Source: a virus. Taken from it: a stretch of 37,217 nucleotides of DNA. A program made the translations under genes and the position numbers. Within the stretch, counting starts at the first letter, position 1. Each line of letters opens with the position of its first letter. The notes under the pieces are model-generated. The model made no database searches, was not told the origin of the DNA, and saw only the letters and a list, made by a program, of their open reading frames with translations. The stretch is taken from IMG/VR virus record IMGVR_UViG_3300048833_000713, positions 1 through 37,217 of that record, one strand, 5' to 3'. Of this stretch, positions 1-37,217 are shown one piece after another.

Positions 1-1146
1 TTACACTGGGCGTTTGGCTGCCCGTGCTTCGGCAATCTTGCGGCTGGCCTCAAGGCCGTCGCCGCGGCTGTACTTTTTGGTCATCTTTGTCGTCGAATGC
101 GTGGCTAGAGCACTCGCCATTTCGAGCGACCCGGTTGCCTCGACGGTCTCCGACACGGCGCCTGCGCGGGTGTCCATCGACCAGACATTGTCCGGAACGC
201 CTGCAGCATCCCGAACCTTGCGGTACTTCTCGGCATAGCGATTTTCCCAGTAGGGTTTGCCGTGGTCTTCATCGATCACGACAGGGCCGATCTCCGGGAT
301 GGAGTAGGCTTTCAGCGCCTCGACGACGAGCGGCATGGTCTTGAGATCGCGTGCGACTTCAGACCCTGTCTTGCTGGTGCGGATCTTCAGAACAAGATCC
401 TTCGAGATGTTCTGAACCGTGAGGCCTCGCCAACGGAACGGACCTCCATCCTCTGCGGGTGCCCACTCTCCGATCACGTCTATGCGACGAAGTGCGGTTT
501 CGAACTTCAGCGCCTCGACGAATCCGATCGACGGGCAGCCCAACTCCGCACTCTTCTGCACGATGGCGAGGCACTGCTCGTAGGTCATCACGACGTCGCG
601 GCTTGCGGGTAGTTCAAACCGCATGTCGGCGAGAATATCGCGAGCCTGTTTGCAGCCTCGCAGCCGTTCCCCGGCTCCATATGACAGGATGATGCGCAGC
701 AGCTTCATCGCGCCACTTGCTCTCCGGTGACCCTTCTTCTTCCACTGTGCAAACCAGCGATTGAAGTCTGACCCACGAAGCATTTCGATCGAGCGATCGC
801 CGACGTTTTTCGCAAGGACGCGAAGGCTCGGTTCATAGTCTCGAATTCGTGTCGAGTGCTTGACGCTGTGCCATGAGCTGGTTTCGTCGTGCCTGTACTT
901 GTCGATTAGGGATCTGATCGTGCCGTCGTAGGCCGGGGCGACGCCGGAGCTGCGCACCTCGGCGCGAAGCTCATTCGTGAGGCGTTGGCACGTCGCGGAA
1001 ATTTCCGCGTCCGTGGCATCGTCGGGCAAGCGAACCAGTCCCAGCGCCTTAGATGCACCTTTGACTGCTCGTTGCGGGTTCCAGTAGTGAACGGGTGGTC
1101 CGCTCTTCCTTGCTCGGCTCTGGTAGCCGGGCCTGTCAGTCCTCAT
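1..1146 (-). CDS. int: Tyrosine recombinase (phage integrase)
   Basis: Site-specific recombinase expected to integrate and excise the phage at att sites. The 381-residue protein has an N-terminal core-binding part (SVKHSTRIRDYEPSLRVLAK) and a C-terminal catalytic part. Visible catalytic-box candidates are ALRRID (first Arg), RTSKTG (Lys), DTRAGAVSE (box II Arg) and a terminal HSTTKMTKKYSRG stretch holding the His and nucleophilic Tyr. Box II has Asp-Thr-Arg where many family members have His-x-x-Arg. The start at 1146 is preferred to the longer frame opening at 1218 because AAGGA lies about 10 nt upstream and the start overlaps the previous gene by 11 bp. The stop codon occupies bases 1-3, so the att site should lie just left of the window. 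It is the last gene of the leftward operon. Confidence 0.93.
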   Translation of the reverse strand: MRTDRPGYQSRARKSGPPVHYWNPQRAVKGASKALGLVRLPDDATDAEISATCQRLTNELRAEVRSSGVAPAYDGTIRSLIDKYRHDETSSWHSVKHSTRIRDYEPSLRVLAKNVGDRSIEMLRGSDFNRWFAQWKKKGHRRASGAMKLLRIILSYGAGERLRGCKQARDILADMRFELPASRDVVMTYEQCLAIVQKSAELGCPSIGFVEALKFETALRRIDVIGEWAPAEDGGPFRWRGLTVQNISKDLVLKIRTSKTGSEVARDLKTMPLVVEALKAYSIPEIGPVVIDEDHGKPYWENRYAEKYRKVRDAAGVPDNVWSMDTRAGAVSETVEATGSLEMASALATHSTTKMTKKYSRGDGLEASRKIAEARAAKRPV

Positions 1147-1351
1147 CCCAGTTTTCCTTTCCATCGTGGGCAACATTGCCCGATGGCAGGATGCCCAGCG
1201 GATTGCCGTCGGCGTCAACCAGTTTTTCGCCGGCAGCAGGGATGATCGTCGCGATCAGCGTCTTCATATCCATCTGCACGATAGACCCGGCCTTGTTCGC
1301 GGCGCGGAGAACTCGCTCGATTTCGACCTGGCGGAAGCTGGCTCGCGTCAA
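1136..1351 (-). CDS. Small phage protein next to integrase
   Basis: A 71-residue protein beginning TRASFRQVEIERVLRAANKAG. It resembles short alphaproteobacterial phage proteins found directly before integrases, with an opening 'T-R-A-S-F-R-Q' amphipathic helix; the function is unknown. The start is probably TTG at 1351, because GGAGGG lies 7 nt upstream and only two bases separate it from the previous stop. The C-terminus is acidic (HDGKENWDED) and overlaps the integrase start by 11 bp. A role as excisionase is possible from size and position, but no winged-helix signature is clear. Confidence 0.7.
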   Translation of the reverse strand: MTRASFRQVEIERVLRAANKAGSIVQMDMKTLIATIIPAAGEKLVDADGNPLGILPSGNVAHDGKENWDED

Positions 1352-1353
1352 AG

Positions 1354-1524
1354 TCAGCCCTCCGTTTTCGGTCCGGGCGATGGGGTGGCGCTCTCGGCGT
1401 CACCGTACTCGGCCAGCCACCCTGCCAATCGCGTCATGGCAGCGGTGAAGTCGTGTTTGGGCTCACCGTAGAGCAGGGCCTTCACCTCGTTCTGGCTAAG
1501 TGAGATGCGGTCAGGGTTGATCAT
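1354..1524 (-). CDS. Small hypothetical phage protein (56 aa)
   Basis: Short open frame starting MINPDRISLSQNEVKALLYG and ending GPKTEG. It starts at ATG 1524, overlapping the stop of the upstream gene (1521) in an ATGA arrangement, and ends 2 bases before the TTG start of the next gene. It therefore fills the only gap in an otherwise continuous, translationally coupled operon, which is the main support. No domain recognised. Confidence 0.6.
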   Translation of the reverse strand: MINPDRISLSQNEVKALLYGEPKHDFTAAMTRLAGWLAEYGDAESATPSPGPKTEG

Positions 1525-1946
1525 GCTGCTTTCCTCACGGTTGCGGCTCGGCAGAACTTGCCGAACGTCAGGTCACAGAAGCAGTCGGAGATATCGAGCC
1601 ACAGGCTGTATTTCGCCTTGGCAGCTGAGACGGCGACTACCTCTTGAGTTTGTCCCAGATAGGTGACGGCATAGAGCCGGTGCTGGTCGCCAATCTCCTT
1701 GAGGTGTCGACGTAGAGCAGCCCGGCCTTCGTCCGTGACGTAGTAGAAGACCATGCCACCTGGCGCGCCGTTGCCATGCTTGTCCCAATAGGGCGAAGCT
1801 TCGAACTCCGCAGCGATCTTGCTGCTCGCGTCAATGGCAAAGTGGTTCCGATATGTCTCGGCCATGGGGTCCACTGGCCTGCCAAGAGCATGGTCGATGC
1901 GATCCATGGCGCGGTCGTGCAGCGATCGGTTGACCTGCCTAGCCAT
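1521..1946 (-). CDS. Hypothetical phage protein (141 aa)
   Basis: Starts MARQVNRSLHDRAMDRIDHALGRPVDP and contains a central stretch with WDKHGNGAPGGMVFYYVTDEG and RAALRRHLKEIG, followed by a Cys-containing C-terminus (DISDCFCDLTFGKFCRAATV). It reads like one of the compact alphaproteobacterial phage hypotheticals; I do not recognise a function. The start at 1946 overlaps the end of the upstream gene by 8 bp. The open frame extends upstream to 2057, but that extension is low-complexity and antisense to gene coding, so it was not used. Confidence 0.75.
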   Translation of the reverse strand: MARQVNRSLHDRAMDRIDHALGRPVDPMAETYRNHFAIDASSKIAAEFEASPYWDKHGNGAPGGMVFYYVTDEGRAALRRHLKEIGDQHRLYAVTYLGQTQEVVAVSAAKAKYSLWLDISDCFCDLTFGKFCRAATVRKAA

Positions 1947-2565
1947 TGTCCTTGTCCTCCGTGGTGGCGAGGGCGGCGCGTGCCTCTTCCTCGCTGTCAA
2001 ACCACCTGATTTCCGTTTCGTCTGGTTCGCCCTCCTCGTCCCATGTAATGGGCACATCAGCGACCCACTTGTCCGGTCCTTTCAGCAAAGTGCAGACACG
2101 CATCGGCTGGCCCGGCTTCAAGCTTTCGCCGTAGCCGTGGACCTGATCGCGCTCGGGCCAACTGCAGGTGAATTCCCAATTCTCTGGGTCAAAGCAGTAG
2201 TCCAGATCGCCAACCACATGTGATGAGGGTGGTGGGGTGGCGTCCTTCGCGGCAGCGTAGACAGCCGCGAAGGCAAAATGCCCTACAGCAGTGCGGCAAT
2301 CGGATGTCTCGATCCATGTGCGCCATGCCCTGTCCATCGCCTCTGTGTCGATTGCAAGTGATGGGGCCGCCGGGCTGAGCATGAGGCTGACAATCTCACT
2401 CGATCGCGCCGCGTATCCTTGGCGTATTTCTTCCCCGGTCTGATCTTCGCCGAGTTCGCCAACGTTGCTGATCATGGTCAGGAAGTCGGTAACCGCTACA
2501 CGCAAGGTCATGGCTTGCGCTGTATTCAAGGTCGTGCCGTTGATGGTGACGATCGGCTCGTTCAT
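1939..2565 (-). CDS. Hypothetical phage protein (208 aa)
   Basis: Starts MNEPIVTINGTTLNTAQAMTLRVAV, with a helical N-terminal half (residues 1-110) and a C-terminal half rich in Trp, Asp and Glu (WEFTCSWPERD, IRWFDSEEEARAAL). The first 30-40 residues resemble short phage proteins of the 'TxNGxxLxxAQxMTLRVA' type. The start at 2565 has GGAGA upstream and overlaps the preceding gene (stop 2562) as ATGA. The function is unknown. Confidence 0.75.
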   Translation of the reverse strand: MNEPIVTINGTTLNTAQAMTLRVAVTDFLTMISNVGELGEDQTGEEIRQGYAARSSEIVSLMLSPAAPSLAIDTEAMDRAWRTWIETSDCRTAVGHFAFAAVYAAAKDATPPPSSHVVGDLDYCFDPENWEFTCSWPERDQVHGYGESLKPGQPMRVCTLLKGPDKWVADVPITWDEEGEPDETEIRWFDSEEEARAALATTEDKDNG

Positions 2566-2885
2566 TGCATTCTCTCCATGGAACGATCGGGCAGGGGGAT
2601 GACCAGGTCGGCGACGTGAGACGGTCGCGCTGCAGCCTCGCCCTTGCCGAATCTCGTGTTGTAGGCTCGAAGGCCCCGCTCGGTGATTTCGAACTCGTGG
2701 GCGCCGTGCATCGCGACCAGGTCGCTGTTGGCTATCAGCAGACCACCAAAGACCAGCTGGACTTTCGCGGTGTCTGGCAGGCCGCTGTTCAGGATTTCGT
2801 GGCGATGAACGCGGGTGATGCCGCGACGTCTTGCCCGCACGAGGATGTCGAGGAAGCACCATTGAGAGTCGGATAGATCAGCCAT
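2562..2885 (-). CDS. Hypothetical small DNA-binding-like phage protein (107 aa)
   Basis: Starts MADLSDSQWCFLDILVRARRRG. The content (DILVRARRRG, HRHEILNSG, FEITERGLRAY) looks like a small winged-helix fold in which 'ITERGLRAY' would be the wing/helix. That is a visual impression, not a confirmed family. The start at 2885 overlaps the upstream stop by 8 bp (ATGGCTGA) and has AAGG upstream. Confidence 0.72.
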   Translation of the reverse strand: MADLSDSQWCFLDILVRARRRGITRVHRHEILNSGLPDTAKVQLVFGGLLIANSDLVAMHGAHEFEITERGLRAYNTRFGKGEAAARPSHVADLVIPLPDRSMERMQ

Positions 2886-3084
2886 CGCTGCCTTGCTCCA
2901 TGATCTCGCGAGCGTGGAAGGTGTCGACCTTACTGCCGGGCATCTCCTCGCCGGTATCGAGGTCAACGACGGGTGATCCTTCCAAGCACTCGGCATGGCA
3001 AGCGCCCATCTCTATATCCGAGGCGCAGAGATCGTCAGGCTGCAAAGGCTTGTCGCAGATCGGGCAACGCAGGATGTCAGTCAT
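2878..3084 (-). CDS. Small Cys-rich (zinc-binding-like) phage protein
   Basis: A 68-residue protein starting MTDILRCPICDKPLQPDDLC and continuing with HAEC. The spacing CPIC...C...HxxC suggests one zinc-binding knuckle. Its start overlaps the reverse transcriptase stop as ATGA (3081-3084), so it is co-translated with the DGR genes. No role in the DGR is known for such a protein; it may be an ordinary operon passenger. Confidence 0.72.
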   Translation of the reverse strand: MTDILRCPICDKPLQPDDLCASDIEMGACHAECLEGSPVVDLDTGEEMPGSKVDTFHAREIMEQGSDG

Positions 3085-4082
3085 CGTTTTGATCCTTCCG
3101 TGAGAATTCCGCCCATGCTGCGGACGAGGTTTCGACTGTCGGCCCACCCGGCGTGGCCAAGCCATGAGGCAAGAAAGCGCTGCAGGTGGTCGTGATCTCC
3201 GGCAGCGCGGTAGGCGCGGATCTTCCGGCGCGCCCGCACCACGCTGTCACGGCGCAGAAGCTTGTGAGTTGGCCAGATGCGATAGCCAACAAAATTCACG
3301 CCTCGACCGACCGGCTGGATGCTCCACTTGGAGAATCGCAAGCCAAGACTGTCACGCGAAAGGTCCTCAATGGACTGGCGGACCTTGCGCAGGTGCTCGA
3401 CCGAATTGCCGAGGACAACGATGTCATCCATGTAGCGATACCAAAACCGCTCACCGATCGTTTGCTGCAAATGCCTGTCGACGACGCCGCCGTAGATGTT
3501 GGCAAATATCTGCGACGTCAGGCTGCCGATCGGCAGGCCGATCCCGCTGCGTGGCAGCATGGACTCCAGAAGCAAGGATGTTGCGCGACACGAGATCTTT
3601 GCGTCTATCAGCCGCCACAGCGCACCTCGCTCGATCGAGTAGAAGTAGCGCGAGAAGTCTGTCTTCAGGGCATAAAGGGCTTGTCCGTCGAGAGAGAGTC
3701 TCCGCAGATCAGATTGCAGCGCTGTAGCTGCGGCGTGGGTTCCTTTGCCGGTTCGGCAGGCAAAAGTCCGCGGCAAAAGCGTTGCTTCGAAGATCGGGCC
3801 AATGACTGCGCAGACGGCGTGCTGAGCCACGCGATCCTCAAACGGAAGCGCTGAGATCAGCCTCTCCTTGGGGTCGTAGATCCTGAATTCTTGCGCGGCG
3901 CCTGGTCGATAGGTTCCGTCGCGCATGGTGCTCGCGAGATCCTCCAGATTGAGGATAGAGAACTCTTTGAACTCCAGATATCCTGCCGTCAGCCGTTTAC
4001 CGCGCGACGTCAGGCGAAATGCCTGCCGCATATTGGCGTCTGACGTGATGTCGCCGATCAAGTTGCGAAATTTCTTTGCCAT
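3081..4082 (-). CDS. Diversity-generating retroelement reverse transcriptase
   Basis: Makes the mutagenised cDNA of the template repeat, with copying errors at adenines, that then replaces a variable repeat. The 333-residue length is usual for DGR enzymes. Visible RT motifs are KTDFSRYFYSI (residues 140-150, first catalytic Asp at 142), GLPIGSLTSQIFANIYG (182-198), the YMDD box at 217-220 followed by IVVLG, and GVNFVGYRI (261-269). The SQ after GSLT, where group II intron and retroviral enzymes have a different QG-type motif, is characteristic of DGR/retron-like enzymes. The C-terminal SWLGHAGWADS is a thumb-like end. Start 4082 is fixed by GGAGGAAA 4-12 nt upstream. The same frame is open back through the template repeat to 4430, so an N-terminally extended product is formally possible. 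The DGR assignment rests on the adjacent TR and VR pair. Confidence 0.97.
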   Translation of the reverse strand: MAKKFRNLIGDITSDANMRQAFRLTSRGKRLTAGYLEFKEFSILNLEDLASTMRDGTYRPGAAQEFRIYDPKERLISALPFEDRVAQHAVCAVIGPIFEATLLPRTFACRTGKGTHAAATALQSDLRRLSLDGQALYALKTDFSRYFYSIERGALWRLIDAKISCRATSLLLESMLPRSGIGLPIGSLTSQIFANIYGGVVDRHLQQTIGERFWYRYMDDIVVLGNSVEHLRKVRQSIEDLSRDSLGLRFSKWSIQPVGRGVNFVGYRIWPTHKLLRRDSVVRARRKIRAYRAAGDHDHLQRFLASWLGHAGWADSRNLVRSMGGILTEGSKR

Positions 4083-4258
4083 GGGCTTTCCTCCGGATTG
4101 CCGGTCGCGGGCTTCGACAGCATCGTCGCCGCTACTCCCCGCTGTACCGGACCTTGCAGTGTGTTCGCCGAAGCCGGACGGTCGGGCCGACCACCCTGGC
4201 GCTCGTGCGCCGGTGGAATGTGGCCGCCGCTTCCATGGAAGACGGCGCGCCGAAACTG
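4083..4258 (-). ncRNA. DGR spacer RNA between TR and RT
   Basis: 176 nt with no convincing separate gene lie between the end of the TR homology and the RT start. In the Bordetella phage DGR the equivalent downstream spacer is part of the TR RNA and is needed for cDNA priming, so this stretch is the expected 3' part of the template RNA. It includes the self-complementary CTTCCATGGAAG (4231-4242) and GGCGCGCC (4244-4251). Its folding was not computed. The RT frame is open across it. Confidence 0.6.
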
Positions 4259-4381
4259 GGTTGTCGCAGGCGCCACGGGCAGAGATGTTCTCGTTCGAGT
4301 TCTCAGGCCAGTAGTCCAAGTTCGCGTACCGGGAGCCGGCATTGCTGCCGTTCATCCAGGAGCCGCCAAAGATGGAGGGAC
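4259..4381 (-). repeat. DGR template repeat (TR)
   Basis: 123 nt, located 9 nt after the Avd stop and upstream of the RT, matching both VRs end to end. Read on the minus strand it would encode FGGSWMNGSNAGSRYANLDY and so on, with six Asn codons (AAC/AAT), the hallmark of DGR templates since A-to-N changes in AAY codons can yield many residues. It contains 24 adenines on the coding strand; 17 of these differ in VR1 and 11 in VR2, and no other base differs. An adenine-free block of 20 nt (4265-4284) near its 3' end is identical in all three copies and corresponds to the expected mutagenic-homing start region. Unlike both VRs, it is not followed by the GTTTGCGC hairpin. Confidence 0.97.
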
Positions 4382-4390
4382 CAAGCGTCA

Positions 4391-4765
4391 TTACCCCAAC
4401 CGTCCGTTGCTCTTTGTCGACTTGATCCATTGCCCGAGCATCGCACCGGTCTCTGCTAGGTGGCGCAGTGCCACTGCGTGCTGATGCGGCGTGATGAGCC
4501 GGTTCTTTGGGTCGGCCGCAAAGCGCAACCAGAAACGCAGCGTCGCCATATGTGCGTCGGCGGCAAAGAGCCTCGACGCCTGTTTGGATTTCGCTGCCTG
4601 ATACAAGAGGCCGACCTGATCGAATACCAAGCCGACAAGCCGCTCCCGCAAAGCGCCATGGCGCTTTGGGAAAGCCTGCAGGATCGGGTAAAGATAGGTC
4701 ACGACAGCCTCGTATTTTTCAACGATCGCCAGATCCTGCGCATTTACAAACTCATCGCGGATCAT
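4391..4765 (-). CDS. avd: DGR accessory variability determinant (Avd-like)
   Basis: Avd proteins are small basic four-helix-bundle pentamers that bind the DGR RT and template RNA and are needed for homing. This 124-residue protein is all helical in appearance (DLAIVEKYEAVVTYLYPILQ, RERLVGLVFDQVGLLYQAAK, HMATLRFWLRFAADP, HQHAVALRHLAETGAMLGQW), with Lys/Arg-rich ends. Length, order (target, avd, TR, RT) and the WLRF...LITPHQH region fit the family. The identification comes from context and helical pattern rather than a strong motif. Its stop TAA overlaps an ATG that opens the frame running through the TR into the RT. Confidence 0.88.
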   Translation of the reverse strand: MIRDEFVNAQDLAIVEKYEAVVTYLYPILQAFPKRHGALRERLVGLVFDQVGLLYQAAKSKQASRLFAADAHMATLRFWLRFAADPKNRLITPHQHAVALRHLAETGAMLGQWIKSTKSNGRLG

Positions 4766-4791
4766 GGCGTCTCGATTGCCTCATGAAGAAG

Positions 4792-4811
4792 GTTTGCGCT
4801 TCCGCGCAAAC
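4792..4811 (-). promoter_or_regulatory. DGR target hairpin downstream of VR1
   Basis: Perfect inverted repeat GTTTGCGC / GCGCAAAC with a 4-nt TTCC loop, placed 13 nt beyond the 3' end of VR1 and overlapping the target stop codon. The same element sits at the same distance after VR2. In the Bordetella phage DGR a hairpin or cruciform just after the VR promotes target recognition for homing; here the conserved position and sequence at both targets and the absence at the TR support that role. There is no U-run, so it is not a simple terminator. Confidence 0.88.
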
Positions 4812-5692
4812 TATGCAGGTGTCAGGTGGCCGCAGGCGCCACGGGCAGAGATGCTCACGTACGAGCCCCCAGGCCAGAAGCCCAAGAACGCGTACCGGGA
4901 GCCGGCATCGCCGCCGTCCAGCCAGGAGCCGCCAAAGACGGAGGGACGCGGATCATCCGGATCGCCGTCCGTACCCCAGATCCACAGATTGCCTGTGGCC
5001 TGCATCAGGCCCGCGCGGCTGGTACGCTCTGCATCGAGGCCGGTAGTTACGGGATCGCGGCGCGTGGCCGTCTTCTCAGTCACGCCGTAGGCTGCAGCCC
5101 TGAACTCATCATAGGTCATCATACGCTTGCCATGCGCAGACAAGATTGAATCGGCCGTCTTGAAATCCAGAAGATCGAGCGAAGCGCCGTCAGCGATCTC
5201 CGCACCATGTCGGCTTGTGCCTTGCGCCTTATGGTCCTTTCCGAGCAGATAGATATCGACCCAAAGACGAACGTCACCGTCTTCCACCAAGGTCATTCCG
5301 CGCGGATCTGCGCAGGAGGGCCGGAATTCGAGATCCCAGAAGGAGAAGGGATTGACCGCCGGCACTTTGCTGCCACCGTTGCGACCCTCCGCATTGCCGC
5401 CTGGTGCATAGTGGAAGCCGGCAAAACCGTCCCCGAGCAGAGGATTGGACTCGGCACGCTGGACTACAGGCTTCCCATCGGCGCCGAGGCTTACGGAATA
5501 GTCGCAGCCGGCTTCGAGATCTCCGGTGTGAAGTTCCGTGTCCTCGGTGAAGATCGCGACGTGACTTTCCGTATAGACGCCTGCGCCGGCGCGAACAGCC
5601 AGCTTACCGTCGAGAAGCATCAGGATTGGCGCCGGCGGTGTCATGCGATCAATGCGAATTGCAGCATGCATTGCTTTTGCAGTCTCTGTCAT
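4811..5692 (-). CDS. DGR variable protein 1 (C-type lectin/FGE-like fold)
   Basis: A 293-residue target whose last 42 residues (249-290) are encoded by VR1. Residues 20-90 form a small beta-rich domain. FHYAPGGN at 93-100, FWDLEFRPSCADPRGMTLV (118-136), VDIYLLG and HGKRMMTYDEFRAAAYG begin the formylglycine-enzyme-like C-type lectin domain, which ends GGSWLDGGDAGSRYAFLGFW...ISARGAC. The W-x-W-G motif of this fold is seen as LWIWG (236-240). The protein probably binds a ligand that varies between clones; the ligand is unknown. It lacks the long N-terminal part of its paralogue at 35937. The start at 5692 has AAGGA 9-13 nt upstream. It ends 45 nt before avd and belongs to the early operon. Confidence 0.95.
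   Translation of the reverse strand: MTETAKAMHAAIRIDRMTPPAPILMLLDGKLAVRAGAGVYTESHVAIFTEDTELHTGDLEAGCDYSVSLGADGKPVVQRAESNPLLGDGFAGFHYAPGGNAEGRNGGSKVPAVNPFSFWDLEFRPSCADPRGMTLVEDGDVRLWVDIYLLGKDHKAQGTSRHGAEIADGASLDLLDFKTADSILSAHGKRMMTYDEFRAAAYGVTEKTATRRDPVTTGLDAERTSRAGLMQATGNLWIWGTDGDPDDPRPSVFGGSWLDGGDAGSRYAFLGFWPGGSYVSISARGACGHLTPA
4825..4947 (-). repeat. DGR variable repeat 1 (VR1)
   Basis: Aligned base by base with the TR at an offset of 566. It differs at 17 of 123 positions, and every difference is at a TR adenine on the coding strand (T on the plus strand). Changed codons include Met to Leu, several Asn to Asp/Phe/Gly/Tyr/Ser, Tyr to Phe and Glu to Gly/Val. Homology to the TR stops abruptly at both ends, while homology to VR2 continues into the rest of the paralogous gene. 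Confidence 0.97.
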
Positions 5693-5711
5693 GGTCGTAG
5701 TCCTTGATGTT

Positions 5712-5720
5712 GGGGGGGGG
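5712..5720. repeat. G9 homopolymer between the two DGR targets
   Basis: Nine consecutive G on the plus strand (C9 in the transcript) lie in the short gap between target 2 and target 1, about 20 nt upstream of the target 1 start. Tracts of this length are prone to slippage. It is intergenic, so any effect would be on spacing or translation initiation rather than on reading frame. Confidence 0.7.
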
Positions 5721-5725
5721 TGTGA

Positions 5726-5747
5726 GGTTTGCGCTTCCGCGCAAACC
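5726..5747 (-). promoter_or_regulatory. DGR target hairpin downstream of VR2
   Basis: Inverted repeat with the same arms and TTCC loop as the VR1 hairpin, extended to 9 bp by an outer G-C pair. It is at the same offset from the VR end as at target 1. The gene's stop codon lies between VR2 and the hairpin. See the VR1 hairpin for the expected role. Confidence 0.88.
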
Positions 5748-5754
5748 GATCAGG

Positions 5755-6651
5755 TTACAGGTGGTCGCAGGCGCCACGGGCAGAGACGTGCCCGTTCGAG
5801 TGCCCAGGCCAGCAGACCAAGTGCGCGTACCGGGAGCCGGCACTGCTGCCGTTCAGCCAGGAGCCGCCAAAGATGGAGGGACGCGGATCATCCGGGTGTC
5901 CATCCGTACCCCACTGCCACATAGTGCCGGTGACATCGAAGAGACCCACTTGGCTAATGAAGCGTTGCGCATCGTCAGTCATCTCGCCGCAGCGCTTGGG
6001 TTCGTCCGAGCGCGAGCAGCGTTCCTTGATGCCGTAGGCGGCGGCGAAGAACTCTTCCGCCTTCAGCAGGCGCTTGCCGTGGCTGGCGTAAATGGCCGAC
6101 GCCGTGTGAAAATCGAGGTTTAGGGCTTTGCCTTCTTCATCGGCGGCCTGCGGCAGATCCCGGCCGTCAGCGATGGTTGCACTAAAGCTGGAGGTACCGC
6201 GTTCGCGGTGTTCGGTTCCGAGCAGATAGATGTCGACCCAGATGCGACGTCCGGACGCCGTCACCAGTGTCATTCCACGCGGATCAGGGCATGCGGGGCG
6301 GAAGTCGAGATCCCATATGGAATTAGAGTTGATGGCTGGCGTTGGGTCGCCGCCTTCGGTGCCCTTGGCGTTACCGCCGGGCGCGTAGTGAAAGCCCGCG
6401 ACGGCGCCCGCCGAGATTGGGTTTCCTTCAGCTTCTGCAATGATCCATTCCGAGTGGTCTTTATCGTCGACAAGTAGGCAGTAGTCCCGACCGGCCGTCA
6501 TGAGCTCAGTGGAAAACTCACCGGCGCGCGGAGTGACAGACCTTCCGTCCTTTTCGAAAAGAACGCCCTGGCTGATGGCAATACAGCCCTGATCAGTCAC
6601 CCCAAGGACGGGTGTAGACTGATCTTCTTTGATAATTCGAATGCTGTTCAT
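5755..6651 (-). CDS. DGR variable protein 2 (C-type lectin/FGE-like fold)
   Basis: A 298-residue paralogue of the target encoded directly downstream. It shares AGFHYAPGGN, SIWDLDFRPACPDPRGMTLV, VDIYLLG, HGKRLLKAEEFFAAAYGIKE and MWQWG, and ends in the VR2-encoded segment (residues 257-298) with GGSWLNGSSAGSRYAHLVCW...VSARGACDHL. The N-terminal domain is diverged (MNSIRIIKEDQSTPVLGVTD), so this is an old duplication or a separate acquisition rather than a recent copy. The start at 6651 overlaps the upstream stop as ATGA; the longer frame to 6708 only reads through the upstream gene. It is the first DGR gene in the operon. Confidence 0.95.
   Translation of the reverse strand: MNSIRIIKEDQSTPVLGVTDQGCIAISQGVLFEKDGRSVTPRAGEFSTELMTAGRDYCLLVDDKDHSEWIIAEAEGNPISAGAVAGFHYAPGGNAKGTEGGDPTPAINSNSIWDLDFRPACPDPRGMTLVTASGRRIWVDIYLLGTEHRERGTSSFSATIADGRDLPQAADEEGKALNLDFHTASAIYASHGKRLLKAEEFFAAAYGIKERCSRSDEPKRCGEMTDDAQRFISQVGLFDVTGTMWQWGTDGHPDDPRPSIFGGSWLNGSSAGSRYAHLVCWPGHSNGHVSARGACDHL
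5760..5882 (-). repeat. DGR variable repeat 2 (VR2)
   Basis: Aligned with the TR at an offset of 1501. It differs at 11 of 123 positions, all at TR adenines on the coding strand, to C, G or T. It differs from VR1 at most of the changed sites, so the two VRs were diversified independently. Residues altered include Asn to Ser/His, Asp to Val, Tyr to Cys and Glu to Gly. Confidence 0.97.
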
Positions 6652-7235
6652 GCTCGGCTCCTTTGGTTGGAAGGGTTGTTCTTCTGCCAGGCCTGAAAAT
6701 CGGCCCATAGGTTTTTCCAGCGCTTTGCGGCCTCCGGGCTGGCATCGAGTTCGCTGCGGCTCTTCACGTTGAGCATTGTGCGAACGCGGCTTCGGATTCT
6801 CTCAAGGTCGGAAATATCTGCGCCGTGCATATCTCTGAGGAAGTGCTGGAACTGACTGCTTCTGCAGCAGTCGTCGCACCACTGAGATACCGGCTTGCTT
6901 TTCGTCTTGCCCGGAACAGGGTCGCCCTTCAGACTCCGGATCTCTTCATCCTGTCGCTTGGCCAGATCCTTCACGTACCGAAGCGCCGAGAGCGCTGCCT
7001 TCAGCATCTGAGGCGCCCGGATGACGAACTCTCTGTCCGAGTAGCTAATGTCTTCAGTCAGCAGCAGAATCGGACGTGCGTCTAATCCTGCGTCGCCGAT
7101 AACCATTATCTCCGTCCGACCATCCTCGAAGTTTCGAAAACTCTGCCAGCCTGCGGACATCAGAGGCTCAAGCTCCGCAGCCTTCTGCAGAAGCATCTTT
7201 TCTTCATTGGTAGGTTTGGGAGTGGAGAGCGTCAT
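6648..7235 (-). CDS. Hypothetical phage protein (195 aa)
   Basis: Starts MTLSTPKPTNEEKMLLQKAAELEP and contains a beta-rich middle (FEDGRTEIMVIGDAG, DREFVIRAPQMLKAAL) and a Cys pair region (WCDDCCRSSQFQHFLRD). The C-terminal third is helical and basic with Trp residues (RWKNLWADFQAWQKNN). I do not recognise the family. It is coupled by ATGA overlaps to the clamp gene before it (7232-7235) and the DGR target after it. Confidence 0.75.
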   Translation of the reverse strand: MTLSTPKPTNEEKMLLQKAAELEPLMSAGWQSFRNFEDGRTEIMVIGDAGLDARPILLLTEDISYSDREFVIRAPQMLKAALSALRYVKDLAKRQDEEIRSLKGDPVPGKTKSKPVSQWCDDCCRSSQFQHFLRDMHGADISDLERIRSRVRTMLNVKSRSELDASPEAAKRWKNLWADFQAWQKNNPSNQRSRA

Positions 7236-8413
7236 GCAGCCTCCCGACCTGGTGCATTGCGGTAGCGCATGACCTGAAGAACAAAGATCTCAGTCTCCGA
7301 GCCCACGGGCACGACCAGGACGGGCGTGGACGTGTCTGTGAAATACATCCGCACACGCTCACTGCTAATATTCGCCATGAGCTTCAGGAGCTGCGCGCCG
7401 TTTATGCCAACCTCGAAGTCCACAGGGGCTGAGACCGAACATTCTACCTCCTCGACGGCGATGCCACCGGTCTCGCCGATGAGATCGAGCTTGATGCCTG
7501 TCTGAGTGATGACCACGCGCATAGCGTCGTGCTTCTGGTCGTCGATGACGATACTGACGCGTCGGACGGCTGCGGTGATGTCGGCGGTGACGGCCTCGAT
7601 GTACTGGTCGCGTCCCTTGGGAATGACGCCTTCATAGCCGGGATAGGTTCCATCGATCAACTTTGAGATCATGGTCACGCCATCGCGCCGGGCGAAGAGC
7701 AGAGCATCGGTGGTCGCGATGCTGCAGCCTCTCTGCGCGCCTTCGAACATCTTACGCAGGCCCTCAACCGTCTTCGGGGGCAGGATCACATGTGGATAAC
7801 TGTGGCGCCGCTCAGGCAGGCGGGGCTCCGGGGTGGAGGGGCAGTAGACCCGCGCAAGACTGATGCCGTCGGTGGCGACGAGCGTCAAAATCTGACGGCC
7901 ATCGATCTCGCGAGCATGCACGCAGAGGCCGGCGAGATAGGCACGATCGTCGCGCCTGTTGTAAGCGAAGCTGGACTTGCCGAGGCCTTGCGCCAGTTCG
8001 TTGCCGTCCACATCATACCAGTCGGCGCCGCTGCCATCGCCGATAGAGGGAAAGTCCTCGCCCGGCAGGAAGGGGATCGATAGACTTGCCTTGCCGGAGC
8101 GGATCGAGACCTGATCCTTAAAGCGACCAGATCCGAAAACAATCTCGCCACTGTCCGGCAGGCTGGAAGACAAGGCCTTCAAGCGGTCACCAGGCAGACA
8201 GAAGGCCGCTCGCTCCGCGCTCTCGAAGATTTCGCATTCGGCATCGACCTGCAGATCGAGGTTGGAGGCGCGCAGTGTCAGCACGTCGCCCTCAATCGAG
8301 AAGAGGACGTGACCGAGAATCGGGATCGTGCTGTTAAAGTCGACCGCGCCCATGATCATGGCGAGCGCCTTGCGGAAATCGGCGTGGTGCGCGCGAAACC
8401 AGATGTCAGCCAT
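7232..8413 (-). CDS. dnaN: Phage DNA polymerase sliding clamp (beta subunit-like)
   Basis: Ring clamp that tethers DNA polymerase III. At 393 residues it is close to bacterial DnaN (about 366-375). Family features are N-terminal IPILGHVLFSIEGDVLTLRASNLDLQ, the central FLPGEDFPSIG, LVATDGISLARV, LIDGTYPGYEGVIPK and the C-terminal VLQVMRYRN, which resembles the PMR end of cellular clamps but has lost the Pro. A phage copy in the lysogenic/early operon suggests takeover or support of host replication. Start 8413 overlaps the upstream gene by 8 bp. Whether it competes with the host clamp cannot be seen. Confidence 0.93.
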   Translation of the reverse strand: MADIWFRAHHADFRKALAMIMGAVDFNSTIPILGHVLFSIEGDVLTLRASNLDLQVDAECEIFESAERAAFCLPGDRLKALSSSLPDSGEIVFGSGRFKDQVSIRSGKASLSIPFLPGEDFPSIGDGSGADWYDVDGNELAQGLGKSSFAYNRRDDRAYLAGLCVHAREIDGRQILTLVATDGISLARVYCPSTPEPRLPERRHSYPHVILPPKTVEGLRKMFEGAQRGCSIATTDALLFARRDGVTMISKLIDGTYPGYEGVIPKGRDQYIEAVTADITAAVRRVSIVIDDQKHDAMRVVITQTGIKLDLIGETGGIAVEEVECSVSAPVDFEVGINGAQLLKLMANISSERVRMYFTDTSTPVLVVPVGSETEIFVLQVMRYRNAPGREAA

Positions 8414-8606
8414 GGACCGGCTCCTGACGGGTGCTGCAAAGGCGCGCGAGATTGAGTTCGGATAGGGGGGGGCGCAGCCCTGCAGCCTCACCGACGAAAT
8501 CGTAGAACCGCTGAAGCAGATCTTCGGTCGTTTCGCCGTCCGCTATGGCGCGGTAAAGCTGCTCCGCCTCTATGCGCTCAGCCTGGTCTAGGCGGATGAT
8601 GCTCAT
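8406..8606 (-). CDS. Small hypothetical phage protein (66 aa)
   Basis: Starts MSIIRLDQAERIEAEQLYRAIADGE; helical, acidic, ending EPVHG. Coupled by ATGA to the preceding gene and by an 8-bp overlap to the clamp gene. The gene includes a C8 run (G8 on the plus strand, 8465-8472) that encodes part of RPPLSE, where slippage would truncate or extend the product. Function unknown. Confidence 0.7.
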   Translation of the reverse strand: MSIIRLDQAERIEAEQLYRAIADGETTEDLLQRFYDFVGEAAGLRPPLSELNLARLCSTRQEPVHG

Positions 8607-8932
8607 TGACCCATTCCTTTCTGGCTCAACCAGTCCTGCAGCGTGACGCTGAGCTGGCGGTCGAGGGGATCATTGGTGAGTGCCGCAAGTTCGAGCACTA
8701 GCTGGACAGACCAGCCGAGCGTTCGGCCTTTCGACAGTCCGCCAAGGCCAAGCGTAGGCGTGCCAGCAGCGGCGTTTTCAGTGCCGGCCGCGATGGCGCC
8801 CTTGATGGCCTCCAGCAGATCTTCGGCGTTGCCGAGGTGCGCCAGAGCCTCGAAATTGGGTCGGCGTTGCTGCTCAATCTGCGGCTTTGCTCCGCGCGGC
8901 CGGAATGTGATCACTTCGCAAAGGTGCGTCAT
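8603..8932 (-). CDS. Hypothetical phage protein (109 aa)
   Basis: Starts MTHLCEVITFRPRGAKPQ. After a basic N-terminus comes a helical central part (FEALAHLGNAEDLLEAIKGAI), a Gly-rich stretch (TPTLGLGGLSKGRTLG) and a helical end with LDRQLSVTLQDWLSQKG. Not recognised. ATGA-coupled on both sides. Confidence 0.72.
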   Translation of the reverse strand: MTHLCEVITFRPRGAKPQIEQQRRPNFEALAHLGNAEDLLEAIKGAIAAGTENAAAGTPTLGLGGLSKGRTLGWSVQLVLELAALTNDPLDRQLSVTLQDWLSQKGMGQ

Positions 8933-9111
8933 GCGCCACCACCGATCTCATTGGCGTCTGCAGGCGCCTTCCATCGCTTTGTCTTGTCGATCCGGGCGCC
9001 GGGAAATTTCTTGGTGATGCTGGATGCCGCGTCTTTCGGCGTTTCCGCATCGACGCGTCTGCTGTCTGCTGTGCCGTCGGCGCGGGTGAAATGGACATTG
9101 AACGTGGTCAT
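8929..9111 (-). CDS. Small hypothetical phage protein (60 aa)
   Basis: Starts MTTFNVHFTRADGTADSRRVDAE, with a likely beta hairpin followed by a helix (TPKDAASSITKKFPGA). The pattern resembles short phage proteins that alternate a beta strand pair and one helix. Function unknown; ATGA-coupled on both sides. Confidence 0.7.
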   Translation of the reverse strand: MTTFNVHFTRADGTADSRRVDAETPKDAASSITKKFPGARIDKTKRWKAPADANEIGGGA

Positions 9112-9536
9112 GCCACACCGCCTGTGGTATCCGCCTCGCGACCTATCAAAGCGGCCCCGCTGCGATCCAGCCGTTCGATTTCGGCGATGAGCAGCGCTGC
9201 AGCTTTAACGAGGTCACGACGGCGGGAGACTGGCTTTAGCCAGGAGATATCCCATGACAATGGCCAAAGTTCCTGAAGCTTTCCGGGCACGCCAGTCAGG
9301 CCGAACTGATCCATGACGGCGCGGTCGGCTGCGCCCACAGTGGCGCATGCAGCGTAAACGCTGGCTGCCTTCGCCATGCTGAAGTCGTCATGCTGGTCGT
9401 CATGACTTCTATCGAAGCCCTCAGATTCGACCTGACGGAAACGCTCGAAATAGATGTCGTTCATCGCGCGCGCCGAAGCGCTTACCTGCGCATCGGACAG
9501 CCCCGCTAAAACTTCCCTGATCGTCGTGGAGGTCAT
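9108..9536 (-). CDS. Conserved phage protein of the 'HDDQH...LWPW' type (142 aa)
   Basis: The protein has the layout of a widespread phage/prophage family: RQVESEGFDRSHDDQHDDFSMAKAASVYA, then LWPLSWDISWLKPVSRRRDLVKAAALLIAEIERLDR. I recognise the arrangement (HDDxH followed later by Trp-rich WPx and RRDLVKAAALxxAEIERLDR) but know no established function. The His/Asp cluster could bind metal. The start ATG 9536 lies 3 bases after the upstream gene's stop. Confidence 0.78.
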   Translation of the reverse strand: MTSTTIREVLAGLSDAQVSASARAMNDIYFERFRQVESEGFDRSHDDQHDDFSMAKAASVYAACATVGAADRAVMDQFGLTGVPGKLQELWPLSWDISWLKPVSRRRDLVKAAALLIAEIERLDRSGAALIGREADTTGGVA

Positions 9537-9539
9537 CGC

Positions 9540-9887
9540 TTAAACCCTCGCATCGTAGGCGAGCTGCTGCTCGATTGCAGGGATTCGGGTGACGGCGCCG
9601 ATAGCGGTTGCCACGCAAATCACACCGATCATGGCGGCAGCGAAAAGGCCGATCAGGAGATGGCCATTGGTCAGGCTCTCGCGCATGGCATTTGCTTCTG
9701 CGTCAAGTGTGACGATCCGTGCACTGAACTTGTCGTCAGTGATGCGCGAAACATGCGGATCGAGATCCGCCGGAGTGTGCTGGTCTGATGGCTCGATATG
9801 ATATTCTGTGCCGGGGCGAGCGATTGACCATGCGAGAGGATCACGCAGCTTACGGGCGATACCATCATGAGTGGGTGCGACCTGCAT
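9540..9887 (-). CDS. Small membrane protein (115 aa)
   Basis: An N-terminal soluble part of about 75 residues (QVAPTHDGIARKLRDPLAWS...) is followed by one hydrophobic segment, LLIGLFAAAMIGVICVATAI, and a short tail. This predicts a single-pass inner-membrane protein with the N-terminus in the cytoplasm. Its function is unknown; superinfection-related roles are common for such early-operon membrane proteins but nothing here shows it. Its ATG at 9887 lies just past the upstream gene's stop. Confidence 0.72.
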   Translation of the reverse strand: MQVAPTHDGIARKLRDPLAWSIARPGTEYHIEPSDQHTPADLDPHVSRITDDKFSARIVTLDAEANAMRESLTNGHLLIGLFAAAMIGVICVATAIGAVTRIPAIEQQLAYDARV

Positions 9888-9889
9888 GA

Positions 9890-10117
9890 TCAGCCTCGCT
9901 TGACGAAGCTGCGGCGCGCCACCTGGCGGGCCTGCTCAGCATATCGAGCAATCACTGCCGGCGGGATGTCGCGGGCGATGAGCGCTTCCTCGGTGATTGG
10001 CTCGCCACTACCTGCGAGCTCACGGATGGCGTCGGCAATGCGAGTGACGGCAATCTGACGGCAGGATTGACGGGGAGCGGTGCACTGGGGCTTGGGATTA
10101 CTTCTGAACTCGATCAT
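9890..10117 (-). CDS. First gene of leftward operon (75 aa)
   Basis: Starts MIEFRSNPKPQCTAPRQSC and has a helical remainder (IADAIRELAGSGEPITEEALIARDIP, AVIARYAEQARQVARRSF) that could include a small helix-turn-helix: EEALIARDIPPAVIARYAEQA. It has a good ribosome site (GGAGAGG) and is the first frame after promoter PL. The order and size suggest an early regulator, but the function is unproven. Confidence 0.72.
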   Translation of the reverse strand: MIEFRSNPKPQCTAPRQSCRQIAVTRIADAIRELAGSGEPITEEALIARDIPPAVIARYAEQARQVARRSFVKRG

Positions 10118-10150
10118 CGGCCTCTCCTGAACTTTCCCTCAGAAGCGATG

Positions 10151-10200
10151 CCCCGCCGGCGGGAGGAGGAGGAGAGCCGGCGGGGTTGCGCGTCCGCAAC
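10151..10200 (-). promoter_or_regulatory. Two stacked hairpins in the PL leader
   Basis: In the predicted PL transcript, GTTGCG/CGCAAC with a GACG loop (10185-10200) is followed directly by CCCCGCCGGC/GCCGGCGGGG (10151-10185), a 10-bp stem with a 15-nt pyrimidine loop. CTCCTCCTCCC occurs in the loop and again just upstream of the first hairpin, complementary to purine-rich ribosome sites. No U-run follows, so a terminator is unlikely. Options are an antitermination (put-like) RNA, a translation control element or a protein-binding site. Confidence 0.6.
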
Positions 10201-10228
10201 TGGGAGGAGGAGTGCTGCGGATGAGAAC

Positions 10229-10257
10229 AAGATATGAGGGACATATCCCTCTGTCAA
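10229..10257 (-). promoter_or_regulatory. Leftward early promoter PL
   Basis: TTGACA (-35, 10257-10252), an exact 17-bp spacer and TATCTT (-10, 10234-10229) on the minus strand. Transcription would start near 10222 and give a leader of about 105 nt before the first gene. An operator fills the spacer, so repressor binding would block RNA polymerase. This promoter would drive the whole leftward operon, including dnaN, the DGR and the integrase. Confidence 0.85.
10238..10249. promoter_or_regulatory. Repressor operator OL1 (in PL spacer)
   Basis: GGGACATATCCC, a near-palindrome with symmetric flanking GA/TC, in the PL spacer. It matches three other copies in the immunity region (10268, 11778, 11802), giving a consensus of GGGAyATnTCCC. 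Confidence 0.88.
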
Positions 10258-10267
10258 CAGCAAATGA

Positions 10268-10279
10268 GGGATATGTCCC
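10268..10279. promoter_or_regulatory. Repressor operator OL2 (upstream of PL)
   Basis: GGGATATGTCCC, centred 30 bp (about three helical turns) from OL1, upstream of the PL -35 box. The spacing suits cooperative binding of repressor dimers. Confidence 0.85.
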
Positions 10280-10317
10280 GTTTGCAGCTTTTGGGTACAT
10301 CTTTGATATTGCCACCC

Positions 10318-11148
10318 ATGGTTATGGCAGCTGCTGTTCTGTGTGCGATTCTAGCTTTTGTGATCCTCGTCGCGCGCCTAAGAAGCGGGCGGCGGAGTCC
10401 GGCGGCTGACGCCAAAAATCAAGCTCACGAATTTTTAGCGTCCACCAGGACGGCACAATCATTCGATCAGGTTAATCAGCCCACGCTGTCTGAGGCAGTG
10501 CGGCTGGAGGATCGCCCAGTCAACAACATGACATTTGACGTTGTGTATCGCGACGCAGACGGAGAAGTTTCGGCGCGCAGGATCGAGATCGCATCTGTCT
10601 CGCAGAATTACGGTGTGATCTATGTTGACGCCTGGTGCCACCTGAGGCGATCCGAGAGGACGTTTCGACCTGAAAGGATGATTGAGCTTTCCAGTGCATT
10701 GACCGGAGAGCTTGTGGCTTCTCCGGCAGAAACTCTGATTCAATTCGCAAACAGGAAACGCGTGAGCGGCTCGGGACTTGACCCTGCCATCAAGCGCGCC
10801 CACAGGGGCTTGCTATCGCTCATCTGGCTTGCGAGAGCCGATCACGACGTATCTCAGGCTGAGGTCGAGATTATGCTGGGATACATCAAGGACAGAGGAC
10901 TTCTCGAAGAGGCTGATGGCCCGGCGCAGGATTGGAAGGAATGGGCGGCTCGCCATTGGATCGACGGTCAGAGACCAACCTTCGAGGAGGCTCTAAATGC
11001 CAAGAGAATGATGACGCACTCCGGCAGGGAAGAGTCGCTGTGCGCTGAATATGCAGAAAGAATTCTTGCTGCGCAGCCGGCAGCCCTAAGCAAGACGGTG
11101 GCAAAGAGAATAGGGCGACTTGGCCTCAAACGTCTTGCAACACCTTAA
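10318..11148 (+). CDS. Membrane-anchored WYL/TerB-like protein
   Basis: A lysogeny-region accessory gene of about 276 residues, convergent with the repressor and overlapping its end by 23 bp. Residues 1-25 are a hydrophobic signal-anchor (VMAAAVLCAILAFVILVARL) with basic residues after it. The middle has DVVYRDADGEVSARRIEI and YVDAWCHLRRSERTFRPERM, typical of WYL-type ligand-sensing domains. The end, SLIWLARADHDVSQAEVEIMLGYI, resembles TerB-like helical domains. This suggests a stress or nucleic-acid-sensing membrane protein, possibly for lysogen protection; the function is unproven. The start is uncertain: in-frame ATGs also occur at 10234 and 10264, but both lie in or next to operators. Confidence 0.72.
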   Translation: MVMAAAVLCAILAFVILVARLRSGRRSPAADAKNQAHEFLASTRTAQSFDQVNQPTLSEAVRLEDRPVNNMTFDVVYRDADGEVSARRIEIASVSQNYGVIYVDAWCHLRRSERTFRPERMIELSSALTGELVASPAETLIQFANRKRVSGSGLDPAIKRAHRGLLSLIWLARADHDVSQAEVEIMLGYIKDRGLLEEADGPAQDWKEWAARHWIDGQRPTFEEALNAKRMMTHSGREESLCAEYAERILAAQPAALSKTVAKRIGRLGLKRLATP

Positions 11149-11740
11149 CTACTCGCCCCACGACGTGAGTGCCTTCGTCGATTTCCAGCGCCTCATGCGT
11201 GGGGTTGGTGGACCATGGTTCAATTCGGGCTGGAGACGACATAAAGCGCTTGAACGTAGCGCCATCTCGGTTAGCGAACACATAGTACTTTCTAGGAAGA
11301 AGCTCGCGCATTGTTGGGTCCACTACAATAATTGACCCATCATCGGCGATGCGGTTCATGGAGTCACCGACCACCCGCAATGCAAATGCCCTGGAACTGA
11401 CAGCGTCACCCACGAGAATCCGAGTCGCCTCGTCGGCCCGTTCAATTTCACCGCTGTCGTCATAACGGCTTGCTGCAACCCAAGAGATCAACGGTACTTC
11501 GAAGCCTGAGAGGCGGTTCTCTGTGTCATCTCCAAACGCAAGCCACCCTGCCTTCACCCCCATAATTTCGGCCAGTTTTTGCAAGGAGTCAATTCGTGGC
11601 AAAGGGGCTTTAGGGCGCCTCCAATCTCGGATGAGATCTGGCCCATGTCCCGACATGATGGATAATTGACGCGGCGACGCACCCAGTTCCTTGGCGCGCT
11701 TCAAGACTCGCTGGACGATTTCACTGTTGATGGACGGCAT
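11126..11740 (-). CDS. cI: CI/LexA-type phage repressor with S24 peptidase domain
   Basis: Maintains lysogeny by binding the four GGGACATGTCCC-type operators. The 204-residue protein has an N-terminal helix-turn-helix (ASPRQLSIMSGHGPDLIRDW, residues 21-40) and a C-terminal S24 domain with the Ser in GDSM (S127) and the Lys in ATFKRF (K164). The linker reads VPLISWVAAS, so self-cleavage, if any, would be at Ala-Ala or Ala-Ser rather than the usual Ala-Gly. The start at 11740 was chosen because the longer frame to 11878 crosses both operators and promoter PR. No strong ribosome site is visible. Confidence 0.94.
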   Translation of the reverse strand: MPSINSEIVQRVLKRAKELGASPRQLSIMSGHGPDLIRDWRRPKAPLPRIDSLQKLAEIMGVKAGWLAFGDDTENRLSGFEVPLISWVAASRYDDSGEIERADEATRILVGDAVSSRAFALRVVGDSMNRIADDGSIIVVDPTMRELLPRKYYVFANRDGATFKRFMSSPARIEPWSTNPTHEALEIDEGTHVVGRVVKVLQDV

Positions 11741-11767
11741 GAGGGAATTATCCCGCTTCGGTTGGTT

Positions 11768-11795
11768 GTTAAACAGAGGGACATTTCCCGTTGAC
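11768..11795 (-). promoter_or_regulatory. Candidate repressor maintenance promoter PRM
   Basis: On the minus strand, GTCAAC (11795-11790) and TTTAAC (11773-11768) are separated by 16 bp and would start transcription near 11761, about 20 nt before the repressor ATG. The boxes are weak and the -35 overlaps that of PR, as in lambdoid PRM/PR pairs. Operator OR1 lies in the spacer. Confidence 0.45.
11778..11789. promoter_or_regulatory. Repressor operator OR1
   Basis: GGGACATTTCCC, with one mismatch to the palindrome, between the repressor gene and PR. Centred 24 bp from OR2. Confidence 0.85.
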
Positions 11796-11819
11796 ACGTA
11801 AGGGACATGTCCCTTATGT
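11791..11819 (+). promoter_or_regulatory. Rightward early promoter PR
   Basis: TTGACA (11791-11796), a 17-bp spacer and TTATGT (11814-11819). The design mirrors PL, with an operator in the spacer. The predicted start, 11825-11827, is at or within 2 nt of the ATG of the next gene, giving a leaderless or nearly leaderless mRNA. Confidence 0.85.
11802..11813. promoter_or_regulatory. Repressor operator OR2 (in PR spacer)
   Basis: GGGACATGTCCC, part of the perfect 16-bp palindrome AAGGGACATGTCCCTT and the best copy of the operator. It fills the PR spacer. Confidence 0.9.
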
Positions 11820-11826
11820 TTCGACC

Positions 11827-12078
11827 ATGACCCAGCTTGAACATTTCTTTTTACTTGTAGAGGCTTACTGCTCGGCAACTGGAGCGGCAGAAGCGACTCT
11901 GTCTGGAAAGATCTTTTCCGACGGCAAGAGAATTGCTGCCATCAGGAATGGGTCAGACGTGGGCGTGCGCCGCATGGCAATCGCCATATGCTGGTTCTCA
12001 GAGCATTGGCCTGAGGGCGCGGAATGGCCTGCCTGCGTGCCCCGCCCAATTCTTTCCGTTGCGGAGGCTGCCGAATGA
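11827..12078 (+). CDS. Cro-like early regulator (83 aa)
   Basis: First gene of the rightward operon. It starts MTQLEHFFLLVEAYCSATGAAE and contains GVRRMAIAICWFSEHWPEGAEWP. I recognise a family of Rhizobiales phage/prophage proteins with this layout next to CI-like genes; its helices could form a Cro-like helix-turn-helix (ATLSGKIFSDGKRIAAIRNG). No Shine-Dalgarno is visible, consistent with the leaderless start. The longer frame from 11791 begins inside PR and was rejected. Confidence 0.82.
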   Translation: MTQLEHFFLLVEAYCSATGAAEATLSGKIFSDGKRIAAIRNGSDVGVRRMAIAICWFSEHWPEGAEWPACVPRPILSVAEAAE

Positions 12079-12479
12079 GCGCGCGCCTCTCACCCCTCGG
12101 GCATCCGCCCGTCGTCTGCCAGGGCGCCATGCTCCGTCCAATCCTTGGTGCCCCGGCAGGCGAAATTGTCCGGTCTTGTGATGGGGCCGGCTGCAAGATT
12201 GCTGCGGGTATGGCCAGCCGCCGCCATCGGACGAACCGTGTCCGCAGCAGTTTGATTTCTCCCACGCGCCTGATTGACCTCGGCGCGTTGCCTGCCCGGA
12301 GCGCCGCGCGGTGGCGGACCTTATCGGCTGCGCTGGCAGCTCCGGGCTTTTCTCTTGCTGATCGCAGCCCTGCGCCCGTACCCGTGGCGGCTGCTTGTGG
12401 CGGACGGACGGGCGGTGTTGCGGTTGCGCCACTCGTCCGTCCTGCCGTGTCCTTTCCTCGCGCATGCGGTCCTCCGTGA
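12075..12479 (+). CDS. Doubtful Ala/Pro/Arg-rich ORF
   Basis: Open frame of 134 residues starting MSARLSPLGHPPVVCQG, overlapping the Cro-like gene stop as ATGA. Coupling is its only support; the sequence is low-complexity and no family is recognised. A second frame in the same area (12274-12561) is equally open. Together they are the best explanation I can offer for 12079-12579, which otherwise holds nothing I can identify. Confidence 0.35.
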   Translation: MSARLSPLGHPPVVCQGAMLRPILGAPAGEIVRSCDGAGCKIAAGMASRRHRTNRVRSSLISPTRLIDLGALPARSAARWRTLSAALAAPGFSLADRSPAPVPVAAACGGRTGGVAVAPLVRPAVSFPRACGPP

Positions 12480-12579
12480 TTTGAATTCCTTGAATCCCGA
12501 TCAGCGATACACGCCGCCGGACACCCCGGCGACGAAAGAAAATCTCTGTCTTTTTTGTTGACTTCCAGCGGGGCGAACC

Positions 12580-13035
12580 ATGCGCATTTCCACCGATCAC
12601 GAGCGTAACGCCCTGAAGACGGCATGCCGCGCTGCCGTGCATGTCTGCGGCCCCGCCAAGCAGATCACGGCCATGAGCCGGATCTCTGAAAGCCGCATCA
12701 GCATCTGCATCAATCGCGAGACGGAAGATTTCCTGCCGCTCGATGTCGCGCTGGAGGTTGACCGGCTGGCCGGCGCCCCGCTGATCGTCGAGGCCATGGC
12801 TCGGATGCTCGGATATCGCCTTGTTCCCGAGGAGCAGCCGGAGCGGGAGAAAGGCCTGACGCATCGTGATCTATCGTCGCTGTCGGCTCGATTTGCTGAG
12901 GTGCAACAAACGACCCATGGCGCACTTGACGACAATCATGTGGACCCCGGCGAAGGGCGCGACATTCAAGGCAAGCTGGCGAAGCTGAAACACGAGATCG
13001 CTGCTTTCGAGGGCAAGGTTGGAGGTGGGGCATGA
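12580..13035 (+). CDS. Phage regulatory protein (CII-like/HTH type)
   Basis: A 151-residue protein starting MRISTDHERNALKTACRAAVHVCG. The N-terminal 85 residues look like phage regulatory proteins with a helix-turn-helix: AAVHVCGPAKQITAMSRISE and SRISICINRETEDFLPLDVA, then a conserved 'PLDVALEVDRLAGAPLIVEAM' segment. The C-terminal 60 residues are charged and helical (GKLAKLKHEIAAFEGK). A role in replication or lysis-lysogeny control is inferred. The stop overlaps the next gene's ATG. Confidence 0.72.
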   Translation: MRISTDHERNALKTACRAAVHVCGPAKQITAMSRISESRISICINRETEDFLPLDVALEVDRLAGAPLIVEAMARMLGYRLVPEEQPEREKGLTHRDLSSLSARFAEVQQTTHGALDDNHVDPGEGRDIQGKLAKLKHEIAAFEGKVGGGA

Positions 13036-13361
13036 GGGCGCCATCCAAGATGACAGGGCTGACCGTGTCCGTCACCGAGAAAGCAAAGCTCACCCTTCAA
13101 AGGCAGGCAGCCGAGCGTGGGATGAGCAGTCCCGTCTGGGCAGGGCTTGTATTCGACATGGGATTTGCTGCTGTCTGCGCCCGCGAAAAGAGTATGCCGA
13201 TTACCGATCGGGATCTTGATGCGGTGGTTGCCGGAACTCTGCTTCTGAACTCCACCAACGACTGGGATACGGACGAGATCAGCCGGGGGCTTGGCGTTTC
13301 TGAGGCGACCGTCGTGCGCATTCTTGATGTCTGGCGCGACTACCGCAGGGGGGGGGCATGA
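13032..13361 (+). CDS. Small HTH regulator (109 aa)
   Basis: Starts MRAPSKMTGLTVSVTEKAKLTL. The C-terminal half, TDEISRGLGVSEATVVRILDVWRDYR, is a clear helix-turn-helix. The N-terminal part (TEKAKLTLQRQAAERGMSS) resembles a short ribbon-helix-helix. A G9 run (13348-13356) sits in the last codons and immediately before the next gene's ATG. Confidence 0.75.
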   Translation: MRAPSKMTGLTVSVTEKAKLTLQRQAAERGMSSPVWAGLVFDMGFAAVCAREKSMPITDRDLDAVVAGTLLLNSTNDWDTDEISRGLGVSEATVVRILDVWRDYRRGGA

Positions 13362-13624
13362 GCACCGCCTTGCACCTTCCGCTGCCTTGGTCGGAGCGTG
13401 ACGTAGCAGAGCTGCGCCGCCTCTGGCTTTCCGGCTGCAGCAAGACCGAGATCGCCTTTCGCATGAAACGCACGCCGGGACAGGTTAGCGGCAAGATCGA
13501 CCGCATGCGCGACGAGCTGCAGTTTCGCAACGCCAAGGCGGCAGCGCGCAACCAGGGCCGGATTATGGCTGCTCGATGGGTCGATGGGCGACGCGAACGC
13601 CAGGCGCGGGAGGGTGCGCGATGA
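13358..13624 (+). CDS. GcrA-like regulator
   Basis: 88 residues with the GcrA-type N-terminal motif: PWSERDVAELRRLWLSGCSKTEIAFRM followed by RTPGQVSGKIDRM. GcrA is an alphaproteobacterial cell-cycle transcription factor that acts with the housekeeping sigma factor at methylated promoters, and phage copies are known. It is coupled by ATGA on both sides. Its pairing with two nearby DNA methyltransferases is suggestive, but a link is inference. Confidence 0.75.
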   Translation: MSTALHLPLPWSERDVAELRRLWLSGCSKTEIAFRMKRTPGQVSGKIDRMRDELQFRNAKAAARNQGRIMAARWVDGRRERQAREGAR

Positions 13625-13872
13625 ACGGCGCTCTCAGTTCCCTGATCGAGAGCATTCAAGCGCGGCAGACCTGTCCAGCCTGCGATGGCCCACGCCAGCC
13701 GCACAAGTTGCGGACGGAATGGCATCGGACGCGAGCGATCTTCGCTTGCGGTGCGGTTTTCATTGCGCGGGGCGAGGCTATCGAGGTGGAGCGGCCCTGC
13801 GGCGATCGCTCGAAGCTCTGTGCCGAACTCTGGACAATCTCGGCCAATGGCCAAGGCGAGGGCAGGGCATGA
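13621..13872 (+). CDS. Small Cys-containing protein (83 aa)
   Basis: Starts MNGALSSLIESIQARQTCPACDGPR. CPAC is near the N-terminus and further Cys residues follow (IFACGAVF, RPCGDR, KLCAELW), so a zinc ribbon-like fold is possible. No function assigned. ATGA-coupled on both sides. Confidence 0.7.
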   Translation: MNGALSSLIESIQARQTCPACDGPRQPHKLRTEWHRTRAIFACGAVFIARGEAIEVERPCGDRSKLCAELWTISANGQGEGRA

Positions 13873-14075
13873 TTCAGCCGATCACCGACGAAGCTCAGCT
13901 GTTCTGCTCCCCTGCCTTCCGGTGGCAGATCCTGCTGGCAAAACAGGCGCGCATGGAGCGTGTGCTGCACCTGTTTCATGTCGAGCAGCTTTCGACATGG
14001 TGCATTGGTGAACGCCTGAACATCAGCGAACAGGTGGTTTGCCAGCTCCTCGAAGAGGCGGAGCGCGGGCGATGA
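13869..14075 (+). CDS. Small HTH-like protein (68 aa)
   Basis: Starts MIQPITDEAQLFCSPAFRWQ. The C-terminal stretch HVEQLSTWCIGERLNISEQVVCQLLEEAER is a helix-turn-helix pattern. Coupled by ATGA to both neighbours, ending on the methyltransferase start. Role unknown. Confidence 0.72.
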   Translation: MIQPITDEAQLFCSPAFRWQILLAKQARMERVLHLFHVEQLSTWCIGERLNISEQVVCQLLEEAERGR

Positions 14076-15493
14076 ACCAGATTGCGACTATCTGCGCCGA
14101 TCATGCCGACATTTCCGCGCTGCTCTCACGCATTGATGAGGCGCGTTACCTTCTTGAAACCGGCGACGTGCGGCAAGCGCTGTTCCTGTCCGAGGGCGCC
14201 TATGACGAGGCGAAGGCGGCACGCGGCTTTGCAGCGCGCATGAAGGCCAGCGAAGATCTGATCGCCCAGACGAACGCCATGGTGGCCGAGGCGCTGGAGA
14301 TTGGCAGCCTCGCCAAGGTCGCACTTGCCAATGAATACGACCGGGCGCAGGCGGCGGGTGTCGTTGCCACTCGGGGGCGCCCGAAAAAGGTCGCGGGCGA
14401 AGACCTTTTTCAATTGTCCGATTTCCGGCTCGACAAGCGCGTCATTCTCGATGCCCGCAAGCTGCGGGATGCCGAGACGAAGAACCCGGGCGTCATATCT
14501 CGCACCATAGCTGTGCTTTCTGCCGGGGGCGTTCTGCCGACGAAGGCGAACCTGCGCGCGGCCATCGGCACGGCCTCAGCCTCGAAAGAGGATCGCGGCA
14601 AGAACTTTTATCAGACGCCACGGGTGGCAACGATCGCGCTCCTGGCGCATGAGAGCTTCACCGCGACGATCTGGGAGCCGGCCTGCGGCTTCAATGCCAT
14701 CGGTCGGGTGCTGGAAGGGCAGGGCTACGATGTCCTGCTGTCTGATATCGAGGATCGCGGCGCGGTCTCCGAGGCTAGCGACGCGCAGAGCGTGGGTGAC
14801 TTCCTGCTGAGCAAGCCTGACGCCTCTGGCGACGGGCCGGACATCGTTACCAACCCTCCTTATGGCGCGGAACTCAATGCCTTCGTTGCCCACGCCCTTC
14901 GTGTCCACAAGCCGCGAAAGATGGCGCTGCTGCTCAACTCGAATTTCGAATTCGGGTTCGACGATGACGATCGCAACTTCGTCATGGAGGATTGCGCGCC
15001 ATCGCGGATCTACAAGTTCAAGCGCCGGCTGCCGATGATGCACCGTGAAGGCTATACGGGGCCGGAAGCCTCCAGCCGCATGAATACAGCCTGGTTCATC
15101 TGGGAGCGCAACGAAGATGGCAGCTATGGCAATGCCGACGGCTGGACGAAGAGCCGCCGGATAGATTGGGCGGACTATGCCGATGTCGACGTGCTTGAGC
15201 CGGGCGAAGGCGGAAATTCGCTCGGCATCGAGTTCGACGATGCCCCACGAACGACGGTCAAGCTGGAGCTACACGAGCGCGTTGATCGCGACCGTCAGGA
15301 TGCTCTGGTCTGGATCGGGACGCGCGAGAGTTTCAGCAGGCGCGAACTGTGCAGCGGTATCGGCAGGCGGGATTCGACTGTCGAAGCACTGATTGCCGAA
15401 TTCCAGAGCGATGGCCTGATCTCGCCCGCCGACGCGCCGGACCGTGACGGGCGGCACCTGGTGCTGCAAGGCAGGCAGGCGGTGGCGGCATGA
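14072..15493 (+). CDS. DNA adenine-type methyltransferase-like protein
   Basis: A 473-residue protein with a helical N-terminal region (1-110) and a Rossmann methyltransferase core. WEPACGFNAI (201-210) is the SAM-binding motif and TNPPYG (260-265) the N6-adenine/N4-cytosine catalytic motif. A C-terminal winged-helix-like end (IGTRESFSRRELCSGIGRRD) follows. It would methylate phage or host DNA, possibly to evade restriction. No cognate endonuclease gene is present, so it is an orphan. The target site cannot be predicted. Confidence 0.87.
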   Translation: MNQIATICADHADISALLSRIDEARYLLETGDVRQALFLSEGAYDEAKAARGFAARMKASEDLIAQTNAMVAEALEIGSLAKVALANEYDRAQAAGVVATRGRPKKVAGEDLFQLSDFRLDKRVILDARKLRDAETKNPGVISRTIAVLSAGGVLPTKANLRAAIGTASASKEDRGKNFYQTPRVATIALLAHESFTATIWEPACGFNAIGRVLEGQGYDVLLSDIEDRGAVSEASDAQSVGDFLLSKPDASGDGPDIVTNPPYGAELNAFVAHALRVHKPRKMALLLNSNFEFGFDDDDRNFVMEDCAPSRIYKFKRRLPMMHREGYTGPEASSRMNTAWFIWERNEDGSYGNADGWTKSRRIDWADYADVDVLEPGEGGNSLGIEFDDAPRTTVKLELHERVDRDRQDALVWIGTRESFSRRELCSGIGRRDSTVEALIAEFQSDGLISPADAPDRDGRHLVLQGRQAVAA

Positions 15494-15783
15494 CGTCTCG
15501 CATAGACTTCGGACCCGACATGCTGGCGCTCTTCCTGCAGGCGCATGTGATGTGCGCCGGCGTTCTGGCCGCATCGAAGCCGTTCGAACAGCGGGCGCAT
15601 GACGAAAGCCGGATCCGAGCCGAGCGGGAATGCATCCTCGATCTCGCGGCCGCAGCCGGCGTGAGGGCGCCTGTCGCCCGCCGCGCCATGCGAGGTGACG
15701 GGCGCATCTATCCGTCCCACCGCATCGCGCTCTGGCGCGCCATGGGCATCGATCCCTTGGTCCATGAAAGGAAGCCAGAATGA
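15490..15783 (+). CDS. Small hypothetical protein (97 aa)
   Basis: Starts MTSRIDFGPDMLALFLQAHVMC. The latter part, CILDLAAAAGVRAPVARRAMRG, resembles a helix-turn-helix. ATGA-coupled to both neighbours. Function unknown. Confidence 0.68.
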   Translation: MTSRIDFGPDMLALFLQAHVMCAGVLAASKPFEQRAHDESRIRAERECILDLAAAAGVRAPVARRAMRGDGRIYPSHRIALWRAMGIDPLVHERKPE

Positions 15784-16094
15784 GCGGGCTGCAGAATGGG
15801 CGTGATCCGTCCTACGGGGATCTGGACTGGCGACGTCTCGCCGTCGAGGTCAGGCGCCATCGCGCCAAGGACCATCGTGGCATCAGGGATATCGCGCCCG
15901 AGATCGGCATTACCAACTCGGACTTTTCACGCGTCATGAGCGGTCAGGTGATCGGGGCCGGACGCGCGGTCGCGCTCTGCCGCTGGATGGGCTGCCATAT
16001 CGATGACTTTTACCTCGAACCAGAAAATCTAAAGAAATCAGAGTGTTTCACCGGGCGAAACGTGAAACATAGCGGAGGTGCGCATGTTTCGTGA
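15780..16094 (+). CDS. Small Xre-like HTH protein (104 aa)
   Basis: Starts MSGLQNGRDPSYGDLDWRRL. Contains VEVRRHRAKDHRGIRDIAPEIGITNSDFSRVMSGQV, a typical Xre helix-turn-helix arrangement. Together with three nearby HTH proteins it gives the early operon many small DNA-binding proteins. Its end overlaps the next gene by 11 bp. Confidence 0.75.
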   Translation: MSGLQNGRDPSYGDLDWRRLAVEVRRHRAKDHRGIRDIAPEIGITNSDFSRVMSGQVIGAGRAVALCRWMGCHIDDFYLEPENLKKSECFTGRNVKHSGGAHVS

Positions 16095-17970
16095 GAGTCT
16101 TTTTGCCGGGACCATGCTCGCGGCAGCATCGCTGCCGTATTCCGGCGAGCCGATCATCATCGACAGTTTTGCCGGTGGTGGTGGCGCCTCGACCGGCATC
16201 GAGCAGGCGCTCGGCCGGTCCCCGGATTATGCCATTAACCACAATGCGGCGGCACTTGCGCTGCATGCGGTCAATCATCCCGAGACGGTGCACCTGTCGG
16301 AGAATGTCTACAAGATCGACCCGCTGGACTATCTGCGCGGAAAGCATGTGGGCCTCGCCTGGTTCTCGCCGGACTGCAAGCACTTCTCCAAGGCGAAGGG
16401 TGGAAAGCCCGTATCTCGCAACATTCGCGACCTGTGCTGGATCATTCCGGGCTGGATCGAGCGGATCCAGAAAAGCGGCGGCAAGGTCGATATCGTCATC
16501 ATGGAGAATGTCGAGGAGTTCAAGGATTACGGCCCCTTGAAATACACCGACCGTGGCGAAATGCCTGATCCGGAACGCAAGGGCGAGACATTCCAGAAAT
16601 GGTGCCGGAAGCTTCGCCAGCTTGGCGGCAAGATCGAGACGCGGGAATTGCGCGGCCGGGATTTCGGGGCGCCTACAATCCGGAAACGGCTTTTCATCAT
16701 CATCCGTTTCGACCGCCAAAAGATCGTCTGGCCCGAGCCGACGCATGGCAGCCCTGACGATCCGGATGTCATCGCTGGCCGCAAGCTGCCGTGGCCCATC
16801 GTTGCCGATCAGATCGATTTCAGCCTGCCATGCCCGTCGATCTTCGACACGGCGGAAGAGATCTGGGAAAAGCACCATGTGCGGGCCGTGCGGCCGCTGG
16901 CTGACAATTCGCATGCGCGGATCGCTCGCGGCATGGACCGCTTCGTGCTCAAGGCCAAGCGGCCGTTCCTTGTCAACCTCACTCACGGAGGAAGGTTGGA
17001 GGATATAGCGGAACCCATGCGGGTTATCACCGCTGCCCATCGGGGAGAGAAGGCGTTGGTAGCGCCATCCATCCAGCGCTTCAACGGCGGCGCGGTCGGC
17101 TGTGACATGCGCGACCAGCTCGGGGCGATCACCGCGAACAGCTATATCAAGCGGCCGGGCGGCGCGGCACCTCTGGGCGTCCTGGCTCCGGTTCTGACCT
17201 ATGCCCAACAGGGCGGGGCGAGCAGGCCGGTGGACGGCCAGTTGCAGACGGTGACGGCCAGCGAGAAAGACCAGAACGCGGTCATGTGCGCATGGATGGC
17301 GCAGTTCAACAATGACAGCCGGCGCATTGGCGGCGTCAATCCCGGCAGGCCGCTGGACGAGGCCGCATCGACGATCACGCAGAGCGGCAGTCACCAGCAG
17401 CTTGTCTCGGCCTATATCGCGCGCCAGTTCGGCACCAGCACCGGCCATGCAGTTACCGAGCCTCTGGCCACGACCATGGCGGACGGGCAGGGCAAGAGCC
17501 AGCTGATCCTTCCCTACTTGCAGTCCTACTACGGGAACGGCGAGGGTGGTCGCGAAGATGAGGCGATGCACACGGCCACGACGCGCGAGCGTTTCGGCCA
17601 TGTCGAGGCTCTGGTCGGCGTGCCGCCCTTCACAGAGGCTCAGGCCGCAAGGGCTCGGCAGGTGGCGGACTTCCTTCGGGCGCATGGGGTCTGGGACGAT
17701 CGGGAATTCGTCACTGTGGACATCGACGGCATGACCTTCGTCATTGTCGATATCGGCATGCGCATGCTGACGCCGCGCGAGCTCTACAACGCTCAGGGTT
17801 TCCCGCGCGACTACAAGATCGACGGCTACCGCGACCAGAGTGGGGCATGGGTGCCGTTTTCGAAATCAGTACAGGTCTCCTGTGTCGGCAACAGCGTCTG
17901 CCCGCCGGTGGCGAAGGCGCTAGTGGCGGCGAACGCGATGCATCTGGCAAAGCAGGAGATGGCAGCGTGA
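16084..17970 (+). CDS. DNA cytosine-5 methyltransferase
   Basis: A 628-residue C5 methyltransferase. Motif I is IIIDSFAGGGGASTGIE (from about residue 24). The catalytic Cys is in FSPDCKHFSK (C98; PDC in place of the common PPC). ENV follows at 141-143, RKRLFIII further on, and the C-terminal motifs are ELYNAQGFPRDYKIDG and QVSCVGNSVCPPVAKAL. ATG 16084 with GGAGG 5 nt upstream is preferred to GTG 16078. It likely modifies phage DNA against host restriction. No endonuclease partner was found. Its stop overlaps the next gene's GTG start (GTGA). Confidence 0.93.
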   Translation: MFRESLFAGTMLAAASLPYSGEPIIIDSFAGGGGASTGIEQALGRSPDYAINHNAAALALHAVNHPETVHLSENVYKIDPLDYLRGKHVGLAWFSPDCKHFSKAKGGKPVSRNIRDLCWIIPGWIERIQKSGGKVDIVIMENVEEFKDYGPLKYTDRGEMPDPERKGETFQKWCRKLRQLGGKIETRELRGRDFGAPTIRKRLFIIIRFDRQKIVWPEPTHGSPDDPDVIAGRKLPWPIVADQIDFSLPCPSIFDTAEEIWEKHHVRAVRPLADNSHARIARGMDRFVLKAKRPFLVNLTHGGRLEDIAEPMRVITAAHRGEKALVAPSIQRFNGGAVGCDMRDQLGAITANSYIKRPGGAAPLGVLAPVLTYAQQGGASRPVDGQLQTVTASEKDQNAVMCAWMAQFNNDSRRIGGVNPGRPLDEAASTITQSGSHQQLVSAYIARQFGTSTGHAVTEPLATTMADGQGKSQLILPYLQSYYGNGEGGREDEAMHTATTRERFGHVEALVGVPPFTEAQAARARQVADFLRAHGVWDDREFVTVDIDGMTFVIVDIGMRMLTPRELYNAQGFPRDYKIDGYRDQSGAWVPFSKSVQVSCVGNSVCPPVAKALVAANAMHLAKQEMAA

Positions 17971-19178
17971 GCGGCGAGCAGACAATTCGGCGCGGAGTGC
18001 GGAACGCGCGCTACGCAGCCATACCAAACCATGTGTTTGAAGATGATCGTCTCTCGATGGAGGCGCGTTGGCTGCTGGGATATCTGCTGTCGAAGCCAGA
18101 CAACTGGACCGTGGTGATCGGCGACATCGTGAAACGCGGAAAATGCGGCCGTGACAAGGCCCGCAAGATGATCGCCGAGCTTGTCGAGGTGGGCTATGCC
18201 GACCGGGAACAGACCAGGGAGGATGGGAAGTTCTCATCATCAGTTCTGGTGATTTACGATGAGCCGACAGCAAGAGAAGGCGAACGAAATCAGATCGCTA
18301 GCGAAAGTGTTGCATTTCTACCGCAGACTGATTTGCCGGCGACGGCAAAACCGTCGCCGGATTCACCGGCGCCGGTAAAATCGGCACTTAGTAATAACTC
18401 AGTTCTAGCAATTACTGATGATAGCAATCAGAGAGAGAGCGCGAGCGAGCGCGATGGACAAGAGGAAGAAAATCCCAAGACCATCATTCGCAAGTTCGAC
18501 AAGTGGTGGCCGACCTATCCGGGCTACGCCGGCACTAGCCGAGAGGCTGCGCTGAAGGAATGGATAGCGATGAGCCGGCAAGAGCGGGAAGACTGCATTG
18601 CCAGGACGCCTGCCTTCATCAAGGCGACGCAGGCGGTCAAGGGCAGCTTCGTCTGGCCAAGCGTCTATCTCCGGGAACGCAAGTGGCTGTTGATGGACGA
18701 GCCGACCTCGGCTGTGGCCACACCGACCGTTCATAATCCATTTTCTCGCGCATGGATGGCGCTCAGGCTCGCCGAGCTGACGAAACCGATGCGCCGGGAA
18801 GGGTGGCCGGCTCTCAGCCAATGGCAGGTTGCGCAGTCGCGAGACCCCGATCGGGCTCAACAGATCAACCGGGAGCGTATGGCGCGCTACGGATGGCCGA
18901 AGGTTACCGAAATGCACGAGAAGGCCGACAGGCGAGTGGGGATGCTGGTGCATGGGCCGCTCGTCGGGATCTCGGAAGGCTTCGTGAAGATGCATCGCGA
19001 CAGCGAGGAGGCGGCAGCCTGGAAGGCGATGCACGAGCGCATGGGATGGCCATGGTTCGCAGAGCCAACGCCGGATTGGTTGTGGATGCCTGAGGGCAAG
19101 CCGGAGGCGGCGATGAAGGATCTGCAAGCGAAACTGAACGAGGCTACAGGCAGAGGGATGAGCGACGATGCGGCATGA
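17967..19178 (+). CDS. Phage replication protein (O-like, primosomal)
   Basis: A 403-residue protein with an N-terminal winged-helix region (RRGVRNARYAAIPNHVFEDD, ARWLLGYLLSKPDNWTVVIGDIVKRG, KARKMIAELVEVGYADRE). This resembles origin-binding initiator domains of phage O-type proteins. A low-complexity linker at about 105-165 follows, then a helical domain with KWWPTYPGYAGTSREAALKEW and FVWPSVYLRERKW, typical of phage replication proteins that recruit helicase. GTG start at 17967 overlaps the methyltransferase stop. The linker-coding DNA carries the repeats proposed as an origin. Confidence 0.78.
   Translation: MSGEQTIRRGVRNARYAAIPNHVFEDDRLSMEARWLLGYLLSKPDNWTVVIGDIVKRGKCGRDKARKMIAELVEVGYADREQTREDGKFSSSVLVIYDEPTAREGERNQIASESVAFLPQTDLPATAKPSPDSPAPVKSALSNNSVLAITDDSNQRESASERDGQEEENPKTIIRKFDKWWPTYPGYAGTSREAALKEWIAMSRQEREDCIARTPAFIKATQAVKGSFVWPSVYLRERKWLLMDEPTSAVATPTVHNPFSRAWMALRLAELTKPMRREGWPALSQWQVAQSRDPDRAQQINRERMARYGWPKVTEMHEKADRRVGMLVHGPLVGISEGFVKMHRDSEEAAAWKAMHERMGWPWFAEPTPDWLWMPEGKPEAAMKDLQAKLNEATGRGMSDDAA
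18336..18430. other. Candidate replication origin inside the O-like gene
   Basis: CCGGCGACGGCAAAA (18336-18350) is repeated with changes as CCGGCGCCGGTAAAA (18366-18380), exactly 30 bp apart. CCGGCGACGG also forms a 10-bp perfect inverted repeat with CCGTCGCCGG (18351-18360). An AT-richer stretch follows (about 18380-18430) in an otherwise GC-rich gene. Repeats plus an unwinding-like region in the linker of the initiator gene match the lambda O/ori layout. Only two clear repeat units are visible. Confidence 0.5.
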
Positions 19179-19869
19179 AGTTTTTCAATTTAACAGCATG
19201 AGCGGGGTAATTTTGATGTCAAAGACGGTGGCAGGGATCTCAGGTTTGGTTGCCCCAACAGAAGCAGACCAGAGAAGGTCGCAGCGTGAAGGCCGCGTTC
19301 TGAGGCTGGCGCGCCAGCAGCTTCGATTCGCGGCAAAGGACTTTCGTGGCGACTCAGCTCATGGCGCGCGTTGGTTCTGCCTTCAGGTAGCAACTGGCTT
19401 CGACTTCACTGTGGAAAAACTGCTGTCCGAATGTAGCGTTGAGGTGCTTGTGCCGCGCGAAAAGGTCACCTCGGTGAGGCGTGGACGAAAGCTGGAGAGC
19501 GAACGGCCGTATTTTTCAGGTTATGTTCTTGTGCGTTTTGTGCCATCTCCAGAGGCCTTTGATGGGCTGCGCAGACAGAAGAACGTGTTCGGTTTCGTGG
19601 CAGGATTGACGGGCTATCTGGTCGTCAGCGACAAAGAAGTGAAGCGATTCCAACAGCTCACGCCTTCACTTATATCTCGCATGCCAACCGATAAAAGCAT
19701 CTGCGAGGGAACTAAGGCTCGGATCACATGCGGGCCGTTTGCTGGCATTGACTGCGTCGTTCTCGCGGTCAAATGGAAGCGAGAAGGCCGTGCGCGAGTG
19801 CAAATCGCTTACGATGGAAATTGCTTCGAGATCGCGGACATGCCTCTTGCATTCCTCGAAAGGCTGTGA
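19168..19869 (+). CDS. NusG/RfaH-like transcription elongation factor
   Basis: A 233-residue NusG-type protein. An NGN domain spans about residues 65-150 (ARWFCLQVATGFDFTVEKLL, VEVLVPREKV, RPYFSGYVLVRFVPSPEAFD), followed by a KOW domain (GTKARITCGPFAGIDCVVLAVKW). Family members bind RNA polymerase and the elongating transcript. The gene is the last of the early operon and lies right before the late control region, as expected for an antiterminator of late genes. Start 19168 has AGAGGGA about 10 nt upstream and overlaps the preceding gene by 11 bp; ATG 19198 or 19216 would shorten it. Confidence 0.88.
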   Translation: MRHEVFQFNSMSGVILMSKTVAGISGLVAPTEADQRRSQREGRVLRLARQQLRFAAKDFRGDSAHGARWFCLQVATGFDFTVEKLLSECSVEVLVPREKVTSVRRGRKLESERPYFSGYVLVRFVPSPEAFDGLRRQKNVFGFVAGLTGYLVVSDKEVKRFQQLTPSLISRMPTDKSICEGTKARITCGPFAGIDCVVLAVKWKREGRARVQIAYDGNCFEIADMPLAFLERL

Positions 19870-20091
19870 GAGTCGTTGGTTAACGGCCACTGCGAATTTG
19901 TGCCCCACCCTCCGATCCCAGCCTTAGCGCTGCGAGAACCGTCCTCCATCAAGGACAAGGGTGACGGTCATTCGGAACCCAGTCTTGACGGTCTCTTTCG
20001 AGACATCGATTCAAGATCTGAGCGTGAGCTATGGCTTTGAAGGCGGTCCAACGGGATCGCCTTTTTTCATACCTACTGTTGAGGCTTCCAG
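19870..20091 (+). promoter_or_regulatory. Late control region with candidate promoter
   Basis: No gene is convincing here. TTGACG (19985-19990) followed 17-18 bp later by a weak -10 (near 20008-20014, GATTCA/ATTCAA) could be a late promoter. TGACGGTC occurs twice, at 19962-19969 and 19986-19993, 24 bp apart. The region ends in a terminator, giving a promoter-terminator order like lambda PR'. Confidence 0.4.
20042..20067 (+). terminator. Intrinsic terminator before the late genes
   Basis: GGCGGTCC / GGATCGCC stem (8 bp with one G-U) and AACG loop, followed by six T. It lies 24 bp before the first late gene, so late transcription must start after it or read through it. Confidence 0.85.
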
Positions 20092-20682
20092 ATGACGCGC
20101 ATCGTTCATGTGGCGTGGGCCGACAAGGTTCTGCAGCAGTACGGCAAGCGCGTTATATTACTTCACGAGAGTTTCCCGACGGTGCTTCCTCGTATCGTCA
20201 ACCAAGTCGGCGACAGGGCGAAGACGCAAGTCGTCCGCAACCTGACAGCACAGACCGGACTGCCGAGGAAGACTATCGTTGCTGCGGTCGGAGATCCGAC
20301 AAGGGCGAGGCCGGGCAAGCTGTCTTACGACATGGTCACTCGTGGCGGGAACATCCGGCTCAAGTACCTCAACCCGAGGGAAACAGAAGCCGGCGTTGTC
20401 GCAAGACCATTCGGCAAGTCGACGCTCTATCCCGGCGCATTCATGCGAGGCGGCTGGTGGCCGAACCGCAAGGATGTCGAGGAATGGAATGGGCACGTAA
20501 TGGTTCGGGTGAACCGGCACCATAGCGTCAAAGGTGGCGGACGCCACTTCACCTTCGCAAGATCAGGCGTCATCATTCCGGTGGAGATGACAAGCGGGGC
20601 AACGAGGAATGCCTTCGATAGGATCGCCGGTCCGCTTCTTCAGCAAAGGGTTGGCGCTGCCATAGCAAAGCTGGTGCCGTGA
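20092..20682 (+). CDS. Phage minor tail protein Z-like (GPZ family)
   Basis: A 196-residue protein starting MTRIVHVAWADKVLQQYGKR. It has the small tail-completion layout: RAKTQVVRNLTAQTGLPRKTI, then the C-terminal 'KGGGRHFTFARSGVIIPVEM' with the IPxEM motif, and SGATRNAFDRIAG. This resembles lambda-type gpZ/tail completion proteins that shape the tail end. Its place before the terminase genes is unusual, since such genes usually lie between head-joining and tail genes. Confidence 0.7.
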   Translation: MTRIVHVAWADKVLQQYGKRVILLHESFPTVLPRIVNQVGDRAKTQVVRNLTAQTGLPRKTIVAAVGDPTRARPGKLSYDMVTRGGNIRLKYLNPRETEAGVVARPFGKSTLYPGAFMRGGWWPNRKDVEEWNGHVMVRVNRHHSVKGGGRHFTFARSGVIIPVEMTSGATRNAFDRIAGPLLQQRVGAAIAKLVP

Positions 20683-20846
20683 TATCGACCGGGTGGTCGG
20701 CGCACCAGCCCCCCCCATTCAGGGACCGTTTCGGTAAAATCGGCAGACACGGGGCAGCGCGACTGCGGGATTTCGCCAGTGCGACACTTTGCAAGCGGTA
20801 CACGAATACACGTGCATGCACACGTGATGCACGGGACCATGGAACG
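20683..20846 (+). other. Intergenic gap before the terminase, with CACGTG repeats
   Basis: Gap of 164 bp between the Z-like gene and the small terminase. It contains a C8 run (20709-20716) and a palindrome-rich stretch with CACGTG at 20809-20814 and 20821-20826 around GTGCATGCAC. Packaging (cos/pac) sites are often next to small terminase genes, so this is a candidate only. Confidence 0.3.
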
Positions 20847-21476
20847 ATGGACGAAGACTGGATCTCGATCACGGAGGCGGCTGCCCGCCTCTCGGCTGCC
20901 GGCGACCGTGTCGATCGCTCGACGCTTTCCCGATATCTGAAGCAGCATTCAGAGGCCCTTCCTCTCAAGCCTGACGGCAAATCCAACCTGGTAGACTTCA
21001 TCGCGCTTGCCGAGCATCGCAGCGAGAATGTTCGCATCCGAACGATCCCGTCACCATCACCACAGGGCGCGCAGCGCTCGGCAGGCTCGCCAGGGGCGCC
21101 GGGTGGCCGGTTCTCGGGAACGCAATCTGATGGCGCCGCCCGTAAGGCGCAGGCTGACGCCGAGTTGCGAGAGATGGACCTCGCCGAGCGACGTAAGGAG
21201 CTGACGCCCTACGCGGAAGTCGATCAGGCCGGCCGCGATGCTGTTGCCATGATGCAGAGCGCATTCGAGCGCGCGATCGAAACCGAGGCAAGCGCTCTCT
21301 CGCTCAAATACGGATGGGACGAGCGGATCGTTCGTCTCGCCCTCAAGAACTTTTCGAAGACTGGCCTCGCCACCTTCAATCGTCAGGTTCTCGAAAAACT
21401 TGATGCCATGCGCCGCCGCGAAGATGCTGGCGAAGAGGCCGTGGATTATTCGGAGCATAGCCAGTCGCTACAATGA
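20847..21476 (+). CDS. Small terminase subunit-like protein
   Basis: 209 residues starting MDEDWISITEAAARLSAAGDRVD. The N-terminal helix-turn-helix (ISITEAAARLSAAG..RVDRSTLSRYLKQH) fits DNA recognition at the packaging site. A Gly/Pro/Ser linker (PSPSPQGAQRSAGSPGAPGG) follows, then the gpNu1-like coiled part (AELREMDLAERRKELTPYAEVDQAGRDAV). The earlier frame (20679) reads through non-coding-looking sequence. The stop overlaps the large subunit start as ATGA. Confidence 0.85.
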   Translation: MDEDWISITEAAARLSAAGDRVDRSTLSRYLKQHSEALPLKPDGKSNLVDFIALAEHRSENVRIRTIPSPSPQGAQRSAGSPGAPGGRFSGTQSDGAARKAQADAELREMDLAERRKELTPYAEVDQAGRDAVAMMQSAFERAIETEASALSLKYGWDERIVRLALKNFSKTGLATFNRQVLEKLDAMRRREDAGEEAVDYSEHSQSLQ

Positions 21477-23602
21477 CCATACAGGACATCAGGGCTCGCT
21501 TTCCGAAGCTGCCAAGTGGCGCAGTTGCGATTTTTCGCGGAATGGAGATTGCCAGTCGTCCGACTGAAGATCTGACAATCAGCGAACATGCTGATCGCTA
21601 CCGCAAGGTTTCTGCGGAGTCCGGATCGCCCTGGCCTGGTGATTTCCGCACCGACCGCGTCCCGTACCTTCGCGAGCCGCAAGATTGCCTGCACCCGGAT
21701 CACCCTGCCCGCCGCGTAACTGCGCGCTGGGCAGCACAGCTCGGCAAGTCGACGGCAATCGAGAACTGGTTCTGCTTCATCGTCGACCAGGCGCCTGGGT
21801 CGATGATGATCGTTTTGCCCTCGATCGAAGAGTCAACGAAATTCAATCGCGTCAAGCTTCAGCCGACGATCGAGGCATCGAAGCGCATCGCCCATAAGGT
21901 CATGCCGGTTAGCAGCCGAGATGAGCAGGGCAGTACGACGTCATTCAAGCGTTACGCCGGTGGCTTTTGCCAGATCGTCAATGCAGGCTCTTCGAAGGGT
22001 CTGCAGATGGTGTCGATCAAGTACCTCGCGATGGATGAAACGACCGGCTATCCAAAGGATGTCGACGGTCGCGGTAGCCCTCGCGATCAGGCGAGAGCGC
22101 GCCAGAAAATGTATGGCGACCTTGCCAAGGAGTGGCAGGGGTCCACGCCGGGCGTCGCTGGTGAATGCACAATCAGCGAGGACTTCGAGGCTGGGGACCA
22201 GCGGTATTTTTATCTGCCGTGCCCGCACTGCAGCACCTACCAGGCTCTCGGTTTCGACATGATGCGCGGCCCAGATCCGGAGCAGGATCTGCCCGTTCAT
22301 ATGCGGTGCCTCAATTGCGACAAGCCCATCTTCGACGGGCACAAGCGCGAAATGATGGAGCGCGGTAGATGGATCGCTCGCAGGGTTGCTGAGCACGACG
22401 ACCCCGTGCCGCTTGCTATCGCTTCTGCGGACATTGATGAGTGGGCATGCCTCCCGTGCGAGGGAAGGTGCCGAGACTGGCAGCCGAGCTACCATCTTTG
22501 GGCAGCTTATGCTCCTCGCGAAAAGTGGTCGCAGATCTGGGAGCGCTGGATCGCCGCAGAGGGCGACACGACGAAAATGAGGACGTTCTGCCAGCAGGAT
22601 CTGGCGGAGCCTTACGATCCCGGCGGCGTCACTGTCGAGTGGGAGAAAATCGTCGAGGCTGCGAAAGCCCATCTACTGCCCTCGCGGGTCATACCATCCT
22701 GGGCGGCGCTCGTTGTATCTGCCGCCGACGTTCAGGGTTACGGCATCAAGTGGGTCGCCTATGCCATCGGCGCGCGCGATCAGATACAGCTCATCGATAG
22801 AGAGATCTTCGAAGGGCCTCCGGACCAGTCTGATGAGCCTTGGATCAAACTCTCCGATGCGCAAGCACGGACCTATCCGATCCAGAACGGCACTTGTGAG
22901 AAGGGAATCGACCTCAGTGGCGTTGACTCGGGGTGGGCAACCGATCGCGTGTATCGCTTCTGCGCCGGGCGTCCGAACGTTTATGCGCTGGACGGCCGCG
23001 AACCGATCGGCCTTCCTTGGCTGGGGACGCCAGTCAAGAAGGACATCAAGGATCACAATCGGCGCGTGATCTCGAAGGTTCTGCTCTATCCGGTGGGTCT
23101 TTTCGACATCAAGACAGCGGTTACAGCTGCTCTGGCTAATCTGGTGCAGGGGCGATCCGAGGCCGGTCAGTGGCCTCGAAACACGATCCACTTCGCCTCG
23201 GATCTTTGTGATGCAGATTTCGCCAAGGAACTCACAGCGGAGCGCCTTGTCGATGCTGAAGAGGAGGCCCGGTCTTCGGTCAGCCGAAGGGCTCGGCGCC
23301 TCATCAAGCCTAAAGCGGGTCGCCAATGGAAAAAGGTCGTTGGCCGGGTCAATGACTGGTTTGACGCCACCGTCTACTCCTTTGCCCTTGCCTGGCACCT
23401 TCAGAACAAGCGACGGCTTACACTTGATCGGTGGGCCGACCTTGTCCGCGATCTGCATGGTGACCACGACGAGCCGGTCGACCTCTTCGAGGCCGCTGCG
23501 CAGAACCCGTTCATCAAGACCAAATCAGCGGCGCCGCCAGCCCCGACGGCGCCTTCGGGCAAGTCCCGGCCGTCCCGTAAAAAATGGAGGTCGTACTCTT
23601 GA
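21473..23602 (+). CDS. Large terminase subunit (lambda gpA family)
   Basis: ATPase-nuclease that packages DNA into the prohead. The 709-residue length fits gpA. Visible are the N-terminal AESGSPWPGDFRTDRVPYLRE, the ATP-binding AAQLGKST (87-94), VSIKYLAMDET as the Walker-B region, two Cys-pair knuckles (LPCPHCSTYQALGF, MRCLNCDKPIFDG), and KVVGRVNDWFDATVYSFALA at the nuclease end. The gpA family indicates packaging at cos-like sites. The C-terminus is basic and Pro/Ser-rich. Confidence 0.96.
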   Translation: MTIQDIRARFPKLPSGAVAIFRGMEIASRPTEDLTISEHADRYRKVSAESGSPWPGDFRTDRVPYLREPQDCLHPDHPARRVTARWAAQLGKSTAIENWFCFIVDQAPGSMMIVLPSIEESTKFNRVKLQPTIEASKRIAHKVMPVSSRDEQGSTTSFKRYAGGFCQIVNAGSSKGLQMVSIKYLAMDETTGYPKDVDGRGSPRDQARARQKMYGDLAKEWQGSTPGVAGECTISEDFEAGDQRYFYLPCPHCSTYQALGFDMMRGPDPEQDLPVHMRCLNCDKPIFDGHKREMMERGRWIARRVAEHDDPVPLAIASADIDEWACLPCEGRCRDWQPSYHLWAAYAPREKWSQIWERWIAAEGDTTKMRTFCQQDLAEPYDPGGVTVEWEKIVEAAKAHLLPSRVIPSWAALVVSAADVQGYGIKWVAYAIGARDQIQLIDREIFEGPPDQSDEPWIKLSDAQARTYPIQNGTCEKGIDLSGVDSGWATDRVYRFCAGRPNVYALDGREPIGLPWLGTPVKKDIKDHNRRVISKVLLYPVGLFDIKTAVTAALANLVQGRSEAGQWPRNTIHFASDLCDADFAKELTAERLVDAEEEARSSVSRRARRLIKPKAGRQWKKVVGRVNDWFDATVYSFALAWHLQNKRRLTLDRWADLVRDLHGDHDEPVDLFEAAAQNPFIKTKSAAPPAPTAPSGKSRPSRKKWRSYS

Positions 23603-25263
23603 TCGAAGCCAAGCCCCGCATCCGGGTCAAAGCGCAAACTGCGCAAGTGGCCACTGGTGCGCCCAAAGCCGTCCCATCTCGCCGCCATGTGGCTCGCTAT
23701 TTGCGAGGCGACCGATCCGGCGTGCTGGGCATGCGCAAAGCCGTGACACGTGACGCCCGGCAGGATGTCCGCGAAGCCGCCGAAAGGGCGGCGGCACTTG
23801 CCGTCGATTTCATGCACAACAGTGGGTGGATCGCCGGTGCGATCATGCAGATCCTCTGCGACACGATCGGCGAGGAGCTGAAACTGAACTGCCGCGCCAA
23901 GCTGAAGAAGCTTGGCTACTCCGACGAAGAGGCGGCGGAATGGTGCCGCATGGTCGAAGAGGAATGGCGACGCTACGCATGGAATCCCAAAGAATGTGAC
24001 TTGGCCGGGAAGTCGACCATTGCCGAAATGGCAGACGCTGCCCTGCGCAGCTATCTGGCTTCCGGCGAGGCCTTTGGCATTCTCGACTACATGGAGCCCG
24101 CCGATCGTCGCCGGTATGGGATTGAGACCGGTACCAAAGTTTCGCTGATCGCATCCCACCGCTGCCCTCGCGTCACGAGGGAGGTCGAGGGCCTTGAGCA
24201 GGGCATCTTCCACGACGCAAACAATCGCGCCGTAGCCTATCGCTTCAAGGTTCGCGAAAGTGGAATTGAGCGCGATCGGGACATAGATGCCATCGACGTC
24301 ATCCATTTGATGGATCGCGGCGCAAACCTTAACAGTGCGCGTGGCATTTCCGAAGTCGCGCCAGCCCTGAAGGTTCTTGCTCAGTCCGATCAGCTCGCCG
24401 ACGCGACGCTGGCGAAAACGCTGCTTCAGACCGTTTTCGCCGCAACCATCACAAGTCCAGAGCAGAGTGAGAACGCATTCCAAGCCTTGCAGACATTGGG
24501 CGACATCGAGATGCCCGATGGTTTCGATCAGAGCGATGGCTCCTGGGATGAATTCATTGGCGGTCTTCAGCAGGACCTGCTTGAGGTCTGGGATATGCGT
24601 CTTGGCGCATTGAAGGAAAAGGGCATCTCGATGTCCGATCCCGCCCGCATCAATCATCTTGGACCGGGCGAAAAACTGGAGCTGCATTCTTCGTCGACGC
24701 CAAGCAGTGATTACATCGAGTTTTTCCAGAACCTGCTTCGGGAGATCGCGCGCTGCCTGGGCGTCACCTATGAGTCCCTTTCCATGGACCATTCGGACGC
24801 GACCTATTCCTCGGTCCTCATGTCCGTGGCGACCATCTGGCCGATTGTGCTGCGTCGTCGCAGTCGGATCGTGGCCCCCTTCCTTCAGGCAATCTATGAG
24901 CGGTGGCTTGAGGAAATGATCGAGCGGGGAAGGATACAGATCAAAGGCGGGCGCGAAGCCTTCCGGCGCCATCGAGAGGCGGTCTTTCAGGCTGAGTGGC
25001 ACGGTCCTGCTGCGCCATCTGCCGACAACTACAAGGCTGTTCTTGCCGACAAGATCGAACTGGAGATCGGGATCTCAACGTTTTCCGACATCTGCGCCAA
25101 GCGCGGCAAGAATGGGCAGGAGCAGATTGTCCAACTTGGCCGCGAGAAAGAGCAGTTCGAGAAGGTCGGCGTTCCGCACCCGTTCGGTCGATCCCAGGGC
25201 GGAGCTGGACCACAAGGCGCTGCCACTGAAGGCAGTCGAGACCCCGCAAAGGAAGCTGCCTGA
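23599..25263 (+). CDS. Portal protein (lambda family)
   Basis: Forms the ring through which DNA enters the head. The 554-residue protein contains VDFMHNSGWIAGAIMQILCDTIG, LRSYLASGEAFGILDYM, VIHLMDRGANLNSARGISEVAPALKVLAQ and SMDHSDATYSSVLMSVATIWP, typical of lambda-type portals. TTG 23599 is preferred: GGAGG ends 8 nt before it and TTGA overlaps the terminase stop. ATG 23584 lies upstream of that ribosome site. The gene ends on the next start. Confidence 0.94.
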   Translation: MIEAKPRIRVKAQTAQVATGAPKAVPSRRHVARYLRGDRSGVLGMRKAVTRDARQDVREAAERAAALAVDFMHNSGWIAGAIMQILCDTIGEELKLNCRAKLKKLGYSDEEAAEWCRMVEEEWRRYAWNPKECDLAGKSTIAEMADAALRSYLASGEAFGILDYMEPADRRRYGIETGTKVSLIASHRCPRVTREVEGLEQGIFHDANNRAVAYRFKVRESGIERDRDIDAIDVIHLMDRGANLNSARGISEVAPALKVLAQSDQLADATLAKTLLQTVFAATITSPEQSENAFQALQTLGDIEMPDGFDQSDGSWDEFIGGLQQDLLEVWDMRLGALKEKGISMSDPARINHLGPGEKLELHSSSTPSSDYIEFFQNLLREIARCLGVTYESLSMDHSDATYSSVLMSVATIWPIVLRRRSRIVAPFLQAIYERWLEEMIERGRIQIKGGREAFRRHREAVFQAEWHGPAAPSADNYKAVLADKIELEIGISTFSDICAKRGKNGQEQIVQLGREKEQFEKVGVPHPFGRSQGGAGPQGAATEGSRDPAKEAA

Positions 25264-25520
25264 TGGTTGATGAGACTGACCCGATTCCGGTCGACTGGTG
25301 CGCCAGAGCTGTGAAGCTTCGCAAAGTCGAAGAAGCGCTTCTCATGGGTGAAATGGTCACCGAGGCACGGTTCGGCGAGGATATGTCGCGCTTCGCGAAC
25401 GCAAGTCTCGCTGACGTCAAAACGGCACTCGATGAAGCAATTCGCAAGTGTCAGATTTCACGCGGCGAGACGCCGAAACGGACCCGCTACGCGATGTCCG
25501 GGCGTATGCGCCCCTACTGA
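25263..25520 (+). CDS. Head-tail joining protein (gpW/FI-like)
   Basis: 85 residues starting MVDETDPIPVDWCARAVKLR. Two helices (KVEEALLMGEM and NASLADVKTALDEAIRKC) separated by a short beta hairpin (TEARFGEDMSRF) match small gpW-type connectors that plug the portal. The position between portal and protease also fits. The start shares one base with the portal stop (TGATG). Confidence 0.75.
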   Translation: MVDETDPIPVDWCARAVKLRKVEEALLMGEMVTEARFGEDMSRFANASLADVKTALDEAIRKCQISRGETPKRTRYAMSGRMRPY

Positions 25521-25531
25521 GGTTCCAGAAC

Positions 25532-26581
25532 ATGGCTGCTATTGTTGAAGACGGTAAGCTCCGGCTGACCGGCTACGTCGGCGATTACTACTTTGAGGAC
25601 GGCTTTACATCTCAGGATGTCGTTCTCGCTCTTGCGACCATCGGCGATGATGATCCACTCGATGTCCATCTGAATTCGGGTGGCGGCGTCGCCTCGGAAG
25701 GTGCCGCTATCCACGCCCTGCTAACCGCACGGCGCGGAGAGACGAACATCATCGTTGAGGGCATCGCGGCCTCCGCCGCCTCTCTGATCGCAATGGCCGG
25801 CGTCACAGTCACCATGTCGGCGGGTGCGGTCATGATGATCCATGATCCTGCCGGCGGCACCTTCGGGAACTCCGCCGATCACAGCAAGACGATCGAAGCA
25901 CTGGAGGCGCTGGCAACGGCCTATTCGCGTGTCTATGCGGCAAAGTCTGGCAAGACGCCTGAAGAATGCCGCGAGATCATGAAGGCGGAGCGCTGGCTCA
26001 CTCCCGACGAGGCTGTGAAGGAAGGCTTTGCCGACGACACAACCGAGCAGAAGGCGAAGCCTGTGGCGGCTTTCGATTATCGGCTGTTCGCACATGCACC
26101 GAAGAACCTGATCGCGCTGGCGAAGAAAAAGAACTGGTCGCTTCCGGCGACCATGGCGGCACCAGCCGCACAACACCGTCCAACTGAGGAGACCTCCATG
26201 ACGGATAAGGAACGTGCGGATCAGCTTGCCGCCGAAAATGCCAAGCTGAAAGCAGACCTCGAAGCCGCAAATGGCGGTATCGAGGCCGCAGTCAAAGGCG
26301 ACCGCGACCGCCGTTCGGCGATCATGGCGCTCGAAGAGGCCAAGGGTCGCGAGGCCCTTGCCGAGCATCTGTTCTCGCAGGGCAGCACGGTCGAGCAGGC
26401 AAAGGCAACGCTCACCGTTTCCCCGAAGGCTTCGGTGGATGATGCCAATGACGACGACTATCGCCCCCGTCGCACCACGATGAACGGGTCCGGGCTCAAC
26501 AAGCAAGATGGCAACGGTAAGCAGAAGGGCGATCGCTCCGTCCTTTCGGCCTCTGTCGACCGCGCCAACAAGCGTCGCTAA
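25532..26581 (+). CDS. Head maturation protease fused to scaffold (ClpP-like)
   Basis: A 349-residue gpC-like protein. The N-terminal 200 residues are a ClpP-type serine protease: LDVHLNSGGGVASEGAAIHALL forms the oxyanion region, EGIAASAASLIAMAG holds the likely Ser (S81), and MMIHDPAGG the His (H104). A Pro/Ala linker then leads to a coiled-coil C-terminus (KERADQLAAENAKLKADLEAAN) and a disordered basic end. The start at 25532 has GAGG upstream; the longer frame to 25448 overlaps the joining gene. An internal start at 26198 probably makes the scaffold alone. Confidence 0.92.
   Translation: MAAIVEDGKLRLTGYVGDYYFEDGFTSQDVVLALATIGDDDPLDVHLNSGGGVASEGAAIHALLTARRGETNIIVEGIAASAASLIAMAGVTVTMSAGAVMMIHDPAGGTFGNSADHSKTIEALEALATAYSRVYAAKSGKTPEECREIMKAERWLTPDEAVKEGFADDTTEQKAKPVAAFDYRLFAHAPKNLIALAKKKNWSLPATMAAPAAQHRPTEETSMTDKERADQLAAENAKLKADLEAANGGIEAAVKGDRDRRSAIMALEEAKGREALAEHLFSQGSTVEQAKATLTVSPKASVDDANDDDYRPRRTTMNGSGLNKQDGNGKQKGDRSVLSASVDRANKRR
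26198..26581 (+). CDS. Nested scaffold protein (Nu3-like, internal start)
   Basis: In-frame ATG within the protease gene preceded by GAGGAG with a 6-nt gap, giving 127 residues starting MTDKERADQLAAENAKLKAD. The segment is the helical coiled-coil scaffold part plus a charged disordered tail. Lambda C/Nu3 has the same nested arrangement. The ribosome site inside coding sequence is the key evidence. Confidence 0.72.
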   Translation: MTDKERADQLAAENAKLKADLEAANGGIEAAVKGDRDRRSAIMALEEAKGREALAEHLFSQGSTVEQAKATLTVSPKASVDDANDDDYRPRRTTMNGSGLNKQDGNGKQKGDRSVLSASVDRANKRR

Positions 26582-26596
26582 CAGGAGATCGACGTC

Positions 26597-26980
26597 ATGG
26601 TAACGCTCACCAAGGGCATGCGCCCTACCGCTCATTACATCGTGTCGGAAGCCAACGGTTATCGCTCCCGAGAGCAGATCGTGATTGCTTCCGGTAGCGG
26701 CAAGCTCGATGCCGGCGCCGTCCTCGGAAAGATTACCGCCGCAGGCGCAACCATCGGTCAGTACAAGCCGTATTCGCCCGGCGCAAACGACGGCACGCAA
26801 CTCGCCGCCGCCATCCTCTATGAGGGTTGCGACGCCACTACGCAGACCGCCCGCCGCACGGTCACTGCACGCGACTCCGAGGTGCATGCCGACGTCCTTG
26901 TCTGGGCGAATGGCGTCACCGATCCCCAGAAAACCACCGCGCTTGCCGCCCTCGCGGCGCTCGGCATCGCTGCCCGATAA
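26597..26980 (+). CDS. Head decoration protein (gpD-like)
   Basis: 127 residues starting MVTLTKGMRPTAHYIVSEANGY. The beta-rich small protein has REQIVIASGSGKLDAGAVLGKIT, TQLAAAILYEGCDA and AHADVLVWANG-like EVHADVLVWANG, matching trimeric capsid-stabilising decoration proteins. It follows the protease and precedes the capsid, as in lambda. AGGAG lies about 10 nt before the start. Confidence 0.88.
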   Translation: MVTLTKGMRPTAHYIVSEANGYRSREQIVIASGSGKLDAGAVLGKITAAGATIGQYKPYSPGANDGTQLAAAILYEGCDATTQTARRTVTARDSEVHADVLVWANGVTDPQKTTALAALAALGIAAR

Positions 26981-26994
26981 GGAGGGTTAAGTCC

Positions 26995-28023
26995 ATGGCT
27001 CTTGTAGCTGATATCTTCAGTCAGAATGCGTGGGGCGCCATCGAGGTGCAGGAGGAGATCGTCGAGCGCGTCGATTTCAAGCCTCAGCTTCTTGGCTCTC
27101 TCAACCTTTTCTCGCCGATCTATTCGCGCTCGCGGACGATCGGCATTGCGGATACGAACGGCGTCCTGACGCTTATTCCGACCTCTGCCAATGGGTCGCC
27201 TCCGGAAGAGCTTATTCCGAAGGGCGCAAAGATGCGGACCATGGAAGCGGTTCGCCTTGCCAAGGGCTCGACGATCTACGCTATCGAGCTGGCCGGTGTA
27301 CTGGCCTTGCCTTTCGAAGACCAGACCGTCGAAGTTGTCGACGAGGTGACAAGTCGTACCGTGGCCATCAAGGATGATCTGGAACTCACCTGGGAGCACA
27401 TGCGCTTCGGCGCCGTGCAGGGTAAGGTTCTCGATGCTGACGGAACCACCGTGCTCGTCGACTGGTACGACTTCTGGGACATCGCTGAGCCGGCCGAAAT
27501 CGATTTCGAACTCGATTCCGACGCGACCGATGTTCGCAAGAAGTGCCGCGACGTCAAGCGCGCCATGCAGAAGGCGGCAAAGGGTGCATGGACGCCCAGC
27601 ACGAAGGTCGGCGCGCTTGTCGGCGATACGTTCTTCGACATGCTCGTGAACCACAAGCAGATCAAGGAAACCAAGGTCGGCACAGAGAAGGCCCCGACGC
27701 TTGAGAACATCGAAGGCTACTCAGCCATCGAGATCGAGGGCATCGTCTTCATCAACTACCAGGGCACGGACGACGGCACCACCATTGCCATCGCCAGCGA
27801 CAAGGCGCGATTCTTCCCGATCGGCGCTCGCGGAGCCTTCCAGGTTGGCTGGGCGCCTGCCAGCGAATTCAAGCCCTATCTCAACAAGCGCGGGCAGGAA
27901 TTCTACGGCATGGTTCTGGAAGACAAGAGCGGTCGCGACGAGTGGGACCGCGTCGAGCTTTACAGCTACCCGCTGTTCATCTGCACGCGACCGGAAATGC
28001 TCCAAAGCGCCAAGGCGATGTAA
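26995..28023 (+). CDS. Major capsid protein (gpE family)
   Basis: 342 residues starting MALVADIFSQNAWGAIEVQEE. Features of lambda-type capsid proteins are LGSLNLFSPIYSRSRTIGIA, EELIPKGAKMRTMEAVRLAKG and ARFFPIGARGAFQVGWAPA, ending LYSYPLFICTRPEMLQSAKA. The start is fixed by GGAGGG 8-14 nt upstream. A strong hairpin follows the gene. Confidence 0.95.
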   Translation: MALVADIFSQNAWGAIEVQEEIVERVDFKPQLLGSLNLFSPIYSRSRTIGIADTNGVLTLIPTSANGSPPEELIPKGAKMRTMEAVRLAKGSTIYAIELAGVLALPFEDQTVEVVDEVTSRTVAIKDDLELTWEHMRFGAVQGKVLDADGTTVLVDWYDFWDIAEPAEIDFELDSDATDVRKKCRDVKRAMQKAAKGAWTPSTKVGALVGDTFFDMLVNHKQIKETKVGTEKAPTLENIEGYSAIEIEGIVFINYQGTDDGTTIAIASDKARFFPIGARGAFQVGWAPASEFKPYLNKRGQEFYGMVLEDKSGRDEWDRVELYSYPLFICTRPEMLQSAKAM

Positions 28024-28039
28024 TTCGCGCTTGATATCA

Positions 28040-28063
28040 CCGACCGCTCAATCGGGCGGTCGG
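28040..28063 (+). promoter_or_regulatory. Hairpin after the major capsid gene
   Basis: CCGACCGCTC / GGGCGGTCGG, a 10-bp stem with one G-U pair and an AATC loop. No U-run follows. Such hairpins after capsid genes commonly stabilise the abundant upstream message or act as partial terminators. Confidence 0.7.
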
Positions 28064-28085
28064 AACCTCACCAATGGAGAGCGCC

Positions 28086-28310
28086 ATGACCGCGAAGCTC
28101 GTCACCGAAGCTGGTTACTACAACGGCAAATTTCTATCGCCAGGCATGAGCTATGTCGACGGCGAAGCAGCGGACACTGTCGCCGCTGCGGATCTTTCAT
28201 CCTTGAATAAGGATGATTTGATTGCTGAGGCAAAGAGGCTTGGCGTCGACGTCAATCCATCCCAGACGAAGGCTGAAATCATCGCCGCGATACAGGCCGG
28301 TTCTAAGTAA
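28086..28310 (+). CDS. Small HeH/SAP-like protein (74 aa)
   Basis: Starts MTAKLVTEAGYYNGKFLSPG. The C-terminus, LNKDDLIAEAKRLGVDVNPSQTKAEIIAAIQAG, is a helix-extended-loop-helix (SAP/HeH/LEM-like) segment, which phages often attach to head-end proteins to bind DNA or the phage terminus. ATG 28086 follows GGAGAG; ATG 28074 is an alternative. Confidence 0.75.
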   Translation: MTAKLVTEAGYYNGKFLSPGMSYVDGEAADTVAAADLSSLNKDDLIAEAKRLGVDVNPSQTKAEIIAAIQAGSK

Positions 28311-28696
28311 TGCCTATCGCCGCACGCTTCCACGAGTTGCGTGATCGCATCGTCTCCGCCGTCGATGCGAAGTTTGCCGAGCCCGTGAAGTTGATCTTCA
28401 TGAAGAATGGAGAAGTTGACCCGGAGCGGCTCACGATTGAGACCTTCGATGCGGTGCTGAGGGTCGGCGGAGGAAAAGAAAGCAGCGTGGCGCCTGGTGC
28501 ATCTCGCGCGTGGCGCTCCAAGCTTGCCGCCGGAAAAGGCGAGCTTCACATCGACGGAGCCCGCTATGCGGGACCGCCATTCAAAAAGGGCGACCGCATC
28601 CGAGCACTTTCGAGGCGCGGCGAACCACGGTTTGAAGTCCTTCGTGTCGATGATCGCGGCGATAGCCGCCTTGTTCTGGAGCTTGGCGAAGAATGA
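28310..28696 (+). CDS. Head-tail joining protein (gpFII-like)
   Basis: 128 residues starting MPIAARFHELRDRIVSAVDAKF. Beta-rich domain with EPVKLIFMKNGEVDP, ELHIDGARYAGPPFKKGDRIRAL and RFEVLRVDDRGDSRLVLEL. Size, beta content and position after the capsid gene fit head-tail joining proteins. TAATG-coupled to the previous gene and ATGA to the next. Confidence 0.72.
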   Translation: MPIAARFHELRDRIVSAVDAKFAEPVKLIFMKNGEVDPERLTIETFDAVLRVGGGKESSVAPGASRAWRSKLAAGKGELHIDGARYAGPPFKKGDRIRALSRRGEPRFEVLRVDDRGDSRLVLELGEE

Positions 28697-29499
28697 GCCT
28701 GATGCGGATTGCGCTGCGCATCGCAGCAGTCGAGGCCCTGAAGGGGCGCACGCTCGTCGGCAACAATGTCCTCGACACCCCCAATGGGGCACTCGACATT
28801 CAGGCCGACGGCAGTCTGCGCACAGAAGAGGACAAGCCATTTGTTTCCGTCTTCACCGACCAGGGAAGAACTGACGGCATCGTGGGCCGGTCTCTGACCG
28901 AGAACGGTATGTGCGACATCATTTTCGAGATGGGCGTTTCGTCGGCCATGCTTGAGGTCGACCCCGCGACCGAAAAGACGGTTCTGGTCGGGATCAATAT
29001 TCCCGGCTCTGACCGAAATCGGGAGTTCTTTCTGGATATCGTCCAGCGTCAGATTTGTGAGGCCCTCACCGATCCCGAAAATGCGTGGGCTGATATCTAT
29101 CGCGGCCTGCATTATCGAATCGTCAAAATCGAGTATGCCGGCGCAAGAAACACTGACGACGGCCAGCGTCTGGCTGGCCATCAGATGCGCCTCACGGTCG
29201 CGCTGGGCGATGAGCCTGATCCGGGTGTGACGCTCGACGAGGGATCTGCGTTTATGCGCTTCCTGACTGCGCTCGAAGCGGCGGGAAATCCAGAATACTC
29301 CACTCAGGCCTCCATTATGCGGTCGCTGGTTACCGGATCGAGTGATGATCGGGGGCGGCTCCAGCGCCGACATGGTCTGACATCGGCTGAAATGGACGCC
29401 TTGGGCTATCAGGTGCCGGCTCTGGCTGACGATGGATCGGAGCCGGAGATGACAGATATCGACATCGAGATCGACGGTCTCGCCACGGTTAGGGTGTAG
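28693..29499 (+). CDS. Conserved phage structural-module protein (268 aa)
   Basis: Starts MSLMRIALRIAAVEALKGRTLVG. Contains FVSVFTDQGRTDG, SVAMLEVDP-like AMLEVDPATEKTVL, and LDIVQRQICEALTDPENAW. The location between the head-joining and baseplate genes suits a tail-terminator or tail-completion protein, but I recognise no family. No sheath or tube gene lies between it and the baseplate genes, so these should be past the right edge. Confidence 0.75.
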   Translation: MSLMRIALRIAAVEALKGRTLVGNNVLDTPNGALDIQADGSLRTEEDKPFVSVFTDQGRTDGIVGRSLTENGMCDIIFEMGVSSAMLEVDPATEKTVLVGINIPGSDRNREFFLDIVQRQICEALTDPENAWADIYRGLHYRIVKIEYAGARNTDDGQRLAGHQMRLTVALGDEPDPGVTLDEGSAFMRFLTALEAAGNPEYSTQASIMRSLVTGSSDDRGRLQRRHGLTSAEMDALGYQVPALADDGSEPEMTDIDIEIDGLATVRV

Positions 29500-29504
29500 T
29501 TCTG

Positions 29505-30041
29505 ATGATCGCAGACGTCATCACCGGCATGCGTCTCGATGTCGAGATGCTGAAGACGGCCTTTGGTAACTCGCTGAAGGTTGGTCCGGTCGAGATTGTC
29601 GATGCGCAAAAGGGCTACCGGTTGCGCCTTGGCGGCACGGACCAGGCCCCGTTCCTATCTCCCTGGTATCCGCACCCGGAGACGGGGAAAACATCGATCC
29701 CGCTGAAAAAGGGCCAGATTGTCGGCGTGGTCAATCCCAGCGGAGATCCGCGGCAAGGCGTGATGTTCAGGGGCGGTTATTCCGATGCCAATCCTAGTCC
29801 GAACGGCGACATGGAGGCGAACGTCTTCAAGGACGCCGGAGTGACGATCAGGATCAAAGATGGCGTGGCATATGTCTCCGCTGTCTCGAAGGTTGTTGTC
29901 GATGCGCCCTTGGTTGAGCTTGGTGGCGAAGGTGGCAAACCGGTCGCCCGCATTGGCGACATGGTCAATGTCGGTTCCGGCTCTTCGCAGGGGCTGTGGC
30001 CCATCGTGGAAGGATCTTCGGTCGTGTCGGCCGTCGACTAA
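29505..30041 (+). CDS. Baseplate spike protein V (gpV family)
   Basis: 178 residues starting MIADVITGMRLDVEMLKTAFG. The OB-fold with GYRLRLGGTDQAPFLSPWYP followed by KTSIPLKKGQIVGVVNPSGD and MFRGGYSDANPSPNGDM is the baseplate assembly protein V layout. A beta-helix-like C-terminus (VFKDAGVTIRIKDGVAYVSA) would form the spike. It shows the phage has a contractile tail. Confidence 0.88.
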   Translation: MIADVITGMRLDVEMLKTAFGNSLKVGPVEIVDAQKGYRLRLGGTDQAPFLSPWYPHPETGKTSIPLKKGQIVGVVNPSGDPRQGVMFRGGYSDANPSPNGDMEANVFKDAGVTIRIKDGVAYVSAVSKVVVDAPLVELGGEGGKPVARIGDMVNVGSGSSQGLWPIVEGSSVVSAVD

Positions 30042-30055
30042 ATCAGGAGAAAATC

Positions 30056-30316
30056 ATGAGGAAGACATCCACCTTGCCGGCGGTAGCCGGTGAGACCGAC
30101 GCCGCTATGTCGGATGGCAAAATCGAATTCCGGATCAAGCCGGGCGTCCCATGGATCAATGGGCGCCGCGTACGGGATGCCAAGACGGTCAGGCTGACTG
30201 CCGAAGAGGCTGCTTATGACCTCGGTTTGTCACGGCTTTCGCCGGCTGACCAGCCAGTGCCGGCGGACTGGCCAGCTGATGTCGCTCCTGTTGGCAACGG
30301 CGATGGCGGGAATTGA
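30056..30316 (+). CDS. Hypothetical protein between baseplate genes (86 aa)
   Basis: Starts MRKTSTLPAVAGETDAAMSDG. Contains EFRIKPGVPWINGRRVRDAKTVRLTAEEA, then a Pro-rich end. AGGAGA precedes the start. Not recognised; its end overlaps the next gene. Position between gpV and gpW suggests a baseplate accessory part. Confidence 0.72.
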   Translation: MRKTSTLPAVAGETDAAMSDGKIEFRIKPGVPWINGRRVRDAKTVRLTAEEAAYDLGLSRLSPADQPVPADWPADVAPVGNGDGGN

Positions 30317-30698
30317 TCGGCGCACTGGCGCCGTCATCGATAATCTCACCTCCGCCTTTCAGGGTGTCGAGGTGACGCTCACGACCCGGCTATCCAGTCG
30401 GGTCATGCGCCGCGAATTTGGTGCTGGCGTGATCGACATCCTTGGTCGCGCCATCACGCCCACCCTTTTCGCCACATGGATGCAGCTGGTCGCGACAGCG
30501 ATCGATATCTGGGAGCCTCGCTTTTCGGTTCGCCGCATCCTTCCAACCGGCTCGATAGATGAGATCAGGGCCGGTCAAGCCGGCTTGCTAATCGAGGCCG
30601 ATTACAGGCCGCGCGGCCACCTCGGGGACTTCACCGTCGAGCGGGTTGTCGGCTTCACCGTCAGTTTCGGACGTGGAATCACCGTCCGGACTGCCTGA
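30303..30698 (+). CDS. Baseplate wedge protein W (gp25-like)
   Basis: 131 residues starting MAGIDRRTGAVIDNLTSAFQG. LTTRLSSRVMRREFGAGVIDI and LVATAIDIWEPRFSVRRI are typical of the gp25/gpW lysozyme-like wedge fold. It builds the baseplate with gpJ. Start 30303 overlaps the previous gene by 14 bp. Confidence 0.88.
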   Translation: MAGIDRRTGAVIDNLTSAFQGVEVTLTTRLSSRVMRREFGAGVIDILGRAITPTLFATWMQLVATAIDIWEPRFSVRRILPTGSIDEIRAGQAGLLIEADYRPRGHLGDFTVERVVGFTVSFGRGITVRTA

Positions 30699-30702
30699 CC
30701 TT

Positions 30703-31605
30703 ATGAAAGCTCCGGATATGGCAACCGATCCCTTTGATCTCCGTCTTCTGCCGTCGCCCGGTGTCATCGAAGAGCTGAAGTACGAAAGCATACTGTCTCG
30801 CCAACGTACAAAGTTCATGGAGGTGTGGGAGGGCGTGCGCGCGGCTAACCCCAGCGCCGTCCTTCCGGCCTATGACGTCGAGTTGCTCGAAACAGATCCT
30901 GCCATGATTGGCAATGAAGCCGAGACCTATCGCGAGACAGTCTTGCGCGCGAGGATCAACGAAGCGGCGAAGGCCAATCTGCTTGCGTTTGCCACTGGTG
31001 GTGATCTCGATCATCTGGCTGCCTTCTATGATGTCTTTCGAATGGCCGGCGAGAACGACGATCGCCTTGCCCGCCGTATCATTCTGGCGATCCAAGGCCG
31101 GTCACCTGGCGGTACGGAAGAAAGATACAAGTTCATTGCCATGTCGGCGGACATCGGGGTCGACGACGCTTTTGTCTACACTATCGGTCGCAGCCCCCTG
31201 ATCCATGTCGCAATCTATTCGACAGCGCCGGATGGTGTTGCTTCCCCGGCCCTTGTTTCCAAGGTCAATGCCGCCCTGCAGGCGCCCGGTGTTCGAATGG
31301 TCAACGATACGATTGCGGTCGCATCTGCCGTTCGTAATGTGATTGATATCGAAGCTGACTATTGGCTGCTGCCGTCTGCCTCAGCCGAAACTTCAGCGAC
31401 AGCCGAGGACAACCTCAGGACATCCTGGCTAGCAATCAGAAGCCTCGGTCGAGATCTGACCAGTGCCTGGTTGACGTCAAAGCTGATGGTGTCGGGCATG
31501 CATCGAGTTGTGCCAATCACACCGACAGGCGATGTCATTGCAAATCCGACCGAGGCGATCTCGATCGGAAACGTCACCCTTCATAACCGTGGGCGCGCTT
31601 ACTGA
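30703..31605 (+). CDS. Baseplate protein J (gp47-like)
   Basis: 300 residues starting MKAPDMATDPFDLRLLPSPGV. Typical J-type features are YDVELLETDPAMIGNEAETYRETVLRARINEAAKAN, GGDLDHLAAFYDVFRM and RIILAIQGRSPGGTEERYKFI, followed by a beta-rich C-terminus. No strong ribosome site is visible at 30703; ATG 30718 is the alternative. It ends on the next start (TGATG). Confidence 0.9.
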   Translation: MKAPDMATDPFDLRLLPSPGVIEELKYESILSRQRTKFMEVWEGVRAANPSAVLPAYDVELLETDPAMIGNEAETYRETVLRARINEAAKANLLAFATGGDLDHLAAFYDVFRMAGENDDRLARRIILAIQGRSPGGTEERYKFIAMSADIGVDDAFVYTIGRSPLIHVAIYSTAPDGVASPALVSKVNAALQAPGVRMVNDTIAVASAVRNVIDIEADYWLLPSASAETSATAEDNLRTSWLAIRSLGRDLTSAWLTSKLMVSGMHRVVPITPTGDVIANPTEAISIGNVTLHNRGRAY

Positions 31606-32723
31606 TGCAGTCTCTTCTTCCGGATGGCTCCGGGCTGTTCGAGAGAGCTTTCGAGCAGTCATGGGAGCAACGTTGGCCAGCGCTTGATCTGGGCGCCGAC
31701 GCCATCAGGGGCGCAAAATTCAACCCGCCGCCCTCTTATTTGCCGTTCCTCGTTTATGAGTACGGGCTCGGTGAGCTGACGCCCTACGTCCCGAACCTCT
31801 ACACGCTTGTCGTTGGTCGAGAGGGCGTGAACTGGCAGAGGGTCAGGGGCACGCCGGCGGCTGTCTACAAGGGGCTTGGATGGCTTGGCTATACAGCCAC
31901 TCTGGAAGATGCGTGGCATGGTCGGGCATACTGGAACAGCACACAGCTTCGCTTTCCTGCCCTGCCAAACCAAGACTTCCCGGATCTGGAGCAGATCGAA
32001 GGCGTTACGCGCCTGTCTCTTCCCAAGCGGTCGCAGCTCCGTCGCGGCGTTCATCAGTACGACGTCGGCCCGGCGATCGGGAATGCGAGCCGGCTGAACG
32101 GAAGCCTCCTTGAGCGGGAAAGCGGCACTCGCCTTCGGGCCGATGGTCCTCTTTGGTCTTTTGGACGGACAACCGAGATCGACTATACGTTGACCGAGGC
32201 TGAAGGTACCGCGATCGGCAACTGGCTCGATATCCCAGAGGGCGGTGGCCTTGCCTGGATCGATATGGACTACCCATGGGCGACTGCCGACTTCGCATGG
32301 GCTGATGATCCCCTCGTTCAGCGTTCGAAGCTCATGGCGGCGTGGTTTGCGCCCCGCAGCTTCTATGTTCGCCTGAAGAACGGTGAGGGTGATATCATCG
32401 GCTATCGGCGCTGCCGCGCAAATCGGCCCGTCACGCAAGCAATTTCCGGACCATATCGATTTGGCAACGCCAGTTACCGGCCAGCTTCTAACGGCCAGCT
32501 AGCCTACGTCGAGGCGATGACGCAATTCGGCGATGCCGATGGCGTCGTGGCCGCATCCGTCGCCTTGGTGTCTGGCGTGACCCTCGCTGCCGGCGTGAAG
32601 CCCGGCACACTTTGGCTGCAGCCTGCCGAAGTGACTTCGGGCATTGCCTTCGCCGAAACCGTAATTTCTCTGCCGCTCCGCACGACGGTTCGTGAGCGTT
32701 TCAAATTCTTCGTGAGGTTCTGA
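31605..32723 (+). CDS. Tail protein I (P2 gpI-like)
   Basis: 372 residues starting MQSLLPDGSGLFERAFEQSWE. The first half has SYLPFLVYEYGLGELTPYVPNLYTLV and GVNWQRVRGTPAAVYKGLGW, resembling gpI. The second half, beta-rich and aromatic (AWIDMDYPWATADFAWADD), is an extension beyond the usual gpI size and may help hold the fibre. Its stop overlaps the next ATG. Confidence 0.82.
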   Translation: MQSLLPDGSGLFERAFEQSWEQRWPALDLGADAIRGAKFNPPPSYLPFLVYEYGLGELTPYVPNLYTLVVGREGVNWQRVRGTPAAVYKGLGWLGYTATLEDAWHGRAYWNSTQLRFPALPNQDFPDLEQIEGVTRLSLPKRSQLRRGVHQYDVGPAIGNASRLNGSLLERESGTRLRADGPLWSFGRTTEIDYTLTEAEGTAIGNWLDIPEGGGLAWIDMDYPWATADFAWADDPLVQRSKLMAAWFAPRSFYVRLKNGEGDIIGYRRCRANRPVTQAISGPYRFGNASYRPASNGQLAYVEAMTQFGDADGVVAASVALVSGVTLAAGVKPGTLWLQPAEVTSGIAFAETVISLPLRTTVRERFKFFVRF

Positions 32724-35700
32724 TGGCTTTCGAACACAATTCCGGTCTGCCTTTTGCTTACGACCGCGCACTCACGCGTCCAGAGATCCAGCAGGTGATC
32801 TTCTATGGCGAGCGGCCATACATCCAGACCACCGAACTGAATGAAATGGGCACGATCGTGCGCGGCCTGATCAAGCGCTTGGGCCGGGTCGTGGTGAGCG
32901 ATGGCGATCGCATCGAACGCGGTGATGCCTTCGTCGATACCGAGGCAGGGACAGTCACCATAGAGGGCGGTCGCGTCTATGCAGATGGCGATGTCTGGGA
33001 TGTGTCCGGACGCGTGCTTTCGGACGTCCAGATGGCGGGACGTACAGAGGTCGGAATCCGTCTGGTCACCACATGGGTCACCTCGCTTGAGGACCCGACC
33101 CTGCTCGGCCTCGTGCCGGGGTCTGACGGCGAGGGAGAGGAGGGCGCTGCACGCGAGATCCGCACTGCCACCTGGTCGCATCAGGACGCCGAAGAGGAGG
33201 GCGTCTTCTTCTCGGTCTACACCCTTCAGGACGGTGTGATACTCGATCAGACCGGCCCGAACATTCTGGCGCCCGCACTGCAGTCGATCATCGAGTATGA
33301 TCGACCGAACGGGAACTATATCGTTAGCGGTTGCCGCGTGACCTGGCTTGGGACAGATGCCGGGAAGCAGATCTTCTCGATCTCCGAGGGTGAGGCCAAT
33401 ATCAACGGCTACAAGCGAACCCGCCTTGCCGCGCTTCGTCACGAGGAAATTGAAGACTGGGATGAGCTGCTCATCAATGGCGAGACTCATACCTTTCCCG
33501 GCGGGGCATCGCATACCTTCAGCGTTGATGTCGCCCCTATTGGCGTCATCAACACGATTCTTTTGACCAAGCAAAAAACGGTCGCCGTCACTCGTGGCGC
33601 CATCGCCAATGGCTCTGACGGCCTGCCGGACACCAGCGTCACCGAAATCGTCTCGGTTACGCAGGGCGGGACGACCTACGTACAGGGCGTCGACTTTACG
33701 CGCGTCGCCAATGCCGTGGACTGGGGGCTGGTGGGCGCGGAGCCGGCTGCCGGGTCAGCCTATTCCGTCACTTACAGGTATCGTGCGACGGTCATAGCAG
33801 ACGCTTTCACTGACAGGACCATAACGGTTTCCGGTGGTGCGGCTGGAGGCGACATCATTGTGACCTATACCAGCAAATTGCCGCGCATTGATCGGCTGTG
33901 CCTGACTGAAGAGGGTGCGCCATTCTACATAAAGGGCATTTCGGCCCGCTCCAATCCTCGCCCGCCCGGTGCGCCGACTGACGCACTGAAGCTTTGCCAG
34001 ATCCGCAACGACTGGATGTCGTCGCCGGAAATCATCGTCGACGGCGTCAATGACGGCGTTCGGTTTCTGACGGCTGCCGAAAATGCGAAGGTCTACTACA
34101 CGGTCCTCGACATGCTTCGCCTGTTCGGTCTGGAGCGCCTGAAGAACGCGACGGATGCCCGTGAGCCGGTGGCAAAAAAAGGCATATTTGTCGACCCCTT
34201 CCAGGATGACAGCTACCGCGATGCTGGTCTCATGCAGAGCGGGGCTATCGTCGACGGCATCCTTCAGCTCGCCATCGATCCGACTTTTTACGAAACGACA
34301 CTCGCCGCTCCAGTCACACTCGATGGGGTCGAGGAGGTGATCATCGCGCAGGAGCTGAAGAGCCAGTGCGAACTGATCAATCCGTATGCGAACTTCAATT
34401 TCCTGCCGGCTTCCATGGTCATTCAGCCACCCGTCGACTTCTGGACGGTTAGCCGGCAGCAGTGGCTCTCAGCGCAAACGCAGGAGTTTAATCAAGGCGT
34501 TCAGGTCAACGGCGGGCCACTTCAAACCAGCAATACCGTCACTCAGCTTGTCGACACCAGAAGTGAGTTGATCGAGTTCTTGCGCCAGATCAGTATTGCA
34601 TTCTCGATTGAGGGCTTCGCTCCCGGCGAAATCCTCGACGAGTTGACCTTTGATGGTGTCGATGTGAAGCCCGCCGGCGTATTGACGGCGAACGCTAGCG
34701 GTGAGGTCTCCGGCACCTTCGTCATTCCGCAGAACGTGACCGCAGGAACGAAGACTGTCTATGCCGGCGGCATGGGAGGCTCCGAAGCGGTCACATTGTT
34801 CGCCGGTCAGGGAACAATTGAGACCCGCATCATGCGCCAGGTGACGACCATTAATCGATGGACGCGGGCTCAGGTGGAAAGGCGCGAGTCTGGTGGCGGT
34901 CGCGATAGGGGGTCAGACCCGCAAGCTCAACTTTTTGCTGTACCGGAGCTTCGGCAGATCATCGGCCTCGACTTTCACCTTTGCGGGATTGGTGACACCA
35001 CCAAGGATATCGTCGTTAACCAGGTCACCACGGCAAACGGCTACCCAACCACCGACATTCAGGCGGAGGCCTTCGTCTCCATGGCAGGCGCTGCCGTAGG
35101 GTGGAAGTCGGCTCGCTTCATGTTGCCGGTGACCACTGGCCCTCAGAGTCTGCACGGGCATGTCATCAAAACCGATGACAATCTGCACGCCGTTTCGGTT
35201 GCCAAGCTCGGCGGATTTGATGCTGGTCTCCAGCAGAAGATATCTCGCCATCCTTATGTGGTTGCGCCACGATTCTCCTCGGTAAATGCGGAGACGTGGA
35301 CGGCTCATCAGGATGAGGCTCTGTCGTTCCGTGTCATCGCGTGGGCTTACCCCGTAACGACGAAGACTGTTCCGCTGGGCAGCTTCGACCTTGTCGACTG
35401 CTCCGACCTTCAGGTTCGGGCGGCGATCGAATTGCCGTCGAATGGCTGCTCCGTTGAATTTGAGGTCGAGCGGACGAATGGCACGATCTATCGGCTCGCG
35501 GAAGGCCAGGTGCTGCAGTTCAATGAGTTCCTGACGGAGACTGTTGAACTTCGAGCTGTCCTTAAGGGCACCTCGAAGCTTTCGCCAATCCTCTATGCGC
35601 CCGTGCAACTGGTGGCAGGAAAGATCCATGAAGAGCTGACCTATGTGACCCGCGCCTTTGATCTTGGGGAATTGGTCCGGGTTGCCAGCTACTACAAGGC

Positions 35701-35926
35701 TTTTCTGCCGGGCGGCTCGTCGGCGACCATGGAGATCTCCAAGGACGACGGCGCATGGGTGGCGCTGCCGCTCGAAGAGACAGATCCGCTGGCGTTTCCA
35801 CTTTGGGTCGAGCGTAAACACGAACTGACGGACCAGACGGCGACAACATGTCGACTGAAAATCACTGGTACCGGTGGGCCGGCATCGCGGCTGCTGATCG
35901 GTGACTTCAGTGCAGCCGTCTTCTGA
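32723..35926 (+). CDS. DUF4815-type tail/baseplate protein (1067 aa)
   Basis: Large beta-rich protein starting MAFEHNSGLPFAYDRALTRPE. The first 500 residues (RPYIQTTELNEMGTIVRGL, NINGYKRTRLAALRHEEIED, GRDAGLMQSGAIVDG-like DAGLMQSGAIVDGILQLA) look like DUF4815 tail proteins of contractile phages. The remainder is repetitive beta structure. It would sit between the baseplate and receptor-binding protein. ATGA-type coupling to gpI. Confidence 0.82.
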   Translation: MAFEHNSGLPFAYDRALTRPEIQQVIFYGERPYIQTTELNEMGTIVRGLIKRLGRVVVSDGDRIERGDAFVDTEAGTVTIEGGRVYADGDVWDVSGRVLSDVQMAGRTEVGIRLVTTWVTSLEDPTLLGLVPGSDGEGEEGAAREIRTATWSHQDAEEEGVFFSVYTLQDGVILDQTGPNILAPALQSIIEYDRPNGNYIVSGCRVTWLGTDAGKQIFSISEGEANINGYKRTRLAALRHEEIEDWDELLINGETHTFPGGASHTFSVDVAPIGVINTILLTKQKTVAVTRGAIANGSDGLPDTSVTEIVSVTQGGTTYVQGVDFTRVANAVDWGLVGAEPAAGSAYSVTYRYRATVIADAFTDRTITVSGGAAGGDIIVTYTSKLPRIDRLCLTEEGAPFYIKGISARSNPRPPGAPTDALKLCQIRNDWMSSPEIIVDGVNDGVRFLTAAENAKVYYTVLDMLRLFGLERLKNATDAREPVAKKGIFVDPFQDDSYRDAGLMQSGAIVDGILQLAIDPTFYETTLAAPVTLDGVEEVIIAQELKSQCELINPYANFNFLPASMVIQPPVDFWTVSRQQWLSAQTQEFNQGVQVNGGPLQTSNTVTQLVDTRSELIEFLRQISIAFSIEGFAPGEILDELTFDGVDVKPAGVLTANASGEVSGTFVIPQNVTAGTKTVYAGGMGGSEAVTLFAGQGTIETRIMRQVTTINRWTRAQVERRESGGGRDRGSDPQAQLFAVPELRQIIGLDFHLCGIGDTTKDIVVNQVTTANGYPTTDIQAEAFVSMAGAAVGWKSARFMLPVTTGPQSLHGHVIKTDDNLHAVSVAKLGGFDAGLQQKISRHPYVVAPRFSSVNAETWTAHQDEALSFRVIAWAYPVTTKTVPLGSFDLVDCSDLQVRAAIELPSNGCSVEFEVERTNGTIYRLAEGQVLQFNEFLTETVELRAVLKGTSKLSPILYAPVQLVAGKIHEELTYVTRAFDLGELVRVASYYKAFLPGGSSATMEISKDDGAWVALPLEETDPLAFPLWVERKHELTDQTATTCRLKITGTGGPASRLLIGDFSAAVF

Positions 35927-35936
35927 GGATATGACC

Positions 35937-37217
35937 ATGGACGCAACAGCTAACCTCAATCTTCCGATCCCGAATGCGGATGCCGTTCCGCCAACAAACA
36001 TCAGTGATGAGTTCCCGCGCATAGCGCTGGCACTCACGATGCTTGATGCCATCATCTATACCCTTCAAGGCGTGGTCGCGGGAAAGGCGGAAGAGGATCA
36101 CACGCAGGCGATTTCGACCATCGACGGCCTGACAGAAGAACTGGCATCCAAGATGTCGGCAAGTGCCACCTTCAGTCTTGATGATCTCGAAGATGTCCTG
36201 GGTGCAGCGGGCGCTGCGGTTAACTACGTCCTGGTAAAGAACGTAGATGGCAAGTGGGTGCCATCGACAGCCCTGGCCGCACTCGGTCTTCATGATCACG
36301 CCATCAGTGAAGTCGTAGGCCTCGGCGAAGCGCTTGTGGCAATCGAGGATGCTCTTTCCCAGCTAGCGGCGGACAAAGTCGATGTCATTGCTGCTGCCGC
36401 CACGGAAGCGGCCATTGCTACGGCGATGAGCCTTCGTGCGAAGGGCCTGTTCGTGAAGGCCGACCCGCGCTCCGTCGCCTTCATTAAGACGGGTGCCGGT
36501 ACGGCCTCAATCAAGGCCGGAACCATCGTCGAGGTAAACGGCGCGGTCCGTCAGTTTGTGGTCGATACCGCAATCACCATGCCGGCACTGACGGCGGGCA
36601 CGGATTATGCGATCTGGGTCCATCCGGATGGCGCGATCTCGGCGACGGCGAGCTTCACGTCGGCGCCCGTTGCAAACGCGCGTCGCATTGGCGGCTTCCA
36701 CTATGCTCCGGGCGGCAATGCTGCGGCCCAGGCGGGCGGTGACGCGGTGCCAGCCATCAACGAATTCGCGATGTGGGATCTGAAGTGGCGTCCGTCCTGC
36801 CCGGACCCGCGCGGCATGACGCTGGTGGCTGGTGCTTTCTGGTGCGACATCTACCACCTCGGCGTCGATCACCTGATCAACGGTACGTCGAAGTTCAACG
36901 TAACCATGGCAGACGGCTCTTCGCCGCCGCGCCGCCCGCTGATGTTCGGTGGCAACGGCACCGCGACCTATTCGACGCTCACCTGGTGGGAAGCTGCCGA
37001 GGTCATGGTGAGCCACGGCAAGGAGCTGCTCTCCTATGCCGACTTCGCTGCCGCAGCTTACGGCACGACGGAAAACGCCTCTGCCGGCACCGATCCGGTC
37101 TCGACCATCCTTCGCCAGGCCTACACCTCGAAATGGGGCGTGATGCTGGCGACCGGCAATGTCTGGGTCTGGGGCAATGAGTTTGGCGGTGGCGCTCAGG
37201 GTGCTGCCTGGGCGAAC
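35937..37217 (+). CDS. Tail protein with DGR-target-like C-terminal domain (cut by window end)
   Basis: At least 427 residues, running off the right edge. Residues 1-170 are Ala-rich and helical (MDATANLNLPIPNADAVPPT, SLDDLEDVLGAAGAAVNYVL, AIEDALSQLAADKVDVIAAA), typical of virion-attachment parts of tail fibres. From about 174 it is homologous to both DGR targets: LTAGTDYAIWVHPDG, IGGFHYAPGGN (251-261), MWDLKWRPSCPDPRGMTLV, HGKELLSYADFAAAAYGTTE and ATGNVWVWG. In the DGR targets the VR follows this WxWG motif within about 10 residues, so a VR should begin just past the window. Start 35937 has GAGG 8 nt before it; ATG 35931 is in frame. Probably the receptor-binding tail protein. Confidence 0.9.
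   Translation, partial: MDATANLNLPIPNADAVPPTNISDEFPRIALALTMLDAIIYTLQGVVAGKAEEDHTQAISTIDGLTEELASKMSASATFSLDDLEDVLGAAGAAVNYVLVKNVDGKWVPSTALAALGLHDHAISEVVGLGEALVAIEDALSQLAADKVDVIAAAATEAAIATAMSLRAKGLFVKADPRSVAFIKTGAGTASIKAGTIVEVNGAVRQFVVDTAITMPALTAGTDYAIWVHPDGAISATASFTSAPVANARRIGGFHYAPGGNAAAQAGGDAVPAINEFAMWDLKWRPSCPDPRGMTLVAGAFWCDIYHLGVDHLINGTSKFNVTMADGSSPPRRPLMFGGNGTATYSTLTWWEAAEVMVSHGKELLSYADFAAAAYGTTENASAGTDPVSTILRQAYTSKWGVMLATGNVWVWGNEFGGGAQGAAWAN

Follow-up and report, generated by a model that had tools for sequence, protein, structure and literature searches.

Our analysis indicates that a viral DNA stretch of 37,217 nucleotides (hereafter the window) very probably carries a working DGR of the BPP-1 kind, which serves two old paralogous targets from a single template repeat (TR). 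The targets, T1 and T2, have the Mtd fold and lack its beta-prism, and the element belongs to a clade of DGRs from phages of alphaproteobacteria; that this clade has left the tail module is part of the same highly probable explanation.

Anatomy of the DGR and adenine-only variation

The cassette lies on the minus strand in the order T2, T1, avd, TR and RT (Table 1), as the sequence-only reading of this DNA had proposed, and every component of the complete two-target DGR described there was identified, namely the RT, bAvd, TR, two variable repeats (VR1 and VR2) and a pair of Mtd-fold targets. The RT, whose ATG start is preceded by GGAGG, matches the phrog_1423 reverse transcriptase family (E 9e-108) and PF00078 (E 3.7e-16), shares 54.5% identity with BPP-1 Brt across 97%, and has Bordetella DGR RTs as its best phage matches. 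The comparison with DGR RT families recommended by the same reading also came out in its favor, as an RT tree groups the window enzyme with other DGR RTs. Hairpins with a GRNA loop (GGAA) are found behind both VRs, and in BPP-1 a hairpin of this type behind the VR was shown to be necessary for homing (PMC3240598). Together, the RT, bAvd, GRNA-loop hairpins, two Mtd-fold targets and adenine-only changes identify the element, on the strength of its sequence, as an authentic DGR like that of BPP-1.

Table 1. Features of the window relevant to the DGR, its early-region setting and the tail-module paralogue
Feature	Position	Strand	Remarks
DGR reverse transcriptase (RT)	3081..4082	-	MAKKFRNL...; IGSLTSQ and YMDD motifs; phrog_1423, PF00078, BPP-1 Brt match
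Template repeat TR	4259..4381	-	Located between avd and RT; 123 nt, of which 24 are adenines
bAvd, accessory variability determinant	4391..4765	-	PF22296 E 2e-27; phrog_3206 (Avd protein of DGR) E 1.4e-28
Hairpin GTTTGCGC-GGAA-GCGCAAAC	4792..4811	-	Just behind VR1; GRNA loop, target-recognition type
Target T1 (avd-proximal)	4811..5692	-	Mtd-like, 293 aa, without beta-prism; phrog_11262, PF21916
Variable repeat VR1	4825..4947	-	Within the 3' end of T1; differs from TR at 17 positions, each a TR adenine
Hairpin GGTTTGCGC-GGAA-GCGCAAACC	5726..5747	-	Behind VR2; GRNA loop
Target T2 (avd-distal)	5755..6651	-	Mtd-like, 298 aa, without beta-prism; PDB Mtd match, AlphaFold2/Foldseek
Variable repeat VR2	5760..5882	-	Within the 3' end of T2; differs from TR at 11 positions, each a TR adenine
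Upstream gene	6648..7235	-	phrog_10379 (E 1e-25), function unassigned; ATGA overlaps with T2 and clamp gene
DNA polymerase III beta-clamp-like processivity factor	7232..8491	-	PF00712/02767/02768; phrog_947 E 1.1e-55
M3, third Mtd, full-type	35931..37217	+	Own N-terminal part of ~165 aa; directly follows DUF4815 tail gene; window ends before VR

The repeats were re-extracted and their reverse complements compared base by base without gaps. TR differs from VR1 at 17/123 positions and from VR2 at 11/123; all 28 differences fall at the 24 TR adenines, and the 99 non-adenine positions are the same in TR, VR1 and VR2. Such placement would arise by chance with a probability of ~1e-15 for VR1 and ~2e-9 for VR2 (hypergeometric). 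The counts given in the earlier reading are thus exact, and changes at TR non-adenines, which it had named as evidence against itself, came to 0/99 in either VR on realignment. At least one VR is altered at 20 of the 24 TR adenines, and a search of the window for a fourth copy of the repeat found none. To read all 28 changes as products of mutagenesis would need qualification, since their location at TR adenines stands but two of them are probably of another kind. A120 is replaced by C in both VRs, giving a His codon (H297) that is invariant in a 55-row target alignment; given this invariance, these 2/28 changes probably represent a fixed IMH/IMH* difference, that is, one between the TR end and the VR end, which leaves 26/28 as plausibly mutagenic in origin. 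A putative IMH in the VRs and IMH* in the TR would lie here, where a GC-rich 3' end is present and the shared A-to-C change sits near the end.

This anatomy strongly supports a homing mechanism like that of BPP-1. TR RNA would be copied by the RT together with Avd, with misreading of adenines, and the cDNA would replace VR1 in T1 or VR2 in T2 at homing sites marked by the GC-rich VR 3' end and the GRNA-loop hairpin just behind it. The two targets share 54% nucleotide identity outside the VR and 106/123 positions inside it, with all VR differences at TR adenines. That the 99 non-adenines agree while the remainder is so diverged suggests that both genes have been overwritten repeatedly from one TR, and the simplest reason would be that T1 and T2 are old paralogues held to the shared TR by repeated homing, which would keep their VRs alike at non-adenines. 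Consistent with their age, a target tree calculated with the VR removed places them in different old lineages, several branches being weakly supported. At the other two-target loci in this tree, some of whose branches are weak, the avd-proximal gene is mostly of one lineage and the distal gene of others, an order that is exchanged in the window. The age of the changes is unreadable from a single sequence, so the element might be a decaying relic or the repeats ordinary duplications, but with all ORFs open, changes confined to adenines and VR non-adenines conserved between such divergent paralogues, we regard this as extremely improbable. We infer that the DGR is active at present.

Prism-less targets in the early region

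T1 belongs to the phrog_11262 tail protein family (E 2.3e-68) and matches mtd_2nd (PF21916, E 1.2e-5), and T2 matches the Mtd structures in the PDB by sequence (E 1.8e-42). An AlphaFold2 model of T2, for which the alignment was built from window and locus sequences only, has a mean pLDDT of 90 and a pTM of 0.90 and resembles Mtd in Foldseek (TM 0.84, E 2.5e-25). By these three comparisons (PF21916, PDB and Foldseek) the beta-sandwich and the hypervariable C-type lectin domain of Mtd are present. Both targets begin near Mtd residue ~57, the first ~50 to ~56 residues that form the beta-prism being missing, and in T1 the GFHYAP motif is preceded by 91 aa versus 140 in BPP-1 Mtd. No N-terminal signal or hydrophobic stretch is obvious in either protein as read from its sequence. 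VR2 encodes residues 257-297 of T2, and the TR-encoded stretch of the targets aligns with that of Mtd, though the model is weak in this hypervariable stretch (pLDDT ~60, falling below 50 at residues 268-272). The earlier proposal that the changed codons map to the ligand-binding face of a C-type lectin consequently holds for the fold and the aligned VR position and not at the level of side chains. The two proteins would be expected to bind variable ligands.

RT scans yielded 80 viral and 25 genome loci, and the early-type set to which the window belongs comprised 64 loci after removal of near-copies. Two VR-bearing targets are present in 30 of these, one in 27, three in a single locus (L106) and none was detected in 6, several of these 6 being truncated. 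Adenine specificity extends across the set, with changes at 1040/2020 adenine sites and 22/8858 other sites in 90 VRs, and GRNA loops were seen in 59 of the 63 hairpins that were scored. In a quick tree, the RTs of the window and 58 relatives form one clade (SH-aLRT 99), and the targets also form a single clade. The named hosts are alphaproteobacteria, mostly Rhizobiales. Nearly all early-type targets have ~75-100 residues ahead of GFHYAP, a few ORFs having uncertain starts, compared to 140 in BPP-1, ~250 to 470 in several tail-type Mtds and ~250 or more in M3, L058 and L060. Judging from these lengths, the beta-prism is gone throughout the early-type clade. A search of a plasmid collection for relatives gave no useful match. 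The IMG/VR members of the clade may well sit in the published catalogue of >30,000 DGRs (PMC8144416).

Within the window, the clamp gene, the phrog_10379 gene and T2 form a chain of ATGA overlaps, the T2 start overlapping the stop of the gene upstream, and the clamp gene lies upstream of T2 in the same minus-strand gene string. The gene content thus places the cassette in one string with early/lysogeny genes (clamp, repressor, primase and integrase) and not adjoining tail genes; the early-operon location proposed previously is borne out by this content and by the ATGA overlaps, not by transcripts. The relatives share this setting. Around 24 sampled early-type loci (70 and 71 genes) the neighbors include repressors, ParB-like proteins, DNA methyltransferases, clamp, primase, helicase and integrase; neither head nor tail families figure among the matches listed for these loci, in lists of up to 25 families each, whereas the same scan of tail-type loci returned tail, baseplate, portal and terminase families.

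The tail-module paralogue

The sequence-only reading had also noted a third paralogue in the tail module. An Mtd gene, M3, does lie at 35931, but its status as a target does not follow, as the window ends before its VR. Over the last 795 nt, M3 shares 93% identity with the relative L148, with a sharp border at 36423 upstream of which the sequences are unrelated, and in L148 the M3-like part is followed by a VR-like end, a hairpin and an avd of its own. Two further M3-type loci, L160 and L161, are full cassettes, with changes at 11/25 and 17/27 adenines and 0 elsewhere, and a third, L169, has an avd and a broken RT. Since this Mtd paralogue comes from the same record as the DGR, M3 could be imagined as a third target of the window's own TR, and distant targets served by one TR do occur in the relatives L055 and L104. 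The VR of L148, however, fits the window TR at only 56/99 non-adenine positions, which led us to reject that assignment, and M3-type relatives have their own avd, TR and RT; we consider the shared-template explanation highly unlikely.

The closest relatives of M3 mostly belong to a separate, classical DGR, and M3 itself would probably be diversified by a second such element, carried by the same phage beyond the end of the record. Its membership is not certain, since among 397 genomes of one order the three matches to M3-type genes comprised one beside a broken RT and two (G398 and G423) without any RT, and a search of these two genomes for a DGR-type RT found none. The same two cases weaken the generalization that M3-type genes are all part of a DGR. 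An exact-pattern scan of viral contigs for the rest of M3 recovered only the L148 contig. The combination of two elements does occur on a 35.6-kb contig (G029:C61), where an early-type DGR is accompanied by a tail-module DGR with its own target, avd, TR and RT, showing 10 adenine changes and 0 others and located among phage tail genes, though this is a metagenome-bin contig and not proven to be one phage. The window phage may itself carry two DGRs. No clear precedent for two DGRs in one phage was found in the literature searched, which does not prove that none exists.

Possible roles and relation to known systems

What T1 and T2 do for the phage can be read in two ways, which remain close. Fold and family favor extra receptor-binding proteins of the virion, joined through another tail adaptor and doubling the tropism-switching repertoire, a prospect we put at slightly short of even. 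The sequence and fold are those of Mtd, PHROGs classes the family as 'tail', most targets of phage DGRs carry host-attachment annotations (PMC8144416), and the lack of an evident signal or hydrophobic stretch agrees with such a role. The genomic setting, the lost prism and the existence of other proteins in the tail module favor instead soluble, lectin-fold variable binders outside the virion, made early or by the lysogen and acting in the cell or after lysis, for example on competitor-phage or host components. Throughout the clade, the targets lack the beta-prism by which Mtd is attached to the fibre, and the genes lie in the DNA-metabolism/lysogeny region at the 24 sampled loci, in the window coupled to the clamp gene. 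Furthermore, a related phage (G013) has a non-Mtd gene after its DUF4815 tail gene, and the tail modules of the window and G029:C61 include a further Mtd or DGR target. For cellular DGRs, variable binders acting in the cytosol have been suggested (PMC10053308), though Mtd, the characterized protein of this fold, is a virion tip protein; we view non-virion binders as a serious contender that falls somewhat below an even chance. A broader proposal is speculative and on balance unlikely. In it, temperate phages of alphaproteobacteria would maintain, beside a conventional tail-tip system, a second DGR that is independent of the tail and whose pairs of prism-less Mtds act as hypervariable early or lysogen binders rather than virion receptors; in the window phage the tail-tip system would itself be diversified by another DGR.

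The closest characterized system is BPP-1 (NC_005357, PMC3240598; mtd-avd-TR-brt), which the window cassette resembles in RT, bAvd, gene order, a TR between avd and RT, adenine-only changes, a GRNA-loop hairpin behind the VR and an Mtd-fold target. In contrast to BPP-1, it has two targets, both without Mtd residues 1 to about 56, and lies in the early region on the strand opposite to the structural genes of a phage whose baseplate J and Tail_P2_I genes point to a contractile-type tail. The novelty earlier suggested for a two-target phage DGR does not hold. Multiple VRs occur in 28.6% of surveyed DGRs (PMC6642488), two-target DGRs make up ~13% according to a figure cited within PMC10743442, and the DGR of Faecalibacterium phage Lagaffe_CP, comparable by target number and type only, has two Mtd-homologous targets proposed to double its tropism-switching repertoire (PMC11792537), so that two targets are ordinary. 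Gut phages nd4/nd12 (tentaclins; PMC10743442) likewise serve two C-type-lectin targets from one TR, one target type being without the Mtd beta-prism and beta-sandwich; their targets differ in topology, whereas those of the window are both Mtd-type and keep the beta-sandwich. In a V. cholerae kappa-like prophage (PMC3521204) the C-terminal part of mtd moves with an avd-TR-RT unit, and M3 has the same sharp chimeric border, a likeness that concerns M3, the rest of whose cassette lies beyond the record, and not the early DGR. The beta-prism loss, the clade-wide early location and the probable second DGR were not seen in the sequence-only reading. No description of the early-type, prism-less clade was found in the published literature searched. 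With the DGR machinery already known, the less-known part looks to be this early-region clade and the likely double-DGR phage.

Phage DGRs are read as tail-tip tropism switches. A widespread clade whose targets lie away from tail genes and have lost the attachment domain makes non-virion targeted hypermutation testable, and two independent DGRs occur together on at least one contig (G029:C61). The clade's natural two- and three-target sets represent cases in which one TR feeds otherwise far-diverged paralogues.

Number, distance and order of targets

At locus L106, a single TR serves three consecutive VR-bearing targets of the Mtd type, whose VRs carry 10, 11 and 15 changes at adenines and 0 at other positions. 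Distant targets accompany two early-type DGRs, L055 and L104, one lying ~4 kb past the RT start and the other ~6.5 kb upstream of it, and in both the changes are found at adenines only. Among the non-adenine changes of early-type VRs, T to G accounts for 11 of 22, which exceeds the expectation for random error. In a target tree with several weakly supported branches, the two target lineages of the window are swapped in order relative to other two-target loci.

Coordinates of DGRs, targets and Mtd-like parts
Feature	Location	Strand	Description
DGRs L153/L154	G029:C61 7509-10417 and 22917-25584	opposite strands	one early-type, one tail-module
L106	7198-9232		three targets, one TR
L055	11611-11733		distant target
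L104	3217-3340		distant target
Window targets	4811-6651	minus	swapped lineages
T7 records LR745707, LR745708	about 35940-36670		Mtd-like C-terminal part

Two DGRs on one contig

Two complete DGRs share a 35.6-kb contig of an uncultured Paracoccus bin (G029:C61), and the tail-module DGR of contig G028:C99 (L155) is near-identical to the one present there.

M3-type genes and Mtd C-termini

RT of the DGR kind was undetectable in the two genomes (G398, G423) that hold the M3-type Mtd genes L170 and L171; L169 has avd and an RT missing its middle. These would be orphaned or decaying systems. In two phage T7 records, possibly laboratory constructs, an Mtd-like C-terminal part is found within gene 17. 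M3, the third Mtd of the window, is itself chimeric, with 93% identity to its relative L148 from position 36423 to the window end and an unrelated upstream part, as though the C-terminus of Mtd had travelled with its DGR.

Follow-up and report, generated by a model that had tools for sequence, protein, structure and literature searches.

The window, by which we mean the whole stretch of DNA analysed, is a virus record of 37,217 bases carrying terminase, integrase and replication genes. At its left end lies a diversity-generating retroelement (DGR) on the minus strand; its genes, its template repeat (TR), its VRs and the hairpins that concern us here are all read on that strand. In reading order the cassette consists of target gene 2, a hairpin, target gene 1, another hairpin, avd, the TR, the Phage_DGR RNA and the reverse transcriptase (RT). 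The features are as follows.

3081-4082, minus strand: DGR reverse transcriptase, 333 aa (PF00078, phrog_1423; 54.5% identity to BPP-1 brt)
4100-4218, minus strand: DGR RNA element in the TR-RT spacer (Rfam Phage_DGR, RF03022; 55 bits, gathering threshold 50)
4259-4381, minus strand: TR, with no hairpin after it
4391-4765, minus strand: avd, accessory variability determinant, 124 aa (PF22296 bAvd, phrog_3206)
4792-4811, minus strand: hairpin after the VR of target 1, GTTTGCGC-GGAA-GCGCAAAC, 8-bp stem, GRNA-type loop
4812-4824, minus strand: spacer of 13 nt separating the target 1 VR from its hairpin, containing most of the TAG stop codon
4825-4947, minus strand: VR of target 1, with 17 differences from the TR, 17 at TR adenines and 0 elsewhere
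4811-5692, minus strand: target gene 1, 293 aa, Mtd-like tail protein with the VR at its C-terminus (PF21916, phrog_11262)
5727-5746, minus strand: hairpin after the VR of target 2, the same 20-mer GTTTGCGC-GGAA-GCGCAAAC, with a stem that reaches 9 bp (5726-5747)
5747-5759, minus strand: spacer of 13 nt separating the target 2 VR from its hairpin, containing the TAA stop codon
5760-5882, minus strand: VR of target 2, with 11 differences from the TR, 11 at TR adenines and 0 elsewhere
5755-6708, minus strand: target gene 2, a 317-aa ORF whose true start is perhaps internal, Mtd-like tail protein (PF21916, phrog_11262)

This element is a BPP-1-type DGR. TR and VRs differ at TR adenines, a DGR-type RT and Avd are present, and a structured RNA lies between TR and RT. 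Both target proteins also match the second domain of Mtd. A preliminary description of this DNA had spoken of a third target beyond the window. Within the window no third target exists: an adenine-tolerant scan of the whole record returned just two VRs (scores 109 and 101; the next scored 12). A run of nine G on the plus strand (5712-5720; C on the coding strand), a possible slippage tract, lies in the interval from the target-2 hairpin to where target gene 1 starts.

The hairpins stand at a fixed place in both genes. On the plus strand of the window the VRs end at 4825 (target 1) and 5760 (target 2), and each hairpin begins 13 nt past the VR-terminal CCACC. The preliminary description had called the hairpins at 4792-4811 and 5727-5746 identical, equally spaced and set in diverged flanks, and these points are borne out: both 20-mers are found exactly there, each 13 nt from its VR, and the 13-nt spacers and the sequence past the hairpin differ between the two targets. 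The 20-mer has no further copy in the 37,217-base record even at three mismatches; dinucleotide shuffling, repeated 100 times, gave 0.01 matches on average and never two. G-C pairs make up five of the eight stem pairs, with GCGC proximal to the loop. Folded as single-stranded DNA, the hairpins of targets 1 and 2 have energies of -9.9 and -11.5 kcal/mol (z about -4.7 and -4.9). A search for 4-nt-loop hairpins with at least six perfect pairs found none from -60 to +150 around the TR, in agreement with the earlier statement that the TR lacks one. The exact 20-mer had no match in IMG/VR, in a search set from which the record itself is possibly absent.

Hairpins of this kind are known from the Bordetella phage BPP-1. 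There, mutations showed that a hairpin downstream of the VR is needed for efficient homing; the structure of the stem matters and its sequence does not, and both the size and the sequence of the loop matter (Guo et al. 2011, PMC3240598). The same paper describes phage DGR hairpins as having 7-10 bp stems and sense-strand GRNA loops, 4-34 bp from the VR. The window hairpins fit this type, with stems of 8 and 9 bp, a 4-nt GGAA loop on the coding strand, a GC-rich composition and a distance of 13 nt. In BPP-1 itself (AY029185, our locus L243) we find an 8-bp stem with a GAAA loop, 13 nt past CCACC. The two elements thus share stem length, a 4-nt sense-strand GRNA loop and spacing; in both, the hairpin lies beside the stop codon of an Mtd-type target gene and Avd is present, and the RTs are 54.5% identical. 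They differ in the sequence of the stem, in the loop (GAAA in BPP-1, GGAA in the window) and in the number of target genes, of which BPP-1 has one and the window two with identical hairpins.

Other parallels exist. The archaeal DUSEL4 DGR also has an inverted repeat after the VR with a G...A loop; as described in PMC4372165, however, its loops are of three bases (GRA) and its hairpin lies inside the target gene. Group IIC introns, discussed in PMC3240598, are retroelements that likewise target sequence beside a stem-loop, but their stems are terminators with poly-U tails, and loop sequence carries little weight.

Do relatives of the window element carry the hairpin? Searches with the RT gave 80 viral loci, 25 genome loci, at least 80 loci by profile (overlapping), and sets of 60 and 1. 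Including the window, this makes at least 241 loci, sampled by RT similarity to the window and not exhaustively, and TR/VR pairs were found in 224. Their 288 VR 3' flanks were reduced to 173 by removing flanks at least 90% identical. A sense-strand hairpin rule was passed by 138 of these 173 VR flanks. Random windows passed it 171 times in 5,000, and TR flanks 10 times in 137, about twice the random rate. The same 173 VR flanks read on the other strand gave three passes. Most of the flanks without a hairpin call (35 of the 173 failed the rule) belong to a distant gut-type clade, some members of which have hairpins about 44-46 nt from the VR, while in others none was found within 130 nt. In the gut-type loci L200, L204, L240, L208, L211 and L212 the hairpins lie 44-46 nt or farther after the VR, some with TACG loops.

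The preliminary description proposed looking at other targets of the same TR and at homologous DGRs, and in both places the hairpin is found. Among 35 elements with several targets, 69 of 71 targets pass the fixed rule. The two misses have a hairpin by eye: one lies at the edge of the search window (L138), and the other has tandem G·A pairs and a bulge (L050). A close parallel is the DGR of Rhizobiales bacterium AFS050986 (L098), whose RT is 80% identical to that of the window. It has a hairpin at all three of its targets, two of which match the window 20-mer letter for letter; the third carries GTTCGCGC-GAAA-GCGCGAAC. We also note two loci with unusual layouts. L158 (=L054; 7762 and 2490) has its second target on the downstream side of the RT, and stem and loop there are those of the first; L095 (222-346) has a second target some 6 kb upstream of its cassette, still with a hairpin.

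A filter for perfect stems missed many relatives, and reading the flanks revealed irregular pairs in the stems. We therefore adopted a strand-neutral score for 4-nt-loop hairpins. At a score of at least 4.4 it found hairpins in 134 of the 173 flanks; five without a G..A loop were dropped before the counts that follow, leaving 129. Their loops are GAAA (41), GACA (34), GGAA (28), GATA (12), GGCA (7), GCAA (3), GGTA (3) and GCCA (1). In 125 of the 129 the second loop base is a purine. Since 57 of the 129 have a pyrimidine as third base, the loops are not of the GNRA type. An anchor like GACCACC was matched upstream of 96 hairpins, with a spacer of 13 nt in 72 of them; the other 33 of the 129 had no anchor match.

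The stems covary. Over 90 distinct 20-mers, pairs 3-8 are Watson-Crick in 90% of cells, compared with 47% when the arms are shuffled and a maximum of 54% over 500 shuffles. The pairs next to the loop are nearly fixed as 5'-GC-loop-GC (pair 1 is C-G in 132 of 134 hairpins, pair 2 G-C in 121 of 134).

On every feature that sequence can test, then, the window hairpins are supported as the same kind of element as the BPP-1 retrohoming target hairpin. Taken as a whole, the best explanation is that they are cis-acting target marks of a BPP-1-type DGR, to which we give a probability of roughly 0.88. What the sequences offer here is the presence of the hairpin, its spacing, its covariation, strand-biased irregular pairs and concerted evolution; from these we infer that the window element homes. 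The earlier suggestion that the hairpins are under selection for target recognition, as in the Bordetella phage DGR, is supported by the relatives and by the BPP-1 layout. One qualification is that the two window copies need not be identical.

On which strand does the hairpin fold? The window's own hairpins show no strand preference by fold energy: the other strand gives -9.6 kcal/mol where the coding strand gives -9.9 at target 1, and both strands give -11.5 at target 2. Because these perfect stems fold equally on both strands, the argument rests on the relatives. Of the 134 hairpins, 104 are perfect at pairs 1-8. Irregular pairs in the rest number 33 (14 G·A, 13 G·T, 5 G·G and a single C·T). 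The C·T pair is in L211, a hairpin that we judged off-target (its loop is ATCG and it lies inside VR-like sequence); the count of coding-strand types to mirror types (A·C, C·T, C·C) is 32:1 with it and 32:0 without. Among the 129 hairpins with G..A loops it is 32:0, or 24:0 by distinct stems with L211 left out. At the first pair outside the stem of the same set the count is 46 sense to 58 antisense, with 22 neutral (Fisher p 8e-10 against the in-stem pairs), so the bias is confined to the stem. By DNA energies, all 44 of the listed irregular hairpins, in which a few loci appear twice, are more stable on the coding strand, by a mean of 1.8 kcal/mol.

One class of irregularity recurs. Tandem 5'-GA/5'-GA pairs occur at stem positions 3-4 in several lineages, and at 4-5 in L242; 16 flanks bear the tandem G·A label. 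This class was recognised after the flanks had been seen and was for that reason excluded from the blind 32:0 count, apart from three tandem G·A hairpins (L100, L104, L184) that passed the blind filter and are counted. On a quick RT tree of 140 rows, in which a long-branch warning applies and a label change may be a loss, the label for single irregular pairs changes at least 11 times and that for tandem G·A at least 8 times on well-supported branches. Hairpins with G..A loops and tandem G·A pairs are very stable in DNA. In L163 the stem from 2817 apparently has two tandem G·A blocks, at pairs 3-4 and 7-8. The only clear reversed case among the 173 flanks is L079, where a perfect 8-bp hairpin from 1828, after the VR, has an inverted loop (TTTC in sense).

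Could the bias reflect mutation, for example loss of C on an exposed coding strand, and not what the fold tolerates? C to T is a common mutation on single-stranded DNA, and G is kept in all 32 irregular pairs. But 14 of the 32 are G·A and 5 more are G·G, which are not products of C to T; the pair just outside the stem is unbiased; and one place in the stem repeatedly shows tandem G·A, in both arms. We regard mutation bias as an improbable source of the pattern.

The symmetric alternative is a cruciform, recognised in double-stranded DNA with both strands folded. BPP-1 hairpins are cut on both strands in supercoiled plasmid DNA, and BPP-1 homing in phage is independent of target orientation (PMC3240598); these results speak for a cruciform and against the coding-strand reading. 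Guo et al. left undecided which form is recognised, the literature's name, hairpin/cruciform, allows for two folded strands, and the window stems are equally stable on both. Yet a symmetric structure is hard to square with irregular pairs that stand at 32:0 inside the stem and 46:58 just outside it, with the three passes in 173 flanks read on the other strand, and with a loop consensus that is strand-specific. A cruciform seems unlikely to us, if somewhat less so than mutation bias. We infer that the working structure is a hairpin in the coding strand. A search of open-licence papers gave nothing on point about the concerted evolution of DGR hairpins, their noncanonical pairs or the choice of strand.

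A bias toward the coding strand fits single-stranded DNA, but it could in principle also fit RNA: hairpins with a role in the target-gene transcripts, be it as terminators or as stem-loops at the 3' end of the mRNA, would be expected to show it too. The target 1 hairpin fits a loose terminator pattern, and at least five T occur in the next 8 nt at 10 of 129 hairpins, compared with 1 of 129 measured 20 nt further on. That leaves 119 of the 129 with no T-rich tail, and terminator-like sites in the region are at chance (3 found, 3.6 expected). The loop, with its frequent pyrimidine at the third base and its purine at the second, is not the GNRA type, and for BPP-1 it has been demonstrated that the hairpin belongs to the homing target (PMC3240598). 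For the window hairpins we also considered an intrinsic terminator and rejected it, as their tails, CTTCTTCATG and CTCACACCCC, hold no T run after the stem. A role in RNA is, in our judgement, decidedly improbable, more so than either mutation bias or a cruciform.

Why, then, are the two copies in the window identical? The simplest answer would be that the target genes were duplicated recently and that no selection is involved. The targets are indeed paralogues, and similarity within an element is expected after duplication as it is after conversion. A recent duplication, however, predicts similar flanks around the hairpins, and the flanks just beyond them are not alike. The two window targets share only 45% of residues before the VR. 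When the VR is removed, target proteins fall into two clades across elements (FastTree, midpoint root), which makes the duplication older than most elements; relative to most related elements, the window has the two clades in swapped order. Stems that covary over 90 distinct 20-mers also argue against it, and we consider a recent duplication very improbable.

We compared targets within and between elements in 18 of the 35 multi-target elements, namely the ones whose targets belong to the two old clades, and additionally L013, where the second target did not have the length needed for the tree; the middle target of L098 and the near-copy L006 were left out. At the outer four stem pairs identity is 73.6% within an element, compared with 44.0% between elements and 44.6% at orthologous positions, and the permutation p for the within-element excess is at its floor, 5e-5. 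The spacers follow the same pattern (62.8% within an element, 49.3% otherwise). Past the hairpin there is no within-element excess (29.8% and 28.5%, p 0.29), and in the coding sequence the order is reversed, orthologues having 49% identity and paralogues 35%. With the set restricted to 13 or 12 less related elements the stem and spacer excess persists; that of the loop ceases to be significant (p 0.12, 0.19).

VR, spacer and hairpin thus evolve together within an element, and the effect ends just past the hairpin. If one target converts the other and the stem, being constrained, then changes slowly, the likeness within elements is explained; co-adaptation of the stem with the homing machinery may be another source. 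The identity of the window copies in part reflects such concerted evolution. A requirement for identical stems was ruled out: several elements use different stems at their targets, so identity is not a requirement. Putting strand and history together, we think it probable, with less confidence than we have in the target mark itself, that the mark is a single-stranded DNA hairpin of the coding strand and not a cruciform, that its natural stems tolerate pairs that fit into the coding strand alone (G·T, G·A, G·G and sheared-type tandem G·A), and that VR, spacer and hairpin form a module evolving in concert across paralogous targets.

How might such a mark work? In the proposed mechanism the TR transcript would be copied by RT and Avd into adenine-mutated cDNA, which would replace the VR. 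A hairpin 13 nt past the VR would make a gene a good acceptor, and the TR, which has none, would for that reason remain the donor. The working form would be the coding-strand hairpin. The cDNA would anneal to this strand, which is also the lagging-strand template for a gene oriented with the replication fork; a hairpin there may keep the strand open or serve as a binding site for the homing machinery. This is the strand invoked in work with a BPP-1 DGR reconstituted in E. coli, where homing was favoured when the coding strand was the lagging-strand template and was best when the target ran with replication, the strand complementary to the cDNA then being the lagging-strand template (PMC12875486). 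The authors of that study propose that the open state lasts longer because of the stem-loop, and report that deleting the repeat causes a severe yet incomplete loss of repair. They describe the entry of cDNA into the target as still unknown and proposed, in 2026, a single-stranded lagging-strand template.

The target hairpin is already a known feature of DGRs; what is added here is the case for one strand and for concerted evolution. The irregular pairs found in nature bear on the question of hairpin versus cruciform that Guo et al. left (PMC3240598), and they favour one strand, the same as the single-stranded lagging-strand template proposed in PMC12875486. True DGR targets would be easier to find, and target sites easier to build, with the help of the GC-GRNA-GC core, the 13-nt spacing and the strand rule.

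Follow-up and report, generated by a model that had tools for sequence, protein, structure and literature searches.

LoaP, a bacterial paralog of NusG, depends on an RNA hairpin and allows transcription to pass an intrinsic terminator in the leader, both in vitro and in vivo; its authors described it in 2025 as the sole NusG-like protein of bacteria for which binding to a specific RNA element is known (PMC12691694). In rhizobial phages, a gene labelled as an antiterminator is known already, and phiLM21-like prophages place it at the end of the early region beside an HNH gene, according to PMC12429752; the passages on these genes give no RNA or mechanism, and NusG, ncRNA and noncoding RNA were not found as terms in the text of that paper. 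Neither NusG nor antitermination is mentioned in the paper on phi2LM21 and phi3LM21. Here, we show that a phage gene of this kind is a NusG paralog, and that it is followed by a conserved structured RNA and an intrinsic terminator at the boundary between early and late genes. We consider it likely that these parts form a late-gene antitermination switch, in which the phage NusG is loaded via the nascent RNA and the polymerase reads from the early into the late operon.

A phage NusG paralog at the end of the early operon

The window, i.e., the whole stretch of DNA analysed here, is an entire IMG/VR record of 37,217 bases and belongs to a temperate lambda-like phage of rhizobial-type bacteria, with an integrase, an S24-type repressor (11126-11878, minus strand) and a CII-like gene (12580-13035). 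From ~12.5 kb to 36 kb, all assigned genes lie on the plus strand, and the window runs from early to late genes in the series methylases, replication initiator, then packaging, head and baseplate genes. A candidate early promoter (TTGACA-18-TATGTT; 11791-11820, plus strand), identified by consensus match only, could be the start of the whole rightward transcript. The early operon contains two DNA methyltransferase genes (14039-15493 and 16078-17970, plus strand; PHROG 799; C5 cytosine type). Elsewhere, at 3081-6708 on the minus strand, the window carries a diversity-generating retroelement with a reverse transcriptase (PHROG 1423, 1.4e-114), an Rfam Phage_DGR RNA (4100-4218, minus strand) and at least two lectin-like ORFs sharing similar variable ends (4811-5692 and 5755-6708).

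The ORF at 19168-19869 (plus strand) belongs to the NusG family, as indicated by Pfam NusG (1.3e-15) and PHROG 6386, "transcription antiterminator" (1.5e-44). This bears out an earlier sequence-only reading, which had proposed a NusG-like gene here and had placed it at the end of the early operon. Its start overlaps the end of the replication initiator (17847-19178, plus strand; PHROG 270, 5.6e-34), and it is the last gene before those for neck, terS, terL and portal. The first late gene encodes a tail completion or Neck1-like protein (20092-20682, plus strand; PHROG 27, 1.6e-15), and the genes for the terminase small subunit, the terminase large subunit (GpA) and the portal (20679-25263, plus strand) mark the start of the late operon, the putative target of the switch. 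The order of replication initiator, nusG, a gap of ~130-230 nt and late or packaging genes recurs in phi2LM21, phi3LM21, PPF1, MseS-P1 and other phages.

An AlphaFold2 model of the window NusG (pLDDT 89.8), for which the input consisted of 64 relatives with rows from annotated records left out, comprises an N-terminal helical part (residues ~32-66), an NGN domain (68-170) and a beta-barrel KOW domain (183-232). The best structural matches returned by Foldseek include NusG, RfaH and 8f5g ("NusG-RNA complex"), the last probably a LoaP complex; sequence comparison among solved structures placed housekeeping NusG nearest and RfaH more distant. Pfam NusG was present in 68 of 68 relatives, with Pfam KOW called in 12. 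The protein has the NGN and C-terminal KOW domains of a specialised (phage) NusG/Spt5 paralog, and its gene sits outside the housekeeping secE-nusG locus, beside the target operon, in the window as well as in relatives. Besides the phage-type match, each of two genomes (G001 and G194) has another NusG match at a separate place.

A conserved structured RNA behind nusG

By comparing the gap behind nusG among known phages, we discovered a conserved structured RNA of ~141 nt (19893-20033, plus strand), the putative NusG loading site on the transcript. RNA-pattern scans with the element core contributed 93 viral and 58 genomic stretches, and the core RNA model (R1) matches the window in a single copy at 19968-20037 (63.7 bits). 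The element is framed on its 5' side by a long-range helix, P1 (CGAAT 19893-19897 with ATTCG 19970-19974). Within 19906-19963 lie the inner helices Pd (CACCCT 19906-19911 with AGGGTG 19958-19963), Pc (CAGC 19919-19922 with GCTG 19929-19932) and Pb (GTCCT 19941-19945 with AGGAC 19952-19956). A hairpin at 19983-20016 consists of P2/P3, in which TCTTGA (19983-19988) pairs with TCAAGA (20011-20016) and, inside, GTCTC (19991-19995) with GAGAC (20000-20004). The last hairpin, P4 (20018-20033), has a GNRA-type loop and the conserved end GCTATG. P1, Pd, Pc, Pb, P2 and P3 all form in the window sequence, and the P4 hairpin is retained as GC-GTGA-GC; in relatives, its loop is of the GNNA/GNRA type, mostly GAAA, GCAA or GTAA. 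A start codon at the conserved GCTATG was rejected as a rule, the ORFs from this motif being mostly 2-20 codons long.

RNAalifold, given 100 sequences and no structure, recovered the homologue of the long-range helix with heavy two-sided change (e.g., UA 46, GC 39). In alignment A6, 100% of the P1 cells are paired and the homologues of Pd, Pc and Pb covary, and two related loci (L001 and L197) show the same plan. For the eight-helix structure, which was drawn by eye from the same alignment that was used to test pairing, 95.2% of cells across 34 sequences were paired vs 87.4% in shuffles, 17 pairs had two-sided changes vs 11.2, and covariation reached 0.233 vs 0.117 (0/500), with slid-partner controls at most 43% paired. 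Test results for the core RNA model were similar. Some of the near-invariance of P4 and of the 3' strand of P2 stems from the search patterns, in which both were compulsory. The ratio of G-U to A-C cells was 62:15, or 32:14 without one near-constant G-U pair, which marks the plus strand as the RNA. Rfam gave no gathering-level match in the window and six relatives, and relaxed limits returned only unrelated weak matches; no account of this RNA was found in the open-access literature, subscription papers lying mostly outside the search.

The RNA and NusG are linked and diverge together

A NusG ORF ends shortly upstream of 149 of the 157 pattern-scan sites, and nearly all of the others are at contig edges. 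In 297 Rhizobiaceae genomes, a sample drawn from the single family to which an Ensifer strain belongs, the core model gave 32 matches in 29 genomes, every one of them directly behind a phage-type NusG ORF. Conversely, of the 29 strong phage-NusG matches in the same sample, 25 are followed by the RNA, and a diverged or analogous structure is present at three of the remaining four. One of these (L197) has a diverged RNA with compensatory CCTAGA/TCTAGG plus a terminator. At two more (L195 and L196), a different pair of hairpins shows covariation of its own (CCAACC/GGTTGG vs CCAATC/GATTGG), and the fourth match (L198) has a terminator only. The stretches at L195 (1250-1550) and L196 (1070-1400) combine this different hairpin pair with another phage NusG subfamily, and possibly represent a second cognate RNA type. 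An order-wide sample contained the element in 2 of 297 genomes, both times adjoining a phage NusG, while a class-wide scan of 385 genomes (E 1e-35) yielded phage-type NusG in the seed genome alone; the range of the system thus appears limited to Rhizobiaceae and close relatives. A cyanobacterial copy (L138) was treated as a chance pattern match, as its genome has no R1 match and no NusG was found nearby.

Pairwise divergence of the RNA correlated with that of NusG (r = 0.75) and hardly with that of the overlapping replication gene (r = 0.23); the partial correlations were 0.73 and 0.04, respectively (0/500 permutations), and adjacency could account for part of this shared divergence through physical linkage. 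The first gene downstream of the element varies (HNH, neck, terS-like and others), which, together with RNA divergence tracking NusG, suggests that the RNA and NusG move as one cassette.

This linkage bears on two other explanations. An RNA acting alone on RNA polymerase, like put of HK022, with the NusG paralog separate or merely supporting, would agree with the fact that put RNA blocks termination without any protein (PMC9378689), with the end of the element lying close to the terminator, and with the near-invariance of P4, as expected if P4 touched conserved RNA polymerase. We consider it unlikely, however, given that a phage NusG precedes 32 of 32 sampled copies, that RNA sequence divergence tracks NusG closely, and that put has two copies, both promoter-proximal and neither with a NusG partner, in place of the one copy seen here. 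Very unlikely, in our view, is a DNA signal for packaging or replication (cos/pac or an origin) that folds by coincidence. The element does adjoin the replication initiator and in many phages precedes HNH and terminase genes, but its pairs tolerate G-U over A-C, a sign of RNA, it stays with NusG while the first downstream gene varies widely, and the right end of the PPF1 record lies ~750 bp downstream of it.

A terminator at the early/late boundary

Between the early and late genes lies an intrinsic terminator (20039-20067, plus strand) with an 11-bp stem (20039-20049/20054-20064), a 4-nt loop and a T6 run (20062-20067), at -16.5 kcal/mol and z = -5.8, with 0 of 200 shuffles equally good. A strong terminator had been proposed here from the sequence alone, and it is borne out by these values and by its kept position in relatives. 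A simple promoter/terminator scanner missed it, probably because the stem runs into the T run. Terminator-like sites are expected by chance in 37 kb and a single site is not rare; the real evidence is therefore conservation among relatives. A terminator lies at most 110 nt behind the RNA element in 72 of 100 non-redundant related loci, a lower bound under the strict terminator criterion, vs 185 of 1798 control windows (10%). Among the 28 loci without a terminator by this criterion and distance, inspection by eye showed some just outside the criterion (GAGCGCC...GGCGCTC plus a short T run), some with inserted sequence and some with apparently none. The terminator usually follows the element by 10-22 nt in relatives and by 5 nt in the window, and its stems in relatives comprise several unrelated sequences, an observation that speaks against a simple attenuator based on shared pairing. 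In one locus (L193, 1410-1620), the element is present and no terminator was seen directly behind it; L043, L052, L006 and L143 are similar, some with inserted sequence. At another (L105, 4494-4570, minus strand), a tRNA-Met gene (ARAGORN) lies directly behind the element, at the usual terminator position.

The sequence-only reading had also placed a possible promoter behind nusG, with TTGACG at 19985 as its -35 box, and had likened the arrangement to lambda Q with PR'-tR'. No sigma-70-like site was found by a promoter scan of 17000-23000, and TTGACG falls within the 5' strand of a conserved RNA helix, in the P2/P3 hairpin. The loop that separates the strands of this helix measures 20-27 nt across relatives, and their best -10 candidates mostly match at 2-3 of six positions and never at more than 4. 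These observations led us to reject the promoter at 19985. They leave hardly any probability to a late promoter near this position at which NusG would be loaded through DNA onto a paused complex, as lambda Q is, although the site lies before the late genes with a terminator close behind, as in PR'-tR', and TTGACG does fit a -35 box. Moreover, the conserved RNA reaches ~90 nt upstream of the supposed promoter, and a transcript starting there would lose that part. What stands of the comparison to PR'-tR' is a NusG-type candidate antiterminator paired with a conserved terminator at the early/late boundary; the promoter-terminator layout does not, for want of a credible promoter.

A proposed switch and its implications

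In the antitermination switch that we propose, early transcription would cross the replication genes and nusG and halt at the terminator at 20039-20067, and phage NusG would be made from this early transcript. The fold formed by 19893-20033 in the nascent transcript would then recruit phage NusG to the elongating host RNA polymerase, and the modified polymerase would ignore the nearby terminator, and perhaps later stop signals too, going on to transcribe the packaging, head and tail genes. We infer that NusG binds this RNA and thereby causes readthrough, without the use of a separate late promoter. A single target operon would accord with the presence of one RNA copy per phage.

The reverse action, in which NusG tightens termination or controls the 3' end of its own mRNA in a feedback (e.g., through RNA stability or processing), would fit an RNA that occupies the 3' region of that mRNA, and housekeeping NusG can promote termination in some bacteria (PMC8060035). 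Nevertheless, we regard it as highly improbable: as the terminator separates the late genes from the one early promoter that is visible, tightening it would silence the virus, and known specialised NusG paralogs antiterminate (PMC7819879).

On balance, we favour the view that the antitermination switch represents a new class of processive antitermination, in which a large, specific nascent RNA directs a phage NusG paralog to activate the late operon as a whole in prophages of the Rhizobiaceae and their relatives; divergence among NusG-RNA pairs would make the switch specific to each phage. If so, it would be a second, unrelated NusG-RNA pairing, making RNA guidance of NusG paralogs a recurring solution and extending it to phages of Gram-negative bacteria and to late-gene control, and it would explain late-gene activation in many rhizobial prophages. 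It would also add an RNA family absent from Rfam and supply naturally diverged protein-RNA pairs for specificity tests.

Comparison with known systems

The locus resembles lambda Q and PR'-tR' in having a late switch, the candidate regulator as the last early gene and a terminator before the late genes. However, Q acts at a DNA site in the promoter, whereas here the protein has a NusG fold, the element is RNA and no late promoter was found. With RfaH, the likeness is that of a specialised NusG paralog with NGN and KOW domains. The ops element of RfaH is DNA, and the number of ops-like matches in the window is about that expected by chance (8 one-mismatch matches vs 6.4), with none near the element; in addition, the KOW domain of RfaH is an autoinhibited alpha hairpin, whereas that of the window protein is modelled as a beta barrel, a single AlphaFold2 state with which fold switching remains compatible. 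HK022 put, too, is a cis-acting RNA of a phage that would be expected to modify the elongation complex, but it is ~70 nt long with two stem-loops, occurs twice behind early promoters and acts in the absence of protein (PMC9378689); the window element differs in size, architecture and copy number. By annotation, the "transcription antiterminator" genes of the phiLM21 type (PHROG 6386) match the window gene in kind, and they close the early region, beside HNH (PMC12429752).

LoaP and the dfn hairpin of Bacillus velezensis have in common with this locus a NusG paralog, a dedicated target operon and an RNA structure before an intrinsic terminator. Specific RNA binding by the protein and antagonism of NusA are further marks of the LoaP class. 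LoaP is reported from Bacillota, Actinomycetota and Spirochaetota near biosynthetic operons (PMC12691694), whereas the present paralog is carried by a phage of a proteobacterial host and has the late operon as its putative target. The LoaP RNA is one small UNCG-type hairpin, in contrast to the ~140 nt, eight helices and GNRA-type loop of the window RNA; a UNCG-type dfn hairpin is absent from the element, in which the conserved P4 loop is of the GNNA/GNRA type. LoaP with its dfn RNA hairpin (or a nut or put RNA) is a closer parallel to the proposed switch, in which readthrough would come from the early operon, than lambda Q, with its DNA site at a late promoter.
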